This document shows positions 1-41,046 of a DNA stretch of 41,046 nucleotides, piece by piece. Position numbers and translations under genes: made by a program. Each line of letters starts with the position of its first letter. The stretch's first letter is position 1. The DNA is taken from NCBI GenBank assembly GCA_017389705.1, contig JAFPEE010000257.1, forward strand, positions 1-41,046. Direction: 5' to 3'. Source of the DNA: Prevotella sp. (GTDB lineage: Bacteria > Bacteroidota > Bacteroidia > Bacteroidales > Bacteroidaceae). The notes under the pieces were generated by a model. That model made no database searches. It was not told where the DNA came from and saw only the letters and a list, made by a program, of their open reading frames with translations.

Positions 1-23
1 CGTTTAAACTTCTTTTCTGACAT
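1..23 (-). CDS. 5' end of a gene running off the left edge
   Basis: An ATG at 21-23 on the minus strand opens a frame reading MSEKKFK before the window ends. It lies about 30 nt downstream of a good Bacteroidetes promoter and has an AAGG-like ribosome-binding stretch upstream. Only seven complete codons are visible, so no function can be assigned. The start is inferred from promoter placement. Confidence 0.5.
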
Positions 24-54
24 GTTTTGTATATCCTTTTTTTATTTTTGTCTG

Positions 55-86
55 CAAAGGTACAAAAAAACAGCCGAATGTACAAA
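55..86 (-). promoter_or_regulatory. promoter for the left-edge gene
   Basis: On the minus strand, TTTG (83-86) is followed after 20 nt by TACCTTTG (55-62), a full match to the Bacteroidetes -33/-7 consensus TTTG-N19-21-TAnnTTTG. The -33 box lies inside the terminator hairpin of tRNA-Lys, so the two signals share DNA. Confidence 0.7.
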
Positions 87-96
87 CATCCGACTG
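64..96 (-). terminator. intrinsic terminator after tRNA-Lys
   Basis: On the minus strand a 10-bp stem (96-87 with 80-71, two G-U pairs) with a 6-nt loop is followed by seven T residues (70-64). It lies downstream of the tRNA-Lys 3' end. Confidence 0.8.
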
Positions 97-134
97 ATTT
101 TCTTTGGTGACCCGCTTGGGGGGCTCTTTTCTTG

Positions 135-207
135 TGATCCGCTTGGGGCTCGAACCCAAGACCCCAACATTAAAAGTGTTGTGCTCTACCAACTGAGCTA
201 GCGGATC
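135..207 (-). tRNA. tRNA-Lys (anticodon TTT)
   Basis: The minus strand folds as a complete cloverleaf of 73 nt. The acceptor stem is GATCCGC/GCGGATC, the D arm holds AGCTCAGTTGGTAGAGC, the anticodon loop CTTTTAA gives TTT, and the T loop is TTCGAGC. The discriminator is A and CCA is not encoded. A near-copy of the last 14 nt of the gene recurs about 28 nt downstream (107-120). Confidence 0.95.
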
Positions 208-249
208 TTCTTCATAGTTTGAAACTATTTGCTTCTTACAAAGCGGGTG

Positions 250-281
250 CAAAATTACAGATAAAATTTGGAATAGCCAAA
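250..281 (-). promoter_or_regulatory. promoter of tRNA-Lys
   Basis: Minus-strand TTTG (278-281), a 20-nt spacer and TAATTTTG (250-257) match the Bacteroidetes consensus. The mature tRNA starts at 207. The -33 box abuts the stop codon of tdk, so the tRNA is transcribed independently. Confidence 0.75.
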
Positions 282-282
282 T

Positions 283-891
283 TTATTGGGATGTTTTTTC
301 ATTTTTGACCTTTTCTTCGTCTATCGCTTTCTGGTAACAGTCACGACAGAGAGGCTCATATTCCTGTGTCTCGCCCAACAAAACGCGCTTGTCGTTCTGT
401 ACGGTACGATGGCTGACATAGGCCAGGTTACCGCACTTGACACAGATGGCGTGCACCTTGGTGACGTCGTCGGCTATGGCACACAGCGCCGGCATGGGGC
501 CAAACGGAATGCCACGGAAGTCCATGTCGAGGCCTGCAATGATGACGCGAACTCCGCGATAGGCCAGCTGGTTACAGACGTCCACCAGTCCGTCGTCGAA
601 GAACTGGGCCTCGTCAATGCCCACTACGTCGATATCGCTGGAGAGCAGCAGGATGCTGGCCGACGAATCGAGTGGGGTAGAGGGAATGGCGTTATGGTCA
701 TGGCTCACCACCTCCTCGTCGCTGTAACGCGTGTCGATGGCTGGCTTGAAGATTTCCACCTTCTGCTTGGCAAACTGGGCACGTCGAAGACGGCGTATCA
801 GCTCCTCCGTCTTACCCGAGAACATAGAGCCGCACACAACTTCTATTCTGCCAGGGCGGTGCGCTTCGCCCGAATGGTTATCTGTCATCAT
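283..891 (-). CDS. tdk: thymidine kinase
   Basis: This cytoplasmic salvage enzyme phosphorylates thymidine to dTMP with ATP. The 202-residue product has the type II thymidine kinase layout. The P-loop GSMFSGKT is at residues 21-28, DEAQFF is the Walker B/catalytic segment, and two CxxC pairs in the C-terminal third form the lasso-domain zinc site. Length is normal for the family. Two ATG codons stand in tandem (889-891 and 886-888). The -7 box ends only 5 nt upstream of the first, so the mRNA is nearly leaderless and either start is possible. The gene diverges from rsmI across a 71-nt gap. Confidence 0.95.
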
Positions 892-895
892 GCTG

Positions 896-954
896 CAAAG
901 TTACGAAATAATTCAAATTTTCTTTTCTTTTCTCTCACTTATTTTGTAATTTTG
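896..954. promoter_or_regulatory. back-to-back promoters for tdk and rsmI
   Basis: The minus strand has TAACTTTG (896-903) directed at tdk, and the plus strand has TAATTTTG (947-954) directed at rsmI. Both match the -7 consensus TAnnTTTG. The -33 boxes are poor. Each box ends within about 8 nt of its start codon, so both transcripts should have little or no leader. Confidence 0.6.
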
Positions 955-962
955 CAGCCGAA

Positions 963-1646
963 ATGGGCATATTGTACATCGTTCCCACACCAGTGGGTAA
1001 TATGGAGGACATGACGCTGCGGGCCATTCGCATCCTGAAAGAGGCCGATATGGTGCTGGCAGAGGATACTCGTACGTCGGGCATCCTGCTGAAGCATTTC
1101 GACATCAAACAGCATCTAGTGTCTCACCATAAGTTCAATGAACATGGCACCAGTGCCTCTGTAGTAGAGCGCCTGCAGGCAGGTCAAACAGTAGCACTCA
1201 TCAGCGATGCGGGAACGCCGGGCATCAGCGACCCAGGCTTCTTTCTGGTCCGCGAGGCAGTCCGTGCCGGCATAGAGGTACAGACTCTGCCTGGAGCCAC
1301 TGCCTTTGTGCCAGCCTTGGTGTCCAGTGGCCTGCCCTGCGACCGCTTCTGCTTCGAGGGCTTCCTGCCTCAGAAGAAGGGACGTCAGACCAAGTTGCAG
1401 AGCCTGGCCAGCGAGGAACGCACCATGATTTTCTACGAGTCGCCCTACCGTGTGCTCAAGACGCTGCAGCAGTTCAGCGAGGTGTTTGGCCCAGAGCGTC
1501 AGGTCAGCGTCTGCCGTGAGATCTCCAAGGTGCACGAGGAAAGCGTGCGTGGTACGCTGGCCGAGGCCATAGCCCACTTTACAGAGCACGAGCCACGAGG
1601 CGAGTTCGTCATCGTCGTGGCTGGCGCTTCGCTAAATATGAAATAA
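963..1646 (+). CDS. rsmI: 16S rRNA (cytidine-1402 2'-O)-methyltransferase
   Basis: RsmI uses S-adenosylmethionine to methylate the ribose of C1402 in the 16S rRNA decoding centre. The 227-residue product has the tetrapyrrole-methylase-type fold. The N-terminus IVPTPVGNMEDMTLRA, the AEDTRTS motif, the glycine-rich SDAGTPGISDPG and the LPGATAFVPALVSSGLP segment are all characteristic of the family. The C-terminal extension found in some proteobacterial RsmI is short or absent. It diverges from tdk and probably shares a transcript with the lipoprotein gene 22 nt downstream. Confidence 0.95.
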   Translation: MGILYIVPTPVGNMEDMTLRAIRILKEADMVLAEDTRTSGILLKHFDIKQHLVSHHKFNEHGTSASVVERLQAGQTVALISDAGTPGISDPGFFLVREAVRAGIEVQTLPGATAFVPALVSSGLPCDRFCFEGFLPQKKGRQTKLQSLASEERTMIFYESPYRVLKTLQQFSEVFGPERQVSVCREISKVHEESVRGTLAEAIAHFTEHEPRGEFVIVVAGASLNMK

Positions 1647-1668
1647 TACATTTAAAATAAGAAAAGAC

Positions 1669-2520
1669 ATGAAAAAGCTATTTGTATTTGTAATGTGCAT
1701 GACGGCCCTGGCCGCCTGCAACCAAAAGAGTCAGCAGACCGTCGATCCCTTGATGACCCAGGAGGTCGATTCGCTCAACCGTATCATTGCCCAGAAAGAC
1801 AATGAAATCAATGACATGATATCCACCATGAACGACATTGAAGAAGGCTTCCGTTCCATCAATGCCGCCGAGGACCGTGTCAGTGTGGCCCGTCAGGGCG
1901 AGGGTGCCAGCATGAAGGAACGCATCCAGGAGAATATGCAGTTCATCCAGCAGACCATGCAGCAGAACCGCGAGCTCATCAACAAGCTGCGCAACCAGCT
2001 GCGTCAGAGCTCCGTCAAGAGTGACCAGCTGCGTCGTACCCTTGACAACCTGACCCGTCAGATGGAGGAGAAGGACACCCAGATTAAGTCCCTCATAGCC
2101 GAACTTGAGGCTAAGAACGTGCAGATTGACGAGCTCACCACACAGGTGTCAGATCTCAAGACCGACGTGGCTAACCTGGCAGAGGAGACCACCCAGAAGT
2201 CACAAACGATCTCTGCTCAGGACAAACAGCTCCACACCGCCTGGTTCGTCTTTGGTACCAAGAATGAGCTGAAAGAGCAGCGCATCATTGCCGATGGCGA
2301 GGTGCTGCGCTCTAACTTCAACCAGGACTACTTCACCAAGATAGATATCCGTGTTGACAAGGAGATTAAGCTGTATAGCCGCTCTGCCAAGCTGCTTACA
2401 GACCATCCTACGGGTAGCTACCGCCTTGAGCAGGATGCTAACAAACAGTACATCCTGCGCATCGAAAACCCCTCACAGTTCTGGTCTACCAGCCGCTATC
2501 TGGTCATTCAGGTGAAGTAA
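1669..2520 (+). CDS. coiled-coil lipoprotein, function unknown
   Basis: The 283-residue product begins with a lipoprotein signal whose lipobox is LAAC (Cys17), so it is probably membrane-anchored in the cell envelope. Residues from about 30 to 185 are heptad-rich, charged and glutamine-rich and should form a long coiled coil. The last 90 residues look like a compact beta domain. It lies 22 nt after rsmI and is probably co-transcribed. It ends 4 nt from the convergent M64 peptidase gene. The layout resembles Bacteroides proteins annotated as Cbp1-type collagen-binding adhesins, but I cannot confirm that resemblance and would not assign adhesion. Confidence 0.8.
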   Translation: MKKLFVFVMCMTALAACNQKSQQTVDPLMTQEVDSLNRIIAQKDNEINDMISTMNDIEEGFRSINAAEDRVSVARQGEGASMKERIQENMQFIQQTMQQNRELINKLRNQLRQSSVKSDQLRRTLDNLTRQMEEKDTQIKSLIAELEAKNVQIDELTTQVSDLKTDVANLAEETTQKSQTISAQDKQLHTAWFVFGTKNELKEQRIIADGEVLRSNFNQDYFTKIDIRVDKEIKLYSRSAKLLTDHPTGSYRLEQDANKQYILRIENPSQFWSTSRYLVIQVK

Positions 2521-2524
2521 ACAC

Positions 2525-4186
2525 TTAACGGCGATAGATGATACGCGGAGGTGCCAACGGTATCTCCGCGTTTTGTCTGCCGCCTTGTCGGGTGATAGCT
2601 TTGTAGACCCACGTCGTCGGCTGGTGGGCCTGATCGAAGACAGTAAACTCGTCGTAGCCGGGCTCTTGGTCGAGTGCCAGTTTCATGACCTTATTATATA
2701 TAATCTGACGGCTGGGGGCATTGAACGGTGAGTCGTTGCTGTTCATCATGCTGTTCTCTGACGAGCGGAACACTCCTTTATAGAAGGTAGCCCCACCTTC
2801 GTAGATGCCCAGATTCTCAGTACGGTAACGGCTGTCGGACAGGAACCGGCTCCATAGCACCTTGTCAGTTTCCTGCTCCGAGTCAACGTTCAGCATCCAT
2901 CCGAACTGCTCTTGCTGTTGTTTCAAGGTCTTGATGTCTTTCTCCGTGGCCGATCCGTATTCGGAGTTGACATACTCATCGGCCAGCTTGCCCAGACCAT
3001 GGCCGATGGCTTCGTGCACTAATACCTCGTGGAACATTTCGCTCTCAAGGTTCTCTATGATGGGACAGAGGGCAACGGCATAGCTGGTATTACTTCTGCT
3101 GTCGGCATACATGTACGTGACGCCCTTGTGCAGGTTTGTGTTCAGAATCACCACTGCCAGCGTCCGGTTTTCGTCGATGCCCTTGACCTTCTTCACATAT
3201 TCCAGTACTTTGTCTTCGTCAGCATCAATGCCCGTGTCATTGGTGTGTGGTACCGTGCTGAATGTGGTTGAGTAATTGCTGCCCGGCGTGTCCTGACTGC
3301 TGACGGCAGTGACGGCATAGACGTCAAAATAGTCCCGCAGAGATTTGACGGGTTCTTCGCTGAACAGGTTTTCCATCGCCTGGTTCATCACCTCCATATA
3401 GGTGCCGTCGGCAATCTCCAGGTCAATGAAGGCATCACCCATCAGCACGATGGGAATGCCGCGTCCGATGGTGGCCTTGTTCAGTTGTGTCACCTTGCCG
3501 TCGGCAGAGAAGTCCGTCGAACGGTAGTCGCTGCTGCGGCCCTCCTGATGGATGAAGAGGGTATCCAGAAACAGCACCTCTTGGTTCTTGCCCTCCATGC
3601 CGAGAATAAAAGCTGCCTCACGTGCACTTTTTTCCGTATTGGCCTTCACGGTTATGGAGTTCAGAATCATGTTGTACGCGGCTCTTGTCGGAGCGTTATT
3701 GGATGAACCGAAAACAATCCACTCGTCAATGCCCGCTGATGAGTAGAGCAGTAGCTGGTCCTGTTCCAGATTCGTTTTGAAGGTGATGTCCTTCAGCGTA
3801 GCCCCTTCGGCAGGCACGTTGATGTTCTTTTTGTCAAAGACGGCATAGTCGTCACGTTGCTTGATGGTGATGGACTTGCGCGTGCTGTTGGAACTAATCT
3901 CCAGCTGGGCAGTCCTAATCGCCTTGGTGCGGTTTGTCTCCGTGGTCGAGACGGTGATGGTATGCGTGCCAGCCTCTCCGCTTTTGGGCGAGAAGGTCAC
4001 CCATTGGGCATTGCAGGTGGCAGTCCACCTGTCGGTGGTCGTTATGGTCACTGTATTCGTGTTGTTTACTACAGAATACAACTCCACTGACGTTGTGGTC
4101 AGCATGATAGCATTGCTGTCACCGTCATCCTTGCTGCATCCTGTCAGCAACAACGCTATCATCCATAAATTGATAATCTTTCTCAT
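2525..4186 (-). CDS. BACON-domain lipoprotein with M64-type metallopeptidase domain
   Basis: The signal ends in a lipobox, LLTGC, so the 553-residue protein is probably a surface lipoprotein. Residues of about 45-112 and 120-218 look like two BACON-type beta-sandwich domains, ending in TIKQ and FIHQEG, which often mediate glycan or mucin contact. The C-terminal half has HEAIGHGLGKLADEY (His391 onward), the zinc motif of peptidase family M64 (IgA-protease type). I chose the ATG at 4184-4186 because the longer frame begins inside the -7 box. The gene has its own promoter and is separated from operon A by a terminator, so it may be expressed independently. The substrate is unknown. Confidence 0.88.
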   Translation of the reverse strand: MRKIINLWMIALLLTGCSKDDGDSNAIMLTTTSVELYSVVNNTNTVTITTTDRWTATCNAQWVTFSPKSGEAGTHTITVSTTETNRTKAIRTAQLEISSNSTRKSITIKQRDDYAVFDKKNINVPAEGATLKDITFKTNLEQDQLLLYSSAGIDEWIVFGSSNNAPTRAAYNMILNSITVKANTEKSAREAAFILGMEGKNQEVLFLDTLFIHQEGRSSDYRSTDFSADGKVTQLNKATIGRGIPIVLMGDAFIDLEIADGTYMEVMNQAMENLFSEEPVKSLRDYFDVYAVTAVSSQDTPGSNYSTTFSTVPHTNDTGIDADEDKVLEYVKKVKGIDENRTLAVVILNTNLHKGVTYMYADSRSNTSYAVALCPIIENLESEMFHEVLVHEAIGHGLGKLADEYVNSEYGSATEKDIKTLKQQQEQFGWMLNVDSEQETDKVLWSRFLSDSRYRTENLGIYEGGATFYKGVFRSSENSMMNSNDSPFNAPSRQIIYNKVMKLALDQEPGYDEFTVFDQAHQPTTWVYKAITRQGGRQNAEIPLAPPRIIYRR

Positions 4187-4195
4187 AGTCCTGTG

Positions 4196-4227
4196 CAAAG
4201 ATAGTTATTCTTTTTCAAACTACCAAC
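4196..4227 (-). promoter_or_regulatory. promoter of the M64 peptidase gene
   Basis: Minus-strand GTTG (4224-4227), a 20-nt spacer and TATCTTTG (4196-4203) resemble the consensus. The -7 box ends 9 nt before the chosen ATG, leaving a leader of only a few nucleotides. This excludes the upstream in-frame ATG at 4198. Confidence 0.65.
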
Positions 4228-4236
4228 AAAACGTGC

Positions 4237-4277
4237 AAAAACATTCAGGGCAGGTAATCGTTGAGATTCCTGCCCTG
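4237..4277 (-). terminator. terminator after operon A
   Basis: CAGGGCAGG (4246-4254) and CCTGCCCTG (4269-4277) form a perfect 9-bp stem with a 14-nt loop. On the minus strand it is followed by AATG and five T residues. The position fits termination of the DUF4302 gene transcript. The T run is slightly displaced, so efficiency is uncertain. Confidence 0.6.
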
Positions 4278-4307
4278 AGCTTCTTAGTCTTTAGGATGAA
4301 ACGACCT

Positions 4308-5600
4308 TTATTTCATACCTTGTGTAGCAGGATATGCCTGCTTTGTCAACACATAGTAATATGTAGGATCTTCAACATCAGTAAGCTTAATCATAGTCGG
4401 GTTGCGAACATCGTTTGCCTCCATGTTATAAGTACCTGAGAGTGGTGAGATGAAGTAGCGGAAATAGTAAACGCCATCATCTGACTTACTAGCCCAATAG
4501 TAACTTGCATTACCTTGCTGTGCACTTGAACCAGCCCAACCTGTAAGTGTCAATTTGATCTGAGTATCGGACAGAGCCTCAGGAGCCATGTCAAAGCCAG
4601 ACCAGTAGTTACCACTTCTTACATAAAGATCACCGCTTGAGTAATAAGCGTAACCGATGGTCTCACCTTCTACCGCCAGATGTCCAGGAGCTGCATAGTC
4701 CCAGTATTCCTTCATCGCGTCACACATGTTGGCGTAACTGATATACCAGTTGCCAGTAAGGAATGCCTCGCTCAGCGGCATGACATAGCCTCTCATGACG
4801 GCTTCAGCATCATTGGTGGTAAACAGATAATCATCACCGCCTTTGTATGTGAAATCGGTAATCGTCCTACCAAGTACAGTGACAGGCTTATAGAGATGAT
4901 ATCCATCAGGTCTCAGGATGTAGGGAGCGTCAACGGTTACCAATTCGCCATCCTCAGTGGTGTAGGTGAATGTCAGCATGTGATATGAGGCGCTGACTTC
5001 AGCGACTTCGTCACCGACATTGAAGAAATATGAAGCAAAAGCCATATCAGACTCTGCCTGAGTTACCTTAGCAAGGTAAGAATCCCAATCGGTGTCTGCT
5101 TTAACCGGAGTCATGACAATCTTGGTACCATGCTTCTTGCCTGTCATCACAACACTGTCAGCCGTAGCCGAGATGATGCGGAACTCCAAGTCACCTTCCA
5201 TCCCCTTGCCTTTGTCACCGACTTCTAACTTGTTATCGGGGTCAGAGAAGAAATGGAAAACCTCGTTGAACTCGTCAAACGAGAGGACAACACCGCCACT
5301 TTGCTCCAACTTGTAATGGGAAGTGGCAGAATTTCCTGCTCCATAGACTTCATTGGCGACCTTCACATTGTTATCTTCGCCAAACTTGACAAACATATTG
5401 TAGCCACCGTAGTCTGTATTACCATAATACTCCATCAGCCAACCGTTGGCAGGAGCTGTCAATACGGCTTTGTAGTTCTTCAAAGCCTCCTGCATACGCA
5501 GGGCAGAAGACTTGTCGAATACATCGTCCACCTCGTTGCTACAAGATGTATATATTACTGAAAGAGCCAGTATCAATAGAATATTCAAAATCTTTTTCAT
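4308..5600 (-). CDS. DUF4302-type lipoprotein (operon A)
   Basis: The 430-residue product starts with a lipoprotein signal ending YTSC (Cys20). The segment after it, with EALKNYKAVLTAPANGWLME and the YGGYNMFVKFG stretch, is typical of the DUF4302 family, which occurs in Bacteroidetes next to susCD genes and HExxH lipoproteins. No catalytic motif is visible, so it is more likely a surface binding or accessory subunit than an enzyme. It begins 12 nt after the HExxH lipoprotein gene and is the last gene of operon A. Family assignment is from memory of sequence features. Confidence 0.85.
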   Translation of the reverse strand: MKKILNILLILALSVIYTSCSNEVDDVFDKSSALRMQEALKNYKAVLTAPANGWLMEYYGNTDYGGYNMFVKFGEDNNVKVANEVYGAGNSATSHYKLEQSGGVVLSFDEFNEVFHFFSDPDNKLEVGDKGKGMEGDLEFRIISATADSVVMTGKKHGTKIVMTPVKADTDWDSYLAKVTQAESDMAFASYFFNVGDEVAEVSASYHMLTFTYTTEDGELVTVDAPYILRPDGYHLYKPVTVLGRTITDFTYKGGDDYLFTTNDAEAVMRGYVMPLSEAFLTGNWYISYANMCDAMKEYWDYAAPGHLAVEGETIGYAYYSSGDLYVRSGNYWSGFDMAPEALSDTQIKLTLTGWAGSSAQQGNASYYWASKSDDGVYYFRYFISPLSGTYNMEANDVRNPTMIKLTDVEDPTYYYVLTKQAYPATQGMK

Positions 5601-5612
5601 ACGCTTGTAGTG

Positions 5613-6719
5613 TTATTTAAGGGTTTTCAAATCCAGGTTATATACATTCTCTGTACGACGGAGAACCTCATTGCGCAAATCGTCAAGGTTGATACCCCAA
5701 CTATCCTTCATGTAGTCTTTGACCATGTCCAGTTTCTGGATAATCATATTGTAGTAGGTGTCATCGTAGGTGTCAATCGTTTCCACTTCATACTCATAGG
5801 CATAATACAACTTGCCGTCAATCAGCTGCACAAGACGGTTGCCGTCCTGGTCATACAAGTAGTCCTTGATAATCCTATTGCCGTCGGCATCCAGTTTGTA
5901 AACAGGATTACCGTCTTTGTCAGTCTTTGTCGTTGAACCTGTCACAATACGTGAAGCATTCAGTATCTGGTTCCATACCTTGTCGGTGGAAGTCACGTAT
6001 GTTGAGAACACCTCTGCGAAGTCCTCGTTATACTCACCGCTTGCATAGCCTGTAACGAAACCTTCCTTCGGTGCATCGGCATCCTTTACGTTTACCCAGT
6101 CGCTGGTATGATAGTGACCGGCAGATATTTCACGGAAGTCAGTAGGATAATCCTTCGTTTGGGTTAGGATATGACAGAACTCATGGTGCATCGTGTGGAA
6201 GAACCAATGATTCAGGTCCATCGGAAGTGCATAGTGATCGCGGAAGGCATCCGTGGTGTTGACAAAGATATTGTCCACATCTATCTCGTTGACACGGAAC
6301 AAGGTTATCTTTACACCACTTTCAGCATATCCCAAGACGATACTCTCATTTGAGCTAAACTCAGGGGAACCCAAAAGTTGATACACCTTAGGTCCGTATT
6401 GCTTGATAAACTCCGGTCCAAAAACGGACTCGTAGGCTCCAATCCATAATTCCTTGACCAAAATGGCCAGTGCCTTTGCCTTTTCCGGGTCAGCAGGAAC
6501 GACATTATAGTAGTTGTCAGTCTCGCTATCTTGGTAGCGGTAGCGGAACTCGATATTATAAGGCAGTGTAAAATTTTTATAGAGCCATGTATCAAACTCA
6601 TTCTTGGGCTGCTCCTCAGTTTTGAAAATGCTCTTACTGGAAACATCGTCGCTCTTGCATGAGGTCACCAAGACTACCAGTGCCAACATGCTCAGTAGTG
6701 ATAATATTGTTTTTTTCAT
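5613..6719 (-). CDS. substrate-import-associated zinc metallohydrolase lipoprotein (operon A)
   Basis: The ATG at 6717-6719 begins a signal MKKTILSLLSMLALVVLVTSC with lipobox Cys21. The longer frame upstream overlaps susD and has no signal, so I rejected it. The 368-residue product has HHEFCHIL, giving HEFCH at residues 179-183, a zincin motif. A likely third zinc ligand lies in the segment with YNEDFAEVFSTYV. This arrangement matches the Bacteroidetes family of zinc metallohydrolase lipoproteins that co-occur with SusC/SusD. It lies between susD and the DUF4302 gene. Cleavage of proteins or peptides at the cell surface is plausible but inferred. Confidence 0.88.
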   Translation of the reverse strand: MKKTILSLLSMLALVVLVTSCKSDDVSSKSIFKTEEQPKNEFDTWLYKNFTLPYNIEFRYRYQDSETDNYYNVVPADPEKAKALAILVKELWIGAYESVFGPEFIKQYGPKVYQLLGSPEFSSNESIVLGYAESGVKITLFRVNEIDVDNIFVNTTDAFRDHYALPMDLNHWFFHTMHHEFCHILTQTKDYPTDFREISAGHYHTSDWVNVKDADAPKEGFVTGYASGEYNEDFAEVFSTYVTSTDKVWNQILNASRIVTGSTTKTDKDGNPVYKLDADGNRIIKDYLYDQDGNRLVQLIDGKLYYAYEYEVETIDTYDDTYYNMIIQKLDMVKDYMKDSWGINLDDLRNEVLRRTENVYNLDLKTLK

Positions 6720-6753
6720 AACTGTTCTCTGTTTGTTCGTTTGTATTATTCCT

Positions 6754-8379
6754 TTAGAAGCGTATTCCCCTTTCCTGTAATTCATCAGGGTCTTGAGCAG
6801 AAGTATTGGCATCCTCATAAACATTAGGTGCTATACCAGCCTCAATAGCATCCTGTGGAATTTGGAATGCACCTCGTGAATCACCAGCTTTGAACACAAT
6901 GGGATTTCCACCACTGATATTGTGACTGAATGCAATGCCATAGCGTTTCAAATCTTGGAAACGCAGACCTTGCTGCCATGTTTGCAGACGACGCATGTGT
7001 AATACCATTTGGATAAAGTTCTCCTGTGTTCCACTCTCAACAGTGAATCCTTGGGGCTGCAGGTGTTTTTTCGGTGTACGTTCTTTGGTAGTCGTGACAA
7101 CCTCTGGAGTATAATCTATCTTGTCAAAGGTTTTGTTAATCATTTCCTCTGTCAAGGTAGGACGCACACCCGTTCCGTATGTAGAAGCGCAGTGGCTGGT
7201 CACCCAATAGTTCATATCCTCAAGTGCCTTTGCGTAATTCTTTTGCAGGGTGTATGCCTCGGCACGCACCAGTAATGTCTCGTCAGCATTGAACACAACG
7301 TCGACAATGTAGGGTGTACCCGTATTGGCAACCTTGTCAGTTACGGCAAAGAACTCTACCATGTAAGGCATGTACACTGACTCATTGCTTCCGCCATAGA
7401 GATTGTGCGACATGTAGAGCGTGTTGTTAGTAGAACCAGAACCCCAAGGCATGCCAGGAGCACGAGTCAACTCTTGCAACCAGATATCATAGTGGGTAGC
7501 ATAGCGTCTCCAACTGGAAGAGTATTGTGCGCGACCAATCAACGAGTTTGCAGTTACCATTAAAAAGTTTGCAGGCTCTGCCGCAGCAACATAAGCGTTG
7601 TTGATGTCATCAACACCAGCCAGAGTCAGATACTGTGCATAGTTACGCAAAACGCCGAGTGGATTGCTGCCAATGGCGGCAGTGGCATACTGGATAGCTT
7701 TGTCGTACTTGTGGAAATAAAGATTGAAGCGGGCTGCGAAGGCATAGGCAGCCTTGCTGTTGAAGTGATACTTTGGTGATACCAGGTGAGCATCGTTCAG
7801 CAAAGGAAGTGCTTCTTCGATGTCTGCGTTGATATTCTCATACAACTCTTGCAATGTTCCACGCTCTGCCACACTTACGCCAGGAGCTTTCGGGTAAGGC
7901 AGTCCCACATATTTGTCTGCTTTGGTGGGATCATAAGCCATACAGAAAACATTGCTCATACGGAAGATGGCATAGGCACGGCACAGCAGAGCCTCTGCAC
8001 GACATCCGTTCAGACTTGCAGGATTGCCCTGTTCACCGATACTTGCCAGTGCCTGGTTGGCTGCAGCTGCTGCCATGTAGTGATAATTCCATATCCACTG
8101 GGTACTCTCCCAACTGGTGGTCAGTACAGGTTGCCAATTATAGATGTATGTCTGGTAGTCCTGTGCCGTGAACTGGGCACCATTGTCCTGCACATTGTCA
8201 GAGGCAAGTTCCATGACGTAGTCAGCAGAACGTCCGGGATAGGCGGATACCAGGAATTGCGCTACCTTCTTCTCTGTGTCTATTTCTGCACGATCATCAG
8301 GCAGTTTGTCCAAATAGTCGTTGCAGGAAGCCAGTCCCATGCTTAGCGCAATGATTGAAAATCCTATATATTTCTTCAT
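6754..8379 (-). CDS. SusD/RagB-family nutrient-binding lipoprotein (operon A)
   Basis: SusD-type lipoproteins form the lid of the SusC transporter and capture substrate at the outer surface. The 541-residue product has a lipoprotein signal with lipobox LASC (Cys19) followed by NDYLDKLPDD, the usual SusD N-terminus. It also has the family's helical TPR-like repeats and a conserved C-terminal segment with RRLQTWQQGLRFQDLKRYG. I preferred the ATG at 8377-8379 to the one at 8383-8385 because it begins a normal signal peptide. It begins 31 nt after susC and lies 34 nt before the metallohydrolase gene. Confidence 0.93.
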   Translation of the reverse strand: MKKYIGFSIIALSMGLASCNDYLDKLPDDRAEIDTEKKVAQFLVSAYPGRSADYVMELASDNVQDNGAQFTAQDYQTYIYNWQPVLTTSWESTQWIWNYHYMAAAAANQALASIGEQGNPASLNGCRAEALLCRAYAIFRMSNVFCMAYDPTKADKYVGLPYPKAPGVSVAERGTLQELYENINADIEEALPLLNDAHLVSPKYHFNSKAAYAFAARFNLYFHKYDKAIQYATAAIGSNPLGVLRNYAQYLTLAGVDDINNAYVAAAEPANFLMVTANSLIGRAQYSSSWRRYATHYDIWLQELTRAPGMPWGSGSTNNTLYMSHNLYGGSNESVYMPYMVEFFAVTDKVANTGTPYIVDVVFNADETLLVRAEAYTLQKNYAKALEDMNYWVTSHCASTYGTGVRPTLTEEMINKTFDKIDYTPEVVTTTKERTPKKHLQPQGFTVESGTQENFIQMVLHMRRLQTWQQGLRFQDLKRYGIAFSHNISGGNPIVFKAGDSRGAFQIPQDAIEAGIAPNVYEDANTSAQDPDELQERGIRF

Positions 8380-8410
8380 AATCATTTATTTTTTACTTTT
8401 TACTTATATA

Positions 8411-11400
8411 TTAAAGTCCAACACGCAGTGTGAAGGTAAACTGCTTAGGCATAGGTACGGCAACACCACCAGTGTTGAAGAACTCAGGATCCTGACCGTT
8501 CAGCTTGCTGTCTGAGTAAATCAGGAACAGATTGGTGGCCTGCAGTTTGGCACTCAGACTATTGAGGTGCAACGGAGCAATCCACTTCTTGGGGAAGTCA
8601 TAGCTCAGAGATATTTCCTTCATGCGGATGAAGTCACCCTTTGCCACACGTGCTGTAGACTTGTTGTAAGCATTGTAGGCATAAGACAAACGCGAGTCGT
8701 TCTGCAGCATGCGCAAGTCTGCAATAGCGGGAATATCTGTAAATTTCTCGTCACCAGCCATAGTCCAGCGGTTCTTGAACTCCTTGGGCATAGCGTCCAA
8801 ATCTGAGTAAGAAGCGGCGAACGACGGGTCAAGGCGAATTACATTGCCATATGAGTATGTGGCAAAAATGTTCAGTGTGAAGCCTTTGTATTTAAAGGTA
8901 TTACCCAACGAGCCAGTAACAGTCGGGTCTGTTGGACCTTCATAAATCAGATAATCTGTGTCGTATGACTGGAAATCCAAATCACTGGTGGTCAGGTCGC
9001 CGTTTGTATTGATGAAAGTGGGGATACCATTCTCATTCAGTCCCTTGAAATCGATAGAGAACAGGGATCGATAAGGATAGCCAGGCATGGTGAAACCACC
9101 ATTACTGATCATGCTCATGACACGTGTATGACTTTCCAGATCAGTTACCTTGGTCTTCACATGAGAGAAAATGAAGTCTGTGCTCCACTGGAAGTCCTTG
9201 TTGACGATATTCTTGGTAGAAATACTCAGTTCTTCACCATGTGAACGCATAGAAGCAACGTTGGCATAGTCGCGAAGCGTACCAGTGGTTCCGTTAAGTA
9301 CACGCGGACCAATCAAATCGTAGTTGTTACGCTTGTACCAGTCGAACTGCACATTAATACGGTTATTAAAGAAACCGAGGTCGATACCCAAGTTGAACTC
9401 ATGCTTCTTCTCATAGGTCAAATCGGGGTTGGCAAAATCATAGATTTCCAGTCCGGACTCCTTGACATTGGCGAATGGACGCCAAGGGTTATAACTCTGA
9501 ATGATAACCTGTGCGTTGTTGGTAGCAGGCTTGTCACCAGTCAGAGAGTAAGAGGCTTTCAGGGTGGCATGAGTCAGTACATTCTTGAAAGTATTGTGGA
9601 ACCATGGCTCCTCATGGGCATTCCATGCGCCAGATACGTTCCAGGTTGGCAACCAACGGGCACTGGTTTCCTTGCCCAAACGGTTAGAACCTTCGTAGCG
9701 AACAGTTCCATTGATAATATATCGTCCTTTATAAGAGTAAGTGGCTGTTCCGAAGAATGACACCTCACGCCCATAGCTATTAGACAGTCCATAGTAATCA
9801 GCATTCTGCTCACTTGACTGTTTGAAGTAGCGATAATCGTAGTTAGGCAGGAAGCCCATGTCATACTGCATACCTATACCTTCAAAGTGGCTGCGGTTAC
9901 GGTCTGTATTGTTAATCTCCATACCAGCGAACAGATTCACAATGTGTGTATCATTATTGAATGCATCGTTGTAGCTTCCGGTCAGTCGGAGACTCCAGTT
10001 ATTCATCTTATACTTTGTCTCATTATAGAAACCGCCATTAGGCAAGACGCTGATAGGCAGCGAGTTGGCATCGTCTGGGTCTGTGTATAGCCACGGGTTG
10101 GCGTCACGCATGGTAGCATCGTCCATGGCACGGAACGACATGGCCTGATTAGAGTTCTCTCGTATACTGTGGGCTTGAGTGGTTCCAGAGTATTTGTATG
10201 ATGCCAAAGCAGCTAATTCCACCTGACGGATAGGCTTGTATTTCAACTCAGCTTGGATTTTCATGTCTACCACATCCAGATCCATATAGTTGTTTGCCAA
10301 CTCGTTGTGGATGTTAAACGGAGCATAGTTACGTACATAGAATGCATTGGGGTCCAGTGTACGTGAACTGTTCAGTGCATAGCTGTAAGGGTTGATGTCG
10401 AAGTCGCGACTGGTAGCACCGGTCACTGCATTGTTGCTCTGGCTTGTAGTACCGGGTGCCTTCTGCTTACGATAACTTGCATTACCAATCAAGTTTAATG
10501 AAACTTTCTTGGAAATGTTGTAGTTGGCATTGATATTGGTTGTGAATCGCTCCACCTTTGAAGCTTCAGTCCATCCTGGGTCATTCATGTAGCTGAACGA
10601 TGTGTAGTACTGGGCCTTCTCTGTACCTGTAGACATCGAAATAGAATGGTTGTGCATGATAGAGCTTGAGAACAGCTCATCGAACCAGTCCGTATTACGC
10701 ATCTCAGCCTCTCTCAGATAGGCATTTCTTGCCTCTGGGGTGTTTGCCAAGGCATAAGTTCCGGTGATGGGATCGTAGGTGTTCAGCAGATGGTACATCT
10801 TTCCGTAAACACCACTGCTGGCATAGCGATAGGTGCGACCAAAAGAAATCAAACCGTTGTTTTCCAATTCCTGATAGATACCCATCTGTTCCTGTGAGTT
10901 CATGATGTTGAAGTTAGAATAAGAGGGCTTCAGACGCATGGTGAACTCACCAGTATAGTTGATGCGGGTCTGTCCCTGCTTACCTTTCTTCGTTGTTACG
11001 ACAATCACACCAGCCATGGCGCGGGCACCATAGATGGAGGTAGCAGAACCGTCCTTCAGAATCTGGAACGACTCAATATCGTCTGCGTTCAGACCTGCAA
11101 TGGCCGATGAAATCAGGGTTTCGGCATCACCCGAAGACAAGGCATCGGCATCAACCTCAGTCACATCCTCCATGATTACACCATCAACAACCCACAGGGG
11201 CTTTGAAGAACCATAGATAGACGTAGCACCACGGACACGAATCTTAGGAGCTGTACCGAAGGTGCCTGATACGTTCTGAACGGACACACCAGCTACGCGA
11301 CCTTCCAGCGAACGTGAAATATCAGCCACACCGTCCAGCTTGGCTTTTTCAGCATCCAGCTTTGACGTTGCACCCGTAAACAGGCGCTTGTCCATCTTCT

Positions 11401-11719
11401 GCATACCCGTTACGACAACCTCCTCAATCTCTGCACTGTTACGCAGTGTGACGGTCATGCCGTTCTTGGGCGTTACGGTTTCGGTCTCCATACCGATGTA
11501 GCTTACTTGGATTTTCTTGCCCGAAGGCACCGAAATGGTAAAGTGACCATTGGCATCGGTCACGGTACCGGTCTTCTGTCCCTGCACCAAGACGGTAGCA
11601 CCGATAATCGGCTGGTTGTCTTCGGCAGAGATGACGGTTCCTGTGACTCTTGTCTGGGCCAGAGCCATTCCTACACTCAGGAAAAGGCAGGCCAAAAACA
11701 TCGTTAGTCTTTTTTCCAT
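8411..11719 (-). CDS. SusC/RagA-family TonB-linked outer-membrane transporter (operon A)
   Basis: The 1102-residue product is a SusC-type TonB-dependent channel. A signal peptide is cleaved after ALA (residue 21). A CarboxypepD_reg-like domain follows (about 23-95), then the plug, with EVVVTG, WVVDGVI and the SIYGARAMAGVIVVTTKKGK stretch, then a beta barrel to the C-terminus. It imports an unknown large nutrient with SusD. The first 60 codons resemble operon B susC, but the noncoding leader is more alike than the coding part. No TAnnTTTG promoter faces this gene from inside the inverted repeat, so it is probably silent in this orientation. Confidence 0.95.
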   Translation of the reverse strand: MEKRLTMFLACLFLSVGMALAQTRVTGTVISAEDNQPIIGATVLVQGQKTGTVTDANGHFTISVPSGKKIQVSYIGMETETVTPKNGMTVTLRNSAEIEEVVVTGMQKMDKRLFTGATSKLDAEKAKLDGVADISRSLEGRVAGVSVQNVSGTFGTAPKIRVRGATSIYGSSKPLWVVDGVIMEDVTEVDADALSSGDAETLISSAIAGLNADDIESFQILKDGSATSIYGARAMAGVIVVTTKKGKQGQTRINYTGEFTMRLKPSYSNFNIMNSQEQMGIYQELENNGLISFGRTYRYASSGVYGKMYHLLNTYDPITGTYALANTPEARNAYLREAEMRNTDWFDELFSSSIMHNHSISMSTGTEKAQYYTSFSYMNDPGWTEASKVERFTTNINANYNISKKVSLNLIGNASYRKQKAPGTTSQSNNAVTGATSRDFDINPYSYALNSSRTLDPNAFYVRNYAPFNIHNELANNYMDLDVVDMKIQAELKYKPIRQVELAALASYKYSGTTQAHSIRENSNQAMSFRAMDDATMRDANPWLYTDPDDANSLPISVLPNGGFYNETKYKMNNWSLRLTGSYNDAFNNDTHIVNLFAGMEINNTDRNRSHFEGIGMQYDMGFLPNYDYRYFKQSSEQNADYYGLSNSYGREVSFFGTATYSYKGRYIINGTVRYEGSNRLGKETSARWLPTWNVSGAWNAHEEPWFHNTFKNVLTHATLKASYSLTGDKPATNNAQVIIQSYNPWRPFANVKESGLEIYDFANPDLTYEKKHEFNLGIDLGFFNNRINVQFDWYKRNNYDLIGPRVLNGTTGTLRDYANVASMRSHGEELSISTKNIVNKDFQWSTDFIFSHVKTKVTDLESHTRVMSMISNGGFTMPGYPYRSLFSIDFKGLNENGIPTFINTNGDLTTSDLDFQSYDTDYLIYEGPTDPTVTGSLGNTFKYKGFTLNIFATYSYGNVIRLDPSFAASYSDLDAMPKEFKNRWTMAGDEKFTDIPAIADLRMLQNDSRLSYAYNAYNKSTARVAKGDFIRMKEISLSYDFPKKWIAPLHLNSLSAKLQATNLFLIYSDSKLNGQDPEFFNTGGVAVPMPKQFTFTLRVGL

Positions 11720-11839
11720 AAATCTCTCGTTTTGTTATTATTGAATAAATTAAATTATGTTTGCGTACATTATTATAAAAGAGCGTTTAGGCTCACGTCT
11801 GTTTTTTTATGTTAAATGTCACCTCTGCGGGAGAGGTGT
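11717..11839 (-). repeat. inverted repeat, copy 1 (leader of operon A susC)
   Basis: This 123-nt segment from the start codon outward is repeated in inverted orientation at 13516-13641. By hand alignment there are 126 columns with 6 substitutions and 3 single-base gaps, about 93 per cent identity. Uninterrupted identical blocks of about 29-30 nt lie next to the start codon, and the inner edge is an identical 19-nt block (11821-11839). Inside the coding sequence identity drops. Confidence 0.95.
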
Positions 11840-11847
11840 TTTTTTTT
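11820..11847 (+). terminator. hairpin with T run, possible insulator of the recombinase gene
   Basis: ACCTCT and AGAGGT around GCGGG (11821-11837), extended by a C-G pair, form a 7-bp stem followed by nine T residues (11839-11847) on the plus strand. It could stop antisense transcription from the operon A side before the recombinase promoter. Copy 2 has the same hairpin without the T run. Confidence 0.5.
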
Positions 11848-11853
11848 ATTGTA

Positions 11854-11861
11854 TATCTTTG
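11854..11861 (+). promoter_or_regulatory. probable promoter of the recombinase gene
   Basis: TATCTTTG matches the -7 consensus and lies 27 nt upstream of the recombinase ATG. No clear TTTG stands at -33, where the DNA is the hairpin and T run, so the promoter may be weak. Transcription runs toward operon B in this orientation. Confidence 0.5.
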
Positions 11862-11888
11862 CCCAAGTAATCACTAAAACAATATCCT

Positions 11889-12851
11889 ATGATTAAATTG
11901 TCTATCCATTTTACTTTCAGTCTTTTCGGAAGAAATAGGCAAACGCGTAAAAGCAAAGGAAAGCTGGATTTCTGCCAGGCTGCTCTTAACAGTATCGAAT
12001 CGTTGGTTGGGATAAGGGCCAAAAGTACCATTGACAACTATCAGACGGCGTTGCGCTCATTCAGTAGTTACACAAAACGCCCTTTGGCAATAGAAGATAT
12101 AAGCCCACAACTGATGGAAGGCTATCAACGATGGCTTACAGAAAAAGGTATTTCGCTGAATACCATTTCCTGCTACATGCGTTCTCTGCGGTCGCTTATC
12201 AACAAGATACAGCCGGAGGCTGACAGCCAAAGGCTCTTTAACAACGTCTTTACGGGGAAAGAGCGCACAGAGAAGCGATCCCTTTCGATAGAGGACGTCA
12301 GCCGTCTGCGACAACTCACCCTGCCTAGTCAATCCTCCCTGTCGTTTGCCCGCGACCTGTTCCTTTTCAGCTTTTATGCCCTCGGGATGCCTTTTGTTGA
12401 CATCGCCCATTTGCGAGAAACACAAATAAAGAATGGTTATATCGACTATAGACGACACAAGACGGGACAACGGGTTTGCGTCAAGCTGGAACCTCCCATG
12501 TTGAGGATTATCAACCGCTACCATGTAGCCGGCAGTCCCTATGTTTTTCCAATCCTCAACGATGGTGACGGGATGGGTATGGGAAAGGGGTATGAAGCAG
12601 GCCGTGCACGTTACAACCATCATCTCAGGCACTTGGGAAAACTTGCGAACGTCCAGCGCAAGTTGACCTCATACGTCGCGCGCCACACATGGGCCAGTAC
12701 GGCCTATCACTCCAACGTCAGCCTGCCAGTCATCTCCAAGGCCCTCGGACACAGCTCTCCCAACACCACTCAAGTCTACCTGCAAGCGATAGATGACCAT
12801 AGTATTGAGGCTGCAAACCGTATGCTGATAGCGCATCTGATGCGTGTTTGA
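11889..12851 (+). CDS. tyrosine recombinase, probable invertase of the susC switch
   Basis: The 320-residue product has an N-terminal core-binding domain (about 28-110) and a C-terminal catalytic domain (about 130-305). Visible active-site residues are Lys191, Arg265 in YVARHTW, His288 in LGHSS and the nucleophile Tyr297 in TTQVYL. The position of the first conserved arginine is occupied by proline in LGMPFVD (Pro168), and the histidine of the HxxR box is Tyr262. Loss of the first arginine is also known in the CTnDOT integrase, so activity is not excluded. It lies alone between inverted repeats that flank two divergent susC genes, which points to local promoter inversion rather than integration. 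The frame is intact. Confidence 0.9.
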   Translation: MIKLSIHFTFSLFGRNRQTRKSKGKLDFCQAALNSIESLVGIRAKSTIDNYQTALRSFSSYTKRPLAIEDISPQLMEGYQRWLTEKGISLNTISCYMRSLRSLINKIQPEADSQRLFNNVFTGKERTEKRSLSIEDVSRLRQLTLPSQSSLSFARDLFLFSFYALGMPFVDIAHLRETQIKNGYIDYRRHKTGQRVCVKLEPPMLRIINRYHVAGSPYVFPILNDGDGMGMGKGYEAGRARYNHHLRHLGKLANVQRKLTSYVARHTWASTAYHSNVSLPVISKALGHSSPNTTQVYLQAIDDHSIEAANRMLIAHLMRV

Positions 12852-13056
12852 TAGGTTTCTTGAATGTCTCGTAGACGTATTTATCTGATAATTTCTGTTT
12901 CTAAAAGTAGTGCTATATTTATGCATACATGCCTACATTTTCTTTTTAATTACTTGTTATACAAATAAATATACAATGTATACAGGTGGTGTATGTATAT
13001 TCATCTATACACGCTTTTTCTCAATAGAAATCAATCGGTACATGAGTGGGAGTTTA

Positions 13057-13122
13057 ATGCCGAGTGACTGGTGGTTTGGTGCCGAGAAACTATGACTTTG
13101 TTACCGAGAAACTCAAAAGGCT
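13057..13122 (+). repeat. three 22-nt-phased repeats with core CCGAGAAACT
   Basis: The core CCGAG(AA/TG)ACT occurs at 13060-13069, 13082-13091 and 13104-13113, each exactly 22 nt apart. A weaker unit may precede at 13035. Units two and three share ten identical core bases. The spacing is about two helical turns, which would place bound proteins on one face. The same core, TACCGAGAAAC, recurs in the array at 23004. Confidence 0.7.
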
Positions 13123-13157
13123 GTTTCTTGTGTCAGTTTTGTTGAAGTATCTTGAAA

Positions 13158-13200
13158 ATAATGTATGCTTATGCATCCTTATGCATGCAGCATACATTAT
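13158..13200. repeat. 12-bp perfect inverted repeat with ATGCAT-rich loop
   Basis: ATAATGTATGCT (13158-13169) and AGCATACATTAT (13189-13200) are exact inverted copies around a 19-nt centre with two TATGCAT motifs and a TGCATGCA palindrome. There is no T run, so a protein-binding site or cruciform is more likely than a terminator. Confidence 0.7.
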
Positions 13201-13476
13201 GCAAATAATTGTATATTAATGTATTAAGAGAATAGTGTAGAGATGTAAGTAAAATTTGGGACTTCCTATAGATTTATTTTTGAAGGTTCCACACATCGTG
13301 CCTTTGGCATGCTGTGCCTTGAGCTGTTGACGCTTCTGTGGGTCGTCCTTTAACAAAATGCAAACTTTTTAGCAAAATATCACATAAAAAGGGTAGTGGA
13401 GGGGCTCTTTTGTTAATTTCTTGCACTAAAATGTGCATTTTTTATAAATTTATTCGTTTTTTAGAAAAGTAAGTGC

Positions 13477-13484
13477 TATCTTTG
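13477..13484 (+). promoter_or_regulatory. promoter of operon B, on the invertible side
   Basis: TATCTTTG matches the -7 consensus. The expected -33 position has TTCG, an imperfect match. A start near 13489-13490 would give a leader of about 150 nt before the susC ATG. The box lies inside the inverted repeats, so it would move to operon A if the segment flipped. Confidence 0.65.
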
Positions 13485-13515
13485 CACGGACTTTTGGATG
13501 TGCGTTGGCATGTCC

Positions 13516-13641
13516 ACACCTCTCCCGCAGAGGTAAAATTTAACATAAAAAAACAAAGTGTGAGCCTAAGCGCTCTTTTTTATAATAATGTACGCAAACA
13601 TAATTTAATTAATTCAATAATAACAAAACGAGAGATTTATG
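13516..13641 (+). repeat. inverted repeat, copy 2 (leader of operon B susC)
   Basis: This 126-nt segment ends at the susC start codon and is the inverted partner of 11717-11839. Its inner edge (13516-13534) is the identical 19-nt element with arms ACCTCT/AGAGGT and core CCCGC. It contains no TAnnTTTG box itself, so transcription must enter from the invertible segment. Confidence 0.95.
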
Positions 13642-16600
13642 AAAGAAAGATTAACAATGCTTCTGGCCTGTCTTTTCCTCATGGTAGGAATGGCTATGGC
13701 CCAGACGAAAGTTAACGGTACCGTAACGTCTCAGGAAGACGGTCAGCCGGTTATCGGTGCTTCCGTTCTTGTTGTGGGAACGAGTGTCGGTACTGTAACG
13801 GATGCTAATGGTCATTTCTCGCTGACAGTTCCTGCTGGCAAGAAGACACTTCGTATTACTTATGTGGGTATGGAGCCCATTGAAGTAAGTGCCCGTCCTA
13901 ACATGCGTATCATGCTTACCAGTGACCAGAAGGCCCTTGATGAGGTGATTGTCGTTGCATATGGTACGGCAAAGAAATCGTCGTTCACAGGTTCTGCTGC
14001 CGCTATCGGTGGTGAGAAGATTACCTCACGTCCTGTGACCAACGTAACCAAGGCCCTCGACGGTCAGGTAACCGGTGTGATGACTACCAGTGGTAGTGGT
14101 CAGCCTGGTTCTGGTTCAAGCGTCGTTATCCGTGGCTTCGGTTCAATCAATGCCAGCAACAATCCCCTGTATGTGGTTGACGGTGTTCCCTACGGTGGTA
14201 GCATTAGCGCTATCAACCCTCAGGATATCGAGTCAATGACCGTGCTGAAGGATGCTTCTGCTTCTGCTCTGTATGGTGCCCGTGCCGCCAATGGCGTGGT
14301 CATCATCACAACCAAGAAGGGTAAGGAAGGTCGTCCTCAGGTACAGTTCCACAACACCGTGGGTTGGTCATGGCGTGGTGTCGACAAGTACGAGACCGTC
14401 AGTCAGCAAGACTTCGTTCAGTTGAGCTTCGAGTCGCTGCGTAACAGCTACCAGTATGGTAGTGGCTACAGCCGTGAGGATGCTACAATGCTTGCTATTG
14501 GTGACCTGGGTACTACGCTGGGTGGCAGCTCTAATCCTGAGCAGTACAACCCCTTCAAGAACTATACTTGGTCTACTATCATTGATCCTGCTACTGGCAA
14601 GATTCGTCCTGACGCTGTGTCAGCATACGATGACCAGTGGTACGACGGCATCTACAACAAGGGTGCCCTGCGTCACGAGCACACCCTGTCACTCAATGGT
14701 GGTTCTGACCGCACCAACTATATGCTGTCTCTGGGTTATGTTGACGAGAATGGTATTCTGATAAACACTGGCTTCCAGCGTTACAGTGCACGTGCCAATG
14801 TAGACTCTCAGGTTACTGACTGGTTCAAGACTGGTTTGAACACCAACTTGGCTTACACGAAGTCTACCTATAATCAGTATAGTGACACTCAGACCTCTAA
14901 CCCCTGGTACACCGCTCAGTTCATGGGTCCTATCTATCCTACCTATCTGAAGGATGCTGAGGGTAAGGATGTGCTGGATGCCAATGGCGAGCGCGTTTAC
15001 GACTATGGTGAGACTGGTCGTCCCGTAGCTAACGATTTCAACTCTCTGGGAGACCTGTCACTCGATAAGTCGTTCTCTAACAACGACAATGCCAGTGCAC
15101 GTGCCTACATGACCTTCGGTTCTGACAAGGAGTCGTTCGGTTGGGCACAGGGTCTGAAGCTCAACTTCAACCTGGGTATTGACTATATCAACTCTTCTAC
15201 CACTGAGACTTCTAACAAGTATCATGGTAATGCCAAGAACGCTCTGGGTCGTGTATACAAGTATGGAGAGCGCTATCAGACCTATACCTTCGGTCAGCAG
15301 CTCACTTGGAACCGCAAGTTCGGCGACCACACCATTGGCGCCCTGCTGGGTCACGAGTACTATGAGTACAAGTACAGTTACCTGTATGCTGCCAAGGCTA
15401 ACATCGTCGACGGTATCGACGAGTTGCGCCCTGCTGCAACACTGTATGACGCAGACTCTTATTCTAACAAGCATGCCATTGAGTCTTGGCTGGGCCGTGT
15501 ACAGTATAACTATAAGGACAAGTACTACTTCGACGCTTCTCTGCGTTCTGATGGTAGCTCACGTTTCCACAAGGACAACCGTTGGGGTACGTTCTGGTCA
15601 TTCGGTGCCAACTGGCGTGTTTCTGCCGAGGAGTTCATGAAGGACGTGAAGTGGGTGAGCAACCTGTCGCTGAAGGCTTCTTACGGTGAGAACGGTAACG
15701 AGGCACTGGACAGCTACTACGCTTGGCAGAATCTCTACTCACTGGGTTATCCTAACGCCAACCGTATCGGCGGCTTCGTTTCTACCCTGGAGAACAAGGA
15801 TATCTCTTGGGAGAAGAACGGTATGCTGAACATCGGTCTGGAGGGTGCGCTGTTTGACAGCCGCCTGCGCTTCAGCATTGAGTACTTCAGCAAGAAGACC
15901 AAGGACATGCTGCTGAACTACCCGATGGCTCTGTCAACCGGTTTCACTGGTTACGATGCTAACGTTGGTAACATGCGCAACTGGGGTTGGGAGTTCATGC
16001 TGTCAGGTACAGTGCTGAAGACCAAGGACATTGTTTGGAACATGACCTGGATGGGTACTGCTCAGAAAAACGAGGTGCAGAAGCTGACCGGTGAGACCGA
16101 CCAGATTGCCAGTGGTAACTATATTATCAAGGAGGGCTATCCCCTCTACACCTTCTACATGCCTCGTTCTGCAGGTGTTGACCCCGCAACCGGTAAGCAG
16201 CTCTACTGGGCTTACGACGACGTAGACAACTACCAGTTGGATGCTGAGGGCAATCCTGTTATCGGTGAAGACGGCAACCCCATTGTCGAGAGCACTACTC
16301 GTAACGAGTACATCACTACCGACTACAGCAAGGCTTCTGCAAGCCGTTACTTCGAGGGCGACCGTATTCCTGACCTCTATGGCAGCATCGGTACCGACCT
16401 GAAGTTGTTCGACTGCATCGACCTCTCAATCCTGACTACCTATTCTATCGGTGGTAAGATCTTAGACTCACGCTATACAGCATCCATGATGAACCTGTAC
16501 TATGGTAACACTTGGAACTCGAACATCCTGCGCCGCTGGCAGAATCCTGGTGATATCACTGACATTCCTCGTGTAGAGGTTGCATCTAAGGAGATTACCA

Positions 16601-16848
16601 CCAGCAACTATCTGGTCAATGCCTCTTACTTCGCTATCAAGAACATCACGCTGGGTTACACACTGCCCAAGCGCTTTGCCCGCAAAGCTTATCTTGAGAG
16701 CGTACGTCTCTATGCTTCGTTCGATAACGTTGCTGTATTCAGTCACCTGAAGGGTATGGATCCTCAGTATAACCTGCATGGTGTCGGTACAAACTATTCT
16801 TACGTGGCCAACAAGAACTTTACTATAGGTCTTGACATTAACTTCTAA
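13639..16848 (+). CDS. SusC/RagA-family TonB-linked outer-membrane transporter (operon B)
   Basis: The 1069-residue product has a signal peptide cleaved after AMA (residue 21) and a CarboxypepD_reg-like domain (about 23-95). The plug follows, with DEVIVVAYGT, YVVDGVPYGG and ALYGARAANGVVIITTKKGKEG. The barrel ends in a C-terminal Phe, as usual for outer-membrane barrels. Codon use is strongly biased toward CGT, GGT and AAC, as expected of a highly expressed gene. It pairs with the susD 17 nt downstream. It is related to, but clearly diverged from, the operon A transporter, so a different substrate is likely. In this orientation it has the only visible outward promoter. Confidence 0.95.
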   Translation: MKERLTMLLACLFLMVGMAMAQTKVNGTVTSQEDGQPVIGASVLVVGTSVGTVTDANGHFSLTVPAGKKTLRITYVGMEPIEVSARPNMRIMLTSDQKALDEVIVVAYGTAKKSSFTGSAAAIGGEKITSRPVTNVTKALDGQVTGVMTTSGSGQPGSGSSVVIRGFGSINASNNPLYVVDGVPYGGSISAINPQDIESMTVLKDASASALYGARAANGVVIITTKKGKEGRPQVQFHNTVGWSWRGVDKYETVSQQDFVQLSFESLRNSYQYGSGYSREDATMLAIGDLGTTLGGSSNPEQYNPFKNYTWSTIIDPATGKIRPDAVSAYDDQWYDGIYNKGALRHEHTLSLNGGSDRTNYMLSLGYVDENGILINTGFQRYSARANVDSQVTDWFKTGLNTNLAYTKSTYNQYSDTQTSNPWYTAQFMGPIYPTYLKDAEGKDVLDANGERVYDYGETGRPVANDFNSLGDLSLDKSFSNNDNASARAYMTFGSDKESFGWAQGLKLNFNLGIDYINSSTTETSNKYHGNAKNALGRVYKYGERYQTYTFGQQLTWNRKFGDHTIGALLGHEYYEYKYSYLYAAKANIVDGIDELRPAATLYDADSYSNKHAIESWLGRVQYNYKDKYYFDASLRSDGSSRFHKDNRWGTFWSFGANWRVSAEEFMKDVKWVSNLSLKASYGENGNEALDSYYAWQNLYSLGYPNANRIGGFVSTLENKDISWEKNGMLNIGLEGALFDSRLRFSIEYFSKKTKDMLLNYPMALSTGFTGYDANVGNMRNWGWEFMLSGTVLKTKDIVWNMTWMGTAQKNEVQKLTGETDQIASGNYIIKEGYPLYTFYMPRSAGVDPATGKQLYWAYDDVDNYQLDAEGNPVIGEDGNPIVESTTRNEYITTDYSKASASRYFEGDRIPDLYGSIGTDLKLFDCIDLSILTTYSIGGKILDSRYTASMMNLYYGNTWNSNILRRWQNPGDITDIPRVEVASKEITTSNYLVNASYFAIKNITLGYTLPKRFARKAYLESVRLYASFDNVAVFSHLKGMDPQYNLHGVGTNYSYVANKNFTIGLDINF

Positions 16849-16865
16849 AAGAAAGGATTACTGTG

Positions 16866-18434
16866 ATGAAAAATATATTTAAATATCTCGTTATCGGTGC
16901 AGCTATTACTACGCTGACCACCGCATGCAGCGACCAGCTGGAGACATCGCCTACTACCTCTGTATCAGGTCAGACGATGACAGCAAGCAATGATGCTGCA
17001 ATGATTGCCCTGAACGGTATCTACCGCTCTATGTACACTTCCGGCTGGTCTACGACGGGTAACACCCACCAGTGCTTCGGTATTTCTGCATATAATCTCT
17101 GCGCTGACGTCATGGGTGACGACCATATCATGGCTGCACAGGGTTCTGGTTGGTTCTGGTTCGACGCAGCCTACAATGTGAAGGCCCGTTATACCAGTGG
17201 TGCTTGGCGTTCTTACGACCTGTGGTATGCAGGCTTTACTTGGATTGCCAATGCCAACTACTTGATTGCAATGGATACAGAAGAGGAGATTACAGACGTT
17301 GACCGTCTCTATATCCTCGGACAGGCTTACGGCGTTCGTGCATATAGCTACTGGATGCTGGCGCAGTACTTCGCTCGTACCTATAAGGGACATGAGAGCG
17401 ACCCCTGTGTACCTATCTATAATGAGCCCACAACAGCTTCCACCACAGGTCAGCCCCGTGCTACTAACGAGCAGGTTTACCAGCAGATGAGCGCCGACAT
17501 TGCCAAGGCTGTTGAGTACCTGTCAAAGAGTCTGAATACTACTTTGGAGAAGGATAAGAGCTTTATCACTTATCCTGTGGCTCTGGGTCTGCAGGCTCGT
17601 ATCGCCCTGACCATGGAGAACTGGGACCTGGCTGCTACCGCTGCCGAGGCTGCCATCAACCTGAAGCAGCACAGCATCCAGCCCGTACAGGCTTCTGCTT
17701 TCAAGGCTAATGCCTCTAACTTCATCAACACCTATAGCGCAGGTAACGTGATGTGGGGTGCCAACATTATTGCTGACCAGTCTGGTATCTATGCCTCTCT
17801 GTTTGCTCACATGGACGCAGTGGCTTCTATGTATGCCGGTTACGACCGTGCTCCTAAGAAGATCAACTCTGTTACCTACAGCTTGATGAGCGAGACCGAC
17901 AGCCGCCGTTGCTGGTGGAATCCCGAAGACGAGAATAACCCCTATCAGCAGGAGAAGTTCCACTTCAGCGATATTCAGACCTATCTGGGTGACTACATCT
18001 GGATGCGTATCGAGGAGATGTACCTCATTGCTGCTGAGGCGGAGTGTATGAAGGGCAACGAAGCTGCAGCACAGCAGTATCTGAACACGATGGTTCAGAC
18101 CCGCGACCCGAACTACAACTGCACCAAGACCGGTACTAGTCTTGGTAAGCTGACCAGCGAGCGCACCGGTTCGCTGCGTGAGGCCATCATTGACCAGCGT
18201 CGTATTGAGCTCTGGGGTGAGTACGGACGTCTGTACGATATCCGTCGTCTGCGTCAGGGCTTCAAGCGCACTACAGCTGAGGGCTGGCCCAATGGTTTGC
18301 TGATTCCTAAGATGTCTACTGACGATCCTGAGAGCTATCCTTGGGTGCTGACTATTCCTAAGGCAGAGTTCGACGGTAACAAGAACATGGACGAGTCAAC
18401 TGACCAGAACCCCACTGGCAATTATCCTGATTAA
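16866..18434 (+). CDS. SusD/RagB-family nutrient-binding lipoprotein (operon B)
   Basis: The 522-residue product has a lipoprotein signal with lipobox TTAC (Cys21) and SDQLETSPTTSVSG, the usual SusD start. The helical core is followed by the conserved end with LREAIIDQRRIELWGEYGRLYDIRRLRQG, typical of RagB/SusD. I use the ATG at 16866, because the codon at 16863 is GTG. It should sit on the operon B SusC as a substrate-capturing lid. Codon use matches the highly biased susC upstream. Confidence 0.93.
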   Translation: MKNIFKYLVIGAAITTLTTACSDQLETSPTTSVSGQTMTASNDAAMIALNGIYRSMYTSGWSTTGNTHQCFGISAYNLCADVMGDDHIMAAQGSGWFWFDAAYNVKARYTSGAWRSYDLWYAGFTWIANANYLIAMDTEEEITDVDRLYILGQAYGVRAYSYWMLAQYFARTYKGHESDPCVPIYNEPTTASTTGQPRATNEQVYQQMSADIAKAVEYLSKSLNTTLEKDKSFITYPVALGLQARIALTMENWDLAATAAEAAINLKQHSIQPVQASAFKANASNFINTYSAGNVMWGANIIADQSGIYASLFAHMDAVASMYAGYDRAPKKINSVTYSLMSETDSRRCWWNPEDENNPYQQEKFHFSDIQTYLGDYIWMRIEEMYLIAAEAECMKGNEAAAQQYLNTMVQTRDPNYNCTKTGTSLGKLTSERTGSLREAIIDQRRIELWGEYGRLYDIRRLRQGFKRTTAEGWPNGLLIPKMSTDDPESYPWVLTIPKAEFDGNKNMDESTDQNPTGNYPD

Positions 18435-18473
18435 GTAATAATAAGCAAGATTAAAGATTAAAGTAAAAGAAAT

Positions 18474-20351
18474 ATGAAAATCAATAAATATTTTTTAGGT
18501 CTTGCCGTTGCCATTATGGGAGGTCTTACCTCTTGTAATACTGATGTGGAAGGTGAATACTATCATACCGGTCTGGACAATGTGTCCTTTGATGTCGCTT
18601 CAAAGGCGTTGTCGGTACCTGTTGAGCAGTCTACAGCTACTATTCCCGTCGTGGTGACTCGCGGCAATGTGGCAGCAGCCTATGCTGCCAAGTATGAGGC
18701 TACAGCCAGCGCTGCAGGTATCTTCAGCGACGATGGCAATGGTGTTGTCAACTTCGAGGCCGGCCAGGGTACAGCAACCATCAATGTGAAGGCTGCCAAC
18801 CTGGAGAAAGAGGTTCCCTATACTTATACACTGAAGCTGAGCGAAGCTGACATCGCTACTGCTGATACTATTACCAAGTCTCAGATCTCTACTATCACTA
18901 TCACAGTACAGCGTGAGGGTGACTGGACAGAGTGGAAGAAGTGGAACTCAACAGGTACTGCTGACTACTACTATAGTGGATTTTTCTTCAGCGGTGACGA
19001 TCCCGATCTGCCCTTCCTGTATCGCCAGAGCGTGACTTCTCCGAACAATTACCAGCTGAAGGTTCAGAAATGGGGAAATGGTGTAGAGCTCATCATGAAC
19101 TATGATTCTTCAACAGGTGAAGTATACGTTCCTGAGACCTTTACCGGTTATGTTCACTCAACGTATGGTAATATTTATATTGCTGACTTCACAAATTATA
19201 GTGCTCAGGCACCTAAGGGCTATTTCGACACCCAGAAGGGTATCATCGCATTGTCAGTCTACTACTACGATGCTGAGGGTCCATGGAATGCTGGTTACGA
19301 GTATCTCTATATTGACGGATATGTACGTGCTGACTACACGATTAGCTCTCTCACCTATGCCGGTATTTTCACCGATCCACAGCAGAATGTATTTGCCGTT
19401 GGTGCTTTGGAGCTTGCTGCCGATGCCAAGAATGTGAAGGCTGTAGTTGTCAGCGCCGATGCTGACGCCGAAGCTGTGGCTGACGCTATCGCTGCCGGTG
19501 AGTTGGAGGCTACTGACGTAGAGGCTGGTAACATCTATGTTCCTATTGCTGAGGGTCTGACAGGCAAGCTTCAGATGGTAGTGGTTTCTCTTGACGCAGA
19601 GGGAACTGTCGCTTCTATTGCTTCGGCAGCCTTCGAGTACTACGGTGGTGGTGCTAATCCCTGGAAGTCGTTGGGTATCGGTTACTTTACCGACAACCTG
19701 CTGACAAGTTTCTTCGGACCTGATGAGAACACAGCCTACGATCCACAGACCTATGAAGTTGAGATTCTGGAGAATAGCGACGAGCCTGGTTTGTACCGTC
19801 TGGTCAATGCCTTCCAGGGAGCTGCCGAATACATGGGTTACAGCGCATACTACACACCTACTGATATTGAGGTGAATGCTACTGTTGCTGATGGTGTTTA
19901 CATCGAGGCTCAGCTGACAGGTTTGTCTACTTATGCAACTGGTACCTATGGTGGCTATGCTCTGCAGAGCTACGATTTTGCAACATTATACCAGTATGGT
20001 TACTTCGGATGGTTAGAGGATGGAGTGATGACATTCCCAGTATTCTCGGTAAAAGATAAAGAGACAGGAGAAGTTAAGTATACCTATCAAGGTCTAGTCA
20101 CTACACCAGACGCCAAGAACTATTATTCTGGTATTAATCCGACAGCTGAGACTCAGCTGAAGATTGTGCTGCCCACCGCTGCTGCTAGTGTGAAGGCTGC
20201 TGCCAGAAGAAGTGCTAATGCTACAGCTTTTGCTAACCGTCTGAACAGCTATGCTGTGAAGGGGCATGAGGTTGTTAAGCATGACAAGGCTGAAATGCTG
20301 AAACTTGCTTCGAAGAAGGTTAAGAAGCAGAAATTCCAGAAGGGTTTCTAA
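18474..20351 (+). CDS. large surface lipoprotein of unknown function (operon B)
   Basis: The 625-residue product has a lipoprotein signal with lipobox LTSC (Cys21). Residues of about 30-135 resemble a Calx-beta or similar beta-sandwich (FDVASKALSVPVEQSTATIPVVV, then GTATINVKAANLE). The middle is rich in Tyr, Gly and Asp, like surface substrate-binding proteins of SusE/SusF type. An alanine- and acid-rich stretch lies near residues 310-380. The last 50 residues are unusually basic, with many Lys and Arg. No catalytic motif is visible. It follows susD by 39 nt and a terminator follows it, so it is the third and last gene of operon B. A binding role is inferred from position. Confidence 0.85.
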   Translation: MKINKYFLGLAVAIMGGLTSCNTDVEGEYYHTGLDNVSFDVASKALSVPVEQSTATIPVVVTRGNVAAAYAAKYEATASAAGIFSDDGNGVVNFEAGQGTATINVKAANLEKEVPYTYTLKLSEADIATADTITKSQISTITITVQREGDWTEWKKWNSTGTADYYYSGFFFSGDDPDLPFLYRQSVTSPNNYQLKVQKWGNGVELIMNYDSSTGEVYVPETFTGYVHSTYGNIYIADFTNYSAQAPKGYFDTQKGIIALSVYYYDAEGPWNAGYEYLYIDGYVRADYTISSLTYAGIFTDPQQNVFAVGALELAADAKNVKAVVVSADADAEAVADAIAAGELEATDVEAGNIYVPIAEGLTGKLQMVVVSLDAEGTVASIASAAFEYYGGGANPWKSLGIGYFTDNLLTSFFGPDENTAYDPQTYEVEILENSDEPGLYRLVNAFQGAAEYMGYSAYYTPTDIEVNATVADGVYIEAQLTGLSTYATGTYGGYALQSYDFATLYQYGYFGWLEDGVMTFPVFSVKDKETGEVKYTYQGLVTTPDAKNYYSGINPTAETQLKIVLPTAAASVKAAARRSANATAFANRLNSYAVKGHEVVKHDKAEMLKLASKKVKKQKFQKGF

Positions 20352-20373
20352 TTCTTCTTTTCGAATAACTTTT

Positions 20374-20404
20374 AGGGCAGGAACATAAATTCCTGCCCTT
20401 TTTC
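20374..20404 (+). terminator. intrinsic terminator of operon B
   Basis: AGGGCAGGAA (20374-20383) and TTCCTGCCCT (20390-20399) form a perfect 10-bp stem with a 6-nt loop followed by a T-rich tract. The stem shares the GGGCAGG/CCTGCCC core with the terminator of operon A at 4246-4277. Confidence 0.85.
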
Positions 20405-20435
20405 TTTGCCATTTTGAAATTTCTCTTTACCTTTG
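20405..20435 (+). promoter_or_regulatory. promoter of the first M6 peptidase gene
   Basis: TTTG (20405-20408), a 19-nt spacer and TACCTTTG (20428-20435) match the Bacteroidetes consensus well. The promoter follows the operon B terminator directly, so this gene is transcribed separately from operon B and independently of the switch. Confidence 0.8.
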
Positions 20436-20458
20436 CGCCAAGAAAAGATTTTGGTGAC

Positions 20459-22927
20459 ATGAGAAAGAGACTATTACTTACCGTCAGCGCATTGTTCCTG
20501 ATGGTGGCTACGATGATGGCCGTACCTGCCAAACCTGGTGCCAAGAAGACCGTAACCCTCAGCGACGGCTCTACTGTTGAGCTGACGCTGAAAGGCGACG
20601 AACACTACTCGTACTATATTGATAAGGCTGGTAACCCGTTCCAGCTGGTGAATGACAAGCTGGTGGAGCTGACACGAGAACAGGTCAGCGAGCAATGGAC
20701 AGCTATGAAGCAACAGCGTCTGGCTATGGCACAGACTGCACAGAACAGACGTGCACACCGTATTGGTGACCCATCGACTACCACAGGAAAGCATCGTGGA
20801 CTGGTCATTCTGATGCAGTATCCCGATGTACCGTTTGTTACGGAGAATCCCAAGGAGACCTTTACGGCTTTCTTCAATCAGGAAGGTTACAACCGTGATG
20901 GAATGGCAGGTTCCGTGAAAGACTATTTCAAAGCGCAAAGCTATGGGCAGCTGGAGATAGAGTTTGACGTGGTGGGTCCATACACCACTAAGCGCGAGAT
21001 GGCGTATTACGGAAAGTCTTATACCGATGCCAATGGTAATGTTCACCATGATACGTATCCAGCGACAATGGTGTCAGAGGGAGTTATAGCTGCGTCTGCA
21101 GAGGTTGACTTCCGCAATTACGACTGGGATGGTGACAAGGAAGTAGACCAGGTATTTGTTATCTACGCAGGCTATGCAGAGGCTCAGGGTGCCCAAGAGA
21201 GCACCATCTGGCCGCACGAGTGGTATCTTAGTGGGGAGAGTGTTGCCCAAAAGTATAATGGTGTTATCATCGACAAATATGGCTGTGCCTCAGAATTGGC
21301 TGGCGCTTCTGGAACTACCCTTGACGGTATTGGTACCGCCTGCCATGAGTTCTCACACTGTCTGGGACTGCCCGACATGTATGATACTTCAGCTGAAGGA
21401 AATAACTTTGGTATGGGTCCGTGGGATGTCATGGATTATGGTAGCTATAACGACAACTCACGAACTCCTGCAGGCTATACAGCCTATGAGCGCTGGTTCT
21501 CAGGATGGATGGAACCCACGGAGATCAACACTATGACCCGCATCAACGATATGAAGCCGCTGGCTACGAATAAAGAGGCATACGTGCTCTATAACGATAA
21601 GAATAAGAACGAGTATTATCTATTGGAGAACCGTCAACCTGTGGGCTTTGACAAGGGACTCTACGGACATGGTCTGTTTGTAGTGCATGTTGACTACGAC
21701 CAGTCTGCATGGCAGTCCAATGATGTGAATGCTGCACCTGGTCATGAGCGTATGACCATCATTCCCGCTGACGGACAAAAAGTATATAATGCGAAGAGTC
21801 TGGCGGGTGATCCCTATCCTGGTGTCACAGGCAACACTTCGCTTACCAATATTACTGATCCTGCCGCCACCTTATTTAATAATAACGTAGACGGCACGAA
21901 GTTCATGAGCAAGGCCATCGACAATATCAAGGAGGATGTCAATGCTATGACTGTTTCCTTTGTGGCTTGTCGGCCCGAGTTGGCAGCACCTTCGCCAGGT
22001 GAGGCAACTGAACAGGCTGCGGAGAATGGTTTTACCATTTCATGGCCTGCTGTCACCGGGGCTGTGGGCTATGAGATAGAGCTGACCACCATCGACAAGG
22101 CAGCTACCACACCAGAGGAAGCATTGGTGCGTGAGTTCGACTTTGCAAAGTTTGAGAGCAAAACGGCAGGTTTTACCGATATCAGCAGCAAACTGGGCGA
22201 TTACGGGTTGAACAATTGGACAGGCAGCAAACTATATACCACTCCCAACAAGTTGCGTTTCGGAACATCAACTACTACAGGAACATTGCAAACTCCTTGG
22301 TGGTATACACCTTCGTCAACGAATGCAACCTTGGTGATGGGGGTTGATGTTGTTAAAAGCGGAACGTCGGTTAATGGTTCTATCAGCGTCTCCAACGCCG
22401 ATGTTGACGAGGGAGGATATATCAGGGATGCTATAAATATGGATCCTGTTAACTTCGTGGTCACAGGAAACCAGAAATTAGTTCTCCATCTCAAGGATAT
22501 GCGTAAGGTAGCCTTCCAGTTCCAGATAGCTCCTAGTTCTCAGATGTACTTGAACTATTTGGGCATTTATGACGGCATTTGGACGGCAGAGCAGTTGGGC
22601 ATTAATAATGCGGCTGCAAGTCCAAGGCGTGCCTCGGTGGTTACCACCTACACGACGGAAACCAACAGCTATTCCTTCAAGGATATGGCCATTAACAAGC
22701 GCTACGTATATCGCGTCCGTACTTTGGGCGAGGAGGCTACCTACTCTAAATGGAGTGAGGAAAAGACGTTTGAGTTCAGCACTACTGGTATTCAGGCCAT
22801 TGGCATACAGGCTGACGCCGACGCTCCGGTACGCTACTACGACCTGCAGGGACGTGAGGTCACGGCTGACCACCACGGACTGGTTATCATGAAGCAGGGC
22901 AATGTAGTGAAGAAAGTAGTGCGATAA
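20459..22927 (+). CDS. secreted M6-family metalloprotease with C-terminal sorting-like tail
   Basis: The product is 822 residues from the ATG at 20459. The longer frame starts upstream of the promoter -7 box and is rejected. A signal peptide (about 1-25) is followed by a propeptide and an M6 (immune inhibitor A-like) domain with HEFSHCLGLPDMYD, zinc ligands at 296-300. A fibronectin-III-like domain begins near residue 510 (TISWPAVTGAVGYEIELT). The last 35 residues (YYDLQGREV, then GLVIMKQGNVVKKVV) resemble the short Prevotella version of type IX sorting tails. It probably degrades extracellular protein. A strong terminator follows. Confidence 0.9.
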   Translation: MRKRLLLTVSALFLMVATMMAVPAKPGAKKTVTLSDGSTVELTLKGDEHYSYYIDKAGNPFQLVNDKLVELTREQVSEQWTAMKQQRLAMAQTAQNRRAHRIGDPSTTTGKHRGLVILMQYPDVPFVTENPKETFTAFFNQEGYNRDGMAGSVKDYFKAQSYGQLEIEFDVVGPYTTKREMAYYGKSYTDANGNVHHDTYPATMVSEGVIAASAEVDFRNYDWDGDKEVDQVFVIYAGYAEAQGAQESTIWPHEWYLSGESVAQKYNGVIIDKYGCASELAGASGTTLDGIGTACHEFSHCLGLPDMYDTSAEGNNFGMGPWDVMDYGSYNDNSRTPAGYTAYERWFSGWMEPTEINTMTRINDMKPLATNKEAYVLYNDKNKNEYYLLENRQPVGFDKGLYGHGLFVVHVDYDQSAWQSNDVNAAPGHERMTIIPADGQKVYNAKSLAGDPYPGVTGNTSLTNITDPAATLFNNNVDGTKFMSKAIDNIKEDVNAMTVSFVACRPELAAPSPGEATEQAAENGFTISWPAVTGAVGYEIELTTIDKAATTPEEALVREFDFAKFESKTAGFTDISSKLGDYGLNNWTGSKLYTTPNKLRFGTSTTTGTLQTPWWYTPSSTNATLVMGVDVVKSGTSVNGSISVSNADVDEGGYIRDAINMDPVNFVVTGNQKLVLHLKDMRKVAFQFQIAPSSQMYLNYLGIYDGIWTAEQLGINNAAASPRRASVVTTYTTETNSYSFKDMAINKRYVYRVRTLGEEATYSKWSEEKTFEFSTTGIQAIGIQADADAPVRYYDLQGREVTADHHGLVIMKQGNVVKKVVR

Positions 22928-22937
22928 TCTTCGAAAA

Positions 22938-22978
22938 GGTTACATGGTTACAGTTGTAACCATGTAACCTTTTTTTTT
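22938..22978 (+). terminator. strong intrinsic terminator
   Basis: A perfect 14-bp stem (22938-22951 with 22956-22969), a 4-nt loop and nine T residues (22970-22978) follow the M6 gene. The stem spells GGTTACATGGTTAC and its complement. Confidence 0.95.
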
Positions 22979-23003
22979 GCTGTCTGTTGTACTTCCCACA
23001 AAC

Positions 23004-23179
23004 CTACCGAGAAACGATGGGTTTGTCGGCATGAAACCTTGGTTTACATTACGACAAAGGACGCTTCGTATTACGAGTGAGCAGCCTTCAGTCGTAATTG
23101 GCCGGCTCAAAGATTGGCTTTGGCCGGCTCAAAGATTGGCTTTGGCCGGCTCAAAGTATGGCAGAGGCCGGCTCAAAAA
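23004..23179 (+). repeat. array of eight 22-nt-phased degenerate repeats
   Basis: The convergent gap between the two M6 genes holds units starting at 23004, 23026, 23048, 23070, 23092, 23114, 23136 and 23158. The last four share GGCCGGCTCAAA at 23100, 23122, 23144 and 23166, exactly 22 nt apart. Units three and four share ATTACGA. The first has TACCGAGAAAC as in the switch array at 13057-13122. There are no long spacers, so it is not a CRISPR. Confidence 0.85.
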
Positions 23180-23198
23180 CCCCTTCAGGACAGCAATT

Positions 23199-24953
23199 TT
23201 ACCGTGTGTTGAGCACTTTGCGACCTTGCTGGATGAGGATTCCTTTGTGCTGTGGAGTGACGCGCTGACCTTGGAGGTTGTAGAGGGGCGTGTCTGACGT
23301 AGTGTCAGGGGTGCGCAATTCGATGATGCCCTGCACCTGGCTGGCGCTTTCTACATCGAAAGTGATCAGTCCGTCGGTTGTCTGCTGGATGTTCTTCAGC
23401 ACCCAAGGGGTCTCAAGCCCTGCGTGTGACAGCAGGTTGGAGGTGGGGGTGGTGTTGGTGAGCTCGGTGATGTTGTCGGAGCCGGGGAATACATCGGAGG
23501 CCGTATGCAGGTAGATAATTTCCTTACCGTCTTGCGAAGTCTCACTCTTCTCTCCTCCGGCACGTACTATCTTGTAGTAGTTGTGGGTAGGGTCGGCATT
23601 GACAGAGTTATAGGCGAGACTCCATACCTTGGGATTGGTCTTGTCGACGTGGTGGACCAGCATGCCGCTACCGGGCAGATAGGCATCCCACCGGAAGGCG
23701 CCTTTCTGGCGATTCTCGAAGAGGAAGAACTCGTCGTCGACAGCTGAGTTGATACGATAACCCGTCAGGCTGAGGGGCAGGGGAGCAAGGGTGTAGCTGC
23801 CTGCCTGGCTGATGACTTCGGGCTCGTCGATGAAGCCCACGGAGTAGCGCTCGTAGAGGGAGTAGCCTGCTGGGGTTCGGTCTCTGTTGAGATAGCAGCC
23901 ATGAGACATGACAGACCAGCGGCTAGGGTGGTTGCTCTCCCCTCCACTCTTCTCGTAGTCGGTGTCGTAGAAGTCGGGCAGTCCCAGTACATGGCTGAAC
24001 TCGTGACAAATGGTGCCGATGCCGTCAAGTCTGGGTGGGTCAAAGGCACCTTCAATGCCATAGAGCTCGGTGGCGCATACGAAGTCGCGAAGCTGAATGC
24101 CGTCCTTGGTGCCGGAGGTGATGGAGCGGTGTGGCCAGAGCAGGCGCTGGTCGTTCTTGACGTAGTTGGCGCTGTGGCCAGCAAAGAGGAGGAAGACAAG
24201 GTCTACCTTTCCGTTGTCGTCGCCGTCGTACAGGCTGTAGTCCACGTCGGCATCAGCAGCCTCAATGGCAGCCCGGATGAGAGGCCCGGCATTCTTGTAT
24301 CCGTTGGGGTCATACTGGCTGTAGTTGATGGTGTAGGGCCCTGCCACGTCGAACTGGGGCTTGAACTTGCCCCCGGAGTTGTCGTAGAAGTAGTCGTAGA
24401 CGCTGCCCGTATAGACCTCGTTGTCGTAGCCGGTATAACCCTCCTTGTTTACCATGTCGCTGATGATGGTCTTGTAATCTTCGCGAGAGAACTTCCGATC
24501 ATTGTACTCCACCAGAATAATGAGCCCCTTGAACTTGCTGTAGTCGTAGGTGCCGGCGCGTCGGTGTGCCAGGGTTTGCTGCTGTTGCTGTGCTAACTGC
24601 TGTCGCAACTGTAGCACGTCGTCGGGGATGGGGGCGGCAAGATGCTTCTGTATTCCTGCCAGCCAGGCTTGCTCAGCAGCGGTGCGCTGGTCTGCGTCGT
24701 GTGCCACCTGTGTGGTAGGCACCAGTTGGCCGTCTTGTAGGGTGGCATAGACATAGTAGCCCTGCTGGTTCTGCACAACGGTATAGCCGTCAACTGTGGT
24801 GGCGTAGTGCTGCCACTCGTCGCCGCAGAGGCGTAGGGTGATGCTGGTGCCGTCGGGTTGCAGCACCTGTGCGGTGCCAGGATGAGCCGGTATGGCCATC
24901 AGGCTGGCTATATGAAGCCATAGGACTATGATGAATAGATGGAGTCGTTTCAT
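23199..24953 (-). CDS. second secreted M6-family metalloprotease
   Basis: The 584-residue product has a signal peptide ending near ASLMA (about 20), a propeptide-like region with a Q-rich stretch (about 115-128), and an M6 domain with HEFSHVLGLPDFYD at 317 onward. Asp/Gly-rich YDGDDNGKVD may bind calcium. The tail YNLQGQRVTPQHKGILIQQGRKV is the short sorting-like C-terminus seen in the other M6 protein. It lacks the fibronectin-like part and is shorter. It begins 6 nt after the stop of tadA, so the two probably form a transcript. The two M6 genes face each other across the 22-nt array. Similar layout suggests paralogy, but sequence has diverged widely. Confidence 0.9.
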   Translation of the reverse strand: MKRLHLFIIVLWLHIASLMAIPAHPGTAQVLQPDGTSITLRLCGDEWQHYATTVDGYTVVQNQQGYYVYATLQDGQLVPTTQVAHDADQRTAAEQAWLAGIQKHLAAPIPDDVLQLRQQLAQQQQQTLAHRRAGTYDYSKFKGLIILVEYNDRKFSREDYKTIISDMVNKEGYTGYDNEVYTGSVYDYFYDNSGGKFKPQFDVAGPYTINYSQYDPNGYKNAGPLIRAAIEAADADVDYSLYDGDDNGKVDLVFLLFAGHSANYVKNDQRLLWPHRSITSGTKDGIQLRDFVCATELYGIEGAFDPPRLDGIGTICHEFSHVLGLPDFYDTDYEKSGGESNHPSRWSVMSHGCYLNRDRTPAGYSLYERYSVGFIDEPEVISQAGSYTLAPLPLSLTGYRINSAVDDEFFLFENRQKGAFRWDAYLPGSGMLVHHVDKTNPKVWSLAYNSVNADPTHNYYKIVRAGGEKSETSQDGKEIIYLHTASDVFPGSDNITELTNTTPTSNLLSHAGLETPWVLKNIQQTTDGLITFDVESASQVQGIIELRTPDTTSDTPLYNLQGQRVTPQHKGILIQQGRKVLNTR

Positions 24954-24959
24954 TGCGGT

Positions 24960-25400
24960 TTATCGTTTTTGCTTGAAGAAGTCTTGCATGAGCTGGCGGC
25001 ATTCCTCCTCGAGGATGCCGCCGGTAACGCTGCATCGGGGGTGCAGGGCGCGGGGCGCGTAGTCGGAATAACCCCGTTTCTCGTCACGGCAACCATAGAC
25101 TATACGAGGTATCTGGCTCCAGCCAAGGGCACCGGCACACATGGTGCAGGGCTCTACGGTGACGTATAGCGTGCAGTCGGTCAGGTATTTGCCTCCCAGC
25201 TCGTTGGCAGCAGCGGTAATAGCCTGCATCTCAGCATGGGCTGTCACGTCGTGCAGGGTCTCTGTCAGGTTGTGGGCACGGGCTATAATGTGGTCCTGAC
25301 AGACCACTACAGCACCGATAGGTATCTCGCCCTCTTCAAAGGCCTGCTGTGCCTCAGCCAAGGCTTTGCGCATGTACAGCTCGTCTTTTTTTTGCTCCAT
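24960..25400 (-). CDS. tadA: tRNA-specific adenosine deaminase
   Basis: TadA deaminates A34 to inosine in the anticodon of tRNA-Arg. The 146-residue product has the cytidine-deaminase zinc site: HAE (residues 55-57) and PCTMC (84-88), with Glu57 as proton shuttle. I chose the ATG at 25398-25400. The longer frame runs through the divergent promoter and has no family similarity. The -7 box ends 5 nt before this ATG, so the mRNA may be leaderless. An M6 peptidase gene follows 6 nt downstream, an unusual partner. Confidence 0.93.
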   Translation of the reverse strand: MEQKKDELYMRKALAEAQQAFEEGEIPIGAVVVCQDHIIARAHNLTETLHDVTAHAEMQAITAAANELGGKYLTDCTLYVTVEPCTMCAGALGWSQIPRIVYGCRDEKRGYSDYAPRALHPRCSVTGGILEEECRQLMQDFFKQKR

Positions 25401-25403
25401 GTT

Positions 25404-25435
25404 GCAAAGGTACGAATTTTTTTTCGTACCTTTGC
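25404..25435. promoter_or_regulatory. palindromic bidirectional promoter of tadA and birA
   Basis: GCAAAGGTACGAA (25404-25416) and TTCGTACCTTTGC (25423-25435) are exact inverted copies around six T residues. Each arm contains a -7 box TACCTTTG, one facing tadA (25405-25412, minus) and one facing birA (25427-25434, plus). Both genes start within about 6 nt of their box. Confidence 0.8.
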
Positions 25436-25439
25436 CATC

Positions 25440-26192
25440 GTGAACTGGAAAATTGTATATATTGACGAGACTGACTCTACGAACCGCTGGTTGCGTGATG
25501 AAGCTGCGGACAACAGCGGACAACCACGGACGGTCCGAGAAAGTCTGTTGTCATCCGCAGCAAATATAGCCGTTGTGGCCGACTACCAGACGGCAGGACG
25601 CGGGCAGGGCAGCAATCGCTGGGAGAGCGAGCGTGGGAAGAACCTGCTGTTCTCGCTGCTGATACACCCTGAGGGTGTTCCCGCCAACAAGCAGTTTTTC
25701 ATTTCGATGGCCGTGTCGCTGGCTATCATCGAGGCTTTGGGGCAGCACATCGGCGACTTGAGCATCAAGTGGCCTAACGACATCTACTGGCGTAACGGCA
25801 AGATTGGTGGTATCTTGATAGAGCACACGCTGTATGGGCAGATGATTCGAGACAGCATCATCGGTGTGGGACTGAACATCAACCAGCGCACCTTCCACAG
25901 CGACGCGCCCAATCCGGTGTCGCTATGGCAGATATGCGAGCATGAGACAGACCGTGAACAGCTGTTGCAGGACATTCTGCGCTATTTTGAGAAGTACCTG
26001 GCTGAGCAAGATTTAAAGGAACAGTATTTTCTCCAGCTCTACCGTCGCAAGGGCTTTCATCCGTATGCCGACGGGCAGGGTGCTTTCATGGCTGAGATAG
26101 TCGACGTGGAGGACGACGGCCATCTGTTGCTGCGTGACGAGTCAGGACGTGTGCGGCGCTACGCTTTTAAGGAAGTTACATTTATCATATAA
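25440..26192 (+). CDS. birA: biotin--[acetyl-CoA-carboxylase] ligase
   Basis: This cytoplasmic enzyme joins biotin to carrier proteins through biotinyl-AMP. The 250-residue product has the catalytic GRGQGSNRWESERGKNLLFS signature, KWPNDIYW and KIGGILIE, all typical of BirA-type ligases. It lacks the N-terminal helix-turn-helix of the bifunctional repressor form. The GTG at 25440 is the best start, because the -7 box ends at 25434 and no later ATG precedes the conserved IDETDSTNRWL. The extended upstream frame overlaps tadA and is rejected. pyrH follows 10 nt after the stop. Confidence 0.9.
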   Translation: MNWKIVYIDETDSTNRWLRDEAADNSGQPRTVRESLLSSAANIAVVADYQTAGRGQGSNRWESERGKNLLFSLLIHPEGVPANKQFFISMAVSLAIIEALGQHIGDLSIKWPNDIYWRNGKIGGILIEHTLYGQMIRDSIIGVGLNINQRTFHSDAPNPVSLWQICEHETDREQLLQDILRYFEKYLAEQDLKEQYFLQLYRRKGFHPYADGQGAFMAEIVDVEDDGHLLLRDESGRVRRYAFKEVTFII

Positions 26193-26202
26193 ATATAAGG
26201 TT

Positions 26203-26913
26203 ATGGCAAGATTTAAACGTATTCTTTTGAAGTTGTCGGGTGAGAGCCTGATGGGAAAGCAGGGCTACGGTATTGACCCTGAGCGTCTGAGCGACTATGC
26301 CCGCCAGATTAAGGAAGTGAGTGAGATGGGGGTACAGATAGGCATCGTCATCGGTGGTGGTAACATTTTCCGTGGACTGAGTGGCTCGCAGAAGGGTTTC
26401 GACCGTGTGAAGGGCGACCAGATGGGTATGTGTGCCACGGTTATCAACTCGCTGGCGCTAAGTTCGGCGCTGGGAGCCATTGGTGTGAAGAACCGTGTGA
26501 TGACGGCTATCCGCATGGAGCCCATCGGTGAGTTCTATACCAAGTGGAAGGCTATTGAGGCCATGGAGCAGGGCTATGTCTGTATTTTCTCGGCAGGCAC
26601 GGGTTCTCCTTACTTCACCACAGATACGGGAAGCTCGCTGCGTGGCATAGAGATAGAGGCCGACGTGATGCTGAAGGGTACCCGTGTGGATGGTGTCTAT
26701 ACGGCAGACCCCGAGAAGGATCCCTCGGCAACTAAGTTTGACGCTATTACTTATAAAGAGGTATTAGCACGAGGCTTGAAGGTGATGGACCTGACAGCTA
26801 TCTGCATGTGTCAGGACAACAACCTGCCCATCTATGTCTTCAACATGGACGTCGTGGGTAACCTGAAGAAGGTCATGGATGGTGAGGAGATAGGCACGCT
26901 GGTACACAATTAG
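26203..26913 (+). CDS. pyrH: UMP kinase
   Basis: PyrH converts UMP to UDP in pyrimidine synthesis. The 236-residue product is an amino-acid-kinase-fold protein with KLSGESLMG, IVIGGGNIFRG, the STGTGSPYFTTD-type segment (SAGTGSPYFTTDT) and DVMLKGTRVDGVY. The ATG at 26203 has a TAAGG ribosome-binding stretch 5 nt upstream and gives the standard length. It lies 10 nt after birA, so the two are probably co-transcribed. Confidence 0.95.
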   Translation: MARFKRILLKLSGESLMGKQGYGIDPERLSDYARQIKEVSEMGVQIGIVIGGGNIFRGLSGSQKGFDRVKGDQMGMCATVINSLALSSALGAIGVKNRVMTAIRMEPIGEFYTKWKAIEAMEQGYVCIFSAGTGSPYFTTDTGSSLRGIEIEADVMLKGTRVDGVYTADPEKDPSATKFDAITYKEVLARGLKVMDLTAICMCQDNNLPIYVFNMDVVGNLKKVMDGEEIGTLVHN

Positions 26914-26939
26914 CATTTAGCTTTTGGCAGTTGGCTTTT

Positions 26940-26970
26940 GCTAACAGCTAATAGCTAACGGCTAACAGCC
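26940..26970 (+). repeat. short GCTAAC(A/G)GC repeats
   Basis: GCTAACAGC (26940), AGCTAACG (26953) and GCTAACAGCC (26961) stand in tandem between convergent pyrH and the DUF4834 gene, with TTGGC/GCCAA flanks that could pair weakly. The function is unknown. It may help end transcription from both sides. Confidence 0.5.
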
Positions 26971-26972
26971 AA

Positions 26973-27353
26973 TCATGCCTCTTCGAACTCAACGTACTCA
27001 CCATCCTCGTCGTCGAAGATCTTGCGATTCTCGCGCTTCTGGTGATGGTGGTCGATGATGGTCTCGCCCGTTGCCGTTTGTGTGTGACGGGCGTTTTCCT
27101 GCTCTTGGGTAGCCTGGGTGCTCTGAGTGGTCTGAGTATTCTGAGTATTCTGATCAGTCTGAACCTTTTTCGGCTGCTGGCGCTGGCTGTACTGCTGGCG
27201 CTGGCGTCCTACCTCGTCGCGAGACTGCTGCTCACGCTTGTCGGCAGCCTGCTGGGCGGCTTTCTTGTACTTCTTAATGCTTTTTACGACATAGCCTCCC
27301 ACCAACATTCCTATAAAGACAAGGAGGAAAAACACAAACAATAAGATTTCCAT
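26973..27353 (-). CDS. DUF4834-type small membrane protein
   Basis: The 126-residue product has one N-terminal transmembrane segment (about 3-25) followed by a basic stretch (KSIKKYKKAAQQ). A low-complexity Gln/Thr-rich linker (about 40-85) follows, then an acidic C-terminus with RKIFDDEDGEYVEFEE. This layout is that of DUF4834 proteins in Bacteroidales. It follows pssA by 30 nt and is the last gene of the phospholipid operon. The role is unknown. Neighbours suggest the inner membrane. Confidence 0.75.
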   Translation of the reverse strand: MEILLFVFFLLVFIGMLVGGYVVKSIKKYKKAAQQAADKREQQSRDEVGRQRQQYSQRQQPKKVQTDQNTQNTQTTQSTQATQEQENARHTQTATGETIIDHHHQKRENRKIFDDEDGEYVEFEEA

Positions 27354-27383
27354 ATGATATAATAGGTTAGTAGTTTGTAGTAG

Positions 27384-28049
27384 TTATTTCTTTTGCTGAG
27401 CGTTGTTGAAGATAGAGAGAACCACATACCATGCGATGACGGCAGCTAGTCCGCTGATGCCTAAGAGGAGCAGAATGGGAACGCAGGTGAGGAGGAAGAT
27501 GTATTTCAGCTCGTTGCCCTTCCAGCCCCACGTCTTGAACTTCAGGGCGAACATCGGAATCTCGCTGACAAGCAGGTAGCAGCTGAGGAATATGCCCACC
27601 AAGACCGCCGGATATAAATAAGGTGTAGATTGACCAGCCCCAACGATGAGAGCCCCCCAAAACAGGGCATTAGCCGGGGTAGGCAGTCCAATAAATCCCA
27701 TTGTTTGCCGCTCGTCGAGGTTGAACTTTGCCAGTCGTAAGGCAGAGAAGGCTGCCATGACAAATGCCAACAGCGGACTGCGTGCATCAAACTGTGACAT
27801 GTATTGGAATAAGATGGCCGATGGTGCAAAACCGAAGGTGATGCAGTCGGCCAGCGAGTCGAGCTCCTTGCCGATGGGCGATGAGACATGAAGCAGTCGT
27901 GCCACCATACCGTCGAAGAAGTCGAAGACGGCACCAATGATGATAAACAGCAATGCCGTCTGGAAGTTGCCCATGAAAGCAAGATAGGTGGCTATGCAGC
28001 CTGATATCAGGTTACAGCAGGTAATGGTATTGGGGATATGCTTCTTCAT
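27384..28049 (-). CDS. pssA: CDP-diacylglycerol--serine O-phosphatidyltransferase
   Basis: PssA makes phosphatidylserine from CDP-diacylglycerol and serine in the inner membrane. The 221-residue product has several transmembrane helices and the CDP-alcohol phosphotransferase motif, [20 protein letters not shown] followed by LDSLAD, which fits D-x2-DG-x2-AR-x8-G-x3-D-x3-D. The start overlaps the psd stop by 4 nt (ATGA), indicating translational coupling. Together the two enzymes make phosphatidylethanolamine, the product of psd using the PssA product. Confidence 0.95.
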
Positions 28050-28735
28050 GCCAGTTTTGCTATTACTGTTTGGTCGCCGGTAGTGGGCTGGTCCATGGTG
28101 ACGCAGGCCTTGGCCGTCAGCGGCAGATAGACATCGACGCGAGAGCCCAGCTTGATGAACCCCAGGTGCTCGTCAATATAACACTCCTCGCCCTCTTTGG
28201 CATAGGTAACGATGCGGCGGGCCATGGCACCGGCAATCTGGCGCACCAGGATGTCCTCGCCTTCAGGGGTGGTAATCATGATGTCGGCATGCTCGTTTTC
28301 CTCACTGGCTTTGGGCAGCCAGGCCTTGTGGTAGTTGCCGTTCTGGTGGTGCACGAACTTCACCTTGCCGTCGACAGGGAACCAGTTGGCATGGACATTT
28401 AGCGGACTCATGAAGATGCTGATCATCAGTCGCTTGTCGTGGAAATACTCGTTCTCCTCGGCTTCTTCGACGACGACAATCTTACCGTCTGCAGGAGCCA
28501 CCACCAGTTTCTCCGTATCGCCATTGAAATAGCGAATGGGGCAGCGGTAGAAGTTAAGGGCCATCATCCAGGCAGTGCCGAAGACGATGAGAAAAAGCCA
28601 GAAGGGAATGGGCGAGTTGACAAAGTTCCACAATACAATAGCGATGGCCAGCAGGGCCAGCATGCTAAGTGTCAGTTCGTTGGTGCCTTCGCGGTGTATT
28701 CTTATTTTCTTGAGTTTTCTAATTCTTTTTCCCAT
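28046..28735 (-). CDS. psd: phosphatidylserine decarboxylase
   Basis: Psd converts phosphatidylserine to phosphatidylethanolamine. The 229-residue product has two N-terminal membrane segments (about 25-60), an ADGKIV segment, and LGS (in FIKLGSRVD), the self-cleavage site that makes the pyruvoyl cofactor. This is the short Bacteroidetes form. I start at the ATG at 28735 ([17 protein letters not shown]). An upstream in-frame ATG at 28768 lies only 1 nt past the -7 box and is unlikely to be transcribed in full. First gene of psd-pssA-DUF4834. Confidence 0.92.
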
Positions 28736-28769
28736 GGGGTAACATGAAGTAGTTTTATGTTTCGCCATG

Positions 28770-28801
28770 CAAAGGTACGCCTTTTTTGTTAATCTTACAA
28801 A
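28770..28801 (-). promoter_or_regulatory. promoter of psd-pssA-DUF4834
   Basis: Minus-strand TTTG (28798-28801), a 20-nt spacer and TACCTTTG (28770-28777) match the consensus fully. It fixes the psd start at 28735. Confidence 0.8.
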
Positions 28802-28817
28802 TTTTTCACTAGATTCT

Positions 28818-28849
28818 TTTGGTTATTTCAGCTTTTCAGCGTAACTTTG
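28818..28849 (+). promoter_or_regulatory. promoter of dnaE
   Basis: TTTG (28818-28821), a 20-nt spacer and TAACTTTG (28842-28849) match the consensus. The upstream in-frame ATG at 28847 lies inside the -7 box, so the dnaE start is at 28868. Confidence 0.8.
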
Positions 28850-28867
28850 AGGCTCAAAAACCGAAAA

Positions 28868-31800
28868 ATGGAAGATTTCATACATCTACACGTACATACT
28901 TATTACTCCATCCTTGATGGTCAGTCGAGCATTAAGCGCCTGGTAGACAAAGCTATTGGAAACGGCATGCGAGGCATGGCGATTACTGACCATGGCGACA
29001 TGTTCGGTATCAAGGAATTTCATGACTATGTAGGCAGCGTCAACAAGGGGCGAAAGAAAGAAGGGCTGGAGCCTTTCAAGCCTATCTTTGGCTGTGAGAT
29101 GTATGTGTCGCGCTATGGCTCAAAGTTGCTGAAGGACGACAAACGACACCAGAGCGGCTACCACCTCATTGTGCTAGCCAAGAACTATACCGGTTATAAG
29201 AACCTTATCAAGCTGGTGAGCCGTTCTTGGGTTGACGGATTCTATATGCGTCCCCGTACCGACCGTGATGATCTGGAGCGGTTCCATGAGGGCCTGATAG
29301 TCTGCTCAGCCTGTATTGCCGGCGAGGTGCCCAAGAAAATTCTGGACGGTGACATTGCCGGTGCCCGTGAGGCCATAGAGTGGTACCACCGTGTGTTTGG
29401 CGATGACTACTATCTAGAGTTACAGCGCCATGAGGTGAAGGATCCCACTATCCGTGCCAACCGCGAGACCTTCCCTTTGCAACAGAAAGCCAACAAGGTG
29501 CTTATAGAGCTGGCTCACGAATATGGCATCAAGCTCATCTGCTCGAACGATGCGCACTTTGTTGACCAGGAGAATGCTGAGGCCCATGACCACCTGCTCT
29601 GTCTGGCGACGGCCAAGGATCTGGATGACCCCACCCGTATGCTCTATTCGAAGCAGGAGTGGTTCAAGACCCGTGAGGAGATGAACGAGGTGTTCAGCGA
29701 TGTGCCTGAGGCGTTGAGCAATACCTTGGAGATATTAGATAAGGTAGAGATATACAGCATAGACCACGACCCCATCATGCCTTTCTTTCCCATTCCGGAG
29801 GATTTCGGTACGGAAGAAGAGTGGCGCCAGAAGTTCACCGAGGAACAGCTCTACGAGGAGTTTACCCGCGACGAGAATGGGGAGAACCCGTTGCCACGGG
29901 AGGAGGGTGAGAAGAAAATCAAGAAACTGGGTGGATATGACAAGCTGTACCGTATCAAGTTCGAGGCTGACTACCTGGCCAAGCTGGCCTATGAGGGTGC
30001 AGCCCGACGGTATGGCAGTCCCTTGCCAGGCGAGGTAGACGACCGTGTACGCTTCGAGCTTCATATCATGAAGACGATGGGTTTCCCCGGTTACTTCCTC
30101 ATCGTGCAGGACTTCATCAACTCAGCCCGCGACGAGCTGGACGTCATGGTGGGACCAGGTCGTGGCTCGGCAGCAGGCTCTGTAGTGGCCTATTGTCTGG
30201 GTATCACCAAGATAGACCCGCTAAAGTACGACCTGCTGTTTGAGCGTTTCCTGAATCCGGACCGTATCTCGCTGCCTGATATCGATACAGACTTCGACGA
30301 CGATGGCCGAGGCCGTGTGCTGAAGTGGGTAGAGGATAAGTATGGACATGAGAACTGTGCCCATATCATCACCTATGCCACCATGGCCACCAAGAATAGC
30401 ATCAAGGATGTGGCGCGTGTCGAGAAGGTGCCTATTGCTGTCTCGAATGCCCTCTGTAAAGCCATTCCTGACCGTCTGCCGGAGGGTATGAAGATGAACC
30501 TGCCCAACGCCATCAAGTGTACCCCGGAGCTGCGTGACGCCGAGGCCTCAAACGACCCGGCTCTACGTAACACCATCAAGTATGCCAAGATGTTGGAGGG
30601 AACTGTTCGTGGTACCGGTATCCATGCCTGTGGCTTCATCATCTGCCGCGACCCCATCAGCGACTGGGTGCCGGTGTCTACTGCTGACGACCCAGACTTC
30701 AAGGATGTCAAGACCAACTGCACGCAGTATGACGGCCACGTTATTGAGTCTACGGGACTTATCAAGATGGACTTTCTGGGACTGAAGACGTTGTCGGAGT
30801 TGAAGGAGGCCTGTGCCAATATCAAGATTACCAGGGGCATTGACATTGACCTGGACAACATACCCATTGACGACCCCAAGACCTACGAGCTCTATCAGCA
30901 GGGCCGCACCATCGGTACCTTCCAGTTCGAGTCGAATGGTATGCAGAAGTACCTCAGGGAACTCCATCCCACTGTGTTCGAGGACCTGATAGCCATGAAT
31001 GCCCTGTACCGTCCAGGGCCTATGGACTATATACCCTCGTTTATTGCCCGTAAGAACGGCAAGGAGGAAATCAAGTACGACATACCCTGCATGGAGAAGT
31101 ACTTGAAAGATACCTATGGCATTACCGTCTATCAGGAGCAGGTGATGCTGCTGTCACGACAGCTGGCCGACTTCACCCGTGGTGAGAGTGATGCCCTGCG
31201 TAAGGCCATGGGTAAGAAGAAAAAGGACATTGTCGATGCCATGAAACCTAAGTTCATCGAGGGTGGTAAGAGGAACGGCCACGACCCGAAGATACTGGAG
31301 AAAATATGGGCCGACTGGGAGAAGTTTGCCTCGTATGCCTTCAACAAGTCGCATGCGGCCTGCTACTCGTGGGTGGCTTTCCAGACGGCTTACCTGAAGG
31401 CTAACTATCCTGCCGAGTTCATGGCAGCCATCATGAGTCGTCGCCGCGACCAGATTACAGAAATTACCAAGCTGATGGACGAGTGCAAGATGATGGGTAT
31501 TGCCACGCTAGGTCCTGATGTCAACGAGTCGTACCAGAAGTTCGGTGTAAACCATAAGGGTGAGATACGTTTCGGACTGGCAGCCATCAAGGGTATGGGT
31601 GACGGTGTAGCTCAGGCCATTATCGATGAGCGTGAGGCCAACGGTCCCTATAAGGACATTTTCGACTTCATTCAGCGTGTCAACCTGGGAGCTGTCAACC
31701 GCAGGGCCTTGGAGTCGCTGGCCCTGAGTGGCGGATTCGACTCGTTTGGTATTCGCCGTGAGGATTTCTTTGCCCAGAATAACAAGGGCGAGACCTTCCT

Positions 31801-32578
31801 CGACTTGCTGAGCCGTTTCGGACAGAACTATCAAGCGGAGAAGCAGCAAGCCCAGAACTCGCTGTTTGGCGATTTTGGAGCGGTGGAGATTCATACGCCG
31901 GCTATTCCCAAGTCGGATATCCGATGGAGCGATATAGAACGCCTGAACAAGGAGCGTGAGCTGGTAGGCATCTACCTGTCTGCTCATCCGCTGGACCAGT
32001 TCAAAATAGTCCTTGACAACCTGTGCAACACTCGGTGTGACGAATTGGCAGACGTCAACAGTCTGAAAGGTCGTGAGGATGTTGTCGTGGGTGGCATTGT
32101 CACTGGCGTTCGTACCCGTTTCGACAAGCGCGGTAACCCCTGTGGCTTCGTGACGATAGAGGACTTCAACGGCTCTGGCGAGCTGGCGATGTTCGGTGAG
32201 GACTGGGGACGCTGGAGTGGTATGTTCACCGAGGGCGCGTCAGTCTATATCACAGCCAAGTTGCAGCCCCGCTTCCAGTTTAGTGACATCATGTCACTCA
32301 AGGTGCAGAACATCGAGTACCTGCAGACTGTCAAGGACAAGGCCATAGAGCGCATCACCATCTCGCTGGCTACTGACATGGTGGACGATACTGTCGTTGC
32401 AGAGTTGGGCGAACTCATCGCCTCCAGTCCCGGCAAGACGCAGCTATATTTCCTGATGCACGACTCGACAGGCAAGAAGCATGTCCTGTTGCGCAGTGCC
32501 TCGAAGACCGTTGATGTCAGGAACGACCTGATACAGTATATTGAGCAGACGGAGGCCTTGGGCTATAAGATAAATTAA
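28868..32578 (+). CDS. dnaE: DNA polymerase III alpha subunit
   Basis: DnaE is the replicative polymerase catalytic subunit. The product from the ATG at 28868 is 1236 residues, normal for the family. The PHP domain begins at once (FIHLHVHTYYSILDG). The polymerase core has GPGRGSAAGSVVAYCLGI and the catalytic aspartates in PDIDTDFDDDGRG. The helix-hairpin-helix and the OB fold (VVVGGIVTGVRTRFDKRG onward) lie in the C-terminal third. It has its own promoter and is divergent from psd. trxA follows 66 nt downstream. Confidence 0.97.
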   Translation: MEDFIHLHVHTYYSILDGQSSIKRLVDKAIGNGMRGMAITDHGDMFGIKEFHDYVGSVNKGRKKEGLEPFKPIFGCEMYVSRYGSKLLKDDKRHQSGYHLIVLAKNYTGYKNLIKLVSRSWVDGFYMRPRTDRDDLERFHEGLIVCSACIAGEVPKKILDGDIAGAREAIEWYHRVFGDDYYLELQRHEVKDPTIRANRETFPLQQKANKVLIELAHEYGIKLICSNDAHFVDQENAEAHDHLLCLATAKDLDDPTRMLYSKQEWFKTREEMNEVFSDVPEALSNTLEILDKVEIYSIDHDPIMPFFPIPEDFGTEEEWRQKFTEEQLYEEFTRDENGENPLPREEGEKKIKKLGGYDKLYRIKFEADYLAKLAYEGAARRYGSPLPGEVDDRVRFELHIMKTMGFPGYFLIVQDFINSARDELDVMVGPGRGSAAGSVVAYCLGITKIDPLKYDLLFERFLNPDRISLPDIDTDFDDDGRGRVLKWVEDKYGHENCAHIITYATMATKNSIKDVARVEKVPIAVSNALCKAIPDRLPEGMKMNLPNAIKCTPELRDAEASNDPALRNTIKYAKMLEGTVRGTGIHACGFIICRDPISDWVPVSTADDPDFKDVKTNCTQYDGHVIESTGLIKMDFLGLKTLSELKEACANIKITRGIDIDLDNIPIDDPKTYELYQQGRTIGTFQFESNGMQKYLRELHPTVFEDLIAMNALYRPGPMDYIPSFIARKNGKEEIKYDIPCMEKYLKDTYGITVYQEQVMLLSRQLADFTRGESDALRKAMGKKKKDIVDAMKPKFIEGGKRNGHDPKILEKIWADWEKFASYAFNKSHAACYSWVAFQTAYLKANYPAEFMAAIMSRRRDQITEITKLMDECKMMGIATLGPDVNESYQKFGVNHKGEIRFGLAAIKGMGDGVAQAIIDEREANGPYKDIFDFIQRVNLGAVNRRALESLALSGGFDSFGIRREDFFAQNNKGETFLDLLSRFGQNYQAEKQQAQNSLFGDFGAVEIHTPAIPKSDIRWSDIERLNKERELVGIYLSAHPLDQFKIVLDNLCNTRCDELADVNSLKGREDVVVGGIVTGVRTRFDKRGNPCGFVTIEDFNGSGELAMFGEDWGRWSGMFTEGASVYITAKLQPRFQFSDIMSLKVQNIEYLQTVKDKAIERITISLATDMVDDTVVAELGELIASSPGKTQLYFLMHDSTGKKHVLLRSASKTVDVRNDLIQYIEQTEALGYKIN

Positions 32579-32644
32579 TGGCACAGTATTTGCAAGAGAT
32601 AGGATAGGAGCAATCATAGTAATCACCAAATAGTAATTAGAATT

Positions 32645-32959
32645 ATGGAAGTAACAATCACAAGTGAGAATTTCGAGAGTCTGAAGAATGGCGGTCAGCC
32701 GTTAGTTGTTGATTTTTGGGCAACATGGTGTGGTCCCTGCCGTATGGTAGGCCCCGTTATTTCTGAACTGGCTGAGGCATACGACGGTAAGATTACCGTA
32801 GGAAAGTGCGACGTAGAGGACAATGAGGATCTGGCCGTAGAGTTCGGCATCCGTAACATTCCCACCATCCTCTTCTTCAAGGGAGGACAGGTCGTCGACA
32901 AAATGGTTGGTGCCCAGCCTAAGGCTAAGCTGGAAGAGAAGTTCCAGGCTCTGCTCTAA
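32645..32959 (+). CDS. trxA: thioredoxin
   Basis: The 104-residue product is a single-domain cytoplasmic thioredoxin with the redox-active WCGPC at residues 28-32, the conserved cis-proline region NIPTILFFK, and the final helix. No signal peptide is visible. It follows dnaE by 66 nt, where I see no clear TAnnTTTG promoter, so it may be read with dnaE. Its stop abuts that of convergent tsaE with no gap. Confidence 0.95.
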   Translation: MEVTITSENFESLKNGGQPLVVDFWATWCGPCRMVGPVISELAEAYDGKITVGKCDVEDNEDLAVEFGIRNIPTILFFKGGQVVDKMVGAQPKAKLEEKFQALL

Positions 32960-33364
32960 TCAGAAGCTGACAACCCTGCTACCGTTTTCCTGCTCGGTGA
33001 TGCTGACACGTACGGCATCGTCGGGCAGGATTTCTTCTATCAGCTCGGGCCACTCGATAAAGCAGAGAGCACCTGAGTAGAAGTAGTCCTCGTAACCCAT
33101 GTCATAGACTTCTTCCAGTTTTTTGATGCGGTAGAAGTCGAAGTGGTAGATGGTCTCATCGCCTTCATACTCGTTGATGATGGCAAAGGTGGGTGAGGTG
33201 ATGACGTCTTCTACGCCCAGCTCCTCACAGATGGCCTTGACGAAGGTGGTCTTGCCGGCTCCCATCTTTCCGTAGAAGGCAAAGACACGGTGCTTGCCCA
33301 TGTGGCTGATAAACTCCTTTGCTGACTCGTGGATATGTTCAACGTCTTTTATTTGTATTTCCAT
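32960..33364 (-). CDS. tsaE: tRNA threonylcarbamoyladenosine biosynthesis ATPase
   Basis: TsaE is the ATPase partner of TsaB and TsaD in making t6A37 on tRNAs. The 134-residue product has the P-loop GKMGAGKTT (32-40), the SPTFAIINEY segment and HFDFYRI near the centre, and the C-terminal FIEWPE typical of the family. It follows porX by 21 nt and is probably last in the aroA-porW-porX-tsaE run. Confidence 0.95.
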   Translation of the reverse strand: MEIQIKDVEHIHESAKEFISHMGKHRVFAFYGKMGAGKTTFVKAICEELGVEDVITSPTFAIINEYEGDETIYHFDFYRIKKLEEVYDMGYEDYFYSGALCFIEWPELIEEILPDDAVRVSITEQENGSRVVSF

Positions 33365-33385
33365 AGTTGTAATCCTTTTATCTTT

Positions 33386-34960
33386 TTATCTTTTTTTCCC
33401 CTTCATGGTGATGATGGGAATAATCATCTCTTCCATAGAGATACCTCCGTGTTGGAAGGTGTTCTTATAATAGCTGACGTAGTAGTTGTAGTTGTTGGGG
33501 TAGGCAAAGAAGTCGTCGCCTGTAGCGAAGACATAGCTTGTCGACAGGTTCGGGGCTGGCAGATGTGCCTTCTGGGGCTCCTTGATGACGAAGAGGTCCT
33601 TCGAGTCGTAGCTAAGGTTCTTGCCTAATTTATAGCGCAGATTGGTATTGGTGTTGCGGTCGCCCACAATCTTGACGGGATTGTTGGTGCGGATGCTGCC
33701 GTGGTCGGTAGTGATAAGGATGCGGTAGTCACTCTGTGCCAACTGACGGAAGAGGTCGGCAATGACAGAGTGGCGGAACCACGAGAGGGTGATGCTGCGA
33801 TAGGCCGACTCGTTATTGGCCAGCTCGCGTACCATCTTCGACTCGGTGCGGGCATGGGAGAGCATGTCGATGAAGTTGAAGACCACGACGTTGAGGTCGT
33901 TGCGCTCCAGCTGGTTCAGCTGTTGCATCAGTCGCTCCGCCTCGGCAGAGGTATTGATCTTGTGGTAAGAGAAGGTGTTCTTCCTACGGTAGCGCTCCAG
34001 CTGGGTTTGGATGAGGGGCTCCTCGTTCAGGTTCTTGCCTTCCTCCTCGTCCTCGTCAACCCACAGGTTGGGGAACATCTTGGCTATCTGGATGGGCATC
34101 AGACCAGAGAAGATAGCATTGCGGGCATACTGCGTAGCGGTGGGCAGAATGCTGCAGTAGAGGTCTTCGTCAATTTCGAATTGGTCGCCTATCTCGCGTT
34201 CCAACATCTTCCATTGGTCATAGCGGAAGTTGTCGAGCACGACGAGAAAGACTTTCTCGCCCTCATTCAGCAAGGGGAAGACCTTGTTCTTAAAGAGCTC
34301 GGGCGACAGCATAGGTACTGCACTGTCTTTTCCCTTGAAGGGAGTAGGCGGAAAACTCATCCAGTCCAGGTAGTTCTTCTTGATGTATTTGGCGAAGCCG
34401 AGGTTGGCCTCCTCTTTCTGCATCTCCAGCATCTCGGTCATCTGCGAGTCGGTGGCACTCAGCTCCAGCTCCCAGCGTACCAGACGCTTATAGATATTGG
34501 TCCAGTCCTGCCACTCCCTGCATTCCATGATTTGCATGGCTATCTGCTGGAACTGCTGTTGGTAGCCAGCCTGCACGGTCTCGGTGACGATCTCGCGACG
34601 ATGGATATTCTTCTTCAGCGTCAGGAGTATCTGGTTGGGATTGACGGGCTTAATGAGGTAGTCGGCTATTTGCTGACCGATGGCCTGATTCATGATGTCC
34701 TCCTCCTCGCTCTTGGTGACCATAACGATGGGGGTCTGTGGCGCTATCTCCTTGATGCGCTGCAAGGTTTCCAATCCTGAGAGGCCTGGCATCATCTCGT
34801 CCAGCAGAACCAGGTCGAAGGTGCTCTGCTGGCATTCGTCAATAGCATCGGTGCCGTTCGTTACAGTCACCACCTCGTATCCTTTTTTCTCTAAGAAGAG
34901 TATGTGGGCACGCAACAGTTCCATCTCGTCGTCAGCCCATAGCAATCGTCCGTTCGTCAT
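33386..34960 (-). CDS. porX: PorX-type response regulator with phosphatase-fold effector domain
   Basis: PorX controls type IX secretion genes in Bacteroidetes and pairs with PorY in Porphyromonas. The 524-residue product has an N-terminal receiver domain (about 5-120), acidic pair in WADDE, phosphoacceptor Asp54 in LVLLDEMMPG and Lys104 in DYLIKP. A helical linker leads to a PglZ/alkaline-phosphatase-superfamily domain (about 200-515) with VVLDNFRYDQW and ITTDHGS. No DNA-binding domain is seen. The ATG at 34960 is preferred, because the codon at 34969 is TTG. It lies 43 nt after the porW-like gene. Confidence 0.92.
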   Translation of the reverse strand: MTNGRLLWADDEMELLRAHILFLEKKGYEVVTVTNGTDAIDECQQSTFDLVLLDEMMPGLSGLETLQRIKEIAPQTPIVMVTKSEEEDIMNQAIGQQIADYLIKPVNPNQILLTLKKNIHRREIVTETVQAGYQQQFQQIAMQIMECREWQDWTNIYKRLVRWELELSATDSQMTEMLEMQKEEANLGFAKYIKKNYLDWMSFPPTPFKGKDSAVPMLSPELFKNKVFPLLNEGEKVFLVVLDNFRYDQWKMLEREIGDQFEIDEDLYCSILPTATQYARNAIFSGLMPIQIAKMFPNLWVDEDEEEGKNLNEEPLIQTQLERYRRKNTFSYHKINTSAEAERLMQQLNQLERNDLNVVVFNFIDMLSHARTESKMVRELANNESAYRSITLSWFRHSVIADLFRQLAQSDYRILITTDHGSIRTNNPVKIVGDRNTNTNLRYKLGKNLSYDSKDLFVIKEPQKAHLPAPNLSTSYVFATGDDFFAYPNNYNYYVSYYKNTFQHGGISMEEMIIPIITMKGKKR

Positions 34961-35003
34961 ATCTGTCAATCTTCAATTTTCAGTTTTCAGTGTTTATTCT
35001 TTG

Positions 35004-38000
35004 TCATCGCCAGAAGTCGTCGTCGAACTCGATGTAGCCACCCTGTTGATGCGGCCCGTCGTTAAACAGGTCGTCGACGTTGGTAGCGGGTGGTATCTCT
35101 GACTCTTCCTCCGTAGGCGGTGCCTCGTCTTCATCAACCTCCTGGGTAATACTCTCTGGCTCTTCCAGCAGGGGTTGGGTGGATATCTTGACTGGCTCAA
35201 TCTTCTGTTCGAAGAAGACCTCGTAGTCGCGGTAGCTGTAGGTGGTGCCTAACAGTCGGAGGTTCTGCTCGCTGACGATGAGGCTGCGGCAATGTTCAAG
35301 CATGCTGGTCATGGTCTTGTTGTTGTGCAGCTGGCGTGCATACTGGCGTGCCTCGTCGTAGCTCAAGAATCCGCTGATGAGCATGCGGTTCAATCCATGC
35401 TGGTCTTGGTCAATGACAATGTCGAAGTTACGCACCAGATAGTTGGAGAAATTATATTTGGCCATCTCGTAGAGCAGCTGGTTCTGGTTGACAGAGTCGG
35501 GCTGGTAGGCCAACAGGAATACATAACTGGCGTTGCGCTCGAAGGTCAGCGTGTCCACCTGGGTGGAGTCGCCGCCTTGTACTTCGATGGCGCGACGTGA
35601 CCAGACATCACTGATGTCGAACTTGCCACCATAGAGGGTACGCCCCTGCTGGACACCACGTAGTATCATGCCTGCCATCTCGCTGACGTCGCTCTGGGGA
35701 TAGTTGTCCACCACTTGTCGCATGCGTTCGGTACATCCCTTGGCATCGCCTTCGTTTAGCAGACTCAGTCCCTCGATAAACAGGAACTTGGGACGGTGTT
35801 GACCGAGTGGGAAACGGGTCTCGGAAAGCGTCGTGTTGCTCTTGACCTCCTGGTAGCGGTCAGCCTTGAAGGCATCATAGGTAGCAGCATAAAGAGAGTC
35901 TTCTATATGGATGCCAAAACGCTGGTTCTCGGCAAAGTGGGGGTCGGAGAGCAGCGTTGTCCACTGGCTCTCGGGAAAATCTTGTTTGAGCATGGCTATA
36001 CAGCGGTCTGCCTCCTGGGTGCGTCCCTGACGCGAATAGAGCAGAAACAGGTGGTACCATGCCTCGTCGTTCTTCCCGTAGTCAGGGAAGGTGTTGGTCA
36101 GACGTGTCAGCCAACGCTCGCAGAGTCTCAGGTTGTCGAGCTTGTCTTTGAACATAATGCCTGCATGGAACAGACCGTCTTTGATGGCCTCGTTGCTGGC
36201 GGCTACCTGTTCGTCGGTGAAGGGTATCTGGGCCAAGTAGTATTCTCGGTTGTGCGGGTCGAGGGCTGTGGAGTCTGCCTGCCCTTCTGCTGTCGAATCG
36301 TTGGGCAGGGTGTCTGAACCGGCAAGGTTAAGGGAGTCTGCATTCTCTGCATTCTCCGGGTTCTCCAGGTTCAGGCTGACCACGGTACGGTTCACTCGCT
36401 GCCAGTCATCCACATTCTCTCGCTTTCCCCATTGTTGTTCGAAAGTGCGCTTACCTTGCTGGACAGCCTGTGGGTTATAGAAGTACCAGGCACCACTGGC
36501 TGTAGATGCCGTCGGGATGGTAGGCGTGGTACTCTGCTGGCGATTGCCGATAGCCGACTGCTGTTGCAGGGTCTTCTCTGCTTCTGCCTCCTCTAAGGCT
36601 CGGCGTTCCTCCTTCTCCTTCTTCTTGAGCTCGGCGATGATGTTGTCGATGATCTTCAGACGCTCAGCTTCAGGCATCTTGGCCAGCCGTTGCAGGGAGT
36701 CCTGCAGCTCTACACTGCTGGTGTGGGGCACCAGCTCGTCTAGAATCTTTGAGCGCTGTGCCAGCTGCTCATAGTCCTTGCGGTCTTTGTCTAACAGACC
36801 AATGGCCTCGCCATAGCATCGCTGCGCGTCGGCAAACTTGTCGCGCTGCCAGTAGAGGTTGCCCAGGGTCAGCAACAGAACACCTTTCTCAATGCCGTTG
36901 CGGGTAGCCTTCTTGTTGCCTTCCTCGTAGGCGGCAATGGCCTGGGTGGTATCGCGCTCAGCCAACCAGATGTTGCCAATGGCATAATACACCTGGTCCA
37001 GATAGTCCTTGTTATTGTCTGATGCGGCCATGCGCTTCAGGCGCTTTACCATTTGACGGGCATTTTTCGTGCCTCGTGCCATCACTTCCGTCTGGGCTAT
37101 GCGGGCATTGAACTCCAACTCGTAAGGCGGATTCAGACGGATGGTATGCTTGAAGGCATTGTAGGCTTCGGTCTTATGACCTAACAGGGCTTGTATTTGT
37201 CCGTAGAGGAACCACTCGCGGGCTTTTTGCTTACGGCGACGCTCATGCTTGATGACCTTGCGGAGATAGGGCAGGGCTTCCTCATAGCGCTGGCAGTGGA
37301 TATAGTAGTCGGCATAGGTGTAGTCCCAGTCGGTGACAGCGCGGTAGTGCATCGTATCACGACGCTGCTTGGTAATGATGTCCTCGGCATCGTAGAGCCA
37401 GTCCAGCTCTGCGTAGCTCTTTGCCAACCAGGCACGGGCAATGCCGTTGATGGCAGGCTGGGTCTGGTAGAGGCGCGACATGTAGCTGAAGGTGGCGGCA
37501 GCCTCCTCGAACTCGCCTTTCTGGAACTGCGACTTACCCATCAGCAGCCAGGCACGCCACAGGAAGGGGTTGTACTCGCGACGGTTCAGCCACTCAATGT
37601 CCTTTTGTGTCTTTCTTCGGCCCTTGTTCCATTGGGGGCGGGCTTTGATGCTGTGACGCTTGATGGCCTTCTCCGACTTCTCAATAGCTCTGTCGAAGTT
37701 GCCTTTGCCCAGGTCACGGCTTTGCTTATTGCCAACGGTATAGAGAGGGATGAGCTCCGTATAGTTGTCCTTGTTACCCTGCTCTTTCTCCAAGCTACCT
37801 TCGATAAAGGCTTGCGAACCATTGAAATAGGTGTTGTAGCGGGCGTTGAACGAGTGCCACCAGCGACTCTTGGCGGTATTGTTCTTGGTGGAGCAGCTGG
37901 CAAGAACGAAAAGGATGAAGAGTAGATGGCAGGTTTTCTTGCTCTTGTCAACGAGGTCTGCCAGCTTACACTCAGCACGGCTGCTGCATGAGCCACAGTC

Positions 38001-38105
38001 GCCTTCCTTGTGTTGGATAGGTTCGTCAGTGTCACCCATTGACAGGATGGCAGCAACGGCACCGAGTACCACTAATGATATGATGACAATCAGCAGAAAA
38101 TCCAT
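35004..38105 (-). CDS. porW: PorW/SprE-type TPR lipoprotein with an extra N-terminal Cys-rich membrane segment
   Basis: PorW (SprE) is a TPR lipoprotein needed for type IX secretion. The 1033-residue product has many TPR-like helices over most of its length and a charged, glutamate-rich C-terminus. The usual PorW-like start (SCSTKNNTAKSRWWHSFNAR) follows a lipobox (LASC, Cys71). Oddly, 60 residues precede it: a transmembrane segment (about 3-22) and a cysteine cluster (Cys37, Cys40, Cys46, Cys59) that resembles a separate small protein. Ser56 stands where MKKTCHLL would start a normal signal, so a start codon may have been lost. It lies between aroA and porX. Confidence 0.88.
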   Translation of the reverse strand: MDFLLIVIISLVVLGAVAAILSMGDTDEPIQHKEGDCGSCSSRAECKLADLVDKSKKTCHLLFILFVLASCSTKNNTAKSRWWHSFNARYNTYFNGSQAFIEGSLEKEQGNKDNYTELIPLYTVGNKQSRDLGKGNFDRAIEKSEKAIKRHSIKARPQWNKGRRKTQKDIEWLNRREYNPFLWRAWLLMGKSQFQKGEFEEAAATFSYMSRLYQTQPAINGIARAWLAKSYAELDWLYDAEDIITKQRRDTMHYRAVTDWDYTYADYYIHCQRYEEALPYLRKVIKHERRRKQKAREWFLYGQIQALLGHKTEAYNAFKHTIRLNPPYELEFNARIAQTEVMARGTKNARQMVKRLKRMAASDNNKDYLDQVYYAIGNIWLAERDTTQAIAAYEEGNKKATRNGIEKGVLLLTLGNLYWQRDKFADAQRCYGEAIGLLDKDRKDYEQLAQRSKILDELVPHTSSVELQDSLQRLAKMPEAERLKIIDNIIAELKKKEKEERRALEEAEAEKTLQQQSAIGNRQQSTTPTIPTASTASGAWYFYNPQAVQQGKRTFEQQWGKRENVDDWQRVNRTVVSLNLENPENAENADSLNLAGSDTLPNDSTAEGQADSTALDPHNREYYLAQIPFTDEQVAASNEAIKDGLFHAGIMFKDKLDNLRLCERWLTRLTNTFPDYGKNDEAWYHLFLLYSRQGRTQEADRCIAMLKQDFPESQWTTLLSDPHFAENQRFGIHIEDSLYAATYDAFKADRYQEVKSNTTLSETRFPLGQHRPKFLFIEGLSLLNEGDAKGCTERMRQVVDNYPQSDVSEMAGMILRGVQQGRTLYGGKFDISDVWSRRAIEVQGGDSTQVDTLTFERNASYVFLLAYQPDSVNQNQLLYEMAKYNFSNYLVRNFDIVIDQDQHGLNRMLISGFLSYDEARQYARQLHNNKTMTSMLEHCRSLIVSEQNLRLLGTTYSYRDYEVFFEQKIEPVKISTQPLLEEPESITQEVDEDEAPPTEEESEIPPATNVDDLFNDGPHQQGGYIEFDDDFWR

Positions 38106-38145
38106 TTACTCTACCTCCATCATTTGTCACTTATCGTTAATCACT

Positions 38146-39405
38146 TTATTCCTCACTCCTCACGTCAAACCCTGCGGCTTCGAGGTCTTTCCAGTAGTAA
38201 GGATATGACTTGGTGACGACTTCAGGGTTGTTGATGAGCAGACCGTTGAAACGCAATGAGGCAGGGGCAAAGGCCAGAGCCATCCGGTGGTCCTCGTAGG
38301 TGTCAATGCCCGACTCCATGATTGGCTCACAGCGCTCACCGTCCCAAATGAGCTCCGCATTGTTCAGGTCGTGGATGATGTAGCCCAGCTTGCGCATCTC
38401 TTTTTTCAGCGCCTCTATTCGGTCGGTCTCCTTAATCTTCAGTGTGGATAGGCCACGGAAATGGAATGGTACGTTCAGTAGGGCACAGCACACCACAAAG
38501 GTCTGAGCCAGGTCGGGACAGTTCACAAAGTCGTACTCCAGCCTGGGTATCCGTCGCCCTGACTGCTTCAGTGTCACCGTTGTCGGCATTCCTTCCTTTG
38601 TGGTCTCGAACGAGGTCTTAACACCCAGCAGGCTAAAGATGTAGCGTACCTGCGAGTCGCCTTGCTTCGAGCCGTCTGTCAGTCCGGAAAGCCTGATCTC
38701 GTTGCTCTCATCCTCCGACAATGCCATCATCTCATACCAGTAGGAAGCAGCGCTCCAATCGCTCTCAATATAGTAGGGACGCTCCTTGTACTGCTGAGGT
38801 TTTACGGTAATCGTCTCGAAATCGCTCCACTCAGCGCCAGCTCCGAACTCACGCATCATCCACAGCGTCAGGTCGATATAAGGGCGCGAGATGATGTCGC
38901 CCGTCAGACGGAGTGTCAGTCCATTGCGTAACATAGGACCTATTAGCAGCAATGCTGAAATGTATTGGGAGCTGATGTTGCCTGGAGTCTCCAGTAGTCC
39001 ACCCTCCAGCATCCTACCACAGATACGGAGTGGAGGAAAACCTTCTTCGCCAACGTAGGCGATGTCTGCTCCCAGCTTGCGCAGGGCATCTACCAAAATT
39101 CCGATAGGACGATGTCTCATGCGTTCCGTACCGGTCAGCACGTGTTCCTCGCCATCCCGTACAGCCTGCAATGCCGTCATGAAGCGCATGGCCGTACCGG
39201 CAGCCTTGATGTCAATCTCGTAGGGATTGTCGCGCAGGGCACGGACTATCACTTCCGTATCGTCACAGTCCGACAGGTGGTCGGGCAGGATAGTGCTTCC
39301 TGTCAGTGCGTGGATGATGAGAGCCCTGTTAGAGATGCTCTTCGAGGCAGGCAACTGAGCAGTATGGTTCAGCAGCTTAGGAGCTGTTATTTTATATCGC
39401 ATCAT
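38146..39405 (-). CDS. aroA: 3-phosphoshikimate 1-carboxyvinyltransferase (EPSP synthase)
   Basis: AroA joins phosphoenolpyruvate to shikimate 3-phosphate in aromatic amino-acid synthesis. The 419-residue product has LPASKSISNRALI near the N-terminus, GTAMRFMTAL, the VNCPDLAQTF segment and EDHRMALAFAPAS near the end. Two tandem ATGs (39405 and 39402) are possible starts. It is first in the aroA-porW-porX-tsaE run, 40 nt upstream of porW, so secretion genes may depend on its promoter. Confidence 0.95.
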   Translation of the reverse strand: MMRYKITAPKLLNHTAQLPASKSISNRALIIHALTGSTILPDHLSDCDDTEVIVRALRDNPYEIDIKAAGTAMRFMTALQAVRDGEEHVLTGTERMRHRPIGILVDALRKLGADIAYVGEEGFPPLRICGRMLEGGLLETPGNISSQYISALLLIGPMLRNGLTLRLTGDIISRPYIDLTLWMMREFGAGAEWSDFETITVKPQQYKERPYYIESDWSAASYWYEMMALSEDESNEIRLSGLTDGSKQGDSQVRYIFSLLGVKTSFETTKEGMPTTVTLKQSGRRIPRLEYDFVNCPDLAQTFVVCCALLNVPFHFRGLSTLKIKETDRIEALKKEMRKLGYIIHDLNNAELIWDGERCEPIMESGIDTYEDHRMALAFAPASLRFNGLLINNPEVVTKSYPYYWKDLEAAGFDVRSEE

Positions 39406-39440
39406 GGTTAGTTTCTATGTACCTATTTATAATAACTGGG

Positions 39441-39448
39441 CAAAAGTA
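39441..39448 (-). promoter_or_regulatory. promoter of aroA and probably porW-porX-tsaE
   Basis: Minus-strand TACTTTTG matches the -7 consensus. CTTG at 39469-39472 is a near match to the -33 box with a 20-nt spacer. The leader to aroA would be about 30 nt. Confidence 0.6.
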
Positions 39449-39519
39449 CGAATTATTTGCCGACTAGGCAAGGAAATAACATTAATTATATAACTTTTTG
39501 CCAAAAAAAAGCCGGAAAA

Positions 39520-39551
39520 TTTGCAGGATTCAAAAAAACATCGTACCTTTG
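39520..39551 (+). promoter_or_regulatory. promoter of tRNA-Pro
   Basis: TTTG (39520-39523), a 20-nt spacer and TACCTTTG (39544-39551) match the consensus and lie about 33 nt before the tRNA. Confidence 0.8.
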
Positions 39552-39584
39552 CGGTCGATTTCAGAGAAAATCGACTAAAAGGAT

Positions 39585-39657
39585 CGGGATTTAGCGCAGT
39601 TGGTAGCGCACACGTCTGGGGGGCGCGAGGTCGCTGGTTCGAGTCCAGTAATCCCGA
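39585..39657 (+). tRNA. tRNA-Pro (anticodon GGG)
   Basis: The 73-nt sequence folds as a cloverleaf with acceptor stem CGGGATT/AATCCCG, D arm GCGC/GCGC, anticodon loop CTGGGGG giving GGG, and T loop TTCGAGT. The anticodon stem has one A-C mismatch. CCA is not encoded. Confidence 0.9.
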
Positions 39658-39664
39658 CAGAAAG

Positions 39665-39711
39665 AATCGCTAAGAGGCTGATAATCAGTTGCTTAGCGAT
39701 TTTTCTTTTTT
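39665..39711 (+). terminator. terminator after tRNA-Pro
   Basis: AATCGCTAAG (39665-39674) and CTTAGCGATT (39692-39701) form a 10-bp stem, followed by a T-rich tract to 39711. A direct repeat ATTCCCGTG (39715-39723 and 39726-39734) follows. Confidence 0.8.
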
Positions 39712-39772
39712 GTAATTCCCGTGGTATTCCCGTGATAATGGTTGTGAGAGCTCATAAAGGTGGGGGCTGCTG

Positions 39773-40810
39773 TTATTTATCTTTGTCGTAAACAACCTCA
39801 TTAACCATATATTGCCCTGTCTTGCGACTGCCTACTCGTTTGACAAGTCCAACTGCCGTCAGGGCAGCTATACTACGCTTAATTGTAGAAAGACTGGGAT
39901 TGTCAATTCCTTCCAACTTAGGTATAAGATCTGCGATGTCTTGGGCTTGCGCACCACCATTGCGCCTAATAACATGATAGACGCGTTGGTCACCAAGTGA
40001 TAGTCGGCTGAGTATCTGGATTATTTCAGAAGGAACGTCCTTATTCAAGTCGTTTAACTCCTGCTGTATGATTGCAACCTTAGTATTATGCCTTTCTTGA
40101 CGTTGCAATTCTTTTTCACGAGCAAACAATCTCTCATCCTTTGTTGAGATACTTTGCTCTATAGTTGTCGTAGTCTCTTGTGCATTCCCCTTCTCTATAT
40201 TATTAAAGGTAGGAGGAATGATTTCCACGTCATCAACTTTGAAAGATATGTTATTCTTGAAATCTGCTTTAAACATACTACTATACATAATCTGCTCAAG
40301 CAAATTCTTCTGACGCTCTACAGTGGGATTAATCCGATGGGGCATAAGGTGAATCTTTCCATCGTCAACACAGAATACCCCAATGAACTCATTATCGTAT
40401 GCGCGATTGATTGCGTCAGCAACAAGTCCTTCAGGAACTCCTATGAAGAAGAAATCTGTATAGCCGATATAATGCTCCATATTATCATCGTTCATCAAGT
40501 CGTTCTTATTGTTCTTTAGTTTGATACCGACAGTATAAACCTGCTTCTTATTAAGAGCCGCTTGGTTTGGCTCAACGAAGAACACACAGTCGAAACGATA
40601 GTGATCTGGATCAGGCTCGTTGAACCTCGTCAGTCGGCCAGTATACTCCCTGACGGTCACCTCATCGAAGATGCGGTAATGTATGAAGTCGTAGCTACCA
40701 TACTTGGCAGAAATTTTGACAGTAAAGTTGTATACATTCACTGTCAGATTCTTGACGAATATCTTACCTGGTTCTCCGACCAGACTATCTTTCAGATTCT
40801 CATAAGTCAT
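39773..40810 (-). CDS. nuclease-fold-like protein with C-terminal winged helix, probable regulator
   Basis: The 345-residue product is not an assured member of a named family. Residues of about 70-130 resemble the MmcB-like PD-(D/E)XK fold: RFDCVFF (Asp74), then VGIKLKNNKNDL and YTDFFFIGVPEGL. The glutamate expected before IK is Gly95, so a nuclease is probably inactive. Residues 222-258 are charged and helical. Residues of about 262-335 look like a winged helix-turn-helix (QDIADLIPKLEG, then LSTIKRSIAALTAVGLVKRVG). It follows tRNA-Pro, has a strong Shine-Dalgarno, and sits beside repeated operator-like motifs, which suggests autoregulation. AT-richer composition than its neighbours and the tRNA site suggest transfer. 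Confidence 0.7.
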   Translation of the reverse strand: MTYENLKDSLVGEPGKIFVKNLTVNVYNFTVKISAKYGSYDFIHYRIFDEVTVREYTGRLTRFNEPDPDHYRFDCVFFVEPNQAALNKKQVYTVGIKLKNNKNDLMNDDNMEHYIGYTDFFFIGVPEGLVADAINRAYDNEFIGVFCVDDGKIHLMPHRINPTVERQKNLLEQIMYSSMFKADFKNNISFKVDDVEIIPPTFNNIEKGNAQETTTTIEQSISTKDERLFAREKELQRQERHNTKVAIIQQELNDLNKDVPSEIIQILSRLSLGDQRVYHVIRRNGGAQAQDIADLIPKLEGIDNPSLSTIKRSIAALTAVGLVKRVGSRKTGQYMVNEVVYDKDK

Positions 40811-40815
40811 ATCTT

Positions 40816-40823
40816 AACCTCCT
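40816..40823 (-). promoter_or_regulatory. strong Shine-Dalgarno of the winged-helix gene
   Basis: Minus-strand AGGAGGTT lies 5 nt before the ATG at 40808-40810. Such a perfect match is unusual for this window, where most genes lack one. Confidence 0.8.
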
Positions 40824-40838
40824 ATGATATTTAATATG

Positions 40839-41027
40839 TCAGAATTATGAGTTATTATATTCGTTGACAAAGGTACAAATAAAATTTTAATGTATCATGA
40901 TTGTGAGTCATAATATTTGTTAATGTGCCAGAATTGTGATGCGTTAAGTGAACGGGACAGGAAAGCTTTATGACCGGATCATGATAGCGGGCTGTTCTAA
41001 TGCGTCATAATTTCGAATCGTTATAAT
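40839..41027. repeat. four copies of a 23-nt operator-like motif
   Basis: Copies at 40839-40861, 40895-40917, 40928-40950 and 41005-41027 share the start TCA(G/T)AATT(A/G)TGAG or a close variant and most end in TTATA-type sequence. Copies one and two flank the -7 box of the downstream gene, and copy two overlaps the expected -33 region. The fourth is nearly palindromic. Confidence 0.65.
40868..40875 (-). promoter_or_regulatory. probable promoter of the winged-helix gene
   Basis: Minus-strand TACCTTTG matches the -7 consensus and lies 58 nt before the ATG. I see no clear TTTG at -33, where an operator-like repeat copy stands, so regulated expression is plausible. The rest of 40811-41046 holds no gene. 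Confidence 0.65.
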
Positions 41028-41046
41028 GACGGAGAGGGCATGACCA

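Follow-up and report, generated by a model that had tools for sequence, protein, structure and literature searches.

A 41,046-nucleotide contig of a Prevotella sp. (JAFPEE010000257.1, assembly GCA_017389705.1; hereafter, the window) contains two divergent SusC/SusD import operons separated by a 1.7 kb segment, which we conclude is very probably a self-contained two-way promoter inverton serving both operons as an either/or switch. We observed the anatomy of this locus, its single promoter, the recurrence of its layout across the genus, and differences in segment orientation between species. The mechanism that we propose is that (i) the recombinase encoded in the segment acts on two inverted 17-bp cores; (ii) the 1.7 kb between these cores would invert, presumably reversibly within one population; (iii) since the segment holds one outward promoter, it would drive operon B now and operon A after inversion; (iv) the operon opposite the promoter, which has a leader but no promoter of the same kind, would be silent; and (v) the cell would alternate between two SusC/SusD import operons, transcribing one to the exclusion of the other.

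The two operons and the segment between them

Table 1. Features of the proposed switch locus and its flanking operons (window coordinates)
Feature	Position	Strand	Evidence
DUF4302 protein, operon A	4308..5600	-	Pfam
Zinc metallopeptidase lipoprotein, operon A	5613..6824	-	Peptidase_Mx1 (Pfam), TIGR04549
SusD-like lipoprotein, operon A	6754..8385	-	Pfam
SusC/RagA-type TonB-dependent transporter, operon A (predicted OFF)	8411..11719	-	ORF list, Pfam, PDB and NCBIfam matches
Leader of operon A, fixed, outside the segment, without outward promoter	11720..11820	-	Promoter and leader tests
Left core ACCTCTGCGGGAGAGGT, 17 bp, predicted crossover site adjoining operon A	11821..11837	+	Palindromic core search
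Predicted invertible segment, 1680 bp between cores	11838..13517	.	Inferred from core positions
-7-like box ahead of the recombinase gene	11854..11861	+	Its -33 position lies inside the left core
Tyrosine recombinase, 320 aa, inside the segment	11889..12851	+	Pfam PF13102/PF00589; Xer-like in PDB
Outward Bacteroidetes-type promoter TTCG-N20-TATCTTTG, currently into operon B	13453..13484	+	Consensus promoter test
Right core, repeating the left core in inverted orientation; predicted crossover site adjoining operon B	13518..13534	-	Palindromic core search
Fixed leader of operon B, lying outside the segment and matching leader A almost exactly in inverted orientation	13535..13638	+	Promoter and leader tests
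SusC/RagA-type transporter, operon B (predicted ON)	13639..16848	+	ORF list, Pfam, PDB and NCBIfam matches
SusD-like lipoprotein, operon B	16863..18434	+	Pfam
625-aa protein, operon B	18474..20351	+	No Pfam match at E<=0.001
Peptidase_M6 (immune inhibitor A type), operon B	20414..22927	+	Pfam

The SusC genes of operons A and B are transcribed away from the segment (Table 1). Against the NCBIfam model TIGR04056, with its curated cut-off of 368.25 bits, they score 680 and 805 bits, respectively, and on both sides SusD follows SusC, the order that defines a SusC/RagA-SusD operon pair. The best PDB match of SusC B is RagA (E 2.2e-116), and SusC A is nearer to 8ypu/8ypt. As both operons include a metallopeptidase, the substrate of the two importers is possibly protein or peptide. 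M64 (2525-4198) probably belongs to the flank, outside operon A, because homology to genome G106 splits between M64 and this operon.

As in other invertons, a site-specific recombinase is encoded nearby and inverted repeats flank a promoter. In an alignment of the recombinases from all 27 loci of this layout, residues K191, R265, H288, and Y297, which we take to be the catalytic Lys, Arg II, His, and nucleophilic Tyr, are invariant (27/27). Judged by eye, the canonical Arg I and first His positions appear to hold other residues (M/P and Y262), a departure known for Bacteroidetes enzymes. Searches of NCBIfam yielded no specific invertase model, matching Xer and integrase families only, below cut-off.

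The inverted repeats comprise a 40-nt pair (11800-11839/13516-13555, 95% complementary) and a 270-nt pair (11514-11783/13575-13844, 79%) that extends into both susC genes; the longest exact inverted match is 33 nt, compared to a maximum of 13 in 500 first-order resamples. Two copies of the palindromic core occur in the window, and a search of the genome, which is 85.8% complete, gave no other site with at most 1 mismatch; its further matches were the other strand of the same two sites and three sites with 3 mismatches. A global recombinase with many targets was rejected as an explanation, given that this genome has no further core within 2 mismatches.

The outward promoter ends 33 nt inside the right core, and the window scan detected no other of the same kind near the left core or in either leader. 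Its -33 element is TTCG instead of TTTG, which is a point against the inverton reading. Upstream of the recombinase gene, a -7-like box with its -33 position in the core was found in 7 of the 14 loci examined; the recombinase may conceivably regulate itself through such a core-overlapping promoter, but this is only an idea, as no -7-like box was seen in the other seven. L039 has a second -7-like box with its -33 position outside the core, and the box of L117 is off consensus.

The first-pass annotation had assigned the switch to 11717-13641, which does correspond to the gap between the susC genes, but the predicted moving part lies only between the cores. Its description of the leaders as inverted copies holds with re-drawn boundaries (114 of 127 columns agree; 117 of 126 in the earlier count), the ORFs and promoter scan likewise bear out an enclosed stretch of about 1.7 kb with one tyrosine recombinase gene and one outward promoter, and the TIGR04056 scores and SusD Pfam matches are in agreement with full SusC/SusD operons on both sides.

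Recurrence of the layout across the genus

We read 59 recombinase neighbourhoods, the best of the recombinase matches at E<=1e-45, some of them cut by contig ends (e.g., L042, L088, L096, L114, L124). Among the 59, L037 and L126 are one locus, L040 and L112 are near-copies, and both members of each close pair (L101/L103, L106/L107) enter the counts. Of the 59, 27 have the divergent SusC-recombinase-SusC layout; besides the window, the layout is present in 26 further genomes of the genus, i.e., in at least 27 genomes. An inverted match at the segment ends was found in 23 of the 27 loci (looser in three, L094, L108, and L113), and 20 of 27 have palindromic core pairs with at most 1 mismatch. The core spacer is the same within a locus, a requirement for strand exchange, and usually varies from locus to locus; spacers are shared by the window and L087 and within the two close pairs. 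Counting against the inverton reading, no inverted core was found in four of the 27 loci (L038, L095, L099, L115), and no consensus promoter at L095.

Promoters were sought within 160 nt of the segment end, or 240 nt where no core was found. An outward consensus promoter is present at one end only in 21 of the 23 loci with an inverted match, on the 3' side of the recombinase in 18 and on the 5' side in 3, whereas first-order resampled sequence has one in 0-10% of cases per side. In 19 of these 21 loci it lies 16-43 nt inside the segment end, a near-constant distance to the core that suits a promoter switch. Several loci do not fit the inverton reading: L093 and L097 have outward promoters at both ends (weak in L097); L104 has one within a fixed leader; L040/L112 have a SusC operon on one side of the recombinase only and lack the inverted core partner; and genomes G228 and G006 lack this recombinase at their divergent SusC genes, each of which has a -7 box of its own.

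Two features of these loci were unexpected. Related switches are flanked by different operon partners in different species, and peptidases are numerous among the genes downstream of the SusCD genes at switch loci (71 of 86 ORFs scanned). Extra ORFs lie beside the recombinase at L038, L087, L089, L097, and L105. We also considered whether the core is a general SusC leader hairpin, which is unlikely, as 14 of the 16 leaders examined for related non-switch SusC genes lack the core pattern. By eye, the leaders of L225 and L226 have degenerate core look-alikes.

In sister genera, relatives of the recombinase are encoded in 82 of 119 and 43 of 61 genomes (E<=1e-45); in the 17 neighbourhoods read there, no match to a window SusC turned up among the three ORFs closest to the recombinase on each side. 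Across the order, 0 of 343 other genomes has a recombinase match at E<=1e-65, and a scan of viral contigs revealed no such locus.

Segment orientation and alternative explanations

The flipped state that the first-pass annotation predicted for related genomes was found between species (G255 vs G282; G176 vs G154; six genomes with the A transporter). Together with the one-ended promoter in 21 of 23 loci, this supports its reading as a reciprocal switch, in which expression of the two operons would be exclusive. In G255 and G282 the two flanking operons are the same but the segment between them points the opposite way; G176 and G154 have one operon in common, in opposite orientation, with homology stopping at the core. 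For two pairs of relatives, the cores and the limits of the inverted homology lie no more than about 25 nt apart. In L105/L117, both operons are inverted relative to the segment (82.6% identity over 4997 bp and 84.4% over 4774 bp), with just 64% identity between the recombinases. In L101/L103, recombinase identity is 96%, one common operon is inverted (89.0% over 4802 bp) in a block that stops 2 nt past the core, and the other operon partner differs; as a 1755-bp piece beyond the common operon aligns in the direction of the segment, unlike the operon, more than a simple inversion occurred in this pair. The A transporter is on the 5' side of the recombinase in three genomes and on the 3' side in three, with recombinase identities among the six of 41-57%. 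Given these low identities, the segment could conceivably have been replaced by one in the reverse orientation at L105/L117 and among the six A genomes. In G106, promoter, identical core, A leader, and A operon follow one another, which is the predicted A-ON junction. With one genome compared per species, no species was seen in both states, and the scan of genome contigs for a same-species flipped copy gave two loci, both small ordinary invertons.

Alternatively, inversion might proceed mainly through homologous recombination, with the long inverted leaders and signal-peptide regions as substrates and the recombinase in a secondary role. Leaders are indeed alike within loci, with a mean of 0.85 vs 0.62 between loci and a within-locus value above every between-locus value in 15 of 22 loci (a test that omits 5 of the 27 loci, which have miscalled start codons, and the L106/L107 near-copy comparisons), and the inverted homology extends into susC. 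However, the palindromic cores with matching spacers kept within 20 of 27 loci, the four invariant catalytic residues, and the end of the L101/L103 inverted block at the core render this explanation distinctly improbable. It is also unlikely, in our view, that the promoter inverts while the promoterless operon is expressed from a regulated promoter of its own, so that the segment is a modulator and not an either/or switch. SusCD operons are often controlled by dedicated regulators, and the promoter in the fixed leader of L104 would be consistent with such a role, but in 22 of 23 loci the fixed leaders have no outward consensus promoter (the right leader of L039 and L110 is excluded, as the start codon there was annotated ahead of the core). 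Related SusC genes without a neighbouring switch recombinase differ in this respect: each of the 16 leaders examined has a -7 box, the only element scored there, 53-232 nt before the start codon.

That no inversion takes place, and an integrase gene has simply been left stranded between two divergent operons whose leaders are duplicated, agrees with the single orientation in this assembly and with the SusC pairs of G228 and G006, yet is highly improbable in light of the opposite orientations in relatives, the one-ended promoter, and the matched cores. Furthermore, the switch recombinases cluster on the tree, requiring 3 changes vs 9.7 in shuffles, on a tree that omits L052, L112, and L126 and has 35 of 73 rows unlabelled. 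We similarly judge it very unlikely that the segment is a small mobile element with the inverted cores as its ends and that orientation differences reflect separate insertions: while in several pairs recombinase divergence greatly exceeds that of the flanking operons, some loci have extra ORFs, and divergent SusC pairs without this recombinase occur, L101/L103 have nearly identical recombinases and the same core yet differ in orientation, and the promoter keeps its distance from the core in 19 of 21 loci.

Relation to known systems and significance

As had been stated at the outset, SusC/SusD inversions and shufflons are known in Bacteroides. Tsr0667 of B. fragilis (Nakayama-Imaohji 2009) is described, in PMC4747536 and PMC11852207, as one master enzyme with three shufflon-type clusters and nine other regions; the window locus resembles that system, as described there, in its tyrosine recombinase, DNA inversion, and switched SusC/SusD operons, but has its own enzyme inside the segment and two sites, with no third in the genome (85.8% complete). 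More than two sites and remote targets, which mark a Tsr0667-type shufflon, were thus not found within 1 mismatch of the core in this genome. The published site motif of Tsr0667 is reportedly AGTYYYN4GDACT; in this form, it is absent from the segment, the sole window match being at 40425-40439.

According to PMC4747536, the B. fragilis tyrosine recombinase BF2766/Tsr19 inverts a local promoter with a TAnnTTTG -7 box, much as we propose for the window, but acts on a distant promoter too, and turns one operon ON or OFF. PMC12118408 describes Bacteroidales capsule invertons with palindromic repeats beside tyrosine-type invertase genes. Small invertons beside relatives of the window recombinase have the same type of 17-bp palindromic cores, 149-372 bp apart and located next to the recombinase gene or at one of its ends, whereas in the window the cores are 1.7 kb apart, the enzyme lies inside, and two operons are served. 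In the sap system of Campylobacter fetus, a promoter moves between two opposed surface-protein cassettes with shared 5' regions, by a RecA-linked inversion that involves S-layer genes. A moving promoter is thus common to sap and the proposed window switch, which serves import operons instead of S-layer genes. PMC11852207 names varying surface layer genes in C. fetus.

Compared with known Bacteroides phase variation, the promoter inverton proposed here differs in that enzyme, promoter, and both sites form one unit for two complete operons. We tentatively suggest, at somewhat less than even odds, that the switch doubles as an exchange slot: SusCD-peptidase operons would be swapped in and out as wholes, across species, at a conserved recombinase-promoter core, joined via shared leader/signal-peptide sequence that is then homogenised, and the loci would be modular, genus-wide pairs of mutually exclusive protein-scavenging importers. 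If so, evolution would pick the pair and inversion the member.

The switch predicts that one importer of each pair is expressed exclusively, and metagenome reads can probe this. Our results suggest that peptidase-linked outer-membrane importers are among those switched; one may speculate that switching helps cells escape phage or immunity, or allows a division of labour. The differing operon partners hint at how surface operons may pass from one species to another.

Anatomy of the predicted invertible segment

ORF and domain calls in the window place one tyrosine recombinase gene in the gap between two SusC genes pointing apart. The flanks of this gap are inverted copies of each other (40 nt at 95%, 270 nt at 79%), their longest exact inverted match being 33 nt as compared with a maximum of 13 among 500 resamples, and the inverted-copy leaders of operons A and B reported in the first-pass annotation were borne out, 114 of 127 columns being identical. 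The 17-bp palindrome ACCTCTGCGGGAGAGGT, here called the core, stands at each end of the segment in inverted orientation; copies with at most one mismatch occur at only two sites in this genome (3.51 Mb, 265 contigs, 85.8% complete; the window is its entire contig C51), while allowing three mismatches adds three more. Consistent with the single outward promoter noticed earlier, we found one of the Bacteroidetes kind (TTCG-N20-TATCTTTG), lying inward of the right core and reading into operon B, and none of this kind pointing outward near the left core or in the leader of A or B in the window.

The left core and the T run after it read as a terminator-like hairpin. The -7 box before the recombinase gene is so near this core that its -33 position falls within the core, an arrangement seen in 7 of the 14 loci looked at, and because of this overlap the recombinase could possibly repress its own gene.

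Features of the window and contents of the two operons
Feature	Position	Strand	Remarks
Operon A (position of susC A)	8411-11719	-	SusC, SusD, zinc metallopeptidase lipoprotein (Mx1, TIGR04549), DUF4302
Terminator-like hairpin	11820-11838	+	left core and T run
Left core	11821-11837		
Predicted invertible segment	11838-13517		1680 bp
-7 box of recombinase	11854-11861		
Tyrosine recombinase	11889-12851	+	
Outward promoter	13453-13484		reads into operon B
Right core	13518-13534		
Operon B (position of susC B)	13639-16848	+	SusC, SusD, 625-aa protein, M6 peptidase
Second M6 peptidase gene	23199-24953	-	past operon B
PglZ domain fused to response regulator	33386-34969		

Recurrence of the layout and opposite orientations between species

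Recombinase matches were found in 15 of 60 relatives' genomes at E<=1e-30 and in 118 of 398 genomes of the genus at E<=1e-45 (own genome counted in both), and at E<=1e-65 in none of 343 other genomes of the order. The single-contig genome G024 holds 14 recombinase relatives at E<=1e-30. Among the 59 neighbourhoods read, which include the window and are chiefly those of best matches, divergent SusC genes flank the recombinase in 27, from 27 genomes, and 20 of these loci have inverted palindromic cores with at most one mismatch. The core spacer is the same within each locus and mostly different between loci, but is common to the window and L087. Together with three looser inverted matches, these 20 gave 23 loci testable for promoters: the outward promoter lies only on the 3' side of the recombinase gene in 18, only on the 5' side in three and on both in two, and outward promoters are absent from the fixed leaders of 22 of the 23 loci, leaving two right leaders aside. 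In three of four core-less loci the promoter is likewise on the 3' side only, the fourth, L095, having none.

L040 and L112 have a SusC operon on just one side of the recombinase, and in L038, L087, L089, L097 and L105 extra ORFs of 355-685 aa adjoin it between the two susC genes. The called ORF of the right susC of L101 begins far downstream of the region in which starts usually lie, and this gene is either disrupted or misassembled.

The flipped state that the first-pass annotation proposed to seek in related genomes was found in an all-against-all comparison of SusC genes, every case being between species. L105 (G255) and L117 (G282) have both operons in common but in swapped places (82.6% over 4997 bp, 84.4% over 4774 bp); the segment is collinear between the two loci at 68.6%, both operons are inverted against it, and the recombinases are 64% identical. 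Since each locus has its promoter on the 3' side, the operon predicted to be ON differs between them. L101 (G176) and L103 (G154), with 96% identical recombinases and an identical core, share one operon (89.0% over 4802 bp) in inverted orientation, the inverted block stopping 2 nt beyond the core in each. Their other partner operons differ, and a 1755-bp piece past the common operon follows the direction of the segment, so further rearrangement took place. Finally, the side of the recombinase that the A transporter (at least 70% identical) occupies varies among six genomes whose recombinases are 41-57% identical: it is the 5' side for the window, L038 and L106, the 3' side for L089, L095 and L091. 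The promoter of L091 is on the 5' side, so that A is predicted to be OFF there as well; a consensus promoter was not found in L095.

In G106, which carries an A SusC gene with 95% DNA identity to that of the window, the sequence to either side also matches the window (87.9% over 3334 bp and 75.0% over 1593 bp), and the A operon is inverted relative to the window (91.5% over 7557 bp). In front of this operon stand the window's promoter region and a core identical to that of the window. No switch-kind recombinase was found in this genome, where the best match is 40% identical and on another contig, and G106 is absent from the 30 genomes with a B match at E<=1e-100. This looks like an A-ON junction remaining without its enzyme. 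The G106 susC (L224) reads as two overlapping ORFs, and is broken or misassembled. G321, which gave no match to the recombinase at E<=1e-45, has a B-type operon with core and promoter. Among related SusC genes not adjacent to a switch recombinase, 14 of 16 leaders lack the core; four of the 16 belong to two divergent SusC pairs without this recombinase (L226 in G228, L233 in G006), and in the G228 pair, an M6-type peptidase gene lies between the SusC genes.

Partner differences and probable origin of the two-operon form

Each of the six genomes with the A transporter pairs it with a different partner, and among these partners the highest identity is 35% over more than 1000 aa, or 38% over a 258-aa stretch. 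Between L106 (G319) and L107 (G075), the right operon is 97.9% identical over 7863 bp and the segment 92.3%, while the left operons differ: similarity stops about 215 bp inside susC, and 96% identity over 243 bp reappears on the far side. Leader agreement is 0.85 within a locus as compared with 0.62 between loci, the within-locus value exceeding every between-locus value in 15 of 22 loci, and on visual inspection the window's A leader is closer to its B leader than to the A leader of G106. From these comparisons, the leaders seem to have been homogenised after operon capture.

Of 17 neighbourhoods read around recombinase relatives in two sister genera, seven contain a short core pair, spaced 209-333 bp, next to the recombinase gene; the nearest ORFs include no SusC in any of the 17. 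This small form also occurs in MN60 and HUN156 (149 bp) and, within the genus, in L042 and L121. Mapped onto a tree of 73 recombinases, the switch label requires 3 changes as compared with 9.7 in the shuffles, none of the 500 reaching so low a number. Given this clustering and the small form in sister genera, the two-operon form probably derived from an ordinary inverton.

Operon contents and overall reading

The closest PDB match of SusC B is RagA, which is among the weaker matches of SusC A, whose closest are 8ypu/8ypt. Among 71 of the 86 listed downstream proteins of switch loci, we counted, within these loci only, Peptidase_C10 12 times, Mx1 seven, DUF4302 six and M6 twice; of the 19 families detected at E<=1e-5 in these 71 proteins, none is of glycoside hydrolases or polysaccharide lyases. 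The G106 relative of the second M6 peptidase gene comes after operon A, in the other orientation. The PglZ-response regulator fusion resembles PorX of type IX secretion.

None of the papers listed in literature searches was seen to describe the two-operon arrangement; those consulted were PMC12632263, PMC4747536, PMC10939037, PMC11892184, PMC11852207, PMC8493755, PMC11868660, PMC12548429 and PMC12118408, a scope outside which the main B. fragilis SusC/SusD inversion paper and the 2004 genome paper fall. Comparison between genomes gives good support to a two-way invertible promoter unit serving two peptidase-bearing SusCD operons, and switching inside a population and exclusive expression of the operons are predicted.
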